DNA of 64,000 nt from Sphingopyxis sp. TUF1 (lineage in GTDB: Bacteria > Pseudomonadota > Alphaproteobacteria > Sphingomonadales > Sphingomonadaceae). Below are positions 1 through 64,000 of the stretch, piece after piece. The DNA lies in contig NZ_CP144683.1 of the NCBI RefSeq assembly GCF_036687315.1, positions 2,116,001 to 2,180,000 of the forward strand, written 5' to 3'. Numbering within the stretch: position 1 is the stretch's first letter; every line of letters starts with the position of its first letter. A program made the translations under genes and the position numbers. The notes beneath the pieces were generated by a model. It did no database searches, had not been told where the DNA came from, and was given only the letters and a program-made list of their open reading frames with translations.

Positions 1-525
1 GGCGGCGCCTATCTCGCGGACGTTATGCTTTATTGCCGCAACCGCATCTATCCGCTCGGCCTGCCGAACGGCATTTCGCATTTCCTCGCGGCGATCCTCG
101 GGCTGTTCGCAATCGTCTTCGGCATCGGCGGCGGGCGCTTGCCGCCCAAGCCCGAACCGATGACGGTGTCGCTCGTCCGCCAGGGCGAGTTCAAGGGCAA
201 ATTTTCGCTACTCATCGTCACGACGCTCGAAAAACTGCTGCTCAGCATCCGCACGAGCGACAGCCATGGCAGCAACGGCCATATGAAACTGCTCGCGACC
301 GACAGCAATGTCGGCGCGCTGTTCCGGATGCTTGGTGCGACCTGGCGCGGCACGCTGGGGCAAAAGCAACTCGCAGGCGTGCATTTCCAGCAAGGCGATG
401 AAATTCGCATCGAGGGCGAGCGGTCGAACGTCATCCTCGACGGCGAAATCTTTCAGGCCAAGAACGGCATGCCGATCATTCTCACCTCGACGCAGCCGGT
501 TCCCTTCCTGCGCCTCGCTGCCTGA
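1..525 (+). CDS. Diacylglycerol kinase family lipid kinase, C-terminal part (5' truncated by window)
   Basis: The reading frame is open from base 1, so the start and the N-terminal ATP-binding half (with the GGDGT-type motif of this family) lie outside. About 174 residues are visible. The end resembles the C-terminal beta-sandwich of the YegS/DgkB-type lipid kinase fold, in particular the segment IEGERSNVILDGEIFQAKNG near the stop, matching the family's conserved region where an Asp-Gly-Glu follows a beta strand. Members phosphorylate diacylglycerol or related lipids to phosphatidate. A hydrophobic stretch (visible residues 20-40) may lie on the membrane. The stop is 7 bp from the next start, so the two are probably co-transcribed. 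Substrate cannot be told from this fragment; family call is moderate. Confidence 0.6.
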   Translation, partial: GGAYLADVMLYCRNRIYPLGLPNGISHFLAAILGLFAIVFGIGGGRLPPKPEPMTVSLVRQGEFKGKFSLLIVTTLEKLLLSIRTSDSHGSNGHMKLLATDSNVGALFRMLGATWRGTLGQKQLAGVHFQQGDEIRIEGERSNVILDGEIFQAKNGMPIILTSTQPVPFLRLAA

Positions 526-532
526 GCGCGCG

Positions 533-1393
533 ATGGCCAGCCTGACCGATCTCGTCCGCGAAGAGCTGGCGGTCCCCGTGGATCCGCGCGTCGCGGCGAT
601 GGGGGCGGCGATCGCGGCCGAATATCCGGGCAGCGCGCGCGCGGTGCTGTTCTACGGCAGTTGCCTGCGCGAAAGCGTGCTCGACGGGCTGATGCTCGAT
701 TTCTACCTGATCGTCTCCGATTATGGCGACGCCTATCCCAAACGCTGGATGGCGGCGGCTAACCGGCTGATCCCGCCCAACGTCTTTCCGTTTCAGCACG
801 GCGGGCTGATCGCCAAATATGCGGTGCTGAGCGAAGCCGATTTCCACCGCCTCAACGGCACGGAAACGCGCAACGTGTCGGTGTGGGCGCGCTTTGCGCA
901 GCCCGCGCGCCTTGTCTGGGCAGTCGACGATACCGCGCGCGAGCGCGCCGTGGCTGCGGTCGCGCGCGCGGCGCCGGCCCTGCTCGCCGCCGCGGGGCGG
1001 CGGGAGGGCGAAGCGCCGCTCGACTGGTGGCGCCGCGCCTTTCGGCTCACCTATTCGGTCGAGCTGCGCGCCGAGCGCAGCGGGCGCGCGCAGTCGGTCG
1101 TCGATGCCGATCCCGCGCGCTACGATCGTTTCAGCGCCCCGGCGATCGCCGCGGTGCCGGCGCCGGCGCACAGCGGCGGTTGGGCGCGCCGCCGCATCGA
1201 AGGCAAGCTGCTCAGCGTCGTGCGCCTTGCCAAAGCCAGCCTGACCTACGCCGGCGGGATTGATTATCTGGCGTGGAAGATCAACCGCCACGCGGGCACC
1301 GCGATCGAGATCAAGCCGTGGCAGCGCCGCTGGCCGCTGCTCGCCGCGCTGACGCTGGTGCCGCGGCTGATCAAGGGCGGCGCGATCCGCTAG
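533..1393 (+). CDS. Tam41-like nucleotidyltransferase (candidate CDP-diacylglycerol synthase)
   Basis: A 286-residue protein. Near residue 37 it carries a nucleotidyltransferase signature, VLFYGSCLRESVLDGLMLDF, followed by YLIVSD: a Tyr-Gly-Ser loop and then an Asp on a beta strand, as in mitochondrial Tam41/Mmp37. Further matches in order are a KYAVLS strand around residue 80, a W-RF-QPARLVW segment, an RLTYSVELR helix around residue 170, and a C-terminal basic tail with ARRRIEGKLLSVVRLAKA then TYAGGIDYLAWKI, all in the order seen in Tam41. Tam41 converts phosphatidate plus CTP to CDP-diacylglycerol. It follows a lipid kinase gene by 7 bp, which would supply phosphatidate. The ATG at 533 was chosen because the upstream extension overlaps the kinase gene in another frame. 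Activity is inferred, not shown. Confidence 0.7.
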   Translation: MASLTDLVREELAVPVDPRVAAMGAAIAAEYPGSARAVLFYGSCLRESVLDGLMLDFYLIVSDYGDAYPKRWMAAANRLIPPNVFPFQHGGLIAKYAVLSEADFHRLNGTETRNVSVWARFAQPARLVWAVDDTARERAVAAVARAAPALLAAAGRREGEAPLDWWRRAFRLTYSVELRAERSGRAQSVVDADPARYDRFSAPAIAAVPAPAHSGGWARRRIEGKLLSVVRLAKASLTYAGGIDYLAWKINRHAGTAIEIKPWQRRWPLLAALTLVPRLIKGGAIR

Positions 1394-1455
1394 CGCGGAC
1401 CGGGATGACGAAGTCGATTGGCGATCATGCTCTTACCGTAAGGAGGCTCCACGTC

Positions 1456-1547
1456 GTCATTGCGAGGAGCGCAGCGACGAAGCAACCTCAAGCCATCGTC
1501 CGGGGTACCACGCAAGCTGGAGATTGCTTCGCTACGCTCGCAATGAC
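1456..1547. repeat. Palindromic repeat, family 1 (copy A)
   Basis: Imperfect inverted repeat whose outer arms read GTCATTGCGAGGAGCGCAGC on the left and the complement at the right end, separated by a variable centre. The same unit recurs at 5965-6055 and 23352-23442. It lies between the Tam41-like gene and the end of the convergent sensor kinase gene. As a transcript it would fold into a long hairpin. It is a REP-like non-coding element. Confidence 0.85.
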
Positions 1548-1582
1548 GCCTATGGATGCGAGGGGATACGCGCCAAGGCAAT

Positions 1583-3559
1583 TCAGCTCGCCAGCCGCTG
1601 TCCCTCCGCCCGGGCCTCGCCGCAGCGCCGGATCGCCTGATCGAGCGCGGAGAGGGTGAAGGGCTTGCGCAGCACGTCATGGTCGCCGAATGAGGCAATC
1701 TCGCCGGCATCGCCAGCATATCCGGTGACAAACAGCACCGACAATGCGGGCCAGCGCTGCTTCAGCTTCGCTATCATTTCGGGTCCGGTCAGGCCTGGCA
1801 TCAGAACATCGGACAGGATCAAATCGAACCCGTTCTCGCCGGCGGCAAGCTGTCGCTCGACAAGCGCTTCGGCCTCCAGCGGGTCGCTGCAGGCGATCGC
1901 GCGGTGACCCAGTTCGCTCACGGCGTCGACCGTTGCCGCGAGGACGCGCGCATCATCCTCGACCACCAGGATGCTGAGTGCATCGGCAGGGGCCGTGGAC
2001 GCGACGACCTCGCCGGGCGCCTCAGCGGCGGCGACTTCCGGCCGCGCCTTGGCAATCGGCATCAGCATCGCCACCCGCGTGCCTTCGCCTTCGGTCGATG
2101 TCAGCTGCACTTCGCCCCCCGACTGGCGGCAAAAGGCAAAGACCTGGCTCATGCCCAGCCCGGTTCCCTGGCCCGCGGGCTTGGTCGTGTAAAAGGGGTC
2201 GAAAACGCGCTCGAGCACCTCGGGCGACATGCCGCACCCCGTGTCGATCACCTCGACCGCCAACCCGCCCGGCTTCTTCTTGCCATCGCTGCGGCTGCGA
2301 ATCGTCAGCGACCCGTGGCCGTCCATCGCGTCGCGCGCGTTGACGGCAAGGTTGAGCAGCGCATTTTCGAACTGTTGCCGGTCTATCCAGCACGCGAGCC
2401 CCGCGGCGTCGAGGTCGAGCTTCAGCGCGATCCGGTCGCCGATCGTGCGCTCGATCAGCGGCGCAAAGCTGGTAACGCTCTCGTCGATCACGGTCATTTC
2501 GGGCCGCGCGGGTTCGGATCGGGCAAAGGTAAGCAGCCGCCGCGTCAGGTCGGCGGCGCGATTCGCGCCGTCGAGCGCGTTCGCCAGGTGGCGCTGCGCC
2601 TTGTCGGGTTCGCCCGGCAGCCAGCGCTCGGCAAGTTCCAGCCCGCCGACGACGACCGCAAGCATATTGTTGAAGTCATGCGCAATGCCGCCCGTCAGCT
2701 GGCCCACGGCCTCCATCTTCTGCGCCTGACGAAGCTGCGCCTCGGCCGCCTCGCGCTCGATCATTTCGCTGCGCAGCGCGTTGTTGGCCTGCTCCAGCTC
2801 CGCGGTCCGCGCCTCGACCGCGGCTTCCAGCTGCATCGCGCGGTCGCTTTCGGCCGCCTGTTCGCGCCGCGCCACCCGCCGCTCGCCTTCGGCACGGATC
2901 AGCGAGAAGGTCGCCCCGACTGCCAGGATCGCCGCGGCCGCACCAAGCAGCGAAAAGAGCAGGATCGCCTGATTGAGGCTCGCGCGATCGGCGGCGGCGA
3001 TGCGGTTGCGTTCGCGCAGCAGTGCGCGCTCGTTGGTGATGATCTGCGTCAGCAGCTTGTCGATCTTGGTCAAGCCGTCGCCCTGGCCCGAGGCATAATA
3101 TTTGGAAATGGCGGCAACGGTCTGATTGTAGTTGGCGCTGAGCGCTGCGTCGCCGAGCTGCCTGCCGCGGCTGTCCATTTCCTGCGTCAGTTGCTCGACC
3201 AGCCCGGCCTGCGCGGGGTTGTCGCGCACATTGCGCTCGAGTTGGGCCAGAAATTGCCGTGCGCGGCCCCATTGCTGTTCATAGATGCGCCCGTCTTCCT
3301 TTTGCAGGCCGACGGCGAAACGCCCGAGCGCGGCCTCGGCGCGCGCCAGCGCGGCGTCGACCGAGCGCGTCTGCGCGATGACCTCCAGGCTTTGCGCCTG
3401 CCATCCCAGCGAGCGGTCATAATCATCGTTCGCGCGCGCCAGCAGCAGCACGAGTGCGGTCACCACCCCCGCCAGGATGGTTGCCACGCCGATCGTCAGC
3501 CAAAAGCGTACCCGCTCGCGCCGCCCCTCGGTTTCGCTGTCATGATCCCGCTCGAACAC
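1583..3559 (-). CDS. Hybrid sensor histidine kinase with C-terminal receiver
   Basis: A 658-residue membrane sensor. TM1 is at about residues 19-42, then a roughly 150-residue periplasmic helical domain resembling CHASE3, TM2 at 196-220, and a coiled coil at 225-280. The HisKA box TGGIAHDFNNML carries phospho-acceptor H294. The HATPase domain shows N407 (N box), DTGCGM at 439-444 and GTGLGM at 465-470. The C-terminal receiver (about 528-650) has acidic pair D535/D536, phospho-acceptor D584 and K632. Such proteins autophosphorylate and pass phosphate to their own receiver, which may act as a sink or dock to another protein. No DNA-binding partner is adjacent. The start is GTG; no better ATG is close to the first transmembrane segment. 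The signal sensed is unknown. Confidence 0.9.
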   Translation of the reverse strand: MFERDHDSETEGRRERVRFWLTIGVATILAGVVTALVLLLARANDDYDRSLGWQAQSLEVIAQTRSVDAALARAEAALGRFAVGLQKEDGRIYEQQWGRARQFLAQLERNVRDNPAQAGLVEQLTQEMDSRGRQLGDAALSANYNQTVAAISKYYASGQGDGLTKIDKLLTQIITNERALLRERNRIAAADRASLNQAILLFSLLGAAAAILAVGATFSLIRAEGERRVARREQAAESDRAMQLEAAVEARTAELEQANNALRSEMIEREAAEAQLRQAQKMEAVGQLTGGIAHDFNNMLAVVVGGLELAERWLPGEPDKAQRHLANALDGANRAADLTRRLLTFARSEPARPEMTVIDESVTSFAPLIERTIGDRIALKLDLDAAGLACWIDRQQFENALLNLAVNARDAMDGHGSLTIRSRSDGKKKPGGLAVEVIDTGCGMSPEVLERVFDPFYTTKPAGQGTGLGMSQVFAFCRQSGGEVQLTSTEGEGTRVAMLMPIAKARPEVAAAEAPGEVVASTAPADALSILVVEDDARVLAATVDAVSELGHRAIACSDPLEAEALVERQLAAGENGFDLILSDVLMPGLTGPEMIAKLKQRWPALSVLFVTGYAGDAGEIASFGDHDVLRKPFTLSALDQAIRRCGEARAEGQRLAS

Positions 3560-3672
3560 CGGCGTGTCTTACCGGACAAGCGCCCGGCCGAAAAGTGGCC
3601 AGGCCGCCGTCACTTCTCCGCGCGCTCGTTTCGCCGCAAAAAAGAATCCGCTGGTCGGCCTCGGCGCTCGCT

Positions 3673-4875
3673 TCAACCGATAATCCCGGTGCGTTTACCC
3701 GCGCGTTCGAAACGCGACAGGATTTCGCCAACCTGGTCCGCCGAATGTTCGGCGCACAGCGAACAGCGAAGCAGGGTCATGCCCGCGGGGGTTGCGGGCG
3801 GGCGCGCGAGGTTGACGTACAGCCCTTCTTCCAGCAGCGCCTCCCACATCATCGCGCCGCGTTCGAGGTCGGGCATGATGACCGCGATAATCGCCGACTG
3901 GGGCTCTTCGGTGCCCAGCGTGAAGCCCAGATCTCTCAGCCCCTTGTGCAGCCTTTTCGAATTTTCCCACAGATGCGCGCGCTTGTTCGACCCGTGCATC
4001 AGCTTGCGGATGCTCGTCGCGGCGGTCGCGACGACGCTCGGCGGCAGCGACGCGGTGAACACATAGGGGCGGCAAACGAGGCGCAGGATTTCGAACTTCG
4101 GGTGGTTCGACACACAGAAACCGCCGACGGTGCCCACGCTCTTGCTGAACGTGCCGATGATGAAATCGACGTCGTCGATGACGCCCTGCGCCTCGGCGAC
4201 GCCGCGGCCGTGCTCGCCGATGAAGCCCATCGAATGCGCTTCGTCGACAAGGACCATCGCGCCATTTTCCTTGGACACGCGGACCATCTCTTTCAGCGGC
4301 GCAACGTCGCCGAGCATCGAATAGACGCCCTCGAGCACGACGAGCTTGCCCGCCTCGGGCGGCAGGCGCTTCAGGCGCTTTTCAAGCGCCTCGACATCAT
4401 TGTGGCGGAATGCGACGATTTCGGCGTCGCCCATCTTGCACCCGTCATAGATCGACGCATGGCTGTCGATGTCGAGGATGACATAGTCGCCCTTGCCCGC
4501 GATCGTCGAAATGATGCCAAGGTTCGCCTGGTATCCGGTCGAAAACACCATGGCATGATCCATGGCGTAAAATTCCTTGAGCGCGTCCTCGCACGCCTTG
4601 TGCCCCTGATAGGTGCCGTTGAGCACGCGGCTGCCCGTCGTGCCGCTGCCGAACTTGTCGAGCGCATCCTTGCCCGCGGCAATGACATCGTCGTCGAACG
4701 TCATGCCCATATAATTATAGGTGCCGAGCAGGATCGTCTCGCGCCCGTTGCAGATCGCGACGGTGGGCGACAGCACCTTTTCCATCACGAGGCTGAACGG
4801 ATCGGTGACGCCGGTGGACAGCAGCGCCTCGCGCTGCTGGATCAACGGGTCGAATTTGGAGAAAAGGTCGGTCAT
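3673..4875 (-). CDS. spt: Serine palmitoyltransferase
   Basis: A 400-residue PLP enzyme of the alpha-oxoamine synthase family, which condenses L-serine with a fatty acyl thioester to 3-ketosphinganine, the first step of sphingolipid synthesis. Visible features are ILLGTYNYMGMTF (residues 48-60), GSGTTGSR, SHASIYDGC with H139 for stacking on PLP, DEAHSMG (D211, H214), and GTFSKSVGTVGG with Schiff-base K245. Wording is nearly the same as the soluble homodimeric Sphingomonas enzyme. The ATG at 4875 is preferred because a longer in-frame ORF would run through a palindromic repeat (4890-4971). It sits downstream of a dedicated ACP gene on the same strand, consistent with acyl-ACP as acyl donor. 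Cytoplasmic or inner-membrane peripheral. Confidence 0.95.
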   Translation of the reverse strand: MTDLFSKFDPLIQQREALLSTGVTDPFSLVMEKVLSPTVAICNGRETILLGTYNYMGMTFDDDVIAAGKDALDKFGSGTTGSRVLNGTYQGHKACEDALKEFYAMDHAMVFSTGYQANLGIISTIAGKGDYVILDIDSHASIYDGCKMGDAEIVAFRHNDVEALEKRLKRLPPEAGKLVVLEGVYSMLGDVAPLKEMVRVSKENGAMVLVDEAHSMGFIGEHGRGVAEAQGVIDDVDFIIGTFSKSVGTVGGFCVSNHPKFEILRLVCRPYVFTASLPPSVVATAATSIRKLMHGSNKRAHLWENSKRLHKGLRDLGFTLGTEEPQSAIIAVIMPDLERGAMMWEALLEEGLYVNLARPPATPAGMTLLRCSLCAEHSADQVGEILSRFERAGKRTGIIG

Positions 4876-4889
4876 ATGATGCCCAAAAT

Positions 4890-4971
4890 CCGTTCGCATC
4901 GAGCGAAGTCGAGATGCCCCTCGACCTCGCACTGTCCCGATGGGTGTCTCGACTGCGCTCGACACGAACGG
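4890..4971. repeat. Palindromic repeat, family 2 (copy 1)
   Basis: Arms CCGTTCGCATCGAGCGAAGT and, at the right end, the near-complement ending CGACACGAACGG flank a variable centre. It lies in the intergenic space between the acp and spt genes and so within their presumed common transcript. Other copies are at 20887-20965, 31009-31090 and 39552-39634. Confidence 0.85.
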
Positions 4972-4982
4972 GAAAAAGAAGT

Positions 4983-5219
4983 TTAGCCCTGCAGTTTCTC
5001 AACCGCGGCGATCAGCTGTCCGACATTCTCGATCTCGGCCTGCTGGTTCATGCTGATGATGATGTCGAACGTGTCTTCGACCTCGGCGACGAAATCCATC
5101 ACCGTCAGGCTGTCCCATTCAAGGTCGCCGGCAAAGGTCGTGGTGTCGGTCAGTTCGACGCCCTTCTTGTTAAAGGGCTCGATCAGGCTGTAAATCTGGT
5201 CGCGAAGCGCGGTGCTCAT
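4983..5219 (-). CDS. Acyl carrier protein dedicated to sphingolipid synthesis
   Basis: A 78-residue acidic protein of ACP size. The motif EWDSLTVMDF contains S37, the attachment site of the 4'-phosphopantetheine arm; DSL is the universal ACP signature. It is followed by helix III with acidic residues (VAEVEDTFDI). Its gene precedes the serine palmitoyltransferase gene by about 107 bp, interrupted only by a repeat. An extra ACP next to spt is a known arrangement in sphingolipid-making alphaproteobacteria, where the ACP carries the acyl chain used by the synthase or by later N-acylation. It is distinct from the fatty-acid ACP in that no fab genes are near. The ATG at 5219 was chosen because residues upstream do not look like ACP. 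Confidence 0.92.
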   Translation of the reverse strand: MSTALRDQIYSLIEPFNKKGVELTDTTTFAGDLEWDSLTVMDFVAEVEDTFDIIISMNQQAEIENVGQLIAAVEKLQG

Positions 5220-5382
5220 AGGGTGCGTCCCATCGTGGAATAAGAGTGCGCGCGGGAATGCCGCGCTCCCGCCCGATTGGCAAGCGAATGCGGCGGGAAC
5301 AGGGCAGCATCTTGCCGCTGGCGGCACTTCATGGCATCGCTGTGACGGGTCGCCGACGCATTGCGAACGCGGGGGAATAGCC

Positions 5383-5955
5383 ATGGCCAGCCAAAACGCA
5401 TCGACACCGCCGCCGCCGCCCGCATTTTCGTTCCCGCCAAACGCCGTGCATCTCGTGCGCACCAACCAGCAATTGACGATGCAGCTGTCGCAAATGGCCG
5501 ATCAAAAGGCGTCGATCCTGATGGGCGCGACCTTTGTCGTGTTCACCCTTGCGGTCGGGCAGGCGCGCGCGGGGGCGGGGGCGCTTGCGATGCCGCTGAC
5601 GATCCTCGCGACCTTTGCCTTTCTGTCCGCGCTGCTTGCCGTGTCGGCGGTGCTGCCGCGCGTCGGCAAGGCGCCGCCGATCGTTTACAAGGACGGCAAG
5701 GACCACAGCAATATCCTGTTCTTCGGCCGCTTTGCCCAGATGGAGGAGGATGAGTTCATCGCCGCGGTGAAGGCGCGGCTGCGCACCGAGGAAGATCTCT
5801 ATGAAACGATGCTGCGCGATACCTATCAGAATGGCATCGTGCTGGCGCGGCGCAAATATCGCTATCTTGCTTATGCCTACCGCCTGTTCGTCGTCGGGCT
5901 GACGTTGACTTTCGTGGCGTTCGGGGTGGAGATGGTGGGGATGTGGCGGGGGTGA
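5383..5955 (+). CDS. Membrane protein with Pycsar-effector-like (DUF5706/PycTM) domain
   Basis: A 190-residue membrane protein. After a Pro-rich N terminus (PPPPPAFSF) comes NQQLTMQLSQMADQKASILM, where ADQKASILxG is the hallmark of the PycTM/DUF5706 family. Two transmembrane helices follow (about 45-62 and 68-92), then a soluble stretch with acidic and basic residues, and a C-terminal membrane helix (165-187). Family members paired with a pyrimidine cyclase kill phage-infected cells by membrane damage; here no cyclase is adjacent, only the divergent acp-spt operon and a MATE exporter. Start ATG 5383 follows GGGGGAA. The role is therefore open: it may be a housekeeping relative. Family assignment is moderate to good; function unknown. 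Confidence 0.7.
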   Translation: MASQNASTPPPPPAFSFPPNAVHLVRTNQQLTMQLSQMADQKASILMGATFVVFTLAVGQARAGAGALAMPLTILATFAFLSALLAVSAVLPRVGKAPPIVYKDGKDHSNILFFGRFAQMEEDEFIAAVKARLRTEEDLYETMLRDTYQNGIVLARRKYRYLAYAYRLFVVGLTLTFVAFGVEMVGMWRG

Positions 5956-5964
5956 GATAACTTC

Positions 5965-6055
5965 GTCATTGCGAGGAGCGCAGCGACGAAGCAATCTCCA
6001 GCCATCGTCCCGGGGGCTCGCAAGCTGGAGATTGCTTCGCTGCGCTCGCAATGAC
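5965..6055. repeat. Palindromic repeat, family 1 (copy B)
   Basis: Same unit as 1456-1547 with arms GTCATTGCGAGGAGCGCAGC and the complement ending GCTCGCAATGAC; the variable centre differs. It begins 10 bp after the stop of the PycTM-like gene and could act as a 3' hairpin. The remaining 140 bp before the MATE gene show no further feature I can support. Confidence 0.85.
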
Positions 6056-6194
6056 GCCTACCGATGCGAGCGCGATAAGCGCGATGACGGTTGAGTGGGG
6101 CGCCGTTGCCTTTCGGCCACCCCCTGCCGACAATTGGCGCGCGCGCCAACGGCGCTATTGAACCGTAACAATCGCGCGCTTATCCGGGCCGGCC

Positions 6195-7628
6195 ATGCTG
6201 CACCAGCCGACCCCTTCCACTGCGCATCCGTCGCAGGGTTTTCGCGCCGAATTTCGCGCGACGCTGGCGCTTGCACTGCCGCTCGCGGCGGCGAATCTGC
6301 TTCAGATGCTGGTTCATGCAATTGATGTTATTTTCGTCGCGCGCCTCGGCGACGCGGCGCTTGCGGCCTCCTCGCTCGGCGTAGCGATCTTCGGTCTTCT
6401 TTTGTGGACCGGATCGGGGCTGGTCGGCGCGTCGGCGCCGCTGATCGCTGCCGAGCTTGGTCGGCGCAAACATGCGGTGCGCGAGGTGCGGCGCACGGTG
6501 CGCATGGCGCTGTGGCTAAGCGCGCTGGTGTCGATCCTCTTCATGGGCATTTGCGCCGCTGGCGGGCCAATCATGATCGCGACTGGGCAGCCGCCAGCCA
6601 CCGCAGAGCGCGCCGCAGGGTTCCTGCTGATCCTGATGTGGGCATTGTTCCCGATGATCGCGGCGGCGGTGCTGCGGATATTCGTGTCCGCACTCGGTCG
6701 CGCGGCCATTGCAACCGCGATCACCTTTGGCGCGCTGTTCGTCAACGCGCTCGGCAATTGGGCGTTCGTCTTCGGCCATCTGGGGATGCCCGCGCTTGGC
6801 CTCCACGGCTCGGCGATTTCCAGCGTAATGACCGCGGTGCTGATGTTGATTGCCTATGTCGTCGTCATCCAGACCGACCGGCGGCTCCGGCGCTATCGCC
6901 TGTTCGGCAACTGGTGGCGCAGCGAATGGTCGCGCTTTGGCGACATGGTGCGGATCGGCACGCCGATCAGCCTGACCATTTTGGCCGAAGCGGGCCTGTT
7001 CACCGGCGCTGCCTTTCTGATGGGGCGCATTGGCGAAGCGCAGCTGGCGGGGCACACGATCGCACTTCAGGTTGCGGCGCTTGCCTTTCAGATTCCGTTC
7101 GGCGTTGCGCAGGCGGGAACGATCCGCGTCGGGCTGGCCTATGGCGCGCACGACCATCGCGGCATTGCCCACGCCGGACAGGCGGCCTTGTTGCTCGGGA
7201 TTGGTTTCATGGCCTTTACCGCGCTGCTGATGTGGCTTTTTCCGCGTCTCGTGCTGTCGCTCTACGTCGATGTCGACGATGCGCGTAACGCCGCGCTGAT
7301 GGGTTTTGCGCTGCAGTTCCTGGTCGTGGCGGCGGCCTTTCAACTGTTCGACGGCGCGCAGGCGGTGGCGGCGGGCGTGTTGCGCGGGCTCCAGGATACA
7401 AGGGTGCCGATGATCATCGCGGTCTGCGGATATTGGGCTGCGGGCTATGGTACCGCCATCTACCTTGGTTTCTGGACGCCGCTTGCGGGCGTTGGAGTTT
7501 GGATCGGCCTCGCGGTCGGCCTGATCGTCGTATCGGCGGTGCTGTTGTGCCGCTGGCGGATGCGCGCGCGGCTGGGATTGCTTCCCGCGGCCGATCCCTT
7601 GCCGGACCGCGGTCCGCACCCCTTCTGA
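6195..7628 (+). CDS. MATE family multidrug/cation exporter (NorM-like)
   Basis: A 477-residue inner-membrane protein with about 12 hydrophobic helices and the internal two-fold repeat of MATE transporters: the first half begins at LALALPLAAANLLQM with the loop PLIAAELGRRK, and the second at DMVRIGTPISLTILAEAGLF. These exporters use Na+ or H+ gradients to expel cationic drugs or metabolites. The loop EVRRTVRMALW after helix 3 and the Gly-rich turn LGRAAI are also family-like. The start ATG at 6195 keeps a short cytosolic N terminus. It is followed by the groESL promoter 40 bp downstream, so its transcript must end in a short space; no clear hairpin is seen. Substrate is not predictable. Confidence 0.9.
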   Translation: MLHQPTPSTAHPSQGFRAEFRATLALALPLAAANLLQMLVHAIDVIFVARLGDAALAASSLGVAIFGLLLWTGSGLVGASAPLIAAELGRRKHAVREVRRTVRMALWLSALVSILFMGICAAGGPIMIATGQPPATAERAAGFLLILMWALFPMIAAAVLRIFVSALGRAAIATAITFGALFVNALGNWAFVFGHLGMPALGLHGSAISSVMTAVLMLIAYVVVIQTDRRLRRYRLFGNWWRSEWSRFGDMVRIGTPISLTILAEAGLFTGAAFLMGRIGEAQLAGHTIALQVAALAFQIPFGVAQAGTIRVGLAYGAHDHRGIAHAGQAALLLGIGFMAFTALLMWLFPRLVLSLYVDVDDARNAALMGFALQFLVVAAAFQLFDGAQAVAAGVLRGLQDTRVPMIIAVCGYWAAGYGTAIYLGFWTPLAGVGVWIGLAVGLIVVSAVLLCRWRMRARLGLLPAADPLPDRGPHPF

Positions 7629-7666
7629 AAAATAGCGGCGGGCGCGGAAAATTTTCGTGCGCCTGT

Positions 7667-7695
7667 CTTGACGCTGTCATACCCCCCGCCCATAT
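7667..7695 (+). promoter_or_regulatory. Candidate RpoH-type promoter of groESL
   Basis: CTTGACG (7667-7673) and CCCATAT (7689-7695), about 15 bp apart, resemble the alphaproteobacterial heat-shock sigma-32 consensus (CTTG near -35, CCCAT near -10). TTGACG could also serve as a sigma-70 -35 box. The pair is 9 bp upstream of the CIRCE element. No transcription start is known, so this is a sequence-based candidate. Confidence 0.55.
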
Positions 7696-7703
7696 GCGGC
7701 TTG

Positions 7704-7730
7704 TTAGCACTCGCGCCTTGTGAGTGCTAA
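7704..7730. promoter_or_regulatory. CIRCE operator (HrcA binding site)
   Basis: Perfect TTAGCACTC-N9-GAGTGCTAA, identical to the consensus CIRCE element bound by the repressor HrcA, 32 bp before the groES start. It predicts HrcA repression relieved on heat shock as GroEL is titrated. The hrcA gene itself is not in the window. Confidence 0.95.
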
Positions 7731-7762
7731 GCGACATCCATTGCACTTTTGGAGGGAAATCC

Positions 7763-8050
7763 ATGCAATTTCGTCCGCTGCACGACCGCGTGCTCGTCCG
7801 CCGTATCGAAGCCGAAGAGAAGACGGCCGGCGGCATCATCATCCCCGACACCGCCAAGGAAAAGCCGCAGGAAGGTGAAGTTGTCTCGGTCGGTTCGGGC
7901 GCCCGCGCCGACGACGGCAAGGTCACCCCGCTCGACGTCAAGACCGGCGACCGCATCCTGTTCGGCAAATGGTCGGGCACCGAAGTCAAGGTCGACGGTG
8001 AAGAGCTGTTGATCATGAAGGAATCGGACATCCTCGGCGTCATCGCCTGA
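7763..8050 (+). CDS. groES: Co-chaperonin GroES
   Basis: A 95-residue protein matching GroES over its whole length: it starts [12 protein letters not shown], carries the mobile loop region [20 protein letters not shown] (residues about 17-36) whose GGIIIP contacts the GroEL apical domain, and ends in [10 protein letters not shown]. It forms the heptameric lid of the chaperonin. The chosen ATG at 7763 follows GGAGGG at 7751-7756; the longer frame upstream would overlap the CIRCE box. First gene of the groESL operon, 86 bp before groEL. Confidence 0.98.
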
Positions 8051-8124
8051 GCCTGATCCGTCGCCGCCGCGGCTGCGGATGGCGATTCTCGAATGAAGTT
8101 ACGCAGTTTTCTGCCATTTATTGA

Positions 8125-9780
<1,656 letters not shown>

Positions 9781-9811
9781 AAGTCTTGAGCCGTTCGGCG
9801 CACAGCCAACG

Positions 9812-9855
9812 AAAAGGGGCCGGGGGAGTAATCCTCCGGCCCTTTTCTTTTCTTT
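9812..9855 (+). terminator. Intrinsic terminator of groESL
   Basis: A GC-rich stem AAAAGGGGCCGGGGGA with loop GTAA and complement TCCTCCGGCCCTTTT, followed by a T-rich tract (TTCTTTTCTTT). It begins about 30 bp after the groEL stop. The A-run on the left side means it could also work on the opposite strand. Confidence 0.9.
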
Positions 9856-9926
9856 CCCCTCGTCACCCGGGAATTGGGGCGACGGGACATTGCCAGTTAA
9901 GGCGATGCAACCTAGCTACGGCATCA

Positions 9927-10703
9927 ATGATGTTTGCCTTCGCCCTCATCTTGGCCCTGCTCACCGATCCCTCTGCGGCCGCGCCTCCCGCAGCGCCGCC
10001 GCCGGTCGAACGCTGCGGCTACCGGATCGTCCAGTCCTTTCCGCACGACACCTCGTCCTTCACCCAAGGCCTCTTCTGGCACGATGGGCATCTCTATGAA
10101 GCGACGGGCCAATATGGGCGGTCACGCGTCGCGCGGCTCGACCTCCAGACTGGCAAGGCGCTAGCCGAAACCCCGCTGCCGGCGGACCAGTTCGGCGAGG
10201 GCATCACCCGCTGGGGCGACCAGATCATCGGCGTGACCTGGCAGAGCGGCATCGGGCACCGCTGGCGTATCAAGGATCTGAAGCCCACGGGGACCTTCCG
10301 CTATGACGGTGAGGGGTGGGGGGTAACGATGGTCGGCGACGCGCTGGCGCTCAGCGACGGCACACCCGACCTGCGCTTCCTCGATCCCGCAACGATGACC
10401 GAAAAGCGGCGCGTGACGGTGCGCTTCGCGGGGCGGCCCGTGGCGCGGATCAACGAACTCGAGACGATCGACGGCCAGATCTGGGCGAACGTCTGGATGA
10501 CCGATTTCATCGTCCGCATCGACCCCGCGACCGGCGATGTCGTTTCGCTCGTCGACCTGTCGGGCCTGAAGGCCGACGCGGGTGCCAGCGGAACCGACAG
10601 CGTGCTCAACGGGATCGCCTGGGATGCGAAGGCCAAGCGGCTCTTCGTCACCGGCAAATATTGGGCCAAGCTCTACGAGATCGCGCTCGCAAACTGCCGC
10701 TAG
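9927..10703 (+). CDS. Exported glutaminyl-peptide cyclotransferase (bacterial/plant type)
   Basis: A 258-residue protein with an N-terminal signal-like segment (MMFAFALILALL then SAAAPP). The mature part matches the plant/bacterial glutamine cyclotransferase beta-propeller: VVQSFPHDTSSFTQGL-like start (here IVQSFPHDTSSFTQGLFW), YEATGQYGRS, FGEGITRWGDQIIGVTW, a central ELETIDGQIWANVW and a late LNGIAWDAKAKRLFVTGKYW. These enzymes cyclise N-terminal Gln to pyroglutamate, here presumably in the periplasm. Start is ATG 9927 or the next ATG at 9930; the longer frame runs through the groEL terminator and was rejected. It is transcribed alone and converges on the DJ-1-like gene. Confidence 0.88.
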   Translation: MMFAFALILALLTDPSAAAPPAAPPPVERCGYRIVQSFPHDTSSFTQGLFWHDGHLYEATGQYGRSRVARLDLQTGKALAETPLPADQFGEGITRWGDQIIGVTWQSGIGHRWRIKDLKPTGTFRYDGEGWGVTMVGDALALSDGTPDLRFLDPATMTEKRRVTVRFAGRPVARINELETIDGQIWANVWMTDFIVRIDPATGDVVSLVDLSGLKADAGASGTDSVLNGIAWDAKAKRLFVTGKYWAKLYEIALANCR

Positions 10704-11377
10704 CCACGTAGCGCCGTTTCCATCCGCCCCGCCGCAGCGTCATAGAAGCGCGCCCTCAGCCCGGCCGTCACAGCCTCAGGCGCGCGGTCGGGATGCCCTC
10801 CGACAAAGGGCGGGGCAGGGTCATATTCGATCGCGAGCTGAATCGCCTGCGCAACGGCGTCGCCGTGCATCCGTGCAATCAGCGTCAGCGCGAAGTCGAG
10901 GCCCGACGTGACACCGCCGCTTGTTACCAGATTTCCGTCCTCGACGACGCGGCCCGGTTGATGCTCGGCACCGACCAGCGGCAGCAGTTGGGTATAACCC
11001 CAATGCGTCGTAGCACGCTTGCCGGCGAGCAGTCCGGCGCGGCCGAGCAGGAAGGCGCCCGTGCAGACGCTAGTGACCCACCTGGCCCCCGCCGCCTGCC
11101 GGGCGATAAAATCGATCGTCGCGGCATCGCCCAGCGCTTCGGCGACCCCATGCCCGCCGGGCACGCATAAGATGTCGGCTTGCGGCGCCGACGCAAAATC
11201 ATGTGTCGGCATGATCGCGAAACCGCTGTCGGTCGGGATCGGCCCGAGGTTGGCGGCGGCGCAGGCCAGCACCGCCCCCGGCATCCGGCTGAGCGCCTGT
11301 GCGGGCGCAGTGAAATCGAGCTGGGTAATGCCGGGAAACAGCAGGAAGACGATAGTGGTCGCGGGCGTGTCGGTCAT
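10700..11377 (-). CDS. DJ-1/PfpI family protein, isonitrile-hydratase-like
   Basis: A 225-residue glutamine-amidotransferase-like (class I) fold protein. VFLLFPGITQLDFTAPAQAL at the N terminus and CVPGGHGV (residues 71-78) lead to the nucleophile elbow SVCTGAFLLGRAGLLAG with C105, then ATTHW as in isonitrile hydratase (InhA) and the sensing domain of GATase-AraC regulators. It lacks the AraC domain. Isonitrile hydratase converts isonitriles to N-formamides; the sequence is compatible but does not prove this. Its end overlaps the convergent cyclotransferase stop by 4 bp. The downstream side to 11520 holds nothing I can support. Confidence 0.82.
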   Translation of the reverse strand: MTDTPATTIVFLLFPGITQLDFTAPAQALSRMPGAVLACAAANLGPIPTDSGFAIMPTHDFASAPQADILCVPGGHGVAEALGDAATIDFIARQAAGARWVTSVCTGAFLLGRAGLLAGKRATTHWGYTQLLPLVGAEHQPGRVVEDGNLVTSGGVTSGLDFALTLIARMHGDAVAQAIQLAIEYDPAPPFVGGHPDRAPEAVTAGLRARFYDAAAGRMETALRG

Positions 11378-11520
11378 CGGATGGTCCTTCGCTAATGGTG
11401 GATCACCCAGGCGCGCGGCTGACGGGCATTGCTGCCGGCCCCGCTTCCCGATGGGATTCCATCTTCAGCGCCAGTTGCGAGGCTCGCCGAATCTAGCGTT
11501 TTGGGCGCCTAACTGAAAGC

Positions 11521-11721
11521 CTATTTGTCCGCGCTGTCGGCGGCTGCCGGATCGGGTGCGGGCGTGTTGTCGCGGCTTTCGAGCATCGCGGCGGCATCGT
11601 CGAGCGCCTTGGCCTCGCTGACCGTTACGCCGCCCGGACCGGGCTCGTTGTCGGTACGGCTGCACCCCGCCGCAGAACCCAGCAATGCCAGCGCCACGGC
11701 CGATATTCCAAACCTGTTCAT
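11521..11721 (-). CDS. Small lipoprotein, unknown function
   Basis: A 66-residue protein with a hydrophobic leader and lipobox-like LLGSAAGC (Cys at about residue 20), followed by a short charged, disordered tail rich in Asp, Ala and Pro (EAKALDDAAAMLESRDN). GGGAGC precedes the ATG. It is the downstream member of a row of three same-strand small lipoprotein genes, but a terminator stands between it and the next one, so it has its own promoter. No family recognised. Confidence 0.6.
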   Translation of the reverse strand: MNRFGISAVALALLGSAAGCSRTDNEPGPGGVTVSEAKALDDAAAMLESRDNTPAPDPAAADSADK

Positions 11722-11736
11722 CGCTGCGCTCCCATG

Positions 11737-11766
11737 AAAAAGGGCTCCATCCTGCGGATGGAGCCC
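11737..11766 (-). terminator. Intrinsic terminator of lipoprotein gene 11796-12092
   Basis: A perfect 11-bp stem GGGCTCCATCC / GGATGGAGCCC with 3-nt loop, followed on the minus strand by TTTTT. It lies 30 bp past the stop of the 98-residue lipoprotein gene. Confidence 0.88.
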
Positions 11767-11795
11767 CTATATCAGCCCAAAGGCAAACCGACGAC

Positions 11796-12092
11796 TTACT
11801 GCTTGTCGTTGGCTTCGGCTTTGGCGGTTTCTTCGGCGATCTTGTCGCCAGCTGCGTCGGCGGCGTCGCCTGCAGCGTTGACCGTGCCTTCGACGGCGTT
11901 GCCGGCGTCGTCGGCGGCTTCGGCGGTCGCGTCGGCGGCATCGGCGGCGCCTTCGGCCATCGCGTCGCCAGCGGCTTCGACATCTTCGCCAGCGGAGTTA
12001 GCGGTGTCCGCAGCGGCGTCCTGCGTCTTTTCCGAGCAGGCGGCGAGGCTGAAGGCGGCGGCGGCCATCGAAGCGATAATGATCTTGCGCAT
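11796..12092 (-). CDS. Ala/Asp-rich low-complexity lipoprotein
   Basis: A 98-residue protein: leader MRKIIIASMAAAAFSLAAC with lipobox LAAC at about residue 19, then a repetitive chain of short units such as AADAADATAEAADDAGNAVE, nearly free of aromatic residues and prolines. Composition and heptad-like spacing resemble LEA-like or entericidin-type coiled small lipoproteins. Its neighbour at 12276 is a paralogue with a similar leader and the same composition. Likely an envelope lipoprotein; possibly stress related, but that is inference. It has its own terminator downstream. Confidence 0.75.
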   Translation of the reverse strand: MRKIIIASMAAAAFSLAACSEKTQDAAADTANSAGEDVEAAGDAMAEGAADAADATAEAADDAGNAVEGTVNAAGDAADAAGDKIAEETAKAEANDKQ

Positions 12093-12204
12093 GGGTTTCC
12101 TTTCGAATGCAATGGCCAGCTGGGGCCATAAGGGTGAGACCTAACGGCCGATCCGCGGCTTGGCAACCGCGCTGCTGCACGGCGGGTGACCGCGAGTCGG
12201 CCGC

Positions 12205-12242
12205 AAAAGAAAAGGGGCCGCCGGCGCACCAACGACCCCTTC
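12205..12242 (-). terminator. Probable intrinsic terminator of lipoprotein gene 12276-12602
   Basis: On the minus strand AAGGGGTCG and CGGCCCCTT form a 9-bp stem (one G-U pair) with a GC-rich loop, followed by TTTCTTTT. It lies about 35 bp after the stop. Confidence 0.75.
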
Positions 12243-12275
12243 CTATCTGTCAGCCTGCAAAGGCCGGATAGAAGC

Positions 12276-12602
12276 TTACTTCTTGGCTTCTTCCATCGCG
12301 CCCTTGGCAGCGTCGGCCGCTTCCTTGGCGGCGTCGGCAGCTTCGGTCGCCTTGTCGGCGGCAGCGGCGGTGTCGCCGGCAGCGGCGGCATCGCCAGCCG
12401 CGTCGGCAGCAGCCGCAGCGTCACCGGCAGCAGCCGTCGCGTCGGCAGCGCCTTCGGCGGCTTCCATCGCGCCGTCAGCGGCGCCTTCGACCGTCGCCGT
12501 GTCTTCGGTCGTGGCAGCTGCGTCGTCGGCAGCCTTTTCGGCGCAAGCGGCGAGGCCGAGCGAAGCGGCGAGGACGAGCGACAGAGTGATCGATTTCTTC
12601 AT
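12276..12602 (-). CDS. Ala/Asp-rich low-complexity lipoprotein (paralogue)
   Basis: A 108-residue protein with leader MKKSITLSLVLAASLGLAAC (lipobox LAAC, Cys about residue 20) followed by alanine-rich acidic repeats (ADAAGDAAAAGDTAAAADKA) and a more basic, helical C-terminal end (EAADAAKGAMEEAKK). The leader, composition and periodicity match the gene at 11796, so the two look like a tandem duplication that has diverged. The mature part is expected to be helical or disordered on the outer-membrane face. Each of the two has its own hairpin terminator, so they are separate transcription units. No function recognised. Confidence 0.78.
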   Translation of the reverse strand: MKKSITLSLVLAASLGLAACAEKAADDAAATTEDTATVEGAADGAMEAAEGAADATAAAGDAAAAADAAGDAAAAGDTAAAADKATEAADAAKEAADAAKGAMEEAKK

Positions 12603-12801
12603 CTGGGAATACCCCTCTCAATGGACTGATCGACCGGCACAGGAACAGATCGATCCCGACAATTGCCAATCGCAGGCAGAATTACTGTGTCGCCAAAAGG
12701 GGCGCAACGACCTTTTTGGTTCACCTCCCGCCTTTCATCGCAATCGCACCGACAGCCGTCAGCGTACCGCGGAAATCACGGCACAACGTCTGGTTGACCA
12801 G

Positions 12802-12821
12802 ATATAAAGAAAGCTTTATAT
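12802..12821. promoter_or_regulatory. Candidate operator: ATATAAAG-N4-CTTTATAT palindrome
   Basis: A perfect inverted repeat ATATAAAG-AAAG-CTTTATAT directly upstream of the GTG start of the ArsR-methyltransferase regulator gene. It is strikingly AT-rich in GC-rich surroundings and overlaps the position expected for a promoter or operator. ArsR-family proteins bind such symmetric AT-rich sites, so autoregulation of the methionine operon is a reasonable inference. The rest of 12603-12829 shows no gene. Confidence 0.7.
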
Positions 12822-12829
12822 GTAGATTG

Positions 12830-13816
12830 GTGAGCGAGCTGATCGACATTTTCCGTGCCCTTGCGGATCCCACGCGATTGCGAGTCGTCGCTCTGCTGCG
12901 CGCGATGGAGCTGGCGATTGGCGAGTTGGCGGTCGTCTTAGATCAAAGCCAGCCGCGCGTCTCGCGGCATGTCCGTATCCTCGTCGAAGCGGGAATTGTC
13001 GAGCGGCGGCGTGAGGGAAGCTGGGTATTCCTGCGCATTGCGTCAGGCGGGCCCGTCGCCGAGATCATTGCCCAAGCCGACAAATGGCCGTTTTCGGCGC
13101 GGGAGATGCGAGTGATCATGCATGATGCGCGCCGGCTTGCGGCGGTGCGCGCCGAACGCGCAGCGGCCGCCGAGCGCTATTTCGCCGAACATGCCGCCGA
13201 ATGGGATGCCATCCGCTCGCGCCATGTGGCCGAAAGCGAGGTCGAGGCCGCGATGCTCGCGATGATGCACAACCGGCGGCTCGGCCATCTTCTCGACATC
13301 GGCACCGGCACGGGCCGGATGGCGGAGATTTTCGCGCCGACCGCGCGGCGCATCACTGCGCTCGACCGCAGCCCTGAAATGCTGCGCATCGCGCGCGCCA
13401 AGCTGGAGGGCCAATCGGTTCCGGTCGATCTGCTTCAGGGCGATTTTCTGGAGTTGCCGGTGGCCGACGCAAGCGTAGACAGCGTCGTCATTCACCAAGC
13501 GCTGCATTTTGCGCATGAGCCCGATCGCGTGATCGCCGAGGCGAGCCGGGTGCTGCGCGGCGGCGGGCACTTGCTGATCGTCGATTTCGCGCCGCATGAG
13601 GACGAGGAATTGCGCACGCTGGCGGCGCACGCGCGCCTCGGCTTTTCGGACGCACAGATTCGCGGCTGGTTTGCCTCGGCGGGCCTGCTGCTCGAGACCA
13701 CGCAGACGCTCGAAGGCGGGGAGCTGGCCGTCAAATTGTGGCTCGGCCGCCGCCGGAGCGATCAGGATCAACCCCCCGTCAGCGATGGCGGACAGAATAA
13801 AAGGCTTGCCGCATGA
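12830..13816 (+). CDS. ArsR-family regulator fused to SAM-dependent methyltransferase domain
   Basis: A 328-residue two-domain protein. Residues 1-90 are a winged helix of ArsR type (LADPTRLRVVALL, recognition helix QSQPRVSRHVRILVEAG, wing ERRREGSWVFLRI). A helical linker is followed by a class I methyltransferase Rossmann fold: LLDIGTGTGRM at 154-163 (SAM loop), ALDRSPEML, LQGDFLELPV and the FDFAP-like strand VDFAPHED. The last codons overlap the metF start by 4 bp (ATGA). Fused ArsR-methyltransferase regulators next to metF/metH are known to respond to SAM or SAH in Proteobacteria, so the second domain probably senses rather than methylates. Start GTG 12830 (TTG 12827 possible) follows the palindrome by 8 bp. 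Confidence 0.88.
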   Translation: MSELIDIFRALADPTRLRVVALLRAMELAIGELAVVLDQSQPRVSRHVRILVEAGIVERRREGSWVFLRIASGGPVAEIIAQADKWPFSAREMRVIMHDARRLAAVRAERAAAAERYFAEHAAEWDAIRSRHVAESEVEAAMLAMMHNRRLGHLLDIGTGTGRMAEIFAPTARRITALDRSPEMLRIARAKLEGQSVPVDLLQGDFLELPVADASVDSVVIHQALHFAHEPDRVIAEASRVLRGGGHLLIVDFAPHEDEELRTLAAHARLGFSDAQIRGWFASAGLLLETTQTLEGGELAVKLWLGRRRSDQDQPPVSDGGQNKRLAA

Positions 13817-14751
13817 CTTCGACCCTCGACGCGCTGGCGGAAGCGCGCCGCGCCGCCGCGTCGCCGCTTTTCGCGAATCTCGACGGCGATGTCGGCGTCA
13901 GCTTTGAATTTTTCCCGCCGAAGTCGGAGAAGATGGAGGCGCAGCTGTGGGACACGTTCCGCACGCTCGAACCGCTCGCCCCCAGCTTCGTGTCGGTCAC
14001 CTATGGTGCCGGCGGATCGACGCGCGAACGGACCCATGCGACGGTCGCGCGCATCGCTGCGGAAAGCCATGTGCCGCCCGCGGCGCACCTGACCTGCGTC
14101 GAGGCGTCGCGCGCCGAGATCGACGAGGTCGCGCGCGCCTATTGGGACGCGGGGGTTCGCCATATCGTTGCGCTGCGCGGCGATGTGCCGGGCGGCGAGC
14201 CCTATCGCGCGCACCCGGACGGCTACGCCAATGCGGTCGAGCTGGTCGCGGGGCTGAAGGCGATCGCGCCGTTCGACATCTCGGTTGCCGCCTATCCCGA
14301 AGTCCATCCCGACGCCGATTGCCCGCAGGCCGACCTCGACAATCTGAAGCGCAAGCTCGACGCCGGTGCAAACCGTGCGATCACGCAGTTTTTCTTTTCG
14401 CCCGACAGCTTTCTGCGCTTTCGCGATACTGCGGCAGCGGCGGGAATCGACGCGCCGATCATCCCCGGAATTCTCCCCGTCTCGAACGTGTCGCAAACGC
14501 GGCGGATGGCCGACATGTGCGGCACCGCGATCCCGGCGTGGATGGTATCGCTGTTCGACGGGCTCGACGACCATCCCGCGGCGCGCCAGCTGGTCGCGGC
14601 GACGATCGCCGCCGAAATGTGCCGCCGCCTCTATGCGGGCGGCGTGCGCGATTTCCACTTCTACACCCTCAATCGCGCCGAACTCAGCTATGCCATTTGC
14701 CACTTGCTGGGGTTGCGGCCGGTATCCGCACGGAAGGATCAGGCAGCATGA
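13813..14751 (+). CDS. metF: 5,10-Methylenetetrahydrofolate reductase
   Basis: A 312-residue FAD TIM-barrel enzyme that reduces methylenetetrahydrofolate to 5-methyltetrahydrofolate for methionine synthesis. VSFEFFPPKSEKM (catalytic Glu in the first strand), SVTYGAGGSTRERT, HLTCV, ALRGDVP (Asp of the LRGD motif), and AITQFFF with the flavin-proximal Gln-Phe-Phe are all present. Length is normal for bacterial MetF (about 300). Start and stop overlap both neighbours by 4 bp, so regulator, metF and the first metH half are translationally coupled in one operon. Confidence 0.97.
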   Translation: MTSTLDALAEARRAAASPLFANLDGDVGVSFEFFPPKSEKMEAQLWDTFRTLEPLAPSFVSVTYGAGGSTRERTHATVARIAAESHVPPAAHLTCVEASRAEIDEVARAYWDAGVRHIVALRGDVPGGEPYRAHPDGYANAVELVAGLKAIAPFDISVAAYPEVHPDADCPQADLDNLKRKLDAGANRAITQFFFSPDSFLRFRDTAAAAGIDAPIIPGILPVSNVSQTRRMADMCGTAIPAWMVSLFDGLDDHPAARQLVAATIAAEMCRRLYAGGVRDFHFYTLNRAELSYAICHLLGLRPVSARKDQAA

Positions 14752-15812
14752 CGCCCAATGCGACACAGAGCGCCCGCGACGCCTTGGTGGCCGCCGCAAA
14801 GGAACGCATCCTGCTCACCGATGGCGGCTGGGGCACCCAAATCCAGAACCGCAAGTTGACCGAGGCCGATTACGCGGGTTCGCTTGGGCTGACGCACGAC
14901 CAGAAAGGCAATAACGATATCCTCGCGCTGACGCGGCAAGATGTCGTGACCGCGATCGGTGAGGCCTATCTTGCCGCGGGATCGGACATCGTATCGACCA
15001 ACACCTTCAGCGCCAATCGGATCAGCCAGGCCGATTATGGCGCCGAGGCTTTGGTAGCGGACATCAACCGCGAAAGCGCGCGGCTGGGGCGCGAAGCCGC
15101 CGACAAGTTTCAGGCGCTCGACGGCCGCCGCCGCTTTGTCGCAGGCGCCGTCGGGCCGACGAACAAGACGCTGTCGCTGTCGCCCGACGTCAACAACCCC
15201 GGCTTTCGCGAGATCGATTTCGACGAATTGAAGGACGTCTATCTGGAACAGGTGGTCGCGCTCGCCGAGGGCGGCGCGGACTTCATCCTGATCGAAACGA
15301 TCTTCGACACGCTGAATGCCAAGGCGGGGATCGCCGCGACGCTGGAAGCCGAAGCGAAGGTCGGCCGCGAACTGCCGCTGATGATCTCGATGACGCTGAC
15401 CGACCTGTCGGGACGCAACTTATCGGGGCACACGGTCGAGGCCTTCTGGTATGCGGTGCGTCACGCGAAGCCGCTGACGATCGGGCTCAATTGCTCGTTC
15501 GGCGCCGCACAGCTTCGCCCGCATGTGAAGGTGCTGTCGGACATCGCCGACGCGCTGGTGATGGTCTATCCGAACGCGGGCCTGCCCAACGAACTCGGCG
15601 AATATGACGAGCTGCCCGAGACCACGGCCGAACTCGTCCGCGAATGGGCAGAGCATGGCCAGGTCAACATCCTTGGCGGCTGCTGCGGTTCGACGCCCGC
15701 GCACATCGCGGCGATGGCAAAGGCGGTTGAAGGACTGGCGCCGCGGCGGATTCCCGAGGTTCCGGTCCGCACGCGGCTCGCCGGGCTGGAGCCATTCACG
15801 ATGGCGGCCTAG
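14748..15812 (+). CDS. metH: Methionine synthase, homocysteine-binding subunit (N-terminal MetH module)
   Basis: A 354-residue protein covering only the homocysteine S-methyltransferase barrel of cobalamin-dependent MetH. It begins ILLTDGGWGTQIQ, has STNTFSAN, AGAVGPTNKTLS, and the zinc ligands C249 (LNCSFG) and C312-C313 (GGCCGSTP) that activate homocysteine thiolate. It ends shortly after the barrel, where a one-piece MetH would continue into the folate barrel. The remaining modules are in the next gene, 93 bp away across a palindromic repeat. The two gene products must act together as one synthase. The ATG overlaps the metF stop by 4 bp. Confidence 0.95.
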   Translation: MTPNATQSARDALVAAAKERILLTDGGWGTQIQNRKLTEADYAGSLGLTHDQKGNNDILALTRQDVVTAIGEAYLAAGSDIVSTNTFSANRISQADYGAEALVADINRESARLGREAADKFQALDGRRRFVAGAVGPTNKTLSLSPDVNNPGFREIDFDELKDVYLEQVVALAEGGADFILIETIFDTLNAKAGIAATLEAEAKVGRELPLMISMTLTDLSGRNLSGHTVEAFWYAVRHAKPLTIGLNCSFGAAQLRPHVKVLSDIADALVMVYPNAGLPNELGEYDELPETTAELVREWAEHGQVNILGGCCGSTPAHIAAMAKAVEGLAPRRIPEVPVRTRLAGLEPFTMAA

Positions 15813-15813
15813 T

Positions 15814-15897
15814 CGTCATCCCAGCGAAAGCTGGGATCGGTTGCAATCGAAGCCGACCGCTAGAATTCACCCGGTCCCAGCTTTCGCCGGGACGACG
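15814..15897. repeat. Palindromic repeat, family 4, between the two metH genes
   Basis: Left arm CGTCATCCCAGCGAAAGCTG continues to 15838; the right arm (15873-15897) is its near complement ending CGCCGGGACGACG. The core GCGAAAGCTGGG resembles a common alphaproteobacterial REP-like unit. It fills almost all the space between the two metH halves, and its right end abuts the AGGA that serves as ribosome binding site of the second half. Confidence 0.82.
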
Positions 15898-15905
15898 AGG
15901 ATTAT

Positions 15906-18539
<2,634 letters not shown>

Positions 18540-18552
18540 TGCCAGGTTCGTT

Positions 18553-19806
18553 TTAGACCCGGCGCGGGAGCGTCGTCCCCAGCCGTTTCAGGATCGGCGT
18601 CGCCATCGGGATCGTCAGCATCGTGCTGCCGATCGCCATCAACAGCAGGGCGGTGAACGCCGCGTTGGTGATGATCGCCTTGTCGAGCAGGATGTTGGCA
18701 AAGATGATCATGATCAACGCCTTGGTTTGCAACAGCCAGCCGATCAGCATCGCTTCGTCACGCGACCAGCCCAGAAGGCGCCCGGCGAGGGTGGTCGCGG
18801 TGAGCTTTCCGGCCACCGCGGCGAAAAGCAACAGCGCCGCGACCCCGAAAACCACAACCCCGCCGACGTCCCATTCGGTCCGCAGTCCGGTCGAAAGAAA
18901 AAACACCGGCATGACGGTCAGCAACACGATATTGCGGAAACGGTCCATCGCATCATGGCCGAACCACTGAGCGTCCAGTACGGCCCCGGCCAGAAAGGCG
19001 CCGACCATATAGTGCAGCCCCGACCAGTCGCCCGCCAGCCCGCACAGGATCAGCCAGATCAGCCCCACCGCCCAGCGATCCGCCCCGGCCAGTCGGGGCA
19101 TCAGCCGCCGTATCAGCCATGCCGCGACGGCAAAGCCGATCAGAAACATCAATTGCCGGCCGATCCGTTCCCAATCGACAAGGATCAAGGCAAGGACGCC
19201 CCAGATCGCAACATCGTCCAGGCTGGCATAGCGCAGAATCCGCTGCCCGATCGGCTGACGAAAAATCGCCAGCTTTTCCATCAGCAGGACAAGGATCGGC
19301 AGCGCGGTGACCGAGCAGGCCATGCCGATTCCGGCGACGACCTGCCAGTGGGCGCCCGCAGCACCGCTCCACCCGGGAAAGCGCAGGATCAGGAGTGCCG
19401 CGGCGGCGCCGAAGGCGAACGGCACACCGAGCGCCAGAGTTGCGGTAACGGCCGTTTCGCGCCGATGTCTCCATGCTTGTCCGATGTCGAGTTCGATCCC
19501 CGCGATCCAGACGAACATCATCACCGCCCACCAGGCGATACCGTTCAGCGATGCGACCACTTCGGGCCGGAAAACAAAGCCATGATAGTCTGGAAACGCC
19601 GCGCCGAGAACACCGGGACCGAGCAGGATTCCGCCGACGATCTGAACGATCACCAGCGGTGCCCAATAGTCGGTACGAAAAACGCGCCAAAAAGCCCATG
19701 GCACGGCAAAGATGATCAGCAAGGCGATCAGGAATACTTCGGTATGCGTCACACCCACCCCCTGAGCGATTTGGTGGACGCTATGATCGAGACCTGCTTG
19801 CGACAA
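18553..19806 (-). CDS. Cation:proton antiporter (CPA2-type)
   Basis: A 417-residue inner-membrane protein with 11-13 hydrophobic helices. Family marks are GGILLGPGVLG (residues about 58-68), the charged membrane segment IAGIELDIGQAW, SVTALPIL (unwound-helix Thr region), the SLDD pair in ASLDDVAIWGVLAL (the double acidic site that binds the cation and proton in Na+/H+ and K+/H+ antiporters) and FFLSTGLRTEW. It lacks the C-terminal TrkA-N domain of KefB/C. The start is TTG at 19806; a GTG a few codons in is an alternative. The gene converges on metH with 13 bp between stops. Ion preference (Na+ or K+) cannot be read. Confidence 0.88.
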   Translation of the reverse strand: MSQAGLDHSVHQIAQGVGVTHTEVFLIALLIIFAVPWAFWRVFRTDYWAPLVIVQIVGGILLGPGVLGAAFPDYHGFVFRPEVVASLNGIAWWAVMMFVWIAGIELDIGQAWRHRRETAVTATLALGVPFAFGAAAALLILRFPGWSGAAGAHWQVVAGIGMACSVTALPILVLLMEKLAIFRQPIGQRILRYASLDDVAIWGVLALILVDWERIGRQLMFLIGFAVAAWLIRRLMPRLAGADRWAVGLIWLILCGLAGDWSGLHYMVGAFLAGAVLDAQWFGHDAMDRFRNIVLLTVMPVFFLSTGLRTEWDVGGVVVFGVAALLLFAAVAGKLTATTLAGRLLGWSRDEAMLIGWLLQTKALIMIIFANILLDKAIITNAAFTALLLMAIGSTMLTIPMATPILKRLGTTLPRRV

Positions 19807-19917
19807 GCAGGAATAGCTATGTTAACCTCCGTCGCACCGTTGTTCCGTGTCGGGACAGCCGCCCGGTTAACCAGCTTCGCGAAGGACGGACGCGCCGGAA
19901 AGCGCTAAGCGGTGTAA

Positions 19918-20871
19918 ATGGTCAAGTCGATCCTCCTCCGGCCGCTGTTGCCGCTGCTGACTCTTCCGCTGCTTTTGGCGCCGACGCCATCACCCGCGCA
20001 GAGTGGCGGCGCGCCCTATGATGTCGATGGCAGAGGCTTTACGCGGCTGCAGGATGCGGTCGATGCGATCGGTGAGGGCGAAGGCACGATCCGCATCGCT
20101 CCGGGCTATCACCGCGACTGCGCGGTGCAGACCACAGGGCGCATTGCCTTCGTCGCCGCCGAACCGGGCCGCGCGATCTTCGACGGCGTGACGTGCGAGG
20201 GGAAGGCGGCGCTGGTGCTGCGCGGCGACGGTGCGCGTGTCGACGGGCTGGTGTTCCAGAATATGCGCGTTCCCGACGGCAATGGCGCCGGGATTCGCCT
20301 CGAGACGAGCGACCTCGATGTCGTGAATGCGATGTTCCGCAATAGCGAGCAGGGCATTTTGACCGCCGACGACCCGGAAGCGACGCTGACGATCGACCGC
20401 TCGACCTTTTCGCGGCTCGGCCGCTGCGACCGCGGCCTCAGTTGCGCACACAGCGTCTACACCGGCATCTATGGCCGCGTGACCGTAACCCGCACGCGCT
20501 TCGAAAAGGGCAGCGGCGGCCATTATCTGAAAACGCGCGCGATCCAGGTCGATGTCAGCGACAACAGCTTCGACGATACGCAGGGCACAGGCACCAATTA
20601 CATGATCGATCTGCCGTCGGGTTCGGTGGGGCGGATCGCGAACAATATGTTCGTGCAGGGGCGCGACAAGGAAAATTATTCGGCCTTCATCGCGGTCGCG
20701 GCCGAGGAGCGCAAAAATTCTTCGCGCGGGCTGGTGATCGAGGGCAACCGAGCCAGCCTTCCCGCGGGGATGGACCGTCGATCGGTGTTCGTTGCTGACT
20801 GGAGCGGAGAGGCGCTGGCGATCGGCGCGAATGAGCTGGGGGCGGGGCTTACGCGCTTTGAGAAGCGCTGA
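19918..20871 (+). CDS. Secreted right-handed parallel beta-helix repeat protein
   Basis: A 317-residue protein with a strong signal peptide (MVKSILLRPLLPLLTLPLLL, cleavage near AQS at about 28). The mature part shows the repeated strand-turn pattern of pectate-lyase-like beta helices: DGRGFTRLQDAVDAI then IRIAPGYHRD, LVLRGDGARVDGLVFQNMRV, GIRLETSDLDVVNAMFRNSE, LTIDRSTFSRLG, YLKTRAIQVDVSDNSFDDTQ, IANNMFVQGRD and LVIEGNRASL. No Asp cluster typical of a lyase is evident. It may bind or modify carbohydrate outside the inner membrane. It is monocistronic, divergent from the antiporter. Confidence 0.8.
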   Translation: MVKSILLRPLLPLLTLPLLLAPTPSPAQSGGAPYDVDGRGFTRLQDAVDAIGEGEGTIRIAPGYHRDCAVQTTGRIAFVAAEPGRAIFDGVTCEGKAALVLRGDGARVDGLVFQNMRVPDGNGAGIRLETSDLDVVNAMFRNSEQGILTADDPEATLTIDRSTFSRLGRCDRGLSCAHSVYTGIYGRVTVTRTRFEKGSGGHYLKTRAIQVDVSDNSFDDTQGTGTNYMIDLPSGSVGRIANNMFVQGRDKENYSAFIAVAAEERKNSSRGLVIEGNRASLPAGMDRRSVFVADWSGEALAIGANELGAGLTRFEKR

Positions 20872-20886
20872 ACTGACCCTCAGAAC

Positions 20887-20965
20887 CCGTTTGTGTCGAG
20901 CGAAGTCGAGACACGCGAGGCCATGCACGACATCAACGCGTCTCGACTTCGCTCGACACAAACGG
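20887..20965. repeat. Palindromic repeat, family 2 (copy 2)
   Basis: Arms CCGTTTGTGTCGAGCGAAGT and its complement ending TCGACACAAACGG around a variable centre. It sits between the convergent beta-helix and YbjN genes, a usual place for such elements, and could form a bidirectional 3' hairpin. Confidence 0.85.
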
Positions 20966-20979
20966 AGTATAGGTAGGGC

Positions 20980-21486
20980 TTAGGCCTCCCCGCGCGTTTC
21001 GATGAGCGAGGCCGCGAGCGCTTCGGCGGGGGTCTTGCCGCCCCACAGCACGAACTGGAACACCGGGTAAAAGCGTTCGCATTCGTCGATCGCGCTTTCG
21101 ACGAGCGTTTCGGTAAGGTCGAGCGGCAGCGCGGCGTCGGCGCCCAGCAGCATCCCGTGGCGATAGAGGATCGTGCCGCTGTTCGACCATAGCTCGAAAT
21201 GGCCGAGCCACAGCTGCTCGTTGATCATCGCCAGCGCCTCGTGCGCGACGGCGCGCTTGTCTTCGACGACGCGGATGTCGGGAAAGGCGAGGAGTTGGAT
21301 CACGCCGTCATCGGCGCGCCACACCGCGCGCAGTTCGTATGCCGTCCAGCTTCCCTGTGCGGTCGCGACGATCTCGTCCTCGCCGACCATCTCGTGCGGC
21401 CAGTCGTGCGCGGCAAAATAGGAGGCGAGCATGTCCATCGGCGCCGCGTCCTGGCCGTCGTCGTCTTCGTAAATATCGTCACTCAT
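20980..21486 (-). CDS. YbjN domain-containing protein
   Basis: A 168-residue acidic cytosolic protein. After an Asp-rich N terminus (DDIYEDDDGQDAAP) comes the YbjN fold, related to type III secretion chaperones: ASYFAAHDWPHEMVGEDEIV, a strand with AVWRADDGVIQLLAF, INEQLWLGHFELW, and the conserved ETLVESAIDECERFYPVFQF. Homologues in alphaproteobacteria are regulators or chaperone-like proteins of unknown partner. It is adjacent to ubiK on the same strand but separated by a repeat. Function beyond the fold is not known. Confidence 0.85.
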   Translation of the reverse strand: MSDDIYEDDDGQDAAPMDMLASYFAAHDWPHEMVGEDEIVATAQGSWTAYELRAVWRADDGVIQLLAFPDIRVVEDKRAVAHEALAMINEQLWLGHFELWSNSGTILYRHGMLLGADAALPLDLTETLVESAIDECERFYPVFQFVLWGGKTPAEALAASLIETRGEA

Positions 21487-21537
21487 GGTGGGCGCTTTAG
21501 CGCGTGTTTAATCGGGTGGCGAGTCATCGACGCAAAA

Positions 21538-21627
21538 CGTCGCCCCCGCGAAGGCGGGAGCCGCCATCTGCCTTTTTCTGCGCCGCCAAGTAAACCGACA
21601 GTGGCCCCCGCCTTCGCGGGGGCGACG
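21538..21627. repeat. Palindromic repeat, GCGAAGGCGGG type (family 4-like)
   Basis: CGTCGCCCCCGCGAAGGCGG on the left and the complement CCGCCTTCGCGGGGGCGACG on the right with about 45 bp between. It ends 3 bp before the ubiK stop codon, so it is the 3' hairpin of that gene. Confidence 0.82.
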
Positions 21628-21629
21628 TC

Positions 21630-21950
21630 TCACTTTGCCTTGGGTACTGCCTTGGGTTTGGGCGCAGACGCAGTCTTCGTCGCAGCCTTCGGCGCCGCCG
21701 CTGCCGGCTTCGCCACGCCTTCCAACTTGTCCAGCCGCGCCTTAAGCGCTTCGGCATCGGCGCGCGCGGTGGCGGCCATCTGTTTCACCGCGTCGAATTC
21801 CTCGCGGCTGACGAAGTCCATGCGGCCCACAAATTCCTTCGCGCGCTCGCGCATGGCGGCTTCGGCCTCGCGACCGGCGCCGGCGACGGTTCCGGCGATG
21901 CCGTTCATCATCTTGGCGAGATCATCGAAAAAGCGGTTTTCGCTCTGCAT
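21630..21950 (-). CDS. ubiK: UbiK-type ubiquinone biosynthesis accessory factor (BMFP domain)
   Basis: A 106-residue helical protein of the BMFP family. SENRFFDDLAKMMNGIAGTV at the N terminus, MRERAKEFVGRMDFVSREEF and the coiled coil VKQMAATARADAEALKARLD match UbiK, which helps the ubiquinone biosynthesis complex under aerobic conditions. A Lys/Ala/Pro-rich tail (residues 83-106), common in alphaproteobacterial members, follows. The ATG at 21950 was chosen because residues upstream do not fit the family. It is transcribed on the same strand as tspO, 35 bp downstream. Confidence 0.85.
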   Translation of the reverse strand: MQSENRFFDDLAKMMNGIAGTVAGAGREAEAAMRERAKEFVGRMDFVSREEFDAVKQMAATARADAEALKARLDKLEGVAKPAAAAPKAATKTASAPKPKAVPKAK

Positions 21951-21985
21951 GTCTGATATTCCTTCGTCGGGGACAGCCCCTTGCC

Positions 21986-22537
21986 TTACCTTATCTGGGT
22001 GCTGGCGGCGGCGGGAACAAGGGTTTCGGCATCGGGATTGCGCTGGTCGATCTGGAAATTCAGGATCGAGGCGAAGCTGAGCCAGACCATATAGGGGACG
22101 AGCAGCCACGCCGCAGCCTTGCGGATCGGCGCAAAGGCGAATGCAGTTGCGATCGTCACCATCAGGATGAAGATGATCAGGTATAGCGCCTTCGTCACCT
22201 CATGCTGGCCGAAAAACAGCGGCGACCAGGCAAAGTTGGCGATCAGCTGGACGAAGAAGAGCAGCAGCGCAAAGCCGCGCCCCTTCGCCCCGCGCGCGTG
22301 CAGGATCATCGCCAGCGACAGCCCCAGCATGATGTAGAGGATCGGCCAGACGACGCCGAACACCCACCCCGGCGGGGTGATCGACGGCAGGTCGAGCGCG
22401 GCGAACCACCGATTGTCGTAACCGCTGTTCGAAAGCACGCCCATCAGGCTGCCGATCAGGACGATGGCGGGCACGGTGACGAGCGCCCAGCGAAGGTAGG
22501 ACATGCGAAGCTGGCCTTGCGTTGCGATTTCGGTCAT
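21986..22537 (-). CDS. tspO: TspO/MBR family protein
   Basis: A 183-residue protein with five transmembrane helices, the TspO fold. Signature pieces are FAALDLPSITPPGWVFGVVW (Pro-Pro and the WP-type turn), PILYIMLGLSLAMI, and FFVQLIANFAWSPLFFGQHE, where the tryptophan-rich WSPLFF follows the family consensus for ligand and cholesterol/porphyrin binding. Bacterial TspO binds and helps degrade tetrapyrroles and modulates stress responses. The start is ATG 22537; a GTG at 22555 would add six residues. Its neighbours are ubiK downstream and tlyA upstream. No photosynthesis genes are in the window, so a role in porphyrin or stress handling is more likely. Confidence 0.92.
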   Translation of the reverse strand: MTEIATQGQLRMSYLRWALVTVPAIVLIGSLMGVLSNSGYDNRWFAALDLPSITPPGWVFGVVWPILYIMLGLSLAMILHARGAKGRGFALLLFFVQLIANFAWSPLFFGQHEVTKALYLIIFILMVTIATAFAFAPIRKAAAWLLVPYMVWLSFASILNFQIDQRNPDAETLVPAAASTQIR

Positions 22538-22598
22538 GTCGGCAATATCCCCCACCGGCGAATCCGTTGCATTTGTGTCGCGATTGTGCGGCGTAGCG

Positions 22599-23339
22599 TC
22601 AAGCCGTTCGCTTGGTCGCCGCGATCAGAAATTCGACATTGCCCTCGGGCCCCGTGATCGGGCTCTCGACCAGGTCCGCGACGTCCCAGCCCTCGTCCGT
22701 CAGCCAGTTCCGCACCTCGGCGCAGACGCGCGCGTGGACAGCGGCATCGCGCACGACGCCCTTCTTGCCGACCTCTTGGCGCTGGGCTTCGAACTGCGGC
22801 TTGATCAGTGCGACGAGGCGGGCACCCGGTTTTGCGAACGACATCGGCACCGGCAACACTTTCGACAGCGCAATGAAGCTCGCATCGCAGACGACGATGT
22901 CGATCAGTTCGGGAATATGCTCCGCAGTCAGAATGCGCGCGCTCGTCTGTTCGTGGACGATAACACGCGCGTCCTGCCGCAGCTTCCACGCCAGCTGGTT
23001 GGTTCCTGAATCGACCGCATAAACGCGCGTGGCGCCGCGGCTCAGCAGCACGTCGGTGAAACCGCCGGTCGACGATCCGACGTCGATGGCGACCGCACCC
23101 GCCACATCCCAGCCGAGATGGGAGAGCGCATGGTCGAGCTTGATCCCGCCGCGCGACACCCACGGATGGTCGCGCCCCTTCACGCTCAGCGCGGCGTCAT
23201 CGGCGATCTGCTGTCCCGCCTTGTCGATCTTGCGGTCACCGACAAAGGCCAGCCCCGCAAGGATCAGCGCCTGCGCGCGCGTCCGGCTTTCGGCGAGGCC
23301 GCGATCGACGAGCAACTGATCGGCGCGTTGTTTCGCCAT
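22599..23339 (-). CDS. tlyA: TlyA family rRNA (cytidine-2'-O)-methyltransferase
   Basis: A 246-residue protein: N-terminal S4 RNA-binding domain (KQRADQLLVDRGLAESRTRA, residues 3-22, through GDRKI) followed by an FtsJ-like Rossmann methyltransferase (WVSRGGIKLDHAL, AIDVGSSTGGFTDVLL for SAM, VYAVDSG, VVCDASFIAL and KPQFEAQ). The K-D-K-E catalytic pattern of 2'-O-methyltransferases fits the conserved K, D, K residues here. In mycobacteria TlyA methylates 16S and 23S rRNA and affects capreomycin sensitivity; in other bacteria it is often called hemolysin A by homology. Start ATG 23339 follows the repeat at 23352. Confidence 0.93.
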   Translation of the reverse strand: MAKQRADQLLVDRGLAESRTRAQALILAGLAFVGDRKIDKAGQQIADDAALSVKGRDHPWVSRGGIKLDHALSHLGWDVAGAVAIDVGSSTGGFTDVLLSRGATRVYAVDSGTNQLAWKLRQDARVIVHEQTSARILTAEHIPELIDIVVCDASFIALSKVLPVPMSFAKPGARLVALIKPQFEAQRQEVGKKGVVRDAAVHARVCAEVRNWLTDEGWDVADLVESPITGPEGNVEFLIAATKRTA

Positions 23340-23351
23340 CACCTTTCTCCC

Positions 23352-23442
23352 GTCATTGCGAGGAGCGAAGCGGCGAAGCAATCTCCAGCTATCGGCAAGA
23401 CAGGGCGATAGCTGGAGATTGCTTCGCTGCGCTCGCAATGAC
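23352..23442. repeat. Palindromic repeat, family 1 (copy C)
   Basis: GTCATTGCGAGGAGCGAAGC with the complement ending GCTCGCAATGAC, between tlyA and the DsbD-like gene; inner arms ATCTCCAGCTAT / ATAGCTGGAGAT are also perfectly complementary. Third copy in the window. Confidence 0.87.
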
Positions 23443-23454
23443 GGCCAAGAGCAA

Positions 23455-25521
23455 TCACTTCGCTTCCAACTTGTCCGTCAGCATCCCCGGCGTCAAAATC
23501 TGCGGCAGGACTTCGGGGTTCGCCGCGCCGGGCGCATACCAGAGGTAAAGCGGTACGCTGTTGCGGCCATGTTCGGCCAGCGTGCGCGTGATGACGGGAT
23601 CGCCGTTCGTCCAGTCGCCGATCAGCGTGACCACCCCCGCCTTATCGAACGCCGCCTGGACAGCTTCGCGGTTGATGGCGCCCGCCTCGTTCGCCTTGCA
23701 CGACAGGCACCAGTCGGCGGTGAAATAGACGAAGACCGGTTTGTCCGTAGCGCGCGCCTTGGCGAGAGCATCGGGCGAGAAGGTCGACCCATTGCCCTCG
23801 GTGGTCCGTTCCGCCTTCGCCACCTCGGTCACGGTCGCACCGAGGCTGACGACAAAGAGCAGGCCGGAGACGATGAGCAGCCACGACCGCCGGTCGCCGC
23901 GCTGAACCGCGCCATAGTGCGTGAGCAGCACGAGTGCCATGGCGACCGCGACGGCAGGCCAAAGGAGCTGTTCGCCGCTGCCGAGCTGGCGCCAAAGCAG
24001 CCAGGCCAGCGCGAGCGTCGTCAGCGCCATGGGCAGCGCCATCCACTTGCGGAACCGGCCCATCCACGGCCCGGGCTTCGGCAGTCGGTTCCGCAGCGCG
24101 GGCACAAAGCCGATCGCAAGGAAGGGGAGGGCGAGCCCCAGCCCGAGCCCGCCGAAGATCGGCAACGCCGCCCACGCGGGCAGCGCCAGCGTTGCGCCGA
24201 GCGCCGCGCCGAGCAGCGGCCCGCTGCACGGCGTCGCCACGAAAGCGGCGAGCGCGCCGGTCCAGAAACCACCCGCCGCGCCGCCTTGCGCTGCCAGTTT
24301 CTGCCCGCCGCCGAAGGACGGCAGTTCGTAGGCGCCGAGCAGGTTGAGCGTGATTGCCAGCGCGAGGATCAGCAGCGCGAGCACGCTCACCGGATGCTGA
24401 AGCTGGAACGCCCAGCCCACCTGTTCACCGGTGGCGCGCAATGCGATCAGTGCGCCACCGAGCAACAAGGCGGTCACGATAGCGCCCGCCGTATAAGCGA
24501 GCGCTTCGACCCTGGCCGATCGCGCGTCGCCGCCCGACCGCGCGAGGCTCAACGCCTTCAGGCTCAGGATCGGAAAGACGCACGGCATCAGGTTCAGGAT
24601 CAGGCCGCCGATGATTGCGCCGCCGAGCGCGGTCCAGAACAGCCCCATGTCGACGCCGCCTGCCGCCGCGGCGATCGGTTCGCCCGCCGCGGGCACGGCG
24701 CTGGGGGCGAATGTCAGCACGAGGCCGCGCCCGTCGCCGGTTTTGAGCAGCGCCGCCACCGTCCCTTCGCGCGCGCCCTTGGCGCGCGCCTCGACGATGA
24801 TGCGATCGCCGTTGCGGCTGATGCGCTGGGGCGCGGCATAGTCGATGACATCCTGCGTCTCGACGAACAGGTGCGGCGCGTCGATCGCCACGCTGGCAGG
24901 AAGGGGAATGGCAAACCGCACGCTGTCGCCGCGGCGTTCCCAGCTGCCCTGGCGGTCGAGCGGTTGGGGCAACAAGGCGCGCCAGCGGTCGAAACGGGCG
25001 CGCTCCGCGGCCCGAATCGTCCCGTCGCCTGCGGTTAGCCGGACCGATATCACCGCCTTTTCGGGAACGCACACCTTGTCGGTGCAAGCGAGCCAGTTGG
25101 CGACCCCCGACAGGGTCAGGTCGGTTCCCGGGGCGACCGACGGGTCAACGTGCATTTCGGCAAGCAACGCATAGGGATGCTCGTAAACATGGTTCATCAT
25201 GCCGAAGAGGATCAGCGCGTCGGGAACGGGGTAGTGAAAGGGTGCGACGGTCACGCCGTCGGGCAGGTTCCAGTCGACCGTCAGCCCGAACCCCGCATCG
25301 CCGCCATTGGCCCAATAGCCGTGCCACGGCTTTTCGGGCGTCATGGCAAGCGCGAGCGTCGTCGTGCCGCCGGGCGCCGGCGCCGTCGATTCGGCGACCA
25401 GTCGCGGCGTAATGTGAGTCGCTTGCGCGTACGCAGGACCAACGGCCAGAAGAACCGCGGCCAGCAAGGCCATCAACGCCAGCCCGATGCGTGTCACAAA
25501 AGCCTCACTCGCCAATTTCAT
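23455..25521 (-). CDS. Thiol:disulfide interchange protein (DsbD/ScsB-like)
   Basis: A 688-residue protein. Signal peptide MKLASEAFVTRIGLALMALL (cleavage at AYAQ, about 32) precedes a periplasmic DsbD-alpha-like domain (about 35-260) with CTDKVC around the mid part, a transmembrane DsbD-beta domain of about eight helices (NLMPCVFPILSLK with redox Cys; ATPCSGPLLGAALG with the second), and a C-terminal thioredoxin-like domain with DWCLSCK (CxxC). It carries electrons from cytosolic thioredoxin to periplasmic thiols; ScsB-type variants reduce other partners. ATG 25521 is preferred over upstream in-frame codons because it starts a clean signal peptide. Divergent from the phosphatase gene. Confidence 0.92.
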   Translation of the reverse strand: MKLASEAFVTRIGLALMALLAAVLLAVGPAYAQATHITPRLVAESTAPAPGGTTTLALAMTPEKPWHGYWANGGDAGFGLTVDWNLPDGVTVAPFHYPVPDALILFGMMNHVYEHPYALLAEMHVDPSVAPGTDLTLSGVANWLACTDKVCVPEKAVISVRLTAGDGTIRAAERARFDRWRALLPQPLDRQGSWERRGDSVRFAIPLPASVAIDAPHLFVETQDVIDYAAPQRISRNGDRIIVEARAKGAREGTVAALLKTGDGRGLVLTFAPSAVPAAGEPIAAAAGGVDMGLFWTALGGAIIGGLILNLMPCVFPILSLKALSLARSGGDARSARVEALAYTAGAIVTALLLGGALIALRATGEQVGWAFQLQHPVSVLALLILALAITLNLLGAYELPSFGGGQKLAAQGGAAGGFWTGALAAFVATPCSGPLLGAALGATLALPAWAALPIFGGLGLGLALPFLAIGFVPALRNRLPKPGPWMGRFRKWMALPMALTTLALAWLLWRQLGSGEQLLWPAVAVAMALVLLTHYGAVQRGDRRSWLLIVSGLLFVVSLGATVTEVAKAERTTEGNGSTFSPDALAKARATDKPVFVYFTADWCLSCKANEAGAINREAVQAAFDKAGVVTLIGDWTNGDPVITRTLAEHGRNSVPLYLWYAPGAANPEVLPQILTPGMLTDKLEAK

Positions 25522-25621
25522 GCTCCGTCCGCGATCGTCCGCCTTTCGAAGGCTTGCCATATAGGCGGCTTTGGTCGAGAGCACAGCCCGCGCTGACACC
25601 CACCTAATGGAGATGCCGCCC

Positions 25622-27304
25622 GTGAAGCTCAAGAAAACGACCATCGCGCTTGCTGCCGCGTTCTGCCTCACCAATGCCGGACCCTTGTTCGCGCAGGAAG
25701 CGGCCCCCGCCGCGGCCTCCGATCCCAAGGCGGTGACGGCCGCCACTCCGGCCCCGAAGCTGCTGGTCGTCATCGCGGTCGATCAGCTGTCGGCCGATCT
25801 GTTCGCCGAATATCGCGGTCGTTTCCGCGGCGGCTTTGCGCGGCTCGCGTCGGGCGTGGTCTTTCCTTCGGGTTATCAGGCGCATGGGGCGACCGAAACC
25901 TGTCCCGGCCACTCGACGATTCTAACCGGCGCCCATCCGGCGCGCACCGGAATCATTTCGAATAATTATTTCGATCTTTCGGTCGCGCGCGCCGACAAGC
26001 GACTCTATTGCGCCGAGGATGAGACGGTGCCCGACACCAGCTCGGGCAGCGGCAAATATGCGCCGTCGGTCAAGCATTTGCTCGTCCCGACGCTCGGAGA
26101 CCTGATGAAAGCCCGCAATCCGCAGGCGCAGGTCGTCTCGGTCGCCGGCAAGGACCGCGCCGCGATCATGATGGGCGGCCACCGCGCCGATGAAACGCTG
26201 TGGCTCGCGCCGACCGGCCTCACCAGCTATCGCGGCACGCCGCTGTCGCCGACCGCCGAGCGGGCGGGAACGGCGATTGCCGCAGCGATCAATCAGCCGC
26301 GCGAGCCGCTCGCGCTTCCCGCAGAATGCGCGGCGCACGACATCGCCATTCCGCTCGGCACGGGCGGTTCGGTCGGCACGGGACGCCTGGCGCGCGGCGC
26401 GGGTGCCTTCCGCCGCTTCCTGGCATCGCCCGAAGCCGACGGCGCCGTGCTCGCCACCGCCGCAGCGCTGCGACAGGAGCGCCGGATGGGCGAAGGCAGC
26501 GGCACCGACCTGCTGATCGTCGGTCTGTCGGCCACCGACTATGTCGGGCACGGCGCGGGGACCGAAGGCAGCGAAATGTGTCTGCAACTCGCCGGCCTCG
26601 ACCGCGAACTGGGCGATTTCTTCGCGCGCCTCGATGCGACGGGGATCGATTATGCCGTCGCGCTGACCGCCGATCATGGCGGGCACGATCTCCCCGAACG
26701 CAACCGTCAGAATGGCTGGCCCGACGCGCAACGCGTCGACACGGCGTTCGATCCGGACGCATTGGGCGATGAAGTTGCCCAAAAGCTCGGGCTTCCGCAG
26801 CCTCTGCTGCTCGGCGAAAGCGGTGATTATCATCTGTCGAAAGCGCTGACCGCAGCGCAGCGCAAGGCCGCGCTCGCCGAAATCCTGTCGCGCCTCCGCG
26901 CCCATCCGCAGGTCGAGATGGTCGCGACGCGCGAAGAGCTGGCGGCGCATCCCCTCTCAAAGCGCCCACCTGATATGTGGAGCGTGATGGATCGGTTGCG
27001 CGCCTCTTTTCATCCCGACCGTTCGGGCGACTTCATCATCGCGCTGAAGGCCCGCGTCACCCCGATCGCCGAACCGGGCATCGGCTATGTCGCGACGCAC
27101 GGGTCGGTGTGGGATTATGATCGCCGCGTGCCGATAATTTTCTGGCGCAAGGGGCTGGCGGGATTTGAACAGCCCAACGCGGTGATGACGGTCGACATCA
27201 TGCCGACCCTGGCGTCGCTGATCGGCGTGCCCGTCGATAGCACCGTGATCGATGGCCGCTGTCTCGACCTGATTTCGGGTCCCGAAAGCAGTTGCCGACA
27301 ATAA
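25622..27304 (+). CDS. Exported alkaline phosphatase family protein (PafA-like)
   Basis: A 560-residue protein with signal peptide MKLKKTTIALAAAFCLTNAG (cleavage after LFAQ). The nucleophile region GATETCPGHSTILTGAHPAR places a Thr (T93) before C-P-G-H, as in PafA and nucleotide pyrophosphatases. Metal ligands are seen in VIAVDQLSADLF (Asp), SATDYVGHGAGTEG (Asp, His), LTADHGGHDLPE (Asp-His-His) and VATHGSVWDYDRRVPI (His). It probably hydrolyses phosphomonoesters in the periplasm. GTG 25622 was chosen because GGAG lies 9 bp before it and the signal peptide starts there; ATG 25607 or 25613 would add 5 or 3 residues. It is followed 15 bp later by proC. Confidence 0.88.
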   Translation: MKLKKTTIALAAAFCLTNAGPLFAQEAAPAAASDPKAVTAATPAPKLLVVIAVDQLSADLFAEYRGRFRGGFARLASGVVFPSGYQAHGATETCPGHSTILTGAHPARTGIISNNYFDLSVARADKRLYCAEDETVPDTSSGSGKYAPSVKHLLVPTLGDLMKARNPQAQVVSVAGKDRAAIMMGGHRADETLWLAPTGLTSYRGTPLSPTAERAGTAIAAAINQPREPLALPAECAAHDIAIPLGTGGSVGTGRLARGAGAFRRFLASPEADGAVLATAAALRQERRMGEGSGTDLLIVGLSATDYVGHGAGTEGSEMCLQLAGLDRELGDFFARLDATGIDYAVALTADHGGHDLPERNRQNGWPDAQRVDTAFDPDALGDEVAQKLGLPQPLLLGESGDYHLSKALTAAQRKAALAEILSRLRAHPQVEMVATREELAAHPLSKRPPDMWSVMDRLRASFHPDRSGDFIIALKARVTPIAEPGIGYVATHGSVWDYDRRVPIIFWRKGLAGFEQPNAVMTVDIMPTLASLIGVPVDSTVIDGRCLDLISGPESSCRQ

Positions 27305-27318
27305 GAGAATAAGGACCA

Positions 27319-28149
27319 ATGACGAAGGATTTAGAGGGTTTCACCGGCGCGATGTTGCTCGTCGGGTGCGGAAACATGGCGGGTGCGATGCTCGATCGCT
27401 GGCTGGCGGCGGGGCTTGACGCTGCGGCGGTGACGATCGTCGATCCTGTTGCCGTGCCGCGCCAGGGCGTTGCGCAATTTGCGTCGCTTGCCGAATGGCG
27501 CGCCGCGGGCGGCACCGCCGATTGGATCATGCTCGGCATGAAGCCGCAGCAGCTTGGGGACGTGGCGGGTGACCTTGTCGACGTCGTGAACGGCGACACG
27601 CATCTGCTGTCGATCCTCGCCGGAGTTTCGCTCGCCGATCTTGCCGCGCGCTTTCCGGCCGCGAAGGCACAGGTGCGTATCCTGCCGAATCTTGCCGCGC
27701 GCATTGGCGCGGGCGTGTCGGCAGTGGCGAGCAACGGCAATGCCGATATGGCGGCGGTGACTGCCTTGCTCGACGCGCTCGGCACCGTCGTCGCGCTGGA
27801 CGACGATTCGACGATGGATCTCGTCACGGCCTTTACGGGCAGCGGTCCGGCCTTTGTTTTTCGGCTGATCGAATCCTATGCGGCGGCAGGCGAGCGGCTG
27901 GGGCTGTCGGCGGAAGATGCGCTGAAGCTTGCGACGGCGACCTTCGGCGGAGCGACCGCGCTGCTTGCCGAGAGCGGTGAAAAGCCCGGAACGCTTATCG
28001 CTCAGGTCGCTAGCAAGGGCGGCACGACGCAGGCGGGGCTCGACGTACTCGACAGCGACGGGCAGCTGGCAGCGCTGCTGACCAATGTGCTGCGCGCGGC
28101 GCGCGATCGCGGGCGCGAGCTTGCCGACATTGCGCGCGGCGAAGGCTGA
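27319..28149 (+). CDS. proC: Pyrroline-5-carboxylate reductase
   Basis: A 276-residue enzyme that makes proline from pyrroline-5-carboxylate using NAD(P)H. The N-terminal Rossmann motif MLLVGCGNMAGAMLDRWL, the MLGMKPQQL loop, the LSILAGVSLADL helix, and PNLAARIGAGVSAV match ProC; the C-terminal dimerisation domain shows ALTGSGPAF-like TAFTGSGPAFVFRLIESYA (about residues 171-190) and the family's conserved SKGGTTQAGL at about 232. Normal length. It follows the PafA-like gene by 14 bp and may share its transcript, and converges on the MarR gene. Confidence 0.96.
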   Translation: MTKDLEGFTGAMLLVGCGNMAGAMLDRWLAAGLDAAAVTIVDPVAVPRQGVAQFASLAEWRAAGGTADWIMLGMKPQQLGDVAGDLVDVVNGDTHLLSILAGVSLADLAARFPAAKAQVRILPNLAARIGAGVSAVASNGNADMAAVTALLDALGTVVALDDDSTMDLVTAFTGSGPAFVFRLIESYAAAGERLGLSAEDALKLATATFGGATALLAESGEKPGTLIAQVASKGGTTQAGLDVLDSDGQLAALLTNVLRAARDRGRELADIARGEG

Positions 28150-28161
28150 ACCGGCGGATCG

Positions 28162-28674
28162 CTAGCCTGCATCCTTGCCCAGCGCGGCGATACGCCGCCG
28201 ATCGGCCGCAGGGACGAGCGCTTCGCTGACCTGCCAGAATCCCGTCACCGCCTGTTGCCCGGCGTGGGTATAAGCGCGGCTCATCGTATCGCGCAGCGCC
28301 TGGAAAATCTCGCGCTCGGCGACACGGCCGCTGTCGGTCAGGCGCAGTTCCTTGGCCCGCCGGTCGCGATTGCCGGGCCGCGTCGCCACCAGGTCGCGCG
28401 CCTCGAGCTCCTTGACCACGCGGCCGAGCGATTGCTTGGTGATGCCGAGCAGCGCGAGCAAATCCGAAATCGTCAGTCCCGGCTGGCGCGCGATGAAATA
28501 AAGCGCGCGATAGTGGGCGCGCCCCAGATCCTTTTCGGCAAGCCGCGCGTCGATGGCGCGCCACAGCGAGGCGTGGGCAAAGAACAGAAACTCGATACCG
28601 CGCCGTACCTCTTCTTCGCGCAAGAAAAGGGCAGACGCGGCGGGCACTTGTGAAAGAAAATTTTCATCCGGCAT
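28162..28674 (-). CDS. MarR family transcriptional regulator
   Basis: A 170-residue winged-helix protein. ARQPGLTISDLLALLGITKQ contains the first helices, with recognition helix SLGRVVKELEARDLV and wing NRDRRAKELRLTDSG, the usual MarR layout. Helices at both ends form the dimer interface. It is divergent from ilvE with 76 bp between starts, so it may regulate ilvE or itself; no clear operator was seen. The ATG at 28674 is taken because longer in-frame sequence upstream overlaps the ilvE promoter region and lacks family character. Ligand unknown. Confidence 0.85.
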   Translation of the reverse strand: MPDENFLSQVPAASALFLREEEVRRGIEFLFFAHASLWRAIDARLAEKDLGRAHYRALYFIARQPGLTISDLLALLGITKQSLGRVVKELEARDLVATRPGNRDRRAKELRLTDSGRVAEREIFQALRDTMSRAYTHAGQQAVTGFWQVSEALVPAADRRRIAALGKDAG

Positions 28675-28750
28675 AGTCGCTACCGTTGCGCGCCGCGCCG
28701 GTCTTTGGCAAGAGGCGCGCTCCATAAACCGCCAACAACAGGTGTTTTTG

Positions 28751-29836
28751 ATGTCCGCTCCCGCCTTTGCCCGTCTGCCGCATCCCAATCCCGTGGCCGA
28801 CGACGTACGCGCGGCAGCGATTGCCGATCCGGTTTTCGGGCGCGTCTTCACCGACCATATGGTGTCGATCCGCTATACCGAGGGGCAGGGCTGGCACGAT
28901 GCGCAAGTGATGCCGCGGGGGCCGCTGACGCTCGATCCGGCGACCGCGGTGCTGCATTATGCACAGGAAATCTTTGAGGGGCTGAAGGCCTATCGGCTCG
29001 ACGACGGGTCGATGGCGCTGTTCCGCGTCGATGCCAACGCCGCGCGCTTCAACGCTAGCGCACGCCGCATGGCGATGCCCGAAATGCCCGAGGACATGTT
29101 CGTCGCCGCGGTGAAGGAAGCCGTCGCCGCCGACGCTGGCTGGTTCCCCCCGGTCGATGGCGGTGCGCTCTATCTTCGCCCCTTCATGTTCGCGAGCGAG
29201 GTGTTTCTTGGGGTCAAGCCCGCGGCGGAATATCGCTTTCTTGTCATCACCTCGCCGGTCGGCAATTATTTCAAGTCGGGCGCACCGGCGATCTCGCTCT
29301 GGGTGTCGGAGGATTATACCCGCGCCGCGCCCGGCGGCACCGGCGCCGCGAAATGCGGCGGCAATTATGCCTCAAGCCTGGTTGCGCAGCGGGAGGCGAT
29401 CGCCAAGGGGCACGACCAGGTCGTCTTCCTCGACGCCGCCGAGCATCGCTGGATCGAGGAACTGGGCGGCATGAACATGTTCTTCGTTTTTGACGACGGC
29501 AGCCTCGTCACCCCGCCGCTGACCGGCACGATCCTGCCCGGCATCACCCGCGACGCGATCATCACGCTGGCCCGCGACGCCGGCCTGGCGGTGCGCGAAG
29601 AGCCCTATGCGATCGACCAGTGGCAGGCCGATGCCGAAAGCGGCCGCCTCACCGAAAGCTTTGCCTGCGGCACCGCGGCGGTGGTCACCCCCGTGGGCAA
29701 GGTGACGCGCGGCGACTCAAGCTTTGCCATCGGCGCGGGCGGCCCCGGACAGGTCACCGAAATGCTCAAGGGCAAGCTCGTCGACATCCAGCGCGGCCGC
29801 GCCGCCGACCCCCATGGCTGGGTCACCCGGATCTGA
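28751..29836 (+). CDS. ilvE: Branched-chain amino acid aminotransferase
   Basis: A 361-residue fold-type IV PLP enzyme, of the longer bacterial/mitochondrial BCAT class. Signals are GPLTLDPATAVLHYAQEIFE, EGLKAYRLDDGSMALFR, the PLP-site TGAAKCGGNYASSL in which the K is the Schiff-base lysine, FLDAAEHRWIEELGGMNMFF and the PLP-phosphate loop PLTGTILPGITRD, then FACGTAAVVTPVG near the end. It interconverts Leu, Ile and Val with their 2-oxo acids. The ATG at 28751 has a poor Shine-Dalgarno, but the sequence upstream is not family-like. Monocistronic, followed by a tRNA gene. Confidence 0.95.
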   Translation: MSAPAFARLPHPNPVADDVRAAAIADPVFGRVFTDHMVSIRYTEGQGWHDAQVMPRGPLTLDPATAVLHYAQEIFEGLKAYRLDDGSMALFRVDANAARFNASARRMAMPEMPEDMFVAAVKEAVAADAGWFPPVDGGALYLRPFMFASEVFLGVKPAAEYRFLVITSPVGNYFKSGAPAISLWVSEDYTRAAPGGTGAAKCGGNYASSLVAQREAIAKGHDQVVFLDAAEHRWIEELGGMNMFFVFDDGSLVTPPLTGTILPGITRDAIITLARDAGLAVREEPYAIDQWQADAESGRLTESFACGTAAVVTPVGKVTRGDSSFAIGAGGPGQVTEMLKGKLVDIQRGRAADPHGWVTRI

Positions 29837-29892
29837 CGCGCACGCCTTGCCATTGATGGCACGGACGCTATAGACGCGCTCGCACCGGCCGT

Positions 29893-29967
29893 TGGGGCGT
29901 AGCCAAGCGGTAAGGCAGCGGTTTTTGGTACCGCCATGCGCAGGTTCGAATCCTGCCGCCCCAGCCA
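29893..29967 (+). tRNA. tRNA-Gln (anticodon TTG)
   Basis: Acceptor arm TGGGGCG / CGCCCCA with encoded CCA end at 29965-29967, D arm with AAGCGGTAAGGC, anticodon arm GCGGT-TTTTGGT-ACCGC giving anticodon TTG, and T arm CAGGTTCGAATCCTG. Overall it matches bacterial tRNA-Gln; base 37 is G. It is on the same strand as ilvE and convergent with trxB. Confidence 0.97.
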
Positions 29968-29993
29968 GCCGGAGCGTCTATCCTTCGTCGCGC

Positions 29994-30959
29994 CTAAGCT
30001 TCGACCAATGCGTGATATTCGGCTTCGGCGAGGAAGCGTTCGGCGTCGAGGGCGGCCATGCATCCCATGCCGGCGGCGGTGACGGCCTGCCGGTACAGCT
30101 TGTCGGTGACGTCACCCGCGGCGAACACGCCGGGGATCGCGGTCAGCGACGTGCCGGGCGTCACCTGAAGATAGCCATCGTCGTCGAGCGGCAGCTTGCC
30201 CCTGAACAATTCGGTTGCGGGGCTGTGGCCGATCGCGACGAAGCCGCCATCGGTCGGCTCGTGGCTCGCGGCGCCAGTGACGGTGTCGATCAGGTCGACG
30301 CCGACGAGACCCGACACGCCCTCGCCCGCGACGAAGCGTTCGACCTGCTTGTTCCACAGCACCTTGATCTTCGGATTGGCGAACAGGCGGTCCTGCAGGA
30401 TCTTTTCGGCGCGCAGCGAATCGCGGCGATGGATCAGCGTCACATCGTCGCTGTGGTTGGTAAGGTACAGCGCCTCCTCGACCGCGGTATTGCCGCCGCC
30501 GATGACGACGACCTTCTTGCCGCGATAGAAAAAGCCGTCGCACGTCGCACAGGCCGACACGCCCTTGCCGCCGAGTTCCTGCTCGCCGGGAACGCCGAGC
30601 CATTTCGCCTGCGCACCGGTGGCGATGACGAGCGTTTCGGCGAGATAGACGTCGCCGCCGTCGCCGGTCAGGCGGAACGGCCGCTCCGACAGGTCGACGT
30701 CGACGATCGTGTCCCAGATCATCGACGTGCCGACATGCACCGCCTGCGCCGTCATCTGTTCCATCAGCCAGGGCCCCTGGATCACCTCGGCGAAACCCGG
30801 GTAGTTTTCGACATCGGTGGTGATCGTCAGCTGCCCGCCCGGTTGCAGCCCCTGCACGACGATCGGCATCATGCCAGCGCGCGCGGCATAAATGGCGGCC
30901 GACAGCCCCGCAGGGCCGGACCCCAGAATGAGCATCTTCGTGTGGTGGGTGGCGGGCAT
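29994..30959 (-). CDS. trxB: Thioredoxin reductase
   Basis: A 321-residue low-molecular-weight flavoprotein that reduces thioredoxin with NADPH. FAD-binding LILGSGPAGLSAAIYAARAG (residues about 10-29), TTDVENYPGF, the redox centre SACATCDGFFYRGK with C137 and C140, NADPH-binding VVVIGGGNTAVEEALYL with IHRRDSLRAEK, and the final GVFAAGDVTDKLYRQAVTAA are all present. ATG 30959 was chosen because the upstream in-frame extension runs into the family 2 repeat. It converges on the tRNA gene. Confidence 0.97.
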   Translation of the reverse strand: MPATHHTKMLILGSGPAGLSAAIYAARAGMMPIVVQGLQPGGQLTITTDVENYPGFAEVIQGPWLMEQMTAQAVHVGTSMIWDTIVDVDLSERPFRLTGDGGDVYLAETLVIATGAQAKWLGVPGEQELGGKGVSACATCDGFFYRGKKVVVIGGGNTAVEEALYLTNHSDDVTLIHRRDSLRAEKILQDRLFANPKIKVLWNKQVERFVAGEGVSGLVGVDLIDTVTGAASHEPTDGGFVAIGHSPATELFRGKLPLDDDGYLQVTPGTSLTAIPGVFAAGDVTDKLYRQAVTAAGMGCMAALDAERFLAEAEYHALVEA

Positions 30960-31008
30960 GACGATCCTGTTTCTGTGCGAATGACGGCGATTGCGATACC
31001 CCCCATAT

Positions 31009-31090
31009 CCGTTCGCATCGAGCGAAGTCGAGATGCCGCAAAGGACGGCGCCATAACGATGGGTGTCTCGACTTCGCTCGACACGAACGG
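31009..31090. repeat. Palindromic repeat, family 2 (copy 3)
   Basis: CCGTTCGCATCGAGCGAAGT with complement ending CTCGACACGAACGG. It lies between the divergent trxB and methyltransferase genes, where the promoters must be, unlike the other copies that sit at gene ends. Confidence 0.85.
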
Positions 31091-31176
31091 GAAGAAAGGA
31101 ATCGCGGCAGGCACAAATGGGAGTTGTAACGCGCGCTGGCAAGGGACAGGCTGCGCGCCAGGAGGGAGAGACGGCG

Positions 31177-31803
31177 ATGGCAAGCTGGTGGGAGAGGCAC
31201 GGCGTCCCGCGCCTGATCAAATGCGCCTGTTCGCAGGGGCAGATCATGAAGCTGAGGAGCCGGGTGGTGCCGTATGCGCGCGGGCATGTGCTCGAACTGG
31301 GCTGTGGCGGCGGGATCAACATGGAGTTTTACCGTCCGGAACAGGTCGAAAGCTTCACCGGGCTCGACCCTTCGCCCGAATTGCTGGCGATGAGCCGCGC
31401 GGCAGCTGCGGATCGCGGGATGGCGGCCGACATCCGCGGCGGCGTCGGCGAGGCGATGCCGTTCGAGAGCGGACAGTTCGATACCGTCGTCACCACCTTC
31501 ACCCTTTGCTCGGTTGCCGATCAGGCCGCGGTGCTCGCCGAAATCCGCCGCGTGCTGAAACCCGGCGGGACTGCGCTGTTCCTCGAACATGGCGGTGCGC
31601 CCGATGCCGGGGTTGCGAAATGGCAGCGGCGGATCGAGCCGGTGTGGAAACGCATCGGCGGCAATTGCCACCTGACGCGCCCGATCAGCGACGCCTATGC
31701 CGCGGCGGGCTTTGCGGTCGAACGGCAGGGCGCCGCCTATATGCCAAAAACGCCGCGGCCGTTCGGCTGGGTCGAATATGGCGCGGCACGGGTTGCGGGC
31801 TGA
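31177..31803 (+). CDS. Class I SAM-dependent methyltransferase
   Basis: A 208-residue protein of the UbiE/Methyltransf_11 type. Motif I is VLELGCGGGINMEF (residues about 39-52), followed by SFTGLDPSPELLAMS (acidic residue binding the ribose), DIRGGVGEAMPFESGQFDTV and the post-motif LKPGGTALFLEHG. The start region MASWWERHGVPRLIKCACSQ has two cysteines and resembles family members that methylate small molecules or lipids. GGAGGG precedes the ATG. Substrate unknown. Divergent from trxB, convergent with trhO with 4 bp between the two ends. Confidence 0.85.
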   Translation: MASWWERHGVPRLIKCACSQGQIMKLRSRVVPYARGHVLELGCGGGINMEFYRPEQVESFTGLDPSPELLAMSRAAAADRGMAADIRGGVGEAMPFESGQFDTVVTTFTLCSVADQAAVLAEIRRVLKPGGTALFLEHGGAPDAGVAKWQRRIEPVWKRIGGNCHLTRPISDAYAAAGFAVERQGAAYMPKTPRPFGWVEYGAARVAG

Positions 31804-31807
31804 CGGT

Positions 31808-32536
31808 TCAACTTTTCTCCCCGACCTCTACCAAACCGTGCCCGACGCTCACCCGCTCGTCGAAGACGAAGCAGCTGCCGTGCCAGCGGCTTTCGGACGC
31901 CGGCACCTGTTCGAGATAGGCGAGAATGCCGCCTTTCAGGTGGACGACATCGTCGACGCCTTCGTGGCGCAGGAAGGCGGTCGATTTTTCGCAGCGGATG
32001 CCGCCGGTGCAGAACATCGCGATGCGCTTGCCCGCGAAGCGATCGGCATTGGCGCGCCACCAACCCGGAAAGTCGCCGAAGCTTCTGGTTTCGGGATCGA
32101 CCGCGCCCGCAAAGCTGCCATAGCCGACCTCGAAGGCGTTGCGCGTGTCGATGAGCACCGTGTCCGGATCGTCGACGAGCGCGTTCCAGTCGGCGGGGTC
32201 GATATAGGGCGCTGCATCGCGCGCCGGGTCGAGCCCCGGCACTTTCAGCGTCACGATTTCCTTTTTGAGCCGCACCTTAAGCCGCTGGAACGGCATCGCG
32301 GCGGCGGTCGAATATTTGACGTCGAGTGCGGCGCAGCCGGGGAGCGCGCGGATGTGATCGAGAACGGCGGCGATGCCGGTTTCGGTGCCCGCGATGGTGC
32401 CGTTGATCCCCTCGCGCGCGAGGAGCAGCGTGCCCTTGATGCCTTCGGCGGCGCAGCGGTCAAGCAGCGGCTGGCGCAGCAACGCAGGGTCGTCGAAGGC
32501 GGCAAAGCGGTAGAGGGCGGCGACGGTGAAGGTCAT
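31808..32536 (-). CDS. trhO: tRNA uridine(34) hydroxylase TrhO (rhodanese-domain)
   Basis: A 242-residue protein of the YceA/TrhO family, which makes 5-hydroxyuridine at position 34 of tRNAs with oxygen. The N-terminal domain shows [20 protein letters not shown] and [16 protein letters not shown], typical for the family, then [16 protein letters not shown] and the rhodanese part with [20 protein letters not shown] and active-site loop [12 protein letters not shown], whose Cys is essential. Length and order are normal. Single gene; the upstream side carries a family 3 repeat. Confidence 0.93.
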
Positions 32537-32576
32537 GGCGGCGTCCCCTTAGACAAAAGCGCTGCCCAAGGGAATG

Positions 32577-32710
32577 ATCCTCCCTGTCGCGCAGCGATGG
32601 GGAGGGGGACCGCCCGAAGGATGGTGGAGGGGCCGCAACCTTGGCGCCATAGCCCCTCCGTCAGCGCTTCGCGCTGCCACCTCCCCATGGCCTTCGGCCA
32701 CAGGGAGGAT
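32577..32710. repeat. Palindromic repeat, family 3 (copy 1)
   Basis: ATCCTCCCTGTCGCGCAGCG at left and the complementary CACAGGGAGGAT at right, with internal complementary blocks GGAGGGGGACCG...GGTGGAGGGGC and GCCCCTCC...CCACCTCCCC. The same 136-bp unit occurs at 39691-39826. Its core GCGCTTCGCGCTGCCACCTC is identical in both copies. Confidence 0.87.
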
Positions 32711-32716
32711 ACCGGC

Positions 32717-34717
32717 CTATCTGAACGGATCGCTTTGCGCCGTGGCATAATGCGCCATCGCCATCGTGGTCCATTGCGCGTTGACGCGGATGCAGCTGGG
32801 GAAGACGCTGGCGTCGGTGACGAGGACGTTGGTCGTGCCGTGGACGCGGCAATCCAGGTCGACGATGCCGTGCTGGGGGTCTTCGTTCATCGCATTGCCG
32901 CCGTGGGGGTGGCTGCTCGACAGGGTGACATCATCCTGCTCGCGGATCGCGGCGTCGAAAAAGGCGTCGATGTCCATGTCGGGCCTCACCGTCTGGCCCT
33001 TTGCGAGCGCGGGATAGCATTCGAGCGCGCCCGCGGCGAAATGCACCTTGGTCAGCGTCGCCATTGCGCGGCGGAGCAGCGGCAGATCGTCGCTGGTATC
33101 GAGGCGGAATTTGAGCTTGCCGTCGACGATCTGCCCGCGCCGGTCGGCGGGAAACAGGATGCCCGCCGAATGGACGCGGCCATAATTGCGCATCCGGTCG
33201 GCATGGTCTGCGAACCAGCCGGGCATAAGCGAGGCCATCGACATCGGCGGTTGAAAATGGCTTTCGAGCAGAAAGTCGCCGCAATCGACATAGCTCGACA
33301 TCTGATCCTCGTCCCACGCATCGCCGCCGGTGCCCGGCGGCATCAGCGCGACGACGGGCGAGGCGACGTTGAGCGACACCTGATAGCCGGTATGGTCGAT
33401 GTCGCTGCGATCAAGCAGTTTGGATGAGGCAATCGTGCCCGCGGCGACGACGACGCCGACGCGCGCGCGGACAAGGCGCTTCGATCCATCGGGCAAGGTG
33501 AGCCGCACCGCCTCGGCCTCGCGCCGACCGTCGATCGCGGTCTGCCACAGGATCTGATCGACCTTGGCGCCGGGCAGGATGCGTGCGCCATGGTCGCGGC
33601 ACGCCGCCGGCAGATAGGTCTGCGCGACGCCCATGCGGCGGCCATAAACGCAGCCCGAATTGCAATAGCCGCAATAGGCGCAGGCATTGGGCGTATTCGG
33701 CGGCCCGAAATTCTTGTCGAACCAGTCGGCGACCGCGCGCTTGTCGCTGGGATCGGACGAGGCATCGGCATAGGCGTGCCATCCGTTGATGAGGTGCGGG
33801 CCGTTGTGGCGCCCGCTGCGCGGTTCGATGCGCGCGATGCCGAGCATCGCCTGCACCGCGTCATAGCTGGCGTGAAAGGCCGCGGGGTCGATCGGCGCAC
33901 CGATCTGTGCCCATTTGGCGAGAACGTCGGCTGCGTCGGGGTGGGTGCGGCCGGGTTCGTTCACACGCAAACATATGCCATTGTTGATCGTCGACGATCC
34001 GCCGACGCAGCGCCCCTGAAAGACGACGAAATCGCGGTTGGTCGTCGTCTGCACCGCGCCATGTTTGTAAAGCTTCGCGATCATGTCGAGCTCGTGGTGG
34101 GTGATCGCATGGCTGGGATAGAAAGGCCCCGCCTCGACGATCAGCACCTTATAGCCCTGCGCCGCGATATTATAGGCGGCGACCGCGCCGCCCGCGCCCG
34201 AGCCGACGACGATCACGTCATATTCGTCCCCGACGCTGTCGGCGGTCAATATATGCGCGGGATCGATCTCGCGGCCCTGAACAGGCGTGATCGGGACGTC
34301 ACCCGGCCCGCGCGCGCGGAATTTGGGGAGCGCGAAGCCGATCTGGCGGTGGACGGGGTTCGCAACATTGTCATCCTGATCGCCGGGCAGCCAATGACCG
34401 TAATAGCAGGCATAGACGATGCCGCGCAGTCGCCCCATGTCCTGGAACAGGTCGAGGCGGCTGTCGCGCATCCGGTCGGCAATCCGCTCGACGCGCGTCG
34501 CAACATCGGTTTCGGCGAACATCGGGCCGAGCGCGATTTCGGTAAGGGTGAGCGAGACGCGCATCTCATCCAGCTTGGTCCCCCCGACCTTGCCGAACAG
34601 GTCGGCGATATTGGCGACGACCTGATCGGCCGAAATCGCCATCGCCGCGCCGTCGAACAGGGCCTCGGTGATCGCCTTCAGAAATTTGAGCTGCCCCGAA
34701 TTGAACGGTCCCGTCAT
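32717..34717 (-). CDS. GMC family oxidoreductase
   Basis: A 666-residue flavoprotein. An N-terminal about 180-residue extension resembles the gluconate-dehydrogenase subunit-3-like domain (TEIALGPMF). FAD-binding DVIVVGSGAGGAVAAYNIAA (about 175-195) is followed by RCVGGSSTINNGICLRV, the GMC signature with the flavin phosphate loop. CAYCGYCNSGC is a Cys-rich segment seen in membrane-bound and cholesterol-oxidase-like members. The end SSSHPHGGNAM and NVLVTDASVFPSC contain the catalytic His and the FAD pyrophosphate Asp. Substrate is probably an alcohol or sterol; not determinable. The start ATG 34717 is used; ATG 34732 adds five residues. It is on the same strand as the DJ-1-like gene upstream. 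Confidence 0.88.
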   Translation of the reverse strand: MTGPFNSGQLKFLKAITEALFDGAAMAISADQVVANIADLFGKVGGTKLDEMRVSLTLTEIALGPMFAETDVATRVERIADRMRDSRLDLFQDMGRLRGIVYACYYGHWLPGDQDDNVANPVHRQIGFALPKFRARGPGDVPITPVQGREIDPAHILTADSVGDEYDVIVVGSGAGGAVAAYNIAAQGYKVLIVEAGPFYPSHAITHHELDMIAKLYKHGAVQTTTNRDFVVFQGRCVGGSSTINNGICLRVNEPGRTHPDAADVLAKWAQIGAPIDPAAFHASYDAVQAMLGIARIEPRSGRHNGPHLINGWHAYADASSDPSDKRAVADWFDKNFGPPNTPNACAYCGYCNSGCVYGRRMGVAQTYLPAACRDHGARILPGAKVDQILWQTAIDGRREAEAVRLTLPDGSKRLVRARVGVVVAAGTIASSKLLDRSDIDHTGYQVSLNVASPVVALMPPGTGGDAWDEDQMSSYVDCGDFLLESHFQPPMSMASLMPGWFADHADRMRNYGRVHSAGILFPADRRGQIVDGKLKFRLDTSDDLPLLRRAMATLTKVHFAAGALECYPALAKGQTVRPDMDIDAFFDAAIREQDDVTLSSSHPHGGNAMNEDPQHGIVDLDCRVHGTTNVLVTDASVFPSCIRVNAQWTTMAMAHYATAQSDPFR

Positions 34718-34826
34718 CGTTCTTGCCCCCATCTTCCCGGCTATGCAGATGGAGGGTTATAGCGCGCGAAGGCAAGAAATATTGTACGGGATCGCCACGC
34801 GATGCGCGGCGGTCGGCGCGAAGCCG

Positions 34827-35477
34827 CTACGCTCCGGCAGGCAGCATCTGTGCCGGCGCGGATGCCGCAGCCGCTTCGGCGGGAAGAAACGGACGCACTG
34901 CGGCCATCCCCTGCGCGACATAAGGCTCCTTTTCGCCCACCGGGGCGACATAGTGCAGGGCCGCTTCGGCCTCATCCGTTCCCGCCCGCCGCGCAATCAT
35001 CCATGCGGCCAGATATTGCGAGGCAAGGCAGCCGCCCGCCGTCGCGACATTGCCGTGGGCGACGAAGGGCGCATCGAGCACGTCGATCCCCGCCTCAATC
35101 ACCCATGGCTTGGTGATGAGGTCGGTGCAGGCAGGCAGATCGCCGATCAACCCCAGCTTGGCGAGCAGCAAGGTTCCCGAACATTGCGCGCCGATCAGCT
35201 GGCGTTCGGGGTCGAGCCGGATGCGCGCGAGGAGGTCGGCATCGGCGGCATGGTCGCGCGTGCGCATCCCGCTGCCGATGATCACCGCATCGGCCTCTCG
35301 GACGAACTCCAGCGGCTTTTGCCGTTCGACCGTCACGCCGTTCATCGACGTGACCCGCGGCGTCGGCGCGGTGATGTGTGCGGCCCAGCCCTGCGCGCGC
35401 AGCCGATTGAGGATCGCTGCGGCGACGAAGCTGTCCAGTTCATTGAAACCGTCGAGCGTCAAAACAGCGATCTGCAT
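34827..35477 (-). CDS. DJ-1/PfpI family protein
   Basis: A 216-residue protein with the DJ-1/GATase1-like fold. QIAVLTLDGFNELDSFVAAA, VIIGSGMRTRDH and nucleophile elbow IGAQCSGTLLLAKLGLIGD (Cys near residue 98) are in order, then TAGGCLASQYLAAW in the C-terminal part. An Ala/Pro-rich tail ends it. It is a paralogue in fold only of the protein at 10700. Members act as glyoxalase, hydratase or amidase-like enzymes; no further hint. Between it and the GMC gene lie 109 bp. Confidence 0.8.
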   Translation of the reverse strand: MQIAVLTLDGFNELDSFVAAAILNRLRAQGWAAHITAPTPRVTSMNGVTVERQKPLEFVREADAVIIGSGMRTRDHAADADLLARIRLDPERQLIGAQCSGTLLLAKLGLIGDLPACTDLITKPWVIEAGIDVLDAPFVAHGNVATAGGCLASQYLAAWMIARRAGTDEAEAALHYVAPVGEKEPYVAQGMAAVRPFLPAEAAAASAPAQMLPAGA

Positions 35478-35748
35478 CTTATCCTCCTGAACGAACCGAG
35501 GAGCGATCTATCACGCGAGGGCGATAAGGAAAACGCTTTTCAGATCAGCGCATTGCCAGTTGAGGATGCGGCACGGTCAGCGCCTTATTGTGCGGATGAT
35601 TTCGAAGAGGGAGGGAGCCTTTATCCCCCGCCCGCCGCGCTTGGCAGCCGCGACGGGGGATGAGGTTCGTTGTGCACAAAAGAACATTAAGGGAACAAAA
35701 TTCACTCGTCAACCCCCCGGCAGCGTTAATCTTTCGATCGGCCCGAGC
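35478..35748. other. Intergenic stretch without a recognised gene
   Basis: 271 bp before the palindrome in front of the SDR gene. Only short frames are present, with no ribosome binding site or family signature. It probably carries the promoters of the two divergent genes, but no convincing -35/-10 pair was identified. Confidence 0.5.
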
Positions 35749-35768
35749 GATTGACGTAAACGTCAATC
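35749..35768. promoter_or_regulatory. Perfect 20-bp palindrome GATTGACGT-AA-ACGTCAATC before SDR/ECH operon
   Basis: A perfect inverted repeat with 9-bp arms, 38 bp before the SDR start. Its left half contains TTGACG, which could double as a -35 box. ACGT-centred palindromes of this kind are typical operators of MerR-type (LiuR) or TetR/FadR-type regulators of acyl-CoA and branched-chain catabolism. No such regulator is next door, so the binding protein is unknown. Confidence 0.72.
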
Positions 35769-35805
35769 AGCGCCAAGGCCGGGCCAGCCAAGGAAAGGGA
35801 GACGC

Positions 35806-36582
35806 ATGTCCGAACAACCGAAATTCGATCTGACAGGGCGCGTGGCGCTGGTAACGGGGGCCTCGTCGGGGCTGGGTGCGGGTTTTGCGAAGGCGCTCGC
35901 CGCGGCAGGCGCCAAGGTGGTGCTCGCCGCGCGGCGCGCCGACAAGCTGGCCGAGCAAGTCGCGGCGATCGAGGCGGCGGGCGGGCAGGCGATCGCGGTC
36001 AGCATGGACGTCACCGACGAAGCGTCGACCAAGGCGGCCTATGACGCCGCCGAAGCAGCCTTTGGCACGGTCGACACGATCGTCGCCAACGCCGGGGTAG
36101 CGACCGAAAAAAATGCGATGGGCCTGTCGGTCGAGGATGTCGATTTCCTACTCGCCGCCAATGTCCGCGGCGTGTTCCTGACCGCAAACGAAGGCGCGAA
36201 GCGCCTCGACCAGGCCGGAAGCCGCGAGAAGCAGCATGGCCGCATCGTGCTGATCGGATCGATCACCGCGGAGAAAGTCTTTCCCGCCACCTCGGTCTAT
36301 GGCGCGACCAAGGCGGCGGTGCGCCATCTGGGCAAGGCGCTGGCGCGCGAATGGGCGCGGCGCGGGATTTGCGTCAATGTCATCCAGCCCGGCTATTTCG
36401 CGTCCGAAATGACCTCAGACCTGTTCGAAAGCGAAACCGGCGCGGCGATGGTGAAAAGCTTTCCGCGCCAGCGGATGCGCCCCGCAACCGACCTGCACGC
36501 GCCGTTGCTGTTGCTTTGCTCCGACGCCGCTGCGGGTATCACGGGGAGCGTCTTCACAATCGACGACGGGCAGACCTTGTGA
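35806..36582 (+). CDS. SDR family oxidoreductase
   Basis: A 258-residue classical short-chain dehydrogenase. NAD(P)-binding ALVTGASSGLGAGFAKALAA (residues about 11-30), AARRAD for cofactor selection with Arg residues that favour NADP, VANAGVA, and the catalytic tetrad with S (IGSITAEKVFPATS), Y (VYGATKAAV) and K (TKAAV) around residues 150-169, then VIQPGYFASEM. It ends in the usual ITGSVFTIDDGQT. The stop overlaps the next gene's GTG by 4 bp. With the neighbouring enoyl-CoA hydratase it likely takes part in acyl-CoA or alcohol catabolism. Start ATG 35806 follows AAGGGAGA. Confidence 0.93.
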   Translation: MSEQPKFDLTGRVALVTGASSGLGAGFAKALAAAGAKVVLAARRADKLAEQVAAIEAAGGQAIAVSMDVTDEASTKAAYDAAEAAFGTVDTIVANAGVATEKNAMGLSVEDVDFLLAANVRGVFLTANEGAKRLDQAGSREKQHGRIVLIGSITAEKVFPATSVYGATKAAVRHLGKALAREWARRGICVNVIQPGYFASEMTSDLFESETGAAMVKSFPRQRMRPATDLHAPLLLLCSDAAAGITGSVFTIDDGQTL

Positions 36583-37367
36583 GCGCGCTGCTGATCGAGG
36601 CGCGCGGTGCGGTCGAGATCGCGACACTCAATCGGCCCGAGCGGCTAAACGCGTTGAACGAGGCGCTGGTCGACGAACTCAACGCCTATTTCGGCGGGCT
36701 CGCCGAGCGCCCCGACGTGCGCGTCGTGATCCTGCGCGGTGCGGGACGCGGTTTCTGCGCGGGGCTGGACATTCAGGAGGATCGGTCGGGTGACGAAACG
36801 CCGGTGCTCCGCATGATGCGCACGCAGACGCGGATCGGCAATATCTATCGCAAGATGCGCGCCTGTCCGCAGCCGGTCATCGCGCTGGGGCACGGCGCCG
36901 CGTGCGGCGGCGGGTTGTCGCTGCTGCTCGCGTCGGACGTGCGCTATGCCGCGCCGTCGCTGCGCTGCAACGCCGCTTATATCCGCATCGGGCTGGGCGG
37001 GTGCGATATGGCGTCGAGCTATTTCCTGCCGCGGCTGGTGGGCGCGAGCCTGGCCGCCGAGATGATCCTCACCGGGCGCTTCGTCGACGCCGAGCGGGCG
37101 CTGCGCGCCGGGCTGGTCAGCGAGATTGTCGATGAAGCGGCGCTACTCGACCGCGGGCTGACGCTCGCCGACGAGATGCTGGCGACGAGTCCGCACGGGC
37201 TGCGCCTGTCCAAGCAGGCGCTGAACCTCAACATCGACGCGCCGAGTCTGGAAGCCGCGATGGCGATCGAGGACCGGCAGCAGGTGATCCTGTCGGCGAC
37301 AGAGGATCATAAGGAGGCGTTGTCCGCGTTTCTGGAGAAGCGCGCGCCCGAATATCGCGAGCGGTAA
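36579..37367 (+). CDS. Enoyl-CoA hydratase/isomerase family protein
   Basis: A 262-residue crotonase-fold protein. TLNRPERLNALNEALVDELN, VVILRGAGRGFCAGLDIQED (oxyanion hole from the GxCxG region) and ALGHGAACGGGLSLLLASD (second oxyanion-hole loop) are typical, followed by AAYIRIGLGGCDMASSYFL and LRLSKQALNLN. In the position where hydratases use two glutamates, the second region reads IGLGGCDMASSYFLP, i.e. no clear Glu, so it may be an isomerase or another crotonase. It is translationally coupled (GTGA) to the SDR gene. The substrate is an acyl-CoA of unknown type. Confidence 0.88.
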   Translation: MSALLIEARGAVEIATLNRPERLNALNEALVDELNAYFGGLAERPDVRVVILRGAGRGFCAGLDIQEDRSGDETPVLRMMRTQTRIGNIYRKMRACPQPVIALGHGAACGGGLSLLLASDVRYAAPSLRCNAAYIRIGLGGCDMASSYFLPRLVGASLAAEMILTGRFVDAERALRAGLVSEIVDEAALLDRGLTLADEMLATSPHGLRLSKQALNLNIDAPSLEAAMAIEDRQQVILSATEDHKEALSAFLEKRAPEYRER

Positions 37368-37393
37368 TGCCGCCGCGCGCGCCCCATTGACTC

Positions 37394-37420
37394 GCCATTA
37401 TATTGGCATAGTAAATGCCA
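37394..37420. promoter_or_regulatory. Candidate TetR operator before sulfatase gene 37442
   Basis: GCCATTATATTGG (37394-37406) is identical over 13 nt to part of the 45-bp palindrome at 41461-41505 upstream of the divergent TetR gene. Overlapping it, TGGCAT-N5-ATGCCA (37404-37420) forms an inverted repeat of its own. This lies 22 bp before the start codon, so a bound repressor would block transcription or initiation. Function is inferred. Confidence 0.65.
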
Positions 37421-37441
37421 TATCCCTTGGGGGTGGGAGTG

Positions 37442-39271
37442 ATGGCAGTGCGCAGGAGGACCACTAGGCCGGGTCGCATAGGCGGGTCCCGGCGTGCTGC
37501 CATCATCGCGCTTACCTGTTTGCTGGCGGTTCCATCGGGTCAGGCGCAGCAACGATCCGCACCGCCGCGCCAGCCCAATATCGTCATACTGCTCGCCGAC
37601 GACTGGGGATTTTCGGACGTCGGCGCTTTTGGTTCCGAGATCGCGACGCCGCATATCGATGCGCTGGCGCGCGCGGGGATGCGCTTTTCGAACTTCCACG
37701 TCGCGGGTTCCTGCTCGCCGACGCGCGCGATGCTCCAGACAGGGGTGATGAACCACCGCAATGGGCTCGGCAACATGCCCGAGACGATCCCCGACGAGCA
37801 TCGAGGCAAGCCGGGTTACGACACGGTGATGAACCTGCGCGTCGTGACGATCGCGCAGTTGCTGAAAGCGGCGGGATACCGCACCTACCTCACCGGCAAA
37901 TGGCATCTGGGCAGCGACGCGAAACGCCTGCCGCATGCGCGCGGATACGACCGCGCCTTCAGCCTGGCCGATGCGGGTGCCGACAATTTCGAACAGCGCC
38001 CGATCGAGGGGCTGTACGACAAGGCGAACTGGACCGAGAACGGCCGCCCCGCGACGTTGCCTCGCGATTATTATTCGTCGACCTTCGTCGTCGGGAAGAT
38101 GATCGATTATATCGAAGCGGATCGCCAGAGTGGCAAACCCTTCCTCGCGTCGATCAACTTCCTCGCCAACCATATTCCGGTGCAGGCGCCCGACAGCGAC
38201 ATCGCGCGCTACGCGGCGATGTACAAAGACGGGTGGACGGCGCTGCGCGCAGAGCGCGCGCGGCGTGCGGCGGCGTTGGGCATCGTGCCCGCGGGCACGC
38301 CGATGGTGACGATGCCGACGACGCGCGACTGGCAGAGGCTGGACGCCGACGAGCGCGCGGCGGCGGTGCGCGTGATGCAGGCCTATGGCGGCATGGCGAC
38401 CGCGATGGACCGCGAGATCGGGCGGCTGGTCGCGCACCTCAAAAGGACGGGCGATTACGACAATACGATCTTTGTTTTTCTCTCCGACAATGGCGCCGAG
38501 CCGACCAATCCGTTCGGCTCGCTGCGCAACCGGCTGTTCCTGGCGATGCAATATGACCTTGCGACCGCGAACATCGGGCGGCGGGGCAGTTTTTCGGCGA
38601 TCGGGCCGGGCTGGGCGAGCGCGGCGGCGTCGCCCTTGTCGGGGTATAAGTTCAGCGCAACCGAGGGCGGGCTGCGCGTTCCGCTGATTATCGCCTGGCC
38701 GGGGCATGGCGAGATCAAGGCGGGCGCGATCAGCGACGGGCTGGCGCACGTGACCGACTTGTTGCCGACACTCGCCGAGCTGGCGGCGGTGCCGCTGCAC
38801 AACGGGCAATGGCAGGGCCGCGACGTCGAGCCGGTGACGGGACGGAGCCTGGTGCCGATGCTGAAGGGCGCGACTGCAAGCGTCCATGGCGATGCGCCGC
38901 TCGGCTATGAGCTGTCGGGCAATGCCGCGCTGTTTCGCGGCGATTACAAGCTGGTGCGCAACCTGCCGCCGACCGGTGACGGCAAATGGCGGATGTATAA
39001 TCTCAGAGCCGATCCGGGCGAGGCGCGCGACCTGTCTGCGGCGATGCCCGATCGGTTCGCCTCGATGCTCGCGGACTACCGCGCTTATGCGAAAGCGAAC
39101 GGCGTGCTCGACATCCCCCCGGGCTATACCGCCGACGAACAGATCAACCGTTATGCGTGGGAGCAGCAGGGGCGCAAACGCGCGATCAAGGCTGGGCTGT
39201 GGCTGGGCGGCGGATTGATGGTGCTGGCGTTGCTGGTCTGGGGCTGGCGGCGGCGGCGCGCGCGGGGTTAA
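37442..39271 (+). CDS. Sulfatase (Cys-type), exported and membrane-anchored
   Basis: A 609-residue type I sulfatase. A basic N terminus (VRRRTTRPGRIGGSRR) precedes a signal-like segment (AAIIALTCLLAVPSGQAQ). The catalytic motif is GSCSPTRAMLQTG, C91 (CxPxR) being the cysteine to be converted to formylglycine. Metal ligands are in LLADDWGFSDVG (Asp-Asp), IFVFLSDNGAEP (Asp-Asn), and GKWHLGSD supplies Lys and His. The end AGLWLGGGLMVLALLVWGW plus RRRRARG is a C-terminal membrane anchor. Sulfatases cleave sulfate esters; substrate unknown. ATG 37442 follows GGGTGGGAG and a candidate operator shared with the TetR gene 4 kb away. Monocistronic. Confidence 0.92.
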   Translation: MAVRRRTTRPGRIGGSRRAAIIALTCLLAVPSGQAQQRSAPPRQPNIVILLADDWGFSDVGAFGSEIATPHIDALARAGMRFSNFHVAGSCSPTRAMLQTGVMNHRNGLGNMPETIPDEHRGKPGYDTVMNLRVVTIAQLLKAAGYRTYLTGKWHLGSDAKRLPHARGYDRAFSLADAGADNFEQRPIEGLYDKANWTENGRPATLPRDYYSSTFVVGKMIDYIEADRQSGKPFLASINFLANHIPVQAPDSDIARYAAMYKDGWTALRAERARRAAALGIVPAGTPMVTMPTTRDWQRLDADERAAAVRVMQAYGGMATAMDREIGRLVAHLKRTGDYDNTIFVFLSDNGAEPTNPFGSLRNRLFLAMQYDLATANIGRRGSFSAIGPGWASAAASPLSGYKFSATEGGLRVPLIIAWPGHGEIKAGAISDGLAHVTDLLPTLAELAAVPLHNGQWQGRDVEPVTGRSLVPMLKGATASVHGDAPLGYELSGNAALFRGDYKLVRNLPPTGDGKWRMYNLRADPGEARDLSAAMPDRFASMLADYRAYAKANGVLDIPPGYTADEQINRYAWEQQGRKRAIKAGLWLGGGLMVLALLVWGWRRRRARG

Positions 39272-39551
39272 GGTTTGTGGGGATATTCGGCCGTTTTGCA
39301 CGGCAAGCGCCCGGCACAGCCCCCGCAAACGCCATCCAAAGGTCAGGAAAGGTCAGCCTTGTGCAGCGGCCGATCTGCCATTCCCCCGGGACATGCCGCG
39401 CCCGGCTTCTGCGCCCGCCTAGGGGCGGGAACGACCCATTTTTTGTCCATATATTGAAAGAGCTGAGGTGAAGGCTGGCACAGCGGGGTCATGTAGGACA
39501 GCGTTTTTTTTTATGTCCAGTTTGGGGTGGGCAGCGGACGTTCCTTCATTT

Positions 39552-39634
39552 CCGTTCGTGTCGAGCGAAGTCGAGACACCCATCGACGCCAAGCCTCGCC
39601 CGAGGGGCATCTCGACTTCGCTCGATGCGAACGG
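39552..39634. repeat. Palindromic repeat, family 2 (copy 4)
   Basis: CCGTTCGTGTCGAGCGAAGT with complement ending CTCGATGCGAACGG. Fourth copy in the window. Confidence 0.85.
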
Positions 39635-39690
39635 GTTAGGGGAGGGCGGCAAATGCCGCAATCGTTCGATTCCAGACTCTGCGAGCTACG

Positions 39691-39826
39691 ATCCTCCCTG
39701 TGGCGAAGCCATGGGGAGGGGGACCGCTCGCGCAGCGAGTGGTGGAGGGGCTGCAACGTCGGCGCCATAGCCCCTCCGTCAGCGCTTCGCGCTGCCACCT
39801 CCCCATGGCTCCGCCACAGGGAGGAT
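39691..39826. repeat. Palindromic repeat, family 3 (copy 2)
   Basis: ATCCTCCCTGTGGCGAAGCC and the complement ending CGCCACAGGGAGGAT, with the same core as 32577-32710. It is 57 bp downstream of copy 4 of family 2; the two families occur close together here. Confidence 0.87.
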
Positions 39827-39871
39827 TAGTGGCCGCCTTCGGTCGCAAACCGACATCGCTACGAAACGGGC

Positions 39872-40783
39872 TTAGTCTGTCGGTGCCGGGCGCGCGGGGT
39901 CGATCAGGCGGAAGCCGATATGGTCGGTGCCGAGGCTGCGTTCCTGGAACTGACGCGCGGCGGGGCGATAGCGGGCGCAATAATTGGCGGCGCACAGGAA
40001 ACTGCCGCCCTTGATGACATTGCGCTCGTTGCCCGCCGCGCTCGTCGTCCATTCCCAGACATTGCCGATCAGGTCGTGGACGCCGTGCGCGTCGGCGAGA
40101 AAGCAGGCGACCGGGGCGCGGCCCGTAAAGCCATCGGTGCCGAGGTCGCGGACGGGGAAGCTGCCCTGATAAAAATTGGCGCGCGGTTTGCCGTCCTTGC
40201 CGACGGGGACGTTGCGGTCGGCGCCGCCGCTCGCCGCGGCGAGTTCCCATTGTTCCTCGCTCGGCAACGCCTTGCCCTTCCATCTGGCGAAGGCGAGCGC
40301 ATCTTCATACCCTATCTGCACGACCGGATCGCGGTCGCGGCCGTCGATAGTCGTCGCGGGCCCTGCGGGATGGCGCCACTCGGCGCCGACGACCCAGCGC
40401 CACCAGTTCGGGTTGCCATCGGTCGGCGCGGTGAACACCGCCGATCCGGGGACGAGCATGTCGGGCGGCGCGCCGGGGAGCGGCGGCGGGTCTTGCTCGG
40501 CGAGCGTTTTATAGCCGGTTGCGCGGACGAATTCGGCGAACTCGGCATTTGTGACCTCGTGCGTCGCGATCCAGAAGCCCGCGACGGTGACCTCGCGCGG
40601 CGGGCCTTCTTCGGGCAGATGCGCGTCGGCGCCGATCGTGAACGTCGCGCCGGGGATCCAGGCATAATCCTGTGCGGGCATCGCGGGACATTCGGGGGGC
40701 TTGGCCTCGGCAAGCGGGGCGTCGGCATCGTTGCTGCACGCGGCGAGCATGGCCAGCAGGAGCAGCGCGGCGGCGCGGATCAT
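39872..40783 (-). CDS. Formylglycine-generating enzyme family protein, predicted lipoprotein
   Basis: A 303-residue FGE-sulfatase domain protein. N-terminal signal peptide with lipobox LAAC (C16) in MIRAAALLLLAMLAACSNDA indicates export and lipid anchoring. The domain follows: YAWIPGATFTIGAD, WIATHEVTNAEFAEFVRATG, LPSEEQWELAA, HDLIGNVWEWT and the catalytic end GGSFLCAANYCARYRPAAR, in which C264 and C269 match the active-site cysteine pair of FGE. FGE converts the Cys of CxPxR in sulfatases to formylglycine. Both sulfatases nearby carry that motif. The gene starts inside the stop of the TetR gene (4-bp overlap), so they form an operon. An exported FGE is unusual, since bacterial maturation is expected in the cytosol. 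Confidence 0.88.
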   Translation of the reverse strand: MIRAAALLLLAMLAACSNDADAPLAEAKPPECPAMPAQDYAWIPGATFTIGADAHLPEEGPPREVTVAGFWIATHEVTNAEFAEFVRATGYKTLAEQDPPPLPGAPPDMLVPGSAVFTAPTDGNPNWWRWVVGAEWRHPAGPATTIDGRDRDPVVQIGYEDALAFARWKGKALPSEEQWELAAASGGADRNVPVGKDGKPRANFYQGSFPVRDLGTDGFTGRAPVACFLADAHGVHDLIGNVWEWTTSAAGNERNVIKGGSFLCAANYCARYRPAARQFQERSLGTDHIGFRLIDPARPAPTD

Positions 40784-41400
40784 GCCCGGGTGGTCGCGAC
40801 CAGCGCTTCGATCATATGCGCAACGACGCCGCTCGCATCCTCGACCGACAGCCCCTGATCCTGCCGGATCGCGCGCCAGTTCTGGAACGACAGCGCCGCG
40901 CACAGCGCTTCGGTCAAATATCGGTTGCTCGCGACGTCCGGCGGCAGGAGGCGCAGCACCAGTTCGCGCTCCATCGTTACCACCTGCGCATATTGGCCGA
41001 GCAGATAGGGCGACTGATAGCGTTTGATGTTCGCGGCGAGACGAAAGGGCAGCATCGTTTCAAACACGCGCACCCGCCGCCGCGTCAGTTCGCGCAGATT
41101 GGCGCGCCAGTCGCCATCCGGATAGGGGGCGGTGACAATCGGCCAGATGCGTTCGCCGATGATCCGCGAGATTTCGCGGTACAGGGCGTCCATGTCGTCG
41201 AAATGGCGGAACACGGTGCGCAGGCCGACGCCCGCTTCGTCGGCGACGCGCGCCGCGCTGGGCATCAGGTCGCCCGCCTCGATCAGCGCCATCATCGCCG
41301 CGACGATGCGTTTGTAACTCGACCGGCTGCGCTCGCGTCGCCCGTCGGGACGCGCGTCGGGGCCGCCGTCGGCCACGTCCGCTTGTACTTTCCCCGCCAT
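40780..41400 (-). CDS. TetR family transcriptional regulator
   Basis: A 206-residue protein. The HTH is IVAAMMALIEAGDLMPSAAR followed by VADEAGVGLRTVFRHFDDMDALYREIS (residues about 40-80), the TetR signature with recognition helix around VGLRTVFRHF. The remaining helical domain has EALCAALSFQNWRAI, as in TetR_C members. N-terminal residues are Arg/Asp-rich. The gene is divergent from the operon at 41526 across a 45-bp palindrome and is co-transcribed with the FGE gene, so it likely represses its own operon, the DUF1330-like/sulfatase operon and perhaps the distal sulfatase. The inducer is probably a sulfated compound or its product; unknown. Confidence 0.87.
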   Translation of the reverse strand: MAGKVQADVADGGPDARPDGRRERSRSSYKRIVAAMMALIEAGDLMPSAARVADEAGVGLRTVFRHFDDMDALYREISRIIGERIWPIVTAPYPDGDWRANLRELTRRRVRVFETMLPFRLAANIKRYQSPYLLGQYAQVVTMERELVLRLLPPDVASNRYLTEALCAALSFQNWRAIRQDQGLSVEDASGVVAHMIEALVATTRA

Positions 41401-41460
41401 GCTCTCTCCGCTGGCCCAGCTCGGCGCCCAGGTCAATGCCTCGCACGAAGCCGCTTGCAC

Positions 41461-41505
41461 GCCTTCCAATATAATGACACATATAGTGCCATTATATTGG
41501 AAGGC
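41461..41505. promoter_or_regulatory. 45-bp near-perfect palindrome between TetR and sulfatase operons
   Basis: Arms GCCTTCCAATATAATG (41461-41476) and CATTATATTGGAAGGC (41490-41505) are exactly complementary; the 13-bp centre ACACATATAGTGC is itself near-symmetric. It lies 20 bp before the ATG at 41526 and about 60 bp before the TetR start. A likely operator for the adjacent TetR protein controlling both directions. Confidence 0.82.
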
Positions 41506-41525
41506 AACGACCAAGGCGGGCGGGG

Positions 41526-42185
41526 ATGGGCGATCAGGCGATTTTGCTGACGGCGATATGGGCGGGCGCGTTGCTGCTCTGGTCCGCATTTCTGCTGTTT
41601 TACGATGGCTGGCGGCGTCCGCTGACCGTCCGGGAAATCGACGCGTTTCTTGACGGGCTTGGCCCGCGCATGGCGGAAACAGGCAATGACGTGGCGCGGT
41701 TGCGCGCGTTTCTGGAGGCCGACGACGGGCGCGAATTCGTGATGGTCAACCTCGTCCGCGCGCGGCCGGGGCCGGTCACCGACCCCGCAAGCGGCGCGAC
41801 ACTCGACGGCAGCGAATGGTTGCGGCGATATTCGGACCCCTTTGTGCGCGGGCTGATGCGGCGCGGCGGGCATCCATTGTTCGTCGGGCGCAAGGTCGGC
41901 GGCTATATCGATGCGTGGAATACGCCCGCCGATCCCGGCTGGACGCTGCTCGGCACGATGCGATACCGCAGCCGCCGCGACCTGCTCCGCATGGCAGGCG
42001 ACCCGGCGTTCCGCGCGGTGCATCCGAACAAGCTGCTGGGGATCGAGACGACCTTTTCCTTTCCAACGCAGCGCCAGATTGGCTTTTACGCCAGCCCGCG
42101 CGCGACCGCCGGACTGGCGCTCGCGCTGCTGGCGGCACTGGCGCACATCATGGCATTGACCTTTGGGTGGGGAGCGACGGGGTGA
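41526..42185 (+). CDS. Membrane protein with central DUF1330-like domain
   Basis: A 219-residue protein with a transmembrane helix at each end (ILLTAIWAGALLLWSAFLLF, residues 5-24, and the last 30 residues, ATAGLALALLAALAHIMAL). The middle, EFVMVNLVRARPG, then VGRKVGGYIDAW, LLGTMRYRSRRDLLRMAGDP and AFRAVHPNKLLGIETTFSFP, follows the order of DUF1330 proteins (dimeric alpha-beta barrel). That domain normally is a small cytosolic protein; between two membrane helices it is unusual. The stop overlaps the sulfatase start by 4 bp (GTGA), so the two are coupled. Its role may be to assist the sulfatase; that is inference. Confidence 0.65.
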   Translation: MGDQAILLTAIWAGALLLWSAFLLFYDGWRRPLTVREIDAFLDGLGPRMAETGNDVARLRAFLEADDGREFVMVNLVRARPGPVTDPASGATLDGSEWLRRYSDPFVRGLMRRGGHPLFVGRKVGGYIDAWNTPADPGWTLLGTMRYRSRRDLLRMAGDPAFRAVHPNKLLGIETTFSFPTQRQIGFYASPRATAGLALALLAALAHIMALTFGWGATG

Positions 42186-43813
42186 AGAAACGGTGGATCG
42201 CGCTTTGCGTCCTGACGCTGGCCGCAGCGGGCGGTTATTGGGCCTTCCAGGCGAATAAATACCGGCTTCCGGGGATTTTGCAGGACTGGCGCGACCCGGT
42301 GCAGCCGAACCGGGCGATCGCGTGGCAACAAGGGCCGGCGGCCGCGCCGGAGGGCGAGCGGCCGCCGAACGTCATCCTGATCGTCGCCGACGACCTGGGG
42401 TATAACGACATCAGCCTGAACGGCGGCGGCGTCGCGGGGATCGTCAAGACACCGAATATCGACGCGCTGGCGCGCGAAGGGGTGAATTTCACCACCGCCT
42501 ACGCCGCGAACGCGACCTGCTCGCCGTCGCGCGCGGCGATGATGACGGGGCGTTATCCGACGCGATTTGGCTTTGAATTTACCGCAGTGCCGATCGAGTT
42601 CGCCGAGAATCTGGCGCATGGCGACGGCGTCGGGCCGCACCGCGCGATCTTTCACAAGGAGTTGGTGACCCCGGATATTCCGCCCTATCCCCAGATGGGC
42701 GTCCCCGCGAGCGAGGTGACGATCGCCGAGGCGGTGAAGGCCGCGGGTTATCACACGGTCCATATCGGCAAATGGCATTTGGGCGAGGCACCCGAATTGC
42801 AGCCGCAGGGTCAAGGCTTCGACGAAAGCCTCGCGGTGCTGGCGGGAGCGGGGATGTTCTTGCCCGAGGATGATCCCGATGCGGTCAACGCCAAGCTGCC
42901 GTGGGATCCGATCGACCGTTTCATCTGGGCCAATCTGCGCCACGCGGTAACCTTTAACGGCAGCAAACGCTTCGCGGCGAAAGGGCATATGACCGACTAT
43001 TTCGCCGACGAGGCGATCAAGGCGATCGAGGCGAACCGCAACCGGCCCTTTTTCATGTATCTGGCCTTCACCGCGCCGCACACGCCGCTGCAGGCGACGC
43101 GCGCCGATTATGAAAAGCTCGCGGCGATCAAGGATCACAAGACGCGCGTCTATGGCGCGATGATCGCGCAGATGGACCGGCGAATCGGCGATGTGATGGC
43201 CAAGCTGAAGGAGGCCGGGATCGACGACAATACGCTGGTGATCTTTACGAGCGACAATGGCGGCGCCTGGTACAACGGGATGCCGGGGCTGAACGCGCCG
43301 TTCCGCGGGTGGAAGGCGACCTTTTTCGAGGGCGGCATCCGCGCGCCCTTGTTCATGCGCTGGCCCGCGCGCATCGCGCCGGGGACCGCGCGCGCCGACG
43401 TGACCGGGCATCTCGACATTTTTGCGACGATTGCGGCGGCGGCGGGCGCGGCGCTGCCCGAAGGGCGGACGATCGACAGCGAGGATATATTGGCCGGGCC
43501 CGCCACGCGGCCGGCGATCTTCTGGCGCTCGGGCGATTATCGCGCGGTGCGTGCGGGCGACTGGAAATTGCAGGTGACGAAGCGGCCCGAAAAGGCGCGC
43601 CTCTATAATCTCGCCGTCGATCCGACCGAGCAGACCGACCTGTCGGCGCGCGAGCCCGCCCGCGTCGCCGAGCTTCGCGCGATGATCGCGGCGCAGAACA
43701 AGGACATGGCCAGGCCGATCTGGCCGGGGCTGATCGAAGGGCCGGTACGCATCGACGTGCCGCTGAACGCGCCGTGGCAGGGCGGGCAGGATTATATCTA
43801 TTGGACCAATTGA
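42182..43813 (+). CDS. Sulfatase (Cys-type), exported
   Basis: A 543-residue sulfatase with an N-terminal membrane anchor or signal segment (KKRWIALCVLTLAAAGGYWA). The active-site motif is NATCSPSRAAMMTG with C113 (CxPxR) for formylglycine. Others are NVILIVADDLGYNDI (two metal Asp), GKWHLGEAPE, TAPHTPLQ and IFTSDNGGAWYN (Asp-Asn). A second half contains LYNLAVDPTEQTDL, typical of arylsulfatase C-terminal domains. GTG start overlaps the DUF1330-like gene. It is a paralogue of the 37442 sulfatase but differs in the N-terminal anchor and lacks the C-terminal one. Substrate unknown. Confidence 0.93.
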   Translation: MKKRWIALCVLTLAAAGGYWAFQANKYRLPGILQDWRDPVQPNRAIAWQQGPAAAPEGERPPNVILIVADDLGYNDISLNGGGVAGIVKTPNIDALAREGVNFTTAYAANATCSPSRAAMMTGRYPTRFGFEFTAVPIEFAENLAHGDGVGPHRAIFHKELVTPDIPPYPQMGVPASEVTIAEAVKAAGYHTVHIGKWHLGEAPELQPQGQGFDESLAVLAGAGMFLPEDDPDAVNAKLPWDPIDRFIWANLRHAVTFNGSKRFAAKGHMTDYFADEAIKAIEANRNRPFFMYLAFTAPHTPLQATRADYEKLAAIKDHKTRVYGAMIAQMDRRIGDVMAKLKEAGIDDNTLVIFTSDNGGAWYNGMPGLNAPFRGWKATFFEGGIRAPLFMRWPARIAPGTARADVTGHLDIFATIAAAAGAALPEGRTIDSEDILAGPATRPAIFWRSGDYRAVRAGDWKLQVTKRPEKARLYNLAVDPTEQTDLSAREPARVAELRAMIAAQNKDMARPIWPGLIEGPVRIDVPLNAPWQGGQDYIYWTN

Positions 43814-43937
43814 TTGCTGCTAGCCGCCTGGCGTTGCGTCTGTGGCGGTATAGGATCGGAGCAAAAGACACCGCGAGGTAATTGGCGGCGGCGCGTGGTT
43901 GTGGCAGGGGTCTGCCGACCTTGCCCACGGAGAGATC

Positions 43938-44777
43938 ATGCGCACCTTGCTCCTTTCGCTCGCCCTGCTTACCCCCTTCGCATCGGCCGCCGCCGAGGAG
44001 CGGGTGATCGACACGCATGTCCATCTTTGGAACGGTGCCAAATCGGTTGCCGAATATCGCGCCAAGCTGAAAGCCACGGGGGTGTCGGTCGAGCGGTTCG
44101 GTGCGATGTGGTTCGGCGGGCCGAATCAGGCGCGCGCGGGCAATCCCGCCGACATCAGCGCGCGCAACGACGCGCTGATCGCGCTCGCCAAAGACCATCC
44201 CGACATGATCCCGATCGCGACGGTCCACCCCTATGATGGCGAGGCCGCACTGGCGGAGGTAACGCGCGTCGCGGCGCGAGGGGTCAAGATACTGAAAATC
44301 CATCCGCACACGCAGGGGTTCGACGCCGCCGACCCGCGCGTGTTGACGCTGGTCAAACATGCAGGGGCGGCGGGGATGGTCGTGCTGCTCGACAACGCCG
44401 GCATCGTGCCGGCCGACCATGAAAAGCTGTTCAACTTGGCCCTCGCGGCGCCGAAGACGAAGTTCATCTTTGCCCATATGGGCGGGATGGGGTTCCGCTT
44501 CTGGAACATATTGGCCCTCGCGCGCACGGCCGAGGGGCTGTTCGCCGAGAATATATTCTTCGACATTTCGGGCGTGACGCTGTTTGCCGATTCGCCGGTC
44601 GAGGACGAATATGTCTGGACGATCCGCAACGTCGGGATCGACCAGGTGCTGATCGCATCGGACTATCCGCAGCTTTCGCTCGCGAAAACGCTCGAGGCGC
44701 TCGACAAGCTGGACCTCACCGAAGAGGAGCGCGCAAAGATCCGGTCGGGCAATGCGAAGCGGCTGCTGGGGCTCTAA
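43938..44777 (+). CDS. Exported amidohydrolase family protein
   Basis: A 279-residue protein with signal peptide MRTLLLSLALLTPFASAAAE. The mature part is the amidohydrolase_2 TIM barrel: RVIDTHVHLWNG (HxH metal motif, His-X-His), IATVHPYDGEAAL, KILKIHPHTQGF, FIFAHMGG with a metal His, and VLIASDYPQLSL with the catalytic Asp. Members decarboxylate or hydrolyse aromatic acids, lactones or carboxylates. It lies 125 bp after the sulfatase operon, on the same strand; no operator copy is seen in front, so it may be independent. Periplasmic location is predicted. Confidence 0.87.
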   Translation: MRTLLLSLALLTPFASAAAEERVIDTHVHLWNGAKSVAEYRAKLKATGVSVERFGAMWFGGPNQARAGNPADISARNDALIALAKDHPDMIPIATVHPYDGEAALAEVTRVAARGVKILKIHPHTQGFDAADPRVLTLVKHAGAAGMVVLLDNAGIVPADHEKLFNLALAAPKTKFIFAHMGGMGFRFWNILALARTAEGLFAENIFFDISGVTLFADSPVEDEYVWTIRNVGIDQVLIASDYPQLSLAKTLEALDKLDLTEEERAKIRSGNAKRLLGL

Positions 44778-44877
44778 CGGATGATGCCCCGCCCCCGACA
44801 TCGAGACGTGGGAGAGCGGGAGACGGGGCCCGCGCGCTTAAGCAGGGCGCGGATTGCCCGAAGATGAACGAACCGAC

Positions 44878-46044
44878 CTAAGCTTCGAAAATCTTTGTAT
44901 AAAGCATCGCCATTTCGTCGGCGTCGGGGATGCGCGGATTGTTCGCGGGCGATCCCGAGGCCGCGGCCTGCGCGCACATCGTCGGGATCAGCGCGTCCCA
45001 GCGCGCGGCGTCGATGCCCCACGCAGCGGGGCCCGGCACCTCCAGTTCGCGGTTGAGCGCCGCGAGTTCGTCGACGAGCCGCGCCACCGCCGACTGATCG
45101 CCTTCGGCATTGTCGGCGATTGCCATGGCGCGGGCGCAGTCGGCGTAGCGGGGAAGCGCGGCGGGGGCCGACCAGGCGGTGACGGCGGGCAGCAGCATCG
45201 CGTTCGACAGGCCGTGCGGCACATGGAAATGCGCCCCGATCGGGCGGCTCATCCCGTGGACGAGCGCGACCGAGCTATTCGAAAAGGCAATCCCCGCCTG
45301 CGTCGCGCCGAGCATCATCGCCTCACGCGCCGCGGCGTCCATCGGGTCGGCGCACACGCGGCGGAGGTTGGGAGCGATCGCGCGCATCGCGAGCAGCGCC
45401 ATGCCGTCGCTGAACGGATTGGCGCGGCGCGAGACATAGGCCTCGATCGCGTGCGTCAGCGAATCGATGCCGGTGTCGGCGGTGAGCCGCCTGGGCTTGG
45501 TAAAGGTCAGTTCATAATCGACGAGCGCGGCGACGGGCAGATAGGCGAGGCCGGGGCAGAGCATCTTTTCGTCGGTCATCTCGTCAGTGATGATCGTGAA
45601 GCGCGTCGCCTCCGACCCCGTGCCCGCGGTCGTCGGGATGGCGATGACGGGCAGGCCGGGCGCATCCTGCACATGCGGCGCCTTGTAATCGGCCATCGCG
45701 CCGCCGTGGACGGCGAGCAGGGCGATCGCCTTGGCGCTGTCGAGCGGGCTGCCGCCGCCGAAGCCGACGACGCAGTCGTGATCGCTTTGCTTGAGGAACG
45801 CCACGCCCGCGTCGATCGAGGTGACCGTGGGGTCGGGGACGGTATCGGCGAACACCCGTGCGGCGATCCCGGCCGCCGCGAGAAGATCGGTCAGTTCATC
45901 GACGCGGCCGCTGTCCCGCAGCCAGGCGTCGGTGACGATCAGCGGGCTCGACAGGCCCAATGTTTCCAACACCTCGGCCAGCTGTTTCGACGCGCCGCCG
46001 CCGATGCGGAGGATGCGGGGAAGGGCGATGCTCGCGATGCTCAA
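44878..46044 (-). CDS. Iron-containing alcohol dehydrogenase
   Basis: A 388-residue group III alcohol dehydrogenase. LRIGGGASKQL, VVGFGGGSPLDSAKAIALL (NAD(P) binding GGGSxxD), IPTTAGTGSEATRFTIIT, and metal-binding segments DSLTHAIEAYV and SVALVHGMSRPIGAHFHVPHG with His residues for Fe match the family. It oxidises alcohols or reduces aldehydes in the cytosol. Start is TTG at 46044 with AGGAG about 8 bp upstream; no ATG fits better. The gene stands alone between a beta-propeller gene and the amidohydrolase on opposite strand. Substrate not predictable. Confidence 0.9.
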   Translation of the reverse strand: MSIASIALPRILRIGGGASKQLAEVLETLGLSSPLIVTDAWLRDSGRVDELTDLLAAAGIAARVFADTVPDPTVTSIDAGVAFLKQSDHDCVVGFGGGSPLDSAKAIALLAVHGGAMADYKAPHVQDAPGLPVIAIPTTAGTGSEATRFTIITDEMTDEKMLCPGLAYLPVAALVDYELTFTKPRRLTADTGIDSLTHAIEAYVSRRANPFSDGMALLAMRAIAPNLRRVCADPMDAAAREAMMLGATQAGIAFSNSSVALVHGMSRPIGAHFHVPHGLSNAMLLPAVTAWSAPAALPRYADCARAMAIADNAEGDQSAVARLVDELAALNRELEVPGPAAWGIDAARWDALIPTMCAQAAASGSPANNPRIPDADEMAMLYTKIFEA

Positions 46045-46114
46045 CGGACGATCTCCTGACGGGAGCGTCTTACGTCGTCGGGCGTCGGGCGGAAATCCTT
46101 ATTGTTTGCGCAGG

Positions 46115-47419
46115 TCAGCGCGCCGGTTTGAAGGCGTGCAGTTCGCCCCGGATCGTCGGTACATAGACGGTGCCGTCCTTGTCGAGCGTCGTTCCCACGG
46201 TGAAGATCGGTTTGCCGGGGATCGTTTCGCGGTCGAGAACCTTGCCGTTCTGTGTATCGACGACGAGCAAATCGGCGGTCGCCTGACCCGTGGAAATGGT
46301 CGGATAGGCGCGCGATCCGGCCGCCTGCGTCGCGATTCCGAAATTGTTGAGGTCGGCATTTTTCCACAGCAGTTCGCCGTGCTTGCCGCGATCGGCGATC
46401 GCCAGCAGCGGCGCGGCGCGCCCGCCCGCGGGCATGATAAGGCCCTCGGGCGAAAGCGAAACGCTGCCCCCCGATTCATAGCCGATCGGGAGCGTCCACA
46501 GCGAGCGTCCGGTCGCCGCATCAAGCGCGTGAAGCGTGCCGTGATTGTCGGTGAGATAGACGCGCGTGCCGTCCGCCGACAGGTCAGGACTCGCCGCGCT
46601 GCCGCCGGGCAGGCTGTCGTTCACCCATTCCTCGACCAGCTGTGGCGCGGGGCCGGGCGTGATCCGCATCGCGCGAATGCCCGCCGCGGGCGCACCTGGC
46701 GTCCAGAAGGTGAAATAGAACCGACCGCTTTTCATGTCGATCGCGGGCGTATTGGCGCTGGGGCAGGCGGGAAGGCCGCGCATACAGGCGACTGCCCCCT
46801 GCGACGGATCGAACGACGGGTCCGGAACGAGCGGATGGGGCGCAATGCGTTCGGTGCCCTTTTCACGGTCGAGCACATAGATCACCCCGACATGGGTGAT
46901 GAACAACAGGTCGCCAGCGGGGGTGAATTGCGCCGAAAGCGGCGCGCCAATGATCGGATAAGTCCATAGCAATGTGCCTTTGCGATCGAACGCGCGCATT
47001 GCGGTGCCGTCGCCGATGAAGAGGCGCCCTTGCGCATCGAGCAGCGGCGCCGAGGACACTGCGAGGCGGTCGAGAAGGTCGGAGCACCAGATCGTCTCGC
47101 CCGTCGCGCGGTCGAGTGCGTGGAGGCGGCATTCCTTGCTGCCCGCGGTACCGCTGGTCGTCACATAGACCTGTCCGGCGCCGTCGCTGGTCGGTCCGAG
47201 GTTGATCATGCCGACGAAACGGCGCGACCAGGCAAGCGTCAGGTCGGACGGGCCGGGCTCGTTGTGATAATCGCTGTTCGACGCGTCGGCATGAACCGCG
47301 GACCAGCCGGGGCCATAAACGGCATCGCCAGGCGCGGATGCGGCCGGCGCCGATGCAAGGATTGCGGCCGAGGCAGCGAGGAGTGTGGCGGAGCGGCAAC
47401 GGCCGAAAACATGGGTCAT
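46115..47419 (-). CDS. Exported PQQ-like beta-propeller protein
   Basis: A 434-residue protein with signal peptide (THVFGRCRSATLLAASAAIL then ASAPAASAPG). It repeats the PQQ-binding-like blade: CRLHALDRATGETIW, GTAMRAFDRKGTLLWTYP, VIYVLDREKGTERI, LHALDAATGRSLWTLPIGYE and LLVVDTQNGKVLDRE. The pattern of (G)xLxALDxxTGxxxW matches quinoprotein repeats, but no full set of catalytic residues or an adjacent cytochrome or PQQ synthesis genes was seen, so it may be a structural or sensing propeller. It is located in the periplasm. The longer in-frame start upstream was rejected because the signal peptide begins at 47419. Confidence 0.78.
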   Translation of the reverse strand: MTHVFGRCRSATLLAASAAILASAPAASAPGDAVYGPGWSAVHADASNSDYHNEPGPSDLTLAWSRRFVGMINLGPTSDGAGQVYVTTSGTAGSKECRLHALDRATGETIWCSDLLDRLAVSSAPLLDAQGRLFIGDGTAMRAFDRKGTLLWTYPIIGAPLSAQFTPAGDLLFITHVGVIYVLDREKGTERIAPHPLVPDPSFDPSQGAVACMRGLPACPSANTPAIDMKSGRFYFTFWTPGAPAAGIRAMRITPGPAPQLVEEWVNDSLPGGSAASPDLSADGTRVYLTDNHGTLHALDAATGRSLWTLPIGYESGGSVSLSPEGLIMPAGGRAAPLLAIADRGKHGELLWKNADLNNFGIATQAAGSRAYPTISTGQATADLLVVDTQNGKVLDRETIPGKPIFTVGTTLDKDGTVYVPTIRGELHAFKPAR

Positions 47420-47539
47420 GCGGGTGATCTGGGCGCGCGGTGTCGCGGCCGGATGAATCGGTTGTTTCCGATGGTGACGAAATGTAATCGGGCCGGCCGC
47501 CACCGCTACGTGGCGGCGACGGCCAGCCCTGCGCAACCC

Positions 47540-49348
47540 TTAGAAGCGAAGCGACAGGGACACCGCGCCCGACACGTCGCTGTGTCCGCTCTCCGCCTCG
47601 CGTCCGCGGAACGAGAAGCTGGCGGCGACGCGCTCGCCAATCAGCCCCGAGACACCGACGCCATAGGCCAGCGCGCCGTCCCCGCCCGACAGCGGCTCGC
47701 TGATATACCAGACGGGCGCCCCGCTCGGCAGGATCGAGATAAGGTGCGACCCGCTGAGCGCATTGGCCGAATAGCCGATCTCCGCCCACGGCATGAAGCC
47801 GTCAATCGCCGACGTCGGTGTGACGCGAAGGCCGGCGCCGAGTTCGAGCGTTTCGAGCGTCTGGTCACCAAAGCGGACCTGCGACGAACGGTCGCCTGCT
47901 TCGGCATAACCGTCGACGGTAACGCGGTCGTAGCGTGCGGTCGCAAACGGGCTGACCTGAATCCCGCCCGCCGCAATATGATAGGCGGCGCGCGCTTCGA
48001 TCGATCCGAAATTGCCCTCCGTCTGTCCGCTTTCGTAGCGCACCGCGGGGCCGAGCACGATCCGGCGCGTGACATCGTCGAAATCGCTTTTGCCGATCGA
48101 GGCGACGAGCGAAGCGGTGACATGCGGGCTGTCATATCCCGCGAAGGCGGTGGCGGCATAGCTGTCGAAGCGCACCGACCCGCTGTCCTCGGCGAAATCG
48201 CCATCGCCGCCGGTCCACGATCCATAGACGCCCGCGCGCAGCCCCGACGGCAGCGCCGTCGCGAACCCCAGCTGGAGCCCGGCGGCGGTCGACCGACCTT
48301 CGTCGGCAATGGCGAAGGCGGGCAGGGTCGCCCCGCTCGCCTTGACGCCGCCGATGAGGCGGACGCCGATGCCCGCGTCGCGGTCCATCTCCTGCCGCGC
48401 GAGCTCGCCGTCGGCACGGTTCGCCGAACGGACCATATAGGGAAGCTGCGCAATCTGCCCCGGCGCGCGAAGCATGGCGAGCGTCAGGTCGCCCTCGATT
48501 TCGTGCACCACGCCGGTGAAATGAATGCCGTCGGCGTAAAGATAGGTGCGGTTCGCATCGGGGGTGACATAGTTTTCGGGCAAGCAGATAAACGATTCGA
48601 GCGCCGAGCCGCGGCACGCCCGGCCGGTCGTGTTGATAATGCCGAACTCCGACGGATTGGCTTCGATTTCGCCGATCAACCCGGCGACGTCGACATAAAG
48701 GACGTTGAGACCGCGCGATGCGAGTGCGGCGTCATAGCGGTCGTTATAATGATCGAACTTCGGCACGCTCGTGGTCACGACGGTACCCGCGCCTGCATCG
48801 ATCAAAAGGCCGACCTGATCGGCCAGCCCTTCGGCGGCGACGCGCAACACTTCGAGGTCGGCGGGCGTGTCTGCGGGGCCGTTGAACTTGGTCGAGAACA
48901 CATCGTTGCCGCCGCCCTGGATGATGACGAGGCTGTCCTTGGAGAGGCTGGCGCCGCTGCCCAGAAAATCCGCCACCTGTTCGGTGATCGGGCGGCGCGA
49001 CAGGTCGCCCGGCGCGTCGGGGCGCTGGAGCGCGACGCGCGCGCCGCCCTCGGCATAGTTGGTCCCGCCGACGGCCGAGGGCGTCAGGTCGAGACCCAGG
49101 CCCTGCGCAACGATTTCGACCCACACGGCATCGGGATTGGTCGTGAAACTGCCCGCGCCTGCAGGCGCCTTGTCGGCATAGTTTCCGCCGTCGGAGATGC
49201 TGTCGCCGAAGACGACGATCTGGTCATAACCCTCTTGAGCGTGGGACAATGGCGCCAGCGGGCCGCAAGTGCCCGCGACAAGAAGGGCGGCGCAAGCCAC
49301 GCGCGAAAGAGCCCGCGCTTTGGCGCGGTGTGGGGGATGGGGGAACAC
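47540..49348 (-). CDS. Autotransporter esterase/lipase (GDSL type)
   Basis: A 602-residue secreted protein. A long N-terminal signal segment (ALSRVACAALLVAGTCGPLA) precedes an SGNH hydrolase domain: VVFGDSISDGGNYADKAP with nucleophile S50, AVGGTNYAEGGARVA (Gly), VIIQGGGNDVFST (Asn) and late YLYADGIHFTG (Asp-His). Residues about 330-602 form the autotransporter beta-barrel, ending with the aromatic SLSLRF that is the outer-membrane sorting signal. Similar proteins (EstA/EstP) hydrolyse short acyl esters at the cell surface. Start is GTG 49348, with AGGAG 7 bp upstream; a longer ORF upstream is antisense overlap. Divergent from the LytS gene. Confidence 0.92.
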   Translation of the reverse strand: MFPHPPHRAKARALSRVACAALLVAGTCGPLAPLSHAQEGYDQIVVFGDSISDGGNYADKAPAGAGSFTTNPDAVWVEIVAQGLGLDLTPSAVGGTNYAEGGARVALQRPDAPGDLSRRPITEQVADFLGSGASLSKDSLVIIQGGGNDVFSTKFNGPADTPADLEVLRVAAEGLADQVGLLIDAGAGTVVTTSVPKFDHYNDRYDAALASRGLNVLYVDVAGLIGEIEANPSEFGIINTTGRACRGSALESFICLPENYVTPDANRTYLYADGIHFTGVVHEIEGDLTLAMLRAPGQIAQLPYMVRSANRADGELARQEMDRDAGIGVRLIGGVKASGATLPAFAIADEGRSTAAGLQLGFATALPSGLRAGVYGSWTGGDGDFAEDSGSVRFDSYAATAFAGYDSPHVTASLVASIGKSDFDDVTRRIVLGPAVRYESGQTEGNFGSIEARAAYHIAAGGIQVSPFATARYDRVTVDGYAEAGDRSSQVRFGDQTLETLELGAGLRVTPTSAIDGFMPWAEIGYSANALSGSHLISILPSGAPVWYISEPLSGGDGALAYGVGVSGLIGERVAASFSFRGREAESGHSDVSGAVSLSLRF

Positions 49349-49571
49349 ACTAAACTCCTGAAAAAAATCGAATTGCGGCGATGCGCCGCGGGCCGTTGCT
49401 GGGCGCAGGCCGTGACGGTCGCGCGAACGGGGCGATACGAATTGTGTCGTTGCGTAACTGCACGCGGGTATCGGCGGCAAAAGCGCCGCGCGGCCCGGCG
49501 AACGTTCGTTTGGTGCCGTCAAACGTCCGTGCCTTCGCCCGCGAGGCGCGGTAAGAGGAGGTGTGAACGAG

Positions 49572-50687
49572 ATGCAAACTTCTACCGGCTCTGCCTGGCT
49601 TCCCGACGCCGCCGGCCCCGCTGATGCTGACGCTGCCGCGCCGTCGCGGCGCCGCAATGTCACGTCACGGCAGATGCTGGTGACGGCGACCCTGTTTTTG
49701 TGGGCGGCCAATTTCTTTATCTTCACGATGATTTCGGTGCTCGACCGGCCCGATCGCTGGATCGCCAGCCTGCTGCCGCGGCTCGTGCTGACGATCATCG
49801 GCATCGGCTTTTGCTATGTCTTGCATCTCGTACTGCGCGAGGCGGGCAAAAAGGGTTTTCGCGTACAGATAATCGCCGCGATCGTCGCGACGCCGATCGT
49901 CGCCGACCTGTACGGGTGGTGCAATGCACTGGCCGCCGCGATGATCTATGGCCAGATTCCGGAGCTTCCGCTGGGCGAAATGATCTTCCAGCTGTCGCTG
50001 CACCTCTGGTTCTTTGCCAGCTGGATCGGCTTTTACCTGGCGATCTCATACAGCATGCGGTTGCGCCGACAGGAAAAGCGCGAAGCGACGACGCGGTTTC
50101 TGGCGCAGGCCGCGCAGCTTCAGGCGCTCCACTATCAGATCAATCCGCATTTCCTGTTCAATACGCTCAACGCAATTTCTTCGCTGGTCGTCGATGGACG
50201 CAATGCCGAGGCGGAGGCGATGGTGCAGCGATTGTCGGAATTTTTCCGCCTGACGCTGGAACTCGATCCCCGGCAGGATGTCTCGCTCGAACGCGAACTG
50301 GCGCTGCAGACGGCGTATCTCGACATCGAGAAGGTCCGGTTTCCCGACATGACGATCTGGATCGATGTTGCCGAAGACGTTCGCGCCGCCGCGGTCCCTG
50401 GCCTGATCCTGCAACCACTGGTCGAAAATGCGGTGAAGCATGGGGTGGCGCGGAATCCGGGGCCGTCGCACATCGCAATTTCGGCGCATCGCGCCGATGA
50501 CCATATCGAAGTCGAAATCGCCAACCGTGCGTCGGCGCAGACGAGCGAGGGTAGTGGCATCGGCCTGCGCAACGTGCGCGAGCGGCTGGTCGCGCGCTTC
50601 GGCAACCTGGCGTCGCTGACCGCGGGTTTCACCAGCCCGAAACGCTATAGTGCGCGGCTCGTGATGCCGCTGGTGTCCGCCGCATGA
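49572..50687 (+). CDS. LytS-type sensor histidine kinase
   Basis: A 371-residue sensor with four predicted transmembrane helices (about 36-58, 68-88, 98-113 and 138-160) followed by the His_kinase domain, with LQALHYQINPHFLFNTLNAI (H193 as phospho-acceptor) and VPGLILQPLVENAVKHGV (N-box) then GSGIGLRNVRERL (G-box). It phosphorylates the LytTR regulator directly downstream, with which it overlaps by 4 bp (ATGA). ATG 49572 was chosen over GTG 49563 because AGGAG at 49556-49560 is a better distance. The signal is unknown; no N-terminal sensor domain outside the membrane is seen, so membrane state or a ligand in the helices is likely. Confidence 0.9.
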   Translation: MQTSTGSAWLPDAAGPADADAAAPSRRRNVTSRQMLVTATLFLWAANFFIFTMISVLDRPDRWIASLLPRLVLTIIGIGFCYVLHLVLREAGKKGFRVQIIAAIVATPIVADLYGWCNALAAAMIYGQIPELPLGEMIFQLSLHLWFFASWIGFYLAISYSMRLRRQEKREATTRFLAQAAQLQALHYQINPHFLFNTLNAISSLVVDGRNAEAEAMVQRLSEFFRLTLELDPRQDVSLERELALQTAYLDIEKVRFPDMTIWIDVAEDVRAAAVPGLILQPLVENAVKHGVARNPGPSHIAISAHRADDHIEVEIANRASAQTSEGSGIGLRNVRERLVARFGNLASLTAGFTSPKRYSARLVMPLVSAA

Positions 50688-51475
50688 AGACCCTGCGCCT
50701 GCTCGTCGTCGACGACGAGCCGCTGGCTTTGCGGCGGCTGGAGCTGCTGGTTGCGCGCATCGATGGAGCCGAATGCTGCGGAACGGCATCGGGATGTCAC
50801 GAGGCGGCCGCGGCGACCCTGCAGCTGCGGCCCGATGTCGTGCTTCTCGACGTGCGGATGCGCGACGGCACCGGCTTCGACTATCTCGACGCGCTGGGCG
50901 GCAAGGATATGCCGCAGATTATCTTTGTGACCGCGTTCGACAGCCACGCGATCGAGGCTTTCGCTCAGCAGGCGCTCGACTATCTGTTGAAGCCGATCGA
51001 GCAAGGCCGGCTCGAAGCGGCGCTCGCGCGGGCGCGGCTGGCAATCGAGCAGCGTGAAAAGGCGTCGCGCGCCGAGGAGCTCGAAGAGGTTGTCGGCAAC
51101 CTGCGCGACAAGATCGCCGGTGATTCGGCGCCGCGCTTCGACACCGAGCTTTGGGTGCGGAAAAATGTGACCGGCTTCGTCCGGATCGAGGTGAACTCGA
51201 TCGACTGGATGGCGGCCGAGGATGATTATGTGCGGATTAGCCTGCGCGACAAATCCTATCTCCTTCGAAGCACGTTGAGCGACCTCGAACGGCGGCTCGA
51301 CCCGTCACAATTCCTGCGTATTCACCGATCGACGATCGTGCGGCGCGCCGCGGTCGCCGAGTTTCGAAAGGACGGGCAGGGGTTCGAGGCGTGCCTTTGC
51401 TCGGGTGTCCGGCACCGGGTGGGGCGCGTTTACGCCAAGCGGATCCGGCACGAGCTGGCGCGACTGGAACGCTGA
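50684..51475 (+). CDS. LytTR-family response regulator
   Basis: A 263-residue regulator. The receiver domain has LLVVDDEPLALRRLELL (acidic pocket at D10-D11), VVLLDVRMRDGTGFDYLDAL with phospho-acceptor D56, IIFVTAFDSHAIEAF and the Lys of LLKPIEQ. A coiled linker leads to the LytTR DNA-binding domain (about 155-260) with VRKNVTGFVRIEVNSIDWMA, AEDDYVRISLRDKSYLLRST and RIHRSTIV. It binds as a dimer to direct repeats. Its target genes are unknown; the divergent autotransporter gene is one candidate by position only. Coupled to lytS by a 4-bp overlap. Confidence 0.93.
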   Translation: MKTLRLLVVDDEPLALRRLELLVARIDGAECCGTASGCHEAAAATLQLRPDVVLLDVRMRDGTGFDYLDALGGKDMPQIIFVTAFDSHAIEAFAQQALDYLLKPIEQGRLEAALARARLAIEQREKASRAEELEEVVGNLRDKIAGDSAPRFDTELWVRKNVTGFVRIEVNSIDWMAAEDDYVRISLRDKSYLLRSTLSDLERRLDPSQFLRIHRSTIVRRAAVAEFRKDGQGFEACLCSGVRHRVGRVYAKRIRHELARLER

Positions 51476-51659
51476 TCGCGCGGCGGTCACGTCGCGACTT
51501 GCTTGCACTGGCAGCTTCAGTGGCGACATTCGGCTGCACCGATCGGCCATTCGCCAGCCAGATGGCGCAATAAGCCACATCGAAAGCCGCTTCGTCGGCA
51601 GAGCATCTGTCGCGTCCGCCGCGTCGTTGTCAGACTGCCGGAAAATTACAGGGGTGACC

Positions 51660-52169
51660 ATGATGACCGACGCGATCCATGTTTCGAACCAAATGCAATC
51701 GAGCGGCAGCGCCTGGCGGGCGATCGCCGCCGCCGGCCTTTTGACCGGCGCGCTCGACATTCTCTTCGCGACGACGCTGTGGGCATCGCTCGGCGTCCCG
51801 CGGGTGGCCGTGCTTCAGGCGATCGCCAGCGGGGTCATGGGTCCGGCCGCTTTTGCGTCGGGGTGGACGACCGCGGCGCTGGGGCTCGCGTTGCACTTCG
51901 TCATGACGACGATCATGGCCGCGGCCTATATCCTAGCCGCCCCCGAAGCCGTGCGCGCGAAGCCGTGGCTTGCGGGGCCGCTTTACGGTGCGGCGCTCTG
52001 GGCCGTGATGAATCTGATCGTCGTTCCGCTGTCGGCGGCGCCGGTCACCATGTCGCCCCCGCCGGTGATCGCGGCCGAGATCGCCGCGCATATTTTCCTG
52101 GTCGGACTGCCCATCGCCTTGATCGCGCGCCGCCGTGACCGCGCGCTCGCTCAAAAATTCGCGGGCTGA
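51660..52169 (+). CDS. Small membrane protein with about four transmembrane helices, unknown
   Basis: A 169-residue hydrophobic protein. After a polar N terminus come helices at about residues 19-38 (IAAAGLLTGALDILFATTLW), 45-68, 75-97 (ALGLALHFVMTTIMAAAYIL) and 105-160, with a Pro-rich loop (APVTMSPPPVIA). The C terminus is basic (RRRDRALAQ). No enzyme or transport motif is visible. The start is ATG 51660 (or ATG 51663). It is alone between the two-component pair and the convergent HxlR gene. The 184 bp upstream hold no further gene. Confidence 0.7.
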   Translation: MMTDAIHVSNQMQSSGSAWRAIAAAGLLTGALDILFATTLWASLGVPRVAVLQAIASGVMGPAAFASGWTTAALGLALHFVMTTIMAAAYILAAPEAVRAKPWLAGPLYGAALWAVMNLIVVPLSAAPVTMSPPPVIAAEIAAHIFLVGLPIALIARRRDRALAQKFAG

Positions 52170-52182
52170 CCGGCGGGCGCGA

Positions 52183-52536
52183 TCATCCGGCTTCGGGCCG
52201 CGCCCATATTTCCAGCGCGTTCAGGATCGGCATCAGCTGCTCGCCGCGGGGCGTCAGCCGATAGTCGGCGTCGCGGCTCGCGTGGTCGCGATCGACCAGC
52301 CCGCGCCGCTGTAGCTCCAGCAACCGCTCGGTCATCATCTTCGGCGTGACCGTCGGCAGGCAGTGCGCCAGCTCGCCGAAGCGCTTCGCCCCCAGCGACA
52401 GGTGATAGAGGATCAGCGCCGACCAGCGGTGGCCGAGGAAGTTCAGCCAAGCTTCGACGGTGCATTCGCTGGCGAGCCGAAAAAACTCGGCGTCGTACAG
52501 GTCGGCGGCTTTGGCCGGTTGCTGCTGCTCGATCAT
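52183..52536 (-). CDS. HxlR family transcriptional regulator
   Basis: A 117-residue winged-helix protein of HxlR type. ECTVEAWLNFLGHRWSALIL (residues about 24-43) with LYHLSLGAKRFGELAHCL, the recognition helix VTPKMMTERLLELQRRGLVD and the wing YRLTPRGEQL match the family. The Cys residues at about 25 and 59 leave a redox-sensing role possible, as in other HxlR proteins. It is divergent from the hydrolase gene at 52614, with 77 bp between starts, so it probably controls it and itself. Confidence 0.9.
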   Translation of the reverse strand: MIEQQQPAKAADLYDAEFFRLASECTVEAWLNFLGHRWSALILYHLSLGAKRFGELAHCLPTVTPKMMTERLLELQRRGLVDRDHASRDADYRLTPRGEQLMPILNALEIWARPEAG

Positions 52537-52613
52537 CTGCTTCCCGTTTGGATAGGAATGCGGCGCTGTCCTATCCGGCTTGCGACTCGCATCATGTTGG
52601 GGAGCAAGGGATA

Positions 52614-53561
52614 ATGGTTCGACGCGAATTGTTGAAGATGGGTGTCGCGCTGGCCGCGTCGGGCGTCGCCGGGACGCAGCTGCAGCGGCTGGTCAGTCTG
52701 TCGCCGGGGGACTACACCGCGGGGCGCCGTCCGGTCGCGCTCCCGCACGGGCAGATTGCGGTGTTCGAGGCGGGGTCGCATCCGCGCGCGGCGATCTTCC
52801 TGCACGGCTGGCCGCTGAACGGCTTTCACTGGCGCCAGTCGGTGCCCGCGCTGTCGGCGCTTCGCCGTTGTATCGTCCCCGACCTTATGGGCCTCGGGTA
52901 CAGCGAGGTGGCGGCCGAACAGGATCTGAGCCCGGCGGCGCAGGCGGACATGATCGTTGCGCTGATGGACCGGCTGGAGATTGCGTCGGCCGATCTGGTC
53001 GCCAACGACAGCGGCACGGCGATCGCGCAGTTGCTGGCCGCGCATCATCCGCACCGCGTCGATACGATGCTGCTGACCAATGGCGACACGCACACGAACA
53101 GTCCGCCCGAAGCGCTCAAGCCGGCGATCGAGGCGGCGCGCGCCGGGACGCTCGCCGACCTGATCGCGCGGCACCTGGACGAACCGGGATTCTCGGTATC
53201 ACCGATCGGGCTGGGGCATATCTGTTACACCGATCCCGCCAATCTGACCGAGGAAGCGATGCGGCATTATTTTACCCCGCTGCTGTCGTCGCCGCGCCGG
53301 CGCCGGCAGTTTCAGGAATATGGCGTTGCGTTCGAGCCCAACCCCCTGCCGGCGATCGAGAAAAAGTTGCGGGCCTATCAGGGACCGGTGCGGATGATCT
53401 GGGGCACGGGCGATGTGCATTTCTCCGTCGCTTGGGCCGAATGGCTGCACCGTACCTTTCCCGCGTCACGCGGAATCCGGCTGGTCGAGGGCGCCAAGCT
53501 GTTTTTCACCGAGGAGCGTCCCGACATCGTCGTCGAGGAAGCGATCAGGCTGTGGACCTGA
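52614..53561 (+). CDS. Tat-exported alpha/beta hydrolase with Asp nucleophile
   Basis: A 315-residue protein. The N terminus RRELLKMGVALAASGVAG has the twin-arginine pattern. The hydrolase fold shows AIFLHGWPLNGFHWRQ (oxyanion region), VPDLMGLGYSE, and the nucleophile elbow LVANDSGTAIAQLL, where Asp is in the nucleophile position as in haloalkane dehalogenases and epoxide hydrolases. A later GTGDVHFSV could supply the acid, and the last His-containing part is unclear (no obvious catalytic His after EGAKLFFTE). The lack of a clear His in place makes the activity uncertain. Divergent HxlR gene suggests inducible expression. Confidence 0.78.
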   Translation: MVRRELLKMGVALAASGVAGTQLQRLVSLSPGDYTAGRRPVALPHGQIAVFEAGSHPRAAIFLHGWPLNGFHWRQSVPALSALRRCIVPDLMGLGYSEVAAEQDLSPAAQADMIVALMDRLEIASADLVANDSGTAIAQLLAAHHPHRVDTMLLTNGDTHTNSPPEALKPAIEAARAGTLADLIARHLDEPGFSVSPIGLGHICYTDPANLTEEAMRHYFTPLLSSPRRRRQFQEYGVAFEPNPLPAIEKKLRAYQGPVRMIWGTGDVHFSVAWAEWLHRTFPASRGIRLVEGAKLFFTEERPDIVVEEAIRLWT

Positions 53562-53598
53562 CGCCGCGCGGATGATCGGGCAGGGCGTTGGCGCGGAA

Positions 53599-53988
53599 TT
53601 ATTGCTCGCCCGGCGCCGCGCGCGCGATGCGCACGATGAACGCCAGATATTGCAGGCAGGCGAGCAGCCAAAGCAGCGATGCCGCAGCGATCAGACGCGC
53701 CTCTCCCATATTGAGTTCGAGCCACAGACCAATCGGAAACAGGAGCGCCGCCGCCGCCGAAACGAAAAGGTGAAGCGTCGCCGTCGACGGGCGGATGTGG
53801 GTGCGATACCCGCGATAGGTCAGGCCGAAGAGGGCAATGCTGACCCAGCCGACCAGGTTGGTGTGGGTATGGACGGGGCGCAGCGCGTAATCATGCGTCG
53901 CGCCCATGGAAAGGCCCATCGCGACGCCGGCGAGGAGCGACAAAGCGGCGGTCAGGAGGAAGAGTTCGGGGAGGCGTTTTGCGACCAT
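53599..53988 (-). CDS. Small membrane protein resembling one part of heme-copper oxidase subunit I
   Basis: A 129-residue protein with four predicted transmembrane helices (about 9-27, 38-56, 68-90 and 98-122). HDYALRPVHTHTNLVGWVSI has a His-rich start to a helix, similar to the HxHxNLLGW segment seen in cytochrome c oxidase subunit I-like/NorB-like membrane proteins. It is far too short to be an oxidase. Alone among unrelated genes; heme or metal binding is possible but not shown. Confidence 0.65.
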   Translation of the reverse strand: MVAKRLPELFLLTAALSLLAGVAMGLSMGATHDYALRPVHTHTNLVGWVSIALFGLTYRGYRTHIRPSTATLHLFVSAAAALLFPIGLWLELNMGEARLIAAASLLWLLACLQYLAFIVRIARAAPGEQ

Positions 53989-54030
53989 TGGGGATTCCTT
54001 TTATCGACAGCGAGGGGGGGGACGGACGAT

Positions 54031-54930
54031 TCAGCCGGGGTGTCGATTTGGGTTTCGCGCTGCTGTCGCCGGAGCGGCGTGGCGCGTCTCGAGCCATTCG
54101 ATGCCGAAGGAGACGATGTCGGCCGCGTCGATCAGCCGCGATTGCGCGCCGCCGACCGGGCCTTGCGCAACCTGCGTGCGGGCGAGATAGTCGCGCGCGA
54201 TCCGTTCGACCGCGTCGGGGCCCTCGGGCGCGGCATATTCGTCGAGGATGCCGTTCGAATCCCAGTCGGACGCGGTGACCCAGACGCGCTTGCCTTCGCG
54301 CAGCAACGGCATCGAATAAGTGACGCGGCGCTTGCCCTCGATCCGCGCCACCGCTTCGGCATAGTGGAGCGCGGTGACCGCATCGGGCCCGGCGCCGATC
54401 GACAGGATTTTTCCCGCACGCGCTAAGAAACGCGCGATCGGCGATCCAGGGCCATAGGCGGCGCCCATGTCGTGCGGCGCCACCAGCCACGGCGCATCTG
54501 GCCCGATCGCCGCCATCGACGCGTCGGGATGCGCGCTGCGCCGGCATCCCGGATAGGTGCGGATAAATTCGTTGATCGCGCCGAAGCCGGGGTAGGCGGG
54601 CGCATGATCGGGGTCGAACGCGGGCCAGCTGTCCGCGATGTCTGCGGGCGGCGCATTATGGCCCAGCGTCTGTTCGTAGGGCGAGTCGCACCACGAAACG
54701 AAGGCGAGAATATTGCCGGTGGGGCCGACGGCCTCGACCAGCGCGTCGACGAGCGTCTGCGGTCCGTCCGCCAGCGGCCCGACGGCGCGCAGCGACACAT
54801 GCGGCATCACCGTATCGCCGGGCCGGACGCCGAGGTCGCGCAACTGCCGGACCAGCTCGCTTTTGGACCAAGGCTGCGCGGTCGCGGTCGCGGGTTGGCG
54901 CGAATCGCCGTTTTTGCGGGGATCAGTCAT
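54031..54930 (-). CDS. AAC(3)-family aminoglycoside N-acetyltransferase-like protein
   Basis: A 299-residue protein of the antibiotic NAT fold. WSKSELVRQLRDLGVRPGDT, VMPHVSLRAVGPLADGPQTL (residues about 42-61), TGNILAFVSWCDSPYEQTLG, and GCRRSAHPDASMAAIGPDAP followed by YGPGSPIARFLARAGKILSI are the family landmarks: the S-L-x-x-x-G and H-P motifs line the acetyl-CoA and aminoglycoside site. Members acetylate the 3-amino group of deoxystreptamine drugs, but chromosomal versions may act on other amines. ATG 54930; the gene stands alone, convergent to nothing of the kind. Resistance is not shown by sequence alone. Confidence 0.82.
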   Translation of the reverse strand: MTDPRKNGDSRQPATATAQPWSKSELVRQLRDLGVRPGDTVMPHVSLRAVGPLADGPQTLVDALVEAVGPTGNILAFVSWCDSPYEQTLGHNAPPADIADSWPAFDPDHAPAYPGFGAINEFIRTYPGCRRSAHPDASMAAIGPDAPWLVAPHDMGAAYGPGSPIARFLARAGKILSIGAGPDAVTALHYAEAVARIEGKRRVTYSMPLLREGKRVWVTASDWDSNGILDEYAAPEGPDAVERIARDYLARTQVAQGPVGGAQSRLIDAADIVSFGIEWLETRHAAPATAARNPNRHPG

Positions 54931-55100
54931 GGACAGACGGCGTGGGCTTCATTGGACTTTGGCTGCATTTGCAGTGATGATCGCGCGCTCGGCGAAGCGA
55001 CCCTCCTTCGCGCCTAGGCGCTGTGATGGCGATGCCGGTGCGGCCAATGGTCGTTTCGGACCGCCCAACGCGCTTGTTACCCGGAGCGATTTGACTCATA

Positions 55101-55118
55101 TACATAGCTAGCTATATA
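55101..55118. promoter_or_regulatory. Palindrome TACATAGCTAGCTATATA before S41 peptidase gene
   Basis: ATAGCTAGCTAT (55104-55115) is perfectly symmetric and extends with one mismatch to 18 bp. It lies 26 bp upstream of the peptidase start and is AT-rich in a GC-rich region. GCTATATA is also found, inverted, just upstream of the MarR gene at 58293-58300. A MarR operator is possible. Confidence 0.45.
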
Positions 55119-55143
55119 AAAACATATTGATCAAGGAGTTTTC

Positions 55144-56067
55144 ATGTCGGTCCTATCTTTTTTGCTCCTGGCGTCGGCGGTGCCCGACTGCCCGAAACAA
55201 GACGAGCTGCTCGCGCGCTTGGCGGCTGCTGTCGATGCACGCTATGTGGTGGAGGAGGATGCGCGCAATATCGGGACTCAGCTCCGTACTTGGCAGAAGG
55301 AAGGGCGTTACCGGACAAGTTGCGGCGACGAAGCGGCCTTCCTCGCGCAGCTCAATCGCGACCTCGACCGTTTCGACGGGCATTTCCACGTCGAACGGGC
55401 GGGTGCAAGCGACGGTGACGACTGGCTGATGGCCTGGCGCGCGGGCTCGAAGGCGGCAAACGCGGGAATCCGTGAGGTTAGCGTGCTCGAGGGGAATATC
55501 GGCTATATTCGCATTGCCAGCTTTTACCCGTGGGACATCGCGCGCGAGAAATATCGTGCGGCATGGGCTCTGCTTGCCGACGCCGACGGGCTGATCATCG
55601 ACCTGCGTCTGAACGGCGGGGGCGACGATGCGCCGGCGGCGCAGATCGTGCGCTCGGCGCTTGGCCCCGACGTGCGGTCGGTTCAGGCGATCGAGCGGCG
55701 CGACGGCACCGCGGCCGAGCCGCTGCCCGACGCCGAGCTGCCGCCGCTGCGCAGCGATATGCCGATCGTCGTGATTGTCGATCGGCGGTCGGCGTCGGCA
55801 TCCGAATTTGTCGCCTACGCGCTCCAGATGGAGAAACGGGCGCTGGTCGTCGGGGCGCGCAGCGCCGGGGCGGCGAACATGTTCGGCGATCCGGTGCCGC
55901 TTGGGCCGGAGTATCAGGCTGTCATCCCCAGCGCGCGGCCCGTCAACCGTATCAGCAAGGATAATTGGGAAGGCAAGGGCGTCCAGCCCGACCGCAGCGG
56001 CGGCGACGATCCGCTGTTCGTCTCGCGGATGCTGATCGCCGCGAAGCAATCGCCGCCCGCGAAGTAA
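55144..56067 (+). CDS. S41 family peptidase (tail-specific/IRBP type)
   Basis: A 307-residue protein with a short hydrophobic N terminus (SVLSFLLLASAVPDC). The tail-specific protease core is present: GNIGYIRIASFYPWDIAREK, ADGLIIDLRLNGGGDDAPAA (family strand then Gly-rich loop), and RRSASASEFVAYALQM, where the second Ser is at the position of the nucleophile, followed by VGARSAGAANMFGDPVPLG. No PDZ domain is seen, and the catalytic Lys region is not clearly recognisable. Probably periplasmic. AAGGAG precedes the ATG. Same-region M28 peptidase and MarR genes follow on the other strand. Confidence 0.83.
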   Translation: MSVLSFLLLASAVPDCPKQDELLARLAAAVDARYVVEEDARNIGTQLRTWQKEGRYRTSCGDEAAFLAQLNRDLDRFDGHFHVERAGASDGDDWLMAWRAGSKAANAGIREVSVLEGNIGYIRIASFYPWDIAREKYRAAWALLADADGLIIDLRLNGGGDDAPAAQIVRSALGPDVRSVQAIERRDGTAAEPLPDAELPPLRSDMPIVVIVDRRSASASEFVAYALQMEKRALVVGARSAGAANMFGDPVPLGPEYQAVIPSARPVNRISKDNWEGKGVQPDRSGGDDPLFVSRMLIAAKQSPPAK

Positions 56068-56103
56068 CGCGAGCGGCCGCGCTTTAGCGAGCGTCCCCAG
56101 TTA

Positions 56104-57729
56104 TCACTCGCGCGGCTTTTTGACGCGCGGCCGGTTGGGGGCAAAACCCTTGGCAAGCGCATCGCCTTCATACCATTCGGGCCGCGGCCCATCGGCGATA
56201 TTAGCCAGCGTGCCTTCGATATAGCGCGCCCAGCGCGCCGCGACGTCCCAGCGGATTGGCAGCGAGGTTTCGTCCGACGGCTTGTGATAGCTGTGCGTTT
56301 CATACGCCGTCCACGCGGGGTGCTCGTCGGCGCCCGTCGCGGGATCGCGCGGGCCGGGGTTGGGAAACAGGACGGGGATGCCCGCGCGCAGGAACGGATA
56401 TTGGTCGCTGAGCGCCAGATTGCCGCGTTCAGGGATCGGGTCGGGCACGTGGCGCGCGCCGATCGACGCTGCCGCCGCCGCCGATGCGGCGCCGAGGTTC
56501 GAATGATCGGCCCCGAGCGCGACGATGTCCTCGAAATCATGCCACGCCATCAGTCCGTCGACGCTGATCGCCGCGACGATCTTGTCGAGCGGTACGGTCG
56601 GGAAGGCCGAAAAATAGTCGGCGCCGATCAGGCCCTTTTCCTCGCCGGTGGTCGCGACGAAGAGGATCGACCGCTTGACGCCCTTCGCGCGCAGCGTCCG
56701 CGCAGCTTCGATCATCACCGCGACGCCGCCGGCATTATCGATCGCGCCATTATAGACGGCATCGCCGTCGACCGGCTTGCCGACGCCGACATGGTCGAGG
56801 TGCGCGAGCACAAGGACATATTCGTCTTTCAACGCCGGATCGGTGCCGGCGAGCAGGCCAACAACGTTGGGCGAGCTGATGTCTTCATGCTGCGAATTGC
56901 GCTTAACGCGGATCGTCGCATCGAGCGGCCGGCCTTTCGGCGCCTTGGTCTCGGCATCGGCGTAGAGGCGGGCAAGATCGATGCCATTGGCCTTGAACAG
57001 GCGGGTCGCCATGACGGGCGAGAGCGAGATCGTGGCCTGCACCGCAGGGGCGTGGCTCGTGTCCGCCGCGCGCCAATGGACTGCGGGAAGCGGGCGGAAC
57101 TGCCGCGTCATATCCCAAGGTGAAAAGCGTTCGCGCGCAGGGCTTTTAATCGTGACGATCGCCGCGGCACCCGCGGCGGCAGCCATGCGCTCCTTTTGCT
57201 GCACCCAGCTGTAATGCGCCCGCAGCGCTCCCGGCAATGAGGGCGGCGCGCCTTCGATCAGGACGACCGCCTTGCCGCGCACGTCGAGACCGCGGTAATC
57301 GTCAAGGCCGAGTTCGGGGGCAGTGATCCCCCAGCCGACAAACACGAGCGGCAGGTTGAGGCTTTCCTGCAGCCGGTATGCGCTGGCGTCGATCGCAACC
57401 GTGTCGCCATTGGCCAGCGGTACCGTTTCGGATCCCATCGTTAGCGACAGATCGGCCGCCAGCAACGTGCGGCGGCGCAGCGGGACGGGTTGAAAATAAC
57501 CCTTGGTCCCGCCCGCTTCGATCCCCGTAGCGAGGAACTGCGCCGCGACATATTCAGCGGCGATGTCGAACCCTTTGGACCCCGTATCGCGGCCCTCCAA
57601 CAGGTCATGCGCCAGAAAGACGGTGTGCGCCTTGACGGCATCGGCCAGCGCGTCGCGCTCGTCGGCGGATGCCGCGAAGGGCAGGAACGCAATGGCGGCT
57701 GCGAGGCTCAAGCGGGAGAGGGCAGGCAT
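56104..57729 (-). CDS. M28 family metallopeptidase, exported
   Basis: A 541-residue zinc aminopeptidase-like protein. Signal peptide MPALSRLSLAAAIAFLPFAA then SADERDALADAVKAH. A protease-associated insert is present around residues 130-220 (VFVGWGITAPELGLDDYRGL, VRGKAVVLIEGAPPS). Zinc ligands are in VLVLAHLDHVGVG (His), VYNGAIDNAGGVAVMIE (bridging Asp), ATTGEEKGLIGADYF (Glu-Glu) and the C-terminal THSYHKPSDE (His). It would hydrolyse peptides in the periplasm. ATG 57729 has AAAGG 7 bp upstream; ATG 57747 is an alternative. MarR gene is just upstream on the same strand, so likely under its control. Confidence 0.9.
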   Translation of the reverse strand: MPALSRLSLAAAIAFLPFAASADERDALADAVKAHTVFLAHDLLEGRDTGSKGFDIAAEYVAAQFLATGIEAGGTKGYFQPVPLRRRTLLAADLSLTMGSETVPLANGDTVAIDASAYRLQESLNLPLVFVGWGITAPELGLDDYRGLDVRGKAVVLIEGAPPSLPGALRAHYSWVQQKERMAAAAGAAAIVTIKSPARERFSPWDMTRQFRPLPAVHWRAADTSHAPAVQATISLSPVMATRLFKANGIDLARLYADAETKAPKGRPLDATIRVKRNSQHEDISSPNVVGLLAGTDPALKDEYVLVLAHLDHVGVGKPVDGDAVYNGAIDNAGGVAVMIEAARTLRAKGVKRSILFVATTGEEKGLIGADYFSAFPTVPLDKIVAAISVDGLMAWHDFEDIVALGADHSNLGAASAAAAASIGARHVPDPIPERGNLALSDQYPFLRAGIPVLFPNPGPRDPATGADEHPAWTAYETHSYHKPSDETSLPIRWDVAARWARYIEGTLANIADGPRPEWYEGDALAKGFAPNRPRVKKPRE

Positions 57730-57805
57730 GGAGGAACCTTTCATCATCAATAAGCAGGGGAGGGGAGAGCGAATTGGGAGCTGCGGCGCGTTCGCGCCGA
57801 GGCGT

Positions 57806-58291
57806 TCAGGTCCTGGGGTCGGCCGGGTCCACTGCTTGTGCGGCGTCGATTCGTTGCCGATAGCCGGCGCGGTCGAGTTGGATCAGCGCGGCGCGCAGCG
57901 TGTCGGAAAGCGACGCGCCGATGTCGGCATCGAGCGAGGCCGCTGCCGCCGCCGTTCGCGCCCAATGGCGCGCGAGATCGTCCTGCAGCGCCAATGCCTT
58001 CTTGCTCAGCGCGACGAGCCGCTCGCGCCCGTCGGTTCCGCGGCGTACATCGACCAGTCCATCCTTGCGCATCGCCGCGAGCGTGTTGGTGATGCTGGGC
58101 TGCGACAATCCCATCGCGCTCACAATTTCGCTTACGCGTGCTTCGCCGCGCGCGGCCAGTAGCCGATAGATCGAGGTATAACGCGGCTTGAACGCAAGCC
58201 CGCTGTCGCGATAGGCCGCCTCGACGTCGCGATCGAGCCGCTCGATCAGCAGCCGCAGAAGCGATCCCAGGGTGAGCGCGCGATAGTCCAT
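57806..58291 (-). CDS. MarR family transcriptional regulator
   Basis: A 161-residue winged helix protein. YTSIYRLLAARGEARVSEIV, then SAMGLSQPSITNTLAAMRKD (recognition helix) and the wing GLVDVRRGTDGRERLVALSK, match MarR regulators. The C-terminal helix (LIQLDRAGYRQRIDAAQ) would dimerise. It is followed on the same strand by the M28 peptidase gene 76 bp downstream and may control it. Just upstream of its start lies ATAG-C-CTAT with the flanking TATATAGC, related to the palindrome at 55101. Ligand unknown. Confidence 0.88.
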   Translation of the reverse strand: MDYRALTLGSLLRLLIERLDRDVEAAYRDSGLAFKPRYTSIYRLLAARGEARVSEIVSAMGLSQPSITNTLAAMRKDGLVDVRRGTDGRERLVALSKKALALQDDLARHWARTAAAAASLDADIGASLSDTLRAALIQLDRAGYRQRIDAAQAVDPADPRT

Positions 58292-58362
58292 TTATATAGC
58301 CTATTATGTAACTGTCCTTCGAGCAAGCCTCTGCGAACGGCACGATTCGGCGATCAGAACCG

Positions 58363-59040
58363 TCATCCCGGCGTCCAGAACGCATCCGTAAGCCCGTGCC
58401 GGGCGAAAAGCGCCTCGATTTCGGCGGTATCGCGCTTGCGCCACGGCTTTGCGACATAGTCGCCGTACCAATCGGCGGCGAAGGACCAAAGCGCCTCCGA
58501 AGTCATCACCGCGCCCCTGGGCAGCGCGTGCCGCCGGCACCAGTCGTCGATGTCGGCTTCGCTGCGAAACGGCTGAAAGGTCGCGCAAGCGTGGATGACA
58601 TTGTCCCACCACTGGCGGACCGGGGTCGACAGGTGGAAGAGGAACGAAGAATTTTCGACCCGGCCGCCGCGGATGCGGACGACAAGCGGTTCGCTCTCGC
58701 CGCCGAGGCGCGTGTGGATGTCGGCGTCGAGGCCCACCGCGGCAACGATTCCCATCGCGCAATAGAGGCAGTTGGCCCACCAGCCGCGTGTCCCCGCCGC
58801 GACCCAGCAGGATCCCGGCGAAAGCGCGAAGGGATGGACCGCCCACGGCGTGTGGCTGTGGGGGTGGAGCAACAGCGAGTGCGACGCCTGCAGCCGGTCG
58901 AGCGAATGTTCGACTTCTTCAACCGTACAGCCGCAGCGCGCCGCGAGATCGGCATTCGCCGGCGCATGGCCAAGCTCGGCAATCGATTGTGTGAGCGCGC
59001 CCCTGACGCGCAAATCCTGTTGCTGCAGCGTGGCTGCCAT
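58363..59040 (-). CDS. Alkylmercury lyase (MerB)-like protein
   Basis: A 225-residue protein. The N-terminal winged helix (ADLAARCGCTVEEVEHSLDR) resembles the MerB N-terminal HTH-like domain. The MerB core follows with WWANCLYCAMGIVAAVGLDA at 87-106, LVVRIRGGRVENSSFLFHLS, and VIHACATFQPFRSEADIDDW at 148-167. By position C91 matches catalytic C96 of MerB, and C152 matches C159; at the place of the Asp (D99 in MerB) the sequence has C94. MerB cleaves C-Hg bonds. No merA, merR or merT is nearby, so a role in mercury resistance is uncertain. Single gene, preceded by a MarR gene on the same strand. Confidence 0.75.
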   Translation of the reverse strand: MAATLQQQDLRVRGALTQSIAELGHAPANADLAARCGCTVEEVEHSLDRLQASHSLLLHPHSHTPWAVHPFALSPGSCWVAAGTRGWWANCLYCAMGIVAAVGLDADIHTRLGGESEPLVVRIRGGRVENSSFLFHLSTPVRQWWDNVIHACATFQPFRSEADIDDWCRRHALPRGAVMTSEALWSFAADWYGDYVAKPWRKRDTAEIEALFARHGLTDAFWTPG

Positions 59041-59324
59041 AGTCGCTCTCCGGTTGAAGATCGCGAGCCGCGCCTCGGCGATCGCGTTGGGATGCGCACG
59101 CTAGCGGGATCGAATCGCGTGAACCAGTTGTCGCGTGCCCGGTGGGCGACGTTCGGCTGTCCCGTTCGACCGTTCGCCGCCACAAGCGCGCATCGAGGGG
59201 GACGGCGCGATCGGCAACCGCCATCGACACCGACCCGTGCGCTGCCGACAAGGTTGCGGCACCGCGAATCCGTTTAGATCGGGGCGCGCGTTTTGCGCGA
59301 CGACATATCAATGGGGAGGTTTGA

Positions 59325-60428
59325 ATGACATTGTTGATGGCGCTTGCCGCGGTTTGCACGCCCGTTGCCGACCTGCCGCCTTCCGCGCAGCAGACCGAGC
59401 TGGGCGCGATCGTCGCGCGGGCCGAGGCGCCGTTCGCGCTTTATGCGCAGCGCGCGGGAAATGCCGACGCGCTGACCGCGGCGGCCGGCATGGCAGACCC
59501 TGCGATGAACCGTGCGATGAGCATCGACACGCCGGTGCGGATCGCCAGCAACACGAAGACCTTTGTCGCCGCGACGGTGCTCCGCCTCTATGAACAGGGC
59601 CGTATTGCGCTCGACGCGCCGATCGCCGGGCTGATCGATCCCGACCTTGCGGCAATCCTGTCCGCCGACGGTTATGATTCGCGCCGGATCACGGTGCGCC
59701 ACCTGCTCAGCCACAGCGCCGGGCTTTACGATCATGGCGGCGATGCGCGCTATGTCGCGGCGATGCTCGCGACGCCGCGCCGCGAATGGACGCGCAAGGA
59801 ACTGGTCGCGCTGATGGCGGAATATGCCGATCCGCAAAGCGCGCCCGGAACGCGCTTTCAATATTCGGACACCGGCTACATTCTGCTCGGCGACATCATC
59901 GAACGGCTGACGGGCCAATCGCTCGCCGCCGCGGTGCGCGAGCAATTGCGCTTCGCCGAGCTGGGCCTTGCCTCGACCTGGTGGGAAACGCTCGAGCCGC
60001 AGCCGGCGTCGGCGCTGCCGCGCGCGCGGCAGCATATCGACGGCCGCGACGTATCGAACGTCCACGCCTCGTTCGATCTTTACGGCGGCGGCGGGCTGGT
60101 GATGTCGGTCCGCGATCTGGCGACACTGTTCGCCGCGCTGTTCGAGGGGCGGGTCTTTGACGATCCCGCCACGCTCGGACTGATGACGGCGAAGGGGCCG
60201 CACGAAGGTGGCGATCGCTATCGTCTCGGTCTTTTTGCGCAGCCGGGAAAGCAGGGCGATATTTTCTCGCACAGCGGCTTCTGGGGCACCGGCGTCTATT
60301 ATGACGTGGCGCAGCGACGCGTTGTCGCGGTCGCAACGACGCGGCAGGAATTTTTCCGCCGCGACATGGTGCCGCTTGCGATGTCGCTGCTCGGCGAGCC
60401 GGGGCGGTGTGTAGTCGGCGCCGATTAG
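59325..60428 (+). CDS. Serine hydrolase of the beta-lactamase/class C family
   Basis: A 367-residue protein with a short N-terminal hydrophobic leader (MTLLMALAAVCTPVADL). The active-site SxxK is in RIASNTKTFVAATVL (Ser and Lys), the YxN-type second motif is seen as FQYSDTGYILLGDII (Tyr-Ser-Asp), and a late HSGFWGTGVYYD provides the HxG-type third motif. This is the pattern of class C beta-lactamase-like and D-aminopeptidase/EstB proteins rather than true AmpC. Substrate unknown. GGGGAGG precedes the ATG at 59325. Same strand as the ArsR gene, 38 bp upstream of it. Confidence 0.85.
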   Translation: MTLLMALAAVCTPVADLPPSAQQTELGAIVARAEAPFALYAQRAGNADALTAAAGMADPAMNRAMSIDTPVRIASNTKTFVAATVLRLYEQGRIALDAPIAGLIDPDLAAILSADGYDSRRITVRHLLSHSAGLYDHGGDARYVAAMLATPRREWTRKELVALMAEYADPQSAPGTRFQYSDTGYILLGDIIERLTGQSLAAAVREQLRFAELGLASTWWETLEPQPASALPRARQHIDGRDVSNVHASFDLYGGGGLVMSVRDLATLFAALFEGRVFDDPATLGLMTAKGPHEGGDRYRLGLFAQPGKQGDIFSHSGFWGTGVYYDVAQRRVVAVATTRQEFFRRDMVPLAMSLLGEPGRCVVGAD

Positions 60429-60466
60429 CGATTGACGCCGCCGATCGTCTGGCATAATTTATCCAA

Positions 60467-60790
60467 ATGGATAAGTGTTTGCACGCGCGTTTTCAGGCGC
60501 TCGGCCATCCGACGCGGCTCGACGTGATCGAACGGCTGCTGCGCGCGCCCGCGACGGTGAGCGACCTCGCAGCCGCCTATTCGATGGCGCTGCCGCCCTT
60601 TACCAAGCATCTGGCGGTGCTCGAACGCGCCGGACTGATCCGTTCGGTGAAGCAGGGGCGGGTCCGGACGTGCCGGATCGAAGCGTCGGCGCTGGCGGAC
60701 ATGGACCGCTGGTTCGCCGATCGCCGGTCGATGTGGAATGCCCGCCTGGACGCGCTTGAGAGCTATTTGAGTGAGAGGAAGGGCCGATGA
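60467..60790 (+). CDS. ArsR family transcriptional regulator
   Basis: A 107-residue winged helix protein. ALGHPTRLDVIERLLRAPAT, SDLAAAYSMALPPFTKHLAVLERAGLIR and the wing VKQGRVRTCRIEASALADMD follow the ArsR pattern; the helix before the wing is the DNA-reader. No typical metal-binding Cys pair (CVC) in helix 4 is evident, so it is unlikely to be a metal sensor of the classical type. Its stop overlaps the next gene by 4 bp, so the two are coupled; similar ArsR-SRPBCC pairs are common. Confidence 0.9.
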   Translation: MDKCLHARFQALGHPTRLDVIERLLRAPATVSDLAAAYSMALPPFTKHLAVLERAGLIRSVKQGRVRTCRIEASALADMDRWFADRRSMWNARLDALESYLSERKGR

Positions 60791-61257
60791 TGAATGTCGC
60801 GCATGACACGCTGGCGTTCGAACGATTGTTCGATGCCACACCCGCCGACCTGTTTCAGGCTTATGCCGATCCCCGGGTGCGCGAGCGTTGGTCCGCACCA
60901 TCGCCGTCCACCGAGGTCCGGATCGACGAGGGCGATTTTTGCACAGGTGGCGAGGAGCGCGGACGCTGCGGCGCCACGGGCGATCTCAGATGGTCGACGC
61001 GCACCTATTATCACCTCGTCGTCCCCGATGCGCTTATCAGCTTCACCGAGGAGCTGCGCGAGGGCGACCAGCTGCTCACCATCGCGCTCGTCACGCTGGA
61101 GATCGCGCCTGCGGACAAGGGCGTCCGGCTGAAACTGACCGATCAGGTCACCTCGCTCGTTGGAGCCGAGGCGATTTCGGGGCATCGCGAGGGATATGCA
61201 AAGGCGCTCGATAATCTGGCGCTCGCGTTATTGCCGAAGCCTGCGGTAGCAGGATGA
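60787..61257 (+). CDS. SRPBCC (AHSA1/START) domain protein
   Basis: A 156-residue protein with the helix-grip fold. FERLFDATPADLFQAYADPR and VRERWSAPSP near the start give the family signature (VWxA/FxAxPExVW pattern), then VPDALISFTEELREGDQLLT and LKLTDQVTSLVGAEAISGHR and the final EGYAKALDNLALAL, as in AHSA1-type proteins that bind hydrophobic ligands. ArsR-SRPBCC pairs are often drug or stress responsive; ligand unknown. The ATG lies within the stop of the ArsR gene. Confidence 0.88.
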   Translation: MMNVAHDTLAFERLFDATPADLFQAYADPRVRERWSAPSPSTEVRIDEGDFCTGGEERGRCGATGDLRWSTRTYYHLVVPDALISFTEELREGDQLLTIALVTLEIAPADKGVRLKLTDQVTSLVGAEAISGHREGYAKALDNLALALLPKPAVAG

Positions 61258-61258
61258 G

Positions 61259-62068
61259 TCACCCCGGCGGCGCCGATTTATTCAGCGAGAAATCCATGGG
61301 GGGCGCCGCTTCGGAAACTTCGAGAGCGGTCCGTACCATGCCCTGGGCGCGGAGCGCGGTCTGGAAACGCGCCATATGCGGCGTTTCGAAATGCGCGCGA
61401 AGCGCGGCTTCGTCGCGCCACCGTTCGGCGAGCACGATCGCCGACGGATGATCCAGATCGCGGCCGACGCGGTAATGGATGCATCCGGGTTCCGATCGCG
61501 TCGCCGCGGCAAGGCGGCGGATTTCATCGATAAAGGCCGGCGAAAAATCTTTGTCGGCAGTCAGCGTTGCGTGGACGATCACCTCGGGCAGCATCGCGGT
61601 ATCGAGCGCAAGGACAGCCTCGATCTCGATCAGCCATTCGGGCCAGGCGAGCGCCGACACGAATAAGAAGGTGCTCGCGGGTGGGCGCGCGGGATCGATA
61701 TACTCGCCGCGCACGCGGTTGACGTGCCGCAGGAGCGCCCGGTCGACATCCTGCCGGCAATAATAGTTGAGCTTCACGATATCGGCGAAACGCCCGCCCG
61801 CCTCGCGCGCGGCGATGTCAAGGTTGCGGAACACCTGTTCGAGCTGGCTGACGAAGTCGCCGGGCGCGACGTGCGTTCCATCGGGCGTGCGCGGCACCTG
61901 TCCCGACAGCCAGATCAGGCGTCCACGCCCTTCGGCGAGATGCGAGAATCCGTTGGCAGGCGGCAGCGACGCCGGGTTGCTGCGAAGCGGCGCCCGCTCG
62001 GCGGCCGAAACCAGCGCAGGGGCGAACAGAAGGGGGGAAGAGGCGAGCAATGTCCGGCGTGCAATCAT
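61259..62068 (-). CDS. Tat-exported RidA-ABM fusion protein
   Basis: A 269-residue protein. Tat signal IARRTLLASSPLLFAPALVS (twin Arg then hydrophobic core) is followed by a RidA/YjgF domain (about 40-155) with LIWLSGQVPRTPDGTHVAPG, VFRNLDIAAREAGGRFADIV and LPEVIVHATL. Residues about 160-260 form an antibiotic-biosynthesis-monooxygenase-like (ABM) domain with EIRRLAAATRSEPGCIHYRV and ALRAHFETPHMARFQTALR. RidA normally hydrolyses reactive enamine/imine intermediates in the cytosol; here it would work in the periplasm. Starts 75 bp from the divergent LysR gene. Function of the pair is unknown. Confidence 0.85.
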   Translation of the reverse strand: MIARRTLLASSPLLFAPALVSAAERAPLRSNPASLPPANGFSHLAEGRGRLIWLSGQVPRTPDGTHVAPGDFVSQLEQVFRNLDIAAREAGGRFADIVKLNYYCRQDVDRALLRHVNRVRGEYIDPARPPASTFLFVSALAWPEWLIEIEAVLALDTAMLPEVIVHATLTADKDFSPAFIDEIRRLAAATRSEPGCIHYRVGRDLDHPSAIVLAERWRDEAALRAHFETPHMARFQTALRAQGMVRTALEVSEAAPPMDFSLNKSAPPG

Positions 62069-62143
62069 CGGAAACTCCTTGGTGGGAGCGCTTCTTTGAT
62101 GATCCCCTCGTCATCGATCAAACTGATTGTTATAATAGATAAT

Positions 62144-63064
62144 ATGCACCAGATGAATTTAGCGAGGATCGATCTCAATCTGCTCGTTGTTCTCGACGCG
62201 CTGCTGACGGAGGCGCATGTCGGGCGCGCGGGTCAGCGCGTCGGCCTCTCGCAGCCCGCGGCCAGCCATGCGCTCGGCCGCCTCCGGATTTTGCTCGGCG
62301 ATCCGCTGCTCGTGCGCTCGGGAACCCGGATGATGCTGACGCCACGCGCCGAAGCGCTTCGCGACCCGCTTCGCGATGCGCTCGATGGCGTCCGGACGGT
62401 CCTCAATCAGGAAAGCTTCGCGCCCGCGACGAGTCGGCGTCACTTCCGGCTGATGCTTCCCGACCCGACCGCGCATCTGCTATTGCCACCGTTGCTCGGA
62501 CGGCTGCAGCGCGAGGCACCGGGGATGATATTGGAAGGACTGGCCTGGCGCGGGCCCGATCTCCTCGACGAAATAGCCCTGTCGAGGATCGACATGATTA
62601 TTACCTCGGTCGAGCGGGAGTGGCCGGGCTTTGACCGGGAAAGCCTTTATATTGACCGCGATGTCGCGGCGGTTCGCGTCGGCCATCCTTTGCGTGCCGA
62701 ACTGGCGATGATCGACGGGCTATGCACCGCGCGCCATGTCGCCGTGGTGGGGGCGGGCGAACGCGCCGATATTCTCGACCAGTGGCTCGCGACCACGCCG
62801 ATCGTCAGGCAGGTGGCGGCCATCGCGCCGAGCTATGTCGCGGCGCTGCGGATTGCCGCGGCTACCGATCTGGTGGCGGTCGTTCCCGAACGACTGGCCC
62901 GCGGCCTGACGACATCGTTCGGGATCGAACTGGTGCCGCTTCCGGTCGATCCCGGCATCGATGCGATGGACCTTCTGTGCCAGAAAAGGTTGCGCGCCGA
63001 CCCGGCGGCCATTTGGCTGAGGCAGCTGCTGGTGGATATTGCGTCCTCGCTGGCGCCTAGTTGA
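62144..63064 (+). CDS. LysR family transcriptional regulator
   Basis: A 306-residue regulator. The winged helix is NLLVVLDALLTEAHVGRAGQ then RVGLSQPAASHALGRLRILL (residues about 11-50) and LLVRSGTRMMLTPRAEAL, the LysR signature. The effector domain begins at about 95 (HFRLMLPDPTAHLLLPPLLG) and is NodD/LinR-like, with ALSRIDMIITSVEREWPGFD. It is divergent from the RidA-ABM fusion gene with a short AT-rich space (TTGTTATAATAGATAATATG, 62127-62146), which may hold the LysR box. Starts ATG 62144 or 62153. Coinducer unknown. Confidence 0.9.
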   Translation: MHQMNLARIDLNLLVVLDALLTEAHVGRAGQRVGLSQPAASHALGRLRILLGDPLLVRSGTRMMLTPRAEALRDPLRDALDGVRTVLNQESFAPATSRRHFRLMLPDPTAHLLLPPLLGRLQREAPGMILEGLAWRGPDLLDEIALSRIDMIITSVEREWPGFDRESLYIDRDVAAVRVGHPLRAELAMIDGLCTARHVAVVGAGERADILDQWLATTPIVRQVAAIAPSYVAALRIAAATDLVAVVPERLARGLTTSFGIELVPLPVDPGIDAMDLLCQKRLRADPAAIWLRQLLVDIASSLAPS

Positions 63065-63383
63065 AATCCGCGGCGAAATCGGCCGCGTCGACCGCGAAAT
63101 GTTCGACCTCGCGCGCCTGCCACAACAGAAAATCCGAATCGAAATCATAATATTTGGCAATAGTTGGCTCGGCGCCCGCGAAGGCGGCGATGGCATCCAT
63201 GTCGCGCCAGAAGGTCAGCATCGTCACTTCGACGACCTGGCCGCGCGCAGAGTGAAGGCACATCGCGGCCAGATTACCGTCGATCGCGCGATAATCGGGA
63301 ATGGCAACCTCGCGCATCAGACGGAGATATTCCGCCGACTGCTCCCGCAACACCATGCCGCTCCAGCGCCTTGCGATCATCAT
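63057..63383 (-). CDS. Small ABM-type (dimeric alpha-beta barrel) protein
   Basis: A 108-residue protein. RRWSGMVLREQSAEYLRLMR, VVEVTMLTFWRDMDAIAAFA and GAEPTIAKYYDFDSDFLLWQ show the pattern of antibiotic-biosynthesis-monooxygenase-like proteins: a strand with W and an F/W, then helix and the Asp/Phe-rich C-terminal strand. It converges on the LysR gene with an 8-bp overlap of the ends. The start is one of three tandem ATG codons (63386, 63383, 63380); AAGGAG suits 63383. Enzyme activity is not clear; some relatives bind heme or polyketides. Confidence 0.78.
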   Translation of the reverse strand: MMIARRWSGMVLREQSAEYLRLMREVAIPDYRAIDGNLAAMCLHSARGQVVEVTMLTFWRDMDAIAAFAGAEPTIAKYYDFDSDFLLWQAREVEHFAVDAADFAADFN

Positions 63384-63589
63384 CATAGCTCCTTGTTTGC
63401 GGCCACCCGGATAGGGCTTCATCGGCGCACGCGAAAGCCAGCAAAGGCGCGAGCAGCCGAAACATCCTGCCAAAGGCAAATATCAGGGTATGGAATCGGG
63501 TGGGAAAGATCGGATCCTGCCGGAGTAGCGGAAATTCCGATTCCGCCCATCCTGTCTTTCTAGGAGAAGCAAAAAGAGGGGGAAGCGAC

Positions 63590-64000
63590 ATGACGCGATT
63601 TGACTGTCGCGCGGCGTTGATCGCGATGGGGTTCGTGCTGGTTGCACTCGTCTGGAACGGGACGGCGGCCGCGCAAATCCGCTTTGCGGTGACGCTTCCC
63701 GCTGGCTCTGCCGAGAAGCCGGTGACCGGCCGGTTGATCGTCGTCGCCCATCGCCGCGCCGACGGCGCCGCATCGACGCGCGAACCGCGACAGATGATCG
63801 GCATGAACGGTCCCCCGGCGTTCGGCGTCGATGTCGAAAATCTTCGCCCCGGTGCGACTGTCACCGTCGATTCGCGCGCCGACGGTTTTCCCTTTGGCCT
63901 CGAGCAGCTTCCCGCGGGCGATTACAGCGTCCAGGCGGTGCTGATCCGCTATACCGAAGTGAAACGCGCCGATGGGCACCGGATATGGGTGCCGCTGAGT
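63590..64000 (+). CDS. Secreted protein, N-terminal part (truncated by window)
   Basis: 137 codons are visible and the frame is still open at base 64000. The start is ATG 63590. A signal peptide is seen (ALIAMGFVLVALVWNGTAAA then QIRFAVTLPAG). The mature part has short beta-strand segments: GRLIVVAHRRADGA, FGVDVENLRPGATVTVDSRAD, and QLPAGDYSVQAVLIRYTEVK. It looks like an N-terminal beta-sandwich of a secreted esterase or similar hydrolase, but the catalytic part is not in the window. Function not assigned. GGGGGAAG precedes the ATG. Confidence 0.6.
   Translation, partial: MTRFDCRAALIAMGFVLVALVWNGTAAAQIRFAVTLPAGSAEKPVTGRLIVVAHRRADGAASTREPRQMIGMNGPPAFGVDVENLRPGATVTVDSRADGFPFGLEQLPAGDYSVQAVLIRYTEVKRADGHRIWVPLS

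Follow-up and report, generated by a model that had tools for sequence, protein, structure and literature searches.

A conserved operator motif and a predicted TetR-family regulon of two sulfatases and their maturase in Sphingopyxis

Sphingomonads are a bacterial group noted for pollutant breakdown. In a stretch of 64,000 nucleotides (hereafter the window) from a Sphingopyxis genome of 3.47 Mb, two sulfatase genes lie close to the genes of a formylglycine-generating enzyme (FGE) and of a TetR-family regulator, which raises the question of whether these genes are controlled together and, if so, through which DNA element. The original prediction was of a complete inducible system, joined by operator-like DNA of which a 13-nt piece was thought to be shared between promoters. 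We propose that the protein encoded at 40780-41400 is a local TetR-family repressor of three transcripts, which would act via the sequence TGRCA-N7-TGYCA and would be released by a ligand; we assign this reading a probability of about 0.8. The broader idea of a regulon is well supported by the comparison of related genomes.

From left to right the genes encode an SDR, an enoyl-CoA hydratase, sulfatase A, FGE, the TetR protein and, beyond a palindrome, a DUF1330-like protein and sulfatase B (Table 1). Both sulfatases combine a PF00884 domain with a CxPxR motif, as type I sulfatases do, and they are the only strong PF00884 matches in the genome, a third match being weak (42.6 bits, with a cut-off of 25). 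Sulfatase A carries CSPTR at residue 91 and a hydrophobic stretch with RRRR at its C-terminus; among solved proteins it is close to the Pseudomonas arylsulfatase 1hdh (E 2e-120). Sulfatase B carries CSPSR at residue 113 and an N-terminal hydrophobic stretch, and its best solved relatives are S1_19 (9hh3) and carrageenan sulfatases (6prm). With these relatives the two proteins share the type I family and the CxPxR motif. The FGE has a PF03781 domain and the motif GGSFLCAANYC, which holds the catalytic-loop cysteine pair that marks a true FGE, and it is the sole FGE match of the genome at E<=1e-30. Its N terminus is lipobox-like, as judged by eye.

Table 1 Features of the sulfatase locus (positions in the window)
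Feature	Position	Strand	Remarks
SDR gene	35806-36582		
Enoyl-CoA hydratase gene	36579-37367		
TTGACT, possible -35 of sulfatase A	37387..37392	+	inferred from conservation
13-mer GCCATTATATTGG	37394..37406	+	shares just its final three bases with the operator core
Predicted operator of sulfatase A, TGGCATAGTAAATGCCA	37404..37420	+	motif recurs before the orthologous gene
TAGTAA, possible -10 of sulfatase A	37409-37414	+	16-nt spacer; inside the operator
Sulfatase A, 609 aa, type I	37442..39271	+	PF00884, E 1.3e-57
FGE, 303 aa	39872..40783	-	PF03781, E 5.2e-61
Apparently exchanged segment (tetR, operator, DUF1330-like)	~40760..42230	.	150-nt identity profile
TetR-family regulator, 206 aa	40780..41400	-	PF00440, 25.1 bits, cut-off 24
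45-nt palindrome	41461..41505	.	19/22 pairs; tetR-FGE on one side, DUF1330-like/sulfatase B on the other
Predicted operator core TGACACATATAGTGCCA	41475..41491	.	between tetR and DUF1330-like; strict motif before tetR in 45/47 loci
DUF1330-like gene	41526..42185	+	hydrophobic stretch at both ends
Sulfatase B, 543 aa, type I	42182..43813	+	PF00884, E 1.8e-58

The regulator has the N-terminal helix-turn-helix domain PF00440, with a score barely above the Pfam cut-off (25.1 vs 24 bits). Its segment RTVFR(H/Q)FDDMD is invariant in 40 aligned sequences save at the H/Q position, and its structure model is all-helical (pLDDT 85; helices 21-42, 50-57 and 61-68). The top matches of this model in a PDB fold search are TetR proteins, but they are weak (best E 1e-3) and gave no hint of a ligand. 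The FGE and tetR genes share a 4-nt overlap, as do the DUF1330-like and sulfatase B genes. In the set of genes first proposed, the regulator, the maturase with its cysteine pair and the two CxPxR sulfatases stand, and the DUF1330 assignment is reduced to a distant relationship: the protein matches no Pfam family, PF07045 included, at E <= 10, and hhalign (95.8%, E 7.4e-9, with shallow profiles) relates it to two proteins of related clusters, one of which (L130:4126-4539) matches PF07045. A structure model of the DUF1330-like protein was set aside for its low pLDDT (53).

Phylogenetic footprinting predicts the operator to be TGRCA-N7-TGYCA with A/T-rich flanks, and both operators of the window align on this motif without gaps. 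In relatives aligned on the core, the conserved core before tetR is approximately AATATAATGACACATATAGTGYCATAA, and the consensus before sulfatase A is ATATTGRCATA...TGYCA. The strict motif precedes tetR in 45 of 47 loci with 37 distinct sequences, a count that takes in the window's own locus, probably includes some genomes twice and contains two loci (L024 and L052) in which the strict sites lie farther from tetR. Its two misses are L057, a stretch without sulfatase B in which the tetR site is reduced to half, and L060, a stretch that begins inside tetR. Before sulfatase A, the site is present in all 15 readable loci of a named set of 17 (L060 and L064 stop short of this upstream region) and in all 30 of the loci L075-L104, the top-ranking 30 among 76 matches in the genus, with the window's own locus as L075; L108 and L114 likewise have a sulfatase A site. 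Where sulfatase A and tetR lie on separate contigs (G074), the site heads the sulfatase A operon, which consists of a metallo-hydrolase, a glutathione-transferase-like protein and sulfatase A. In G011, where no strict site precedes sulfatase A, there is a second site at the head of a GST-FGE unit; L105 also showed none before sulfatase A. The claim that operator-like DNA links the two sulfatase units with tetR-FGE is supported by one motif, kept in the genus and beyond.

In the loci compared, the motif is nearly restricted to these genes. Strict sites number 45 in the 320,571 bases of 27 loci, compared with 2.5 per Mb in simulated Markov-1 sequence, the motif having been derived partly from those same 27 loci. 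When 44 loci and the window are taken together, 71 of 72 strict sites have the start of tetR or of a set member, correctly oriented, within 400 nt downstream; the gene set was partly chosen after viewing the loci and the loci may include near-duplicates, and therefore this count shows promoter position better than gene identity. The exception is at 48118 in the window, within the reading frame 47540-49804.

We infer that a dimer of this TetR protein binds the motif at two places and represses by binding. Bound between tetR and the DUF1330-like gene, it would silence the tetR-FGE and the DUF1330-like/sulfatase B transcripts; the second bound site would be at the sulfatase A promoter. A sulfated compound, the putative substrate, or its desulfated product would act as inducer by binding TetR, upon which the three transcripts would rise jointly. 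The output would be two sulfatases, presumably exported, and the FGE making their catalytic formylglycine. Possible promoter elements of sulfatase A are listed in Table 1. In 27 of 28 genus loci, the window included, and in L110-L114 the hexamer TTGACT precedes the sulfatase A motif by 17 nt; only 7 of the 15 named loci have it, and it is absent from L108. With these elements, the operator may cover the -10 region of sulfatase A in many relatives.

TetR may instead activate, or work together with a global sulfur-starvation control, in which case the sites would not be repressor sites. Sulfur supply often governs the sulfatases of other bacteria, and the promoter elements here are not firmly placed, a consensus promoter scan having found no promoter at either operator. 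We nevertheless consider such an arrangement unlikely, because the centre of the site lies 30-42 nt before the extrapolated sulfatase A start in eight of nine measured sites (149 nt in L108), which is close for an activator, and because a divergent tetR gene with an operator between is the usual layout of an autorepressor.

The palindrome could also be read by another, unlinked regulator, with the neighbouring tetR being incidental, and the distribution of the genes and sites bears on this. Of 199 genomes of the family, 33 (four of them Sphingopyxis) have a TetR relative, and 16 of 29 loci outside Sphingopyxis were taken, chosen by score and genus spread. Twelve of the 16, from ten genera, have sulfatases nearby and hold 23 sites in all, at least one each. 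The other four loci have a TetR relative and 0 sites in 62 kb, as would be expected if tetR were incidental, and six sulfatase loci (L130-L135) also show no strict site in the 400 nt ahead of tetR. The four siteless loci, however, are without sulfatases as well. Within Sphingopyxis, tetR is matched in 77 of 80 genomes (E<=1e-20) and sulfatase A in 76 of them (E<=1e-150), and the two are jointly absent from G014 and G044, the latter 68% complete. The site at tetR's own promoter in nearly all loci also argues against an unlinked reader, as does the exchanged segment of the window described below, which holds tetR and site together, and we regard such a reader as distinctly improbable. Some observations count against the local repressor itself. 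Besides the gaps in L105 and L130-L135, L124 has no strict site before sulfatase A, L128 none before the GSTb-headed operon of that gene and L135 none before its relative, and tetR and sulfatase A are not always together: G065 (81% complete) has sulfatase A but no match to tetR, and G058 and G075 have tetR without a sulfatase A match.

The history of the window's own locus is consistent with a local repressor. The segment from about 40760 to 42230 is nearest to the G059 lineage (70-91% identity per 150-nt block), whereas its flanks, 39850-40750 and 42251-43820, are nearest to G001 and G067 (85-97%), which are without the DUF1330-like gene. The tetR gene of the window is approximately 68% identical to that of this resident lineage, and the window shares an identical sulfatase A operator core with G001 (L077) and G067 (L076). 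It appears that tetR and its operator were replaced from another lineage beside an unchanged resident sulfatase A operator; a loss in the other lineage, in place of an exchange, is a possible alternative. Such a replacement of tetR, with the sulfatase A operator left as it was, would be in keeping with a binding specificity common to both regulators. The FGE has a distribution of its own. The cluster-type FGE (>=67% identity) occurs in 44 of the 80 genomes, in three as fragments, when counted at any position in the genome. An FGE of 45-50% identity is present in 33 of the 36 genomes without the cluster type compared with 6 of the 44 with it, figures uncorrected for kinship, and the two FGE paralogues that were inspected (L054 and L055) retain the cysteine pair.

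The sequence that the original prediction held to be the shared element was the 13-mer GCCATTATATTGG, and it is scarcely credible as the site of the regulator. An exact copy of it does recur, as claimed, in both intergenic places (37394-37406 and 41488-41500), but its register differs at the two operators: at tetR it spans the right half and the outer arm, and before sulfatase A it ends within the left half-site. Relatives differ in the outer parts of the 13-mer, for instance in the GCCATT half, which is replaced by GGCGATATATTGG in L078, and footprinting across relatives gives TGRCA-N7-TGYCA in its place. A genome scan with at most one mismatch returned 15 matches, three of them exact (reversed control 0). 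Three of the 15 are in the window, at 37394, 41488 and, on the other strand, 41466, and the remaining 12, one of them exact, all lie within mechanically called reading frames. The inverted repeat said to overlap the 13-mer before sulfatase A is real (TGGCATAGTAAATGCCA, 37404-37420) and is also the part that is conserved. The distance of 22 bp given for the 13-mer was wrong, as 35 nt separate it from the likely start of sulfatase A, the ATG at 37442, a choice supported by the GGGGGTGGGAG that precedes it and by comparison with relatives; no start codon seen in frame fits 22.

The near-perfect 45-bp palindrome reported between the two operons is likewise present. In eight first-order Markov windows of the same composition the best palindromes reach 15-17 of 22 pairs (odd-centred only), compared with 19 in the real one. 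That it instead works as an RNA hairpin or as a terminator, without any regulator, is very improbable: the palindrome might fold as RNA, and the only other palindrome of similar quality in the window is a comparable hairpin at 23378-23422, but no terminator-like site was detected at the palindrome, comparison of the tetR upstream regions of relatives shows its A/T-rich core to be conserved and its outer arms not, and the motif recurs at other promoters.

What is predicted here is a local, conserved TetR regulon of an ordinary, known kind. TetR regulons of proteobacterial metabolism include those of FabR, FadP, LiuQ, PsrA and RutR (PMC5343134), which resemble the present one in having a TetR regulator, sites from genome comparison and metabolic targets; in contrast, the available text names no sulfatase target, and its main part holds no word beginning with 'sulfatase' (PMC5343134). 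The SlfR-slfCHSL alkyl-sulfate module of Psychrobacter likewise places a sulfatase operon under a dedicated repressor, but SlfR is of the AraC/XylS family, and the module, as far as the available text describes it, contains an alkyl sulfatase but lacks a formylglycine maturase (PMC10779009). The bile-salt cluster of Caenibius tardaugens resembles this locus in its sphingomonad TetR gene and its intergenic palindromes by catabolic genes, whereas the palindromes themselves differ (ATAGGGCCATTG and GCATGCGGGATGC); in the available main text no word begins with 'sulfatase', and 'arylsulfatase' was counted once in the record (PMC12882949). A TetR-controlled sulfatase/FGE regulon was not described in the titles and abstract openings of the literature searched, which mostly lay outside subscription journals, nor in the available parts of PMC12882949, PMC9736018, PMC10779009, PMC5343134, PMC3920027 and PMC13413282. 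The locus thus offers a candidate regulator-operator pair for sulfatases, and the motif can be used to trace other genes that deal with sulfated compounds.

The dehalogenases in the clusters of other genera are the most interesting lead. Sites in these genera also precede genes of TonB receptors, DUF1330 proteins, glutathione-transferase-like proteins and haloalkane dehalogenases, and pairs of a CurA-like reductase and a metallo-hydrolase, the best solved relative of the latter being 8gyg, named 'Arysulfatase'. Haloalkane dehalogenase genes are present in 7 of the 12 sulfatase clusters outside Sphingopyxis, in six genera. The site lies about 35 nt before the dehalogenase gene in L125, L126 and L127; in L130, L132 and L138 it comes after a site-bearing CurA-like gene (and is truncated where the stretch ends in L130 and L138), and in L128 it comes after FGE. 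Two predicted enzymes pass the NCBIfam NF002043 cut-off of 265 bits (L125:9129-10019 with 431 bits and L132:1222-2166 with 308 bits), and the other dehalogenases of the clusters were called by similarity, at 55-99% identity to one of these two genes. Their presence in sulfatase clusters of six other genera suggests that the neighbourhood of sulfatases is a natural setting for haloalkane dehalogenases, and it bears on the natural substrates of these enzymes.

It is conceivable, if rather doubtful, that the operator marks a catabolic regulon of the Sphingomonadaceae for halogenated organosulfates, for instance the chlorosulfolipids found in freshwater golden algae. Sulfatases would strip the sulfate, haloalkane dehalogenases and perhaps glutathione-transferase-like proteins would strip the halogen, the TonB receptor would take up the compound, and the CurA-like reductase, together with the acyl-CoA synthetase, SDR and enoyl-CoA hydratase encoded nearby, would act on the chain; Sphingopyxis, the window included, would retain the desulfation module alone under this control. 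No dehalogenase was found in the cluster in 27 Sphingopyxis-type loci or in the window, and of the two haloalkane dehalogenase genes over the cut-off that the window's genome has at other places, neither has such an operator, which counts against the chlorosulfolipid idea for Sphingopyxis. The first description of chlorosulfolipids was from freshwater chrysophytes, and the compounds have been detected in the sea (PMC13413282); the string 'degrad' has 0 occurrences in the available main text of that source, and the titles and abstract openings of the literature searched make no mention of their breakdown by bacteria.

Genome-wide, the motif also reaches beyond the clusters. WTGRCA-N7-TGYCAW occurs at seven places in the window's genome (reversed control 1), namely the two operators of the window, four places inside reading frames and one before an ArsR-like gene. 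In eight genomes of other genera, WWTGRCA-N7-TGYCAWW occurs at 30 places, compared with 0 in the control, and 12 of these are in the clusters compared above. Five of the 18 places outside the clusters were inspected; four head no recognisable gene of the set, and the fifth, C6 of genome G228, lies between a glutathione-transferase-like gene and an unlinked operon with a DJ-1/PfpI gene and a further PF00884 sulfatase (E 4.8e-60), which it heads. The tetR cluster of G228 shows sulfatase B only, and here the predicted motif pointed to a sulfatase operon unlinked to it.

In six sphingomonad genera besides Sphingopyxis (L125, L126, L127, L128, L130, L132 and L138), haloalkane dehalogenase genes lie within the sulfatase/tetR clusters, and in three of these loci a copy of the operator, the predicted TetR motif TGRCA-N7-TGYCA, lies immediately 5' of them. 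The same motif led to L156, a stretch of genome G228 away from its tetR cluster, where a sulfatase operon has no linkage to tetR and a predicted operator site separates it from a divergent glutathione-transferase-like gene.

Dehalogenase and unlinked sulfatase loci in relatives
Locus	Positions	Feature
L125	9129-10918	haloalkane dehalogenase genes
L128	5441-6337	haloalkane dehalogenase gene
L156 (G228)	880-5926	operon with PF00884 sulfatase and DJ-1/PfpI gene

Within the window, judging from sequence, 40760-42230 (tetR, operator and DUF1330-like gene) looks like an exchange from another Sphingopyxis lineage. The protein encoded at 41526-42185 appears distantly related to DUF1330; among 120 listed of its 1773 homologues there was no Pfam domain, and the source names given were all 'hypothetical protein'. 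Another palindrome, at 23378-23422, equals that at 41461-41505 in quality (19/22 pairs); this hairpin, GCAATCTCCAGCTATCG...CGATAGCTGGAGATTGC, is rich in GC and may be a terminator.

In all five sequences inspected (window 39180-39271, L051, L058, L062 and L065), the last part of sulfatase A consists of GG, a hydrophobic stretch and RRRR, and resembles a C-terminal membrane or sorting tail. By eye, the N terminus of the formylglycine-generating enzyme (FGE; 40690-40783) contains a lipobox-like LLAMLAAC; this would mean that the sulfatases are matured outside the cytoplasm. Between sulfatase A and FGE, the intergenic segment 39540-39840 contains repeat-like blocks, for example GATCCTCCCTGTGGCGAAGCCATGGGGAGG and its reverse.
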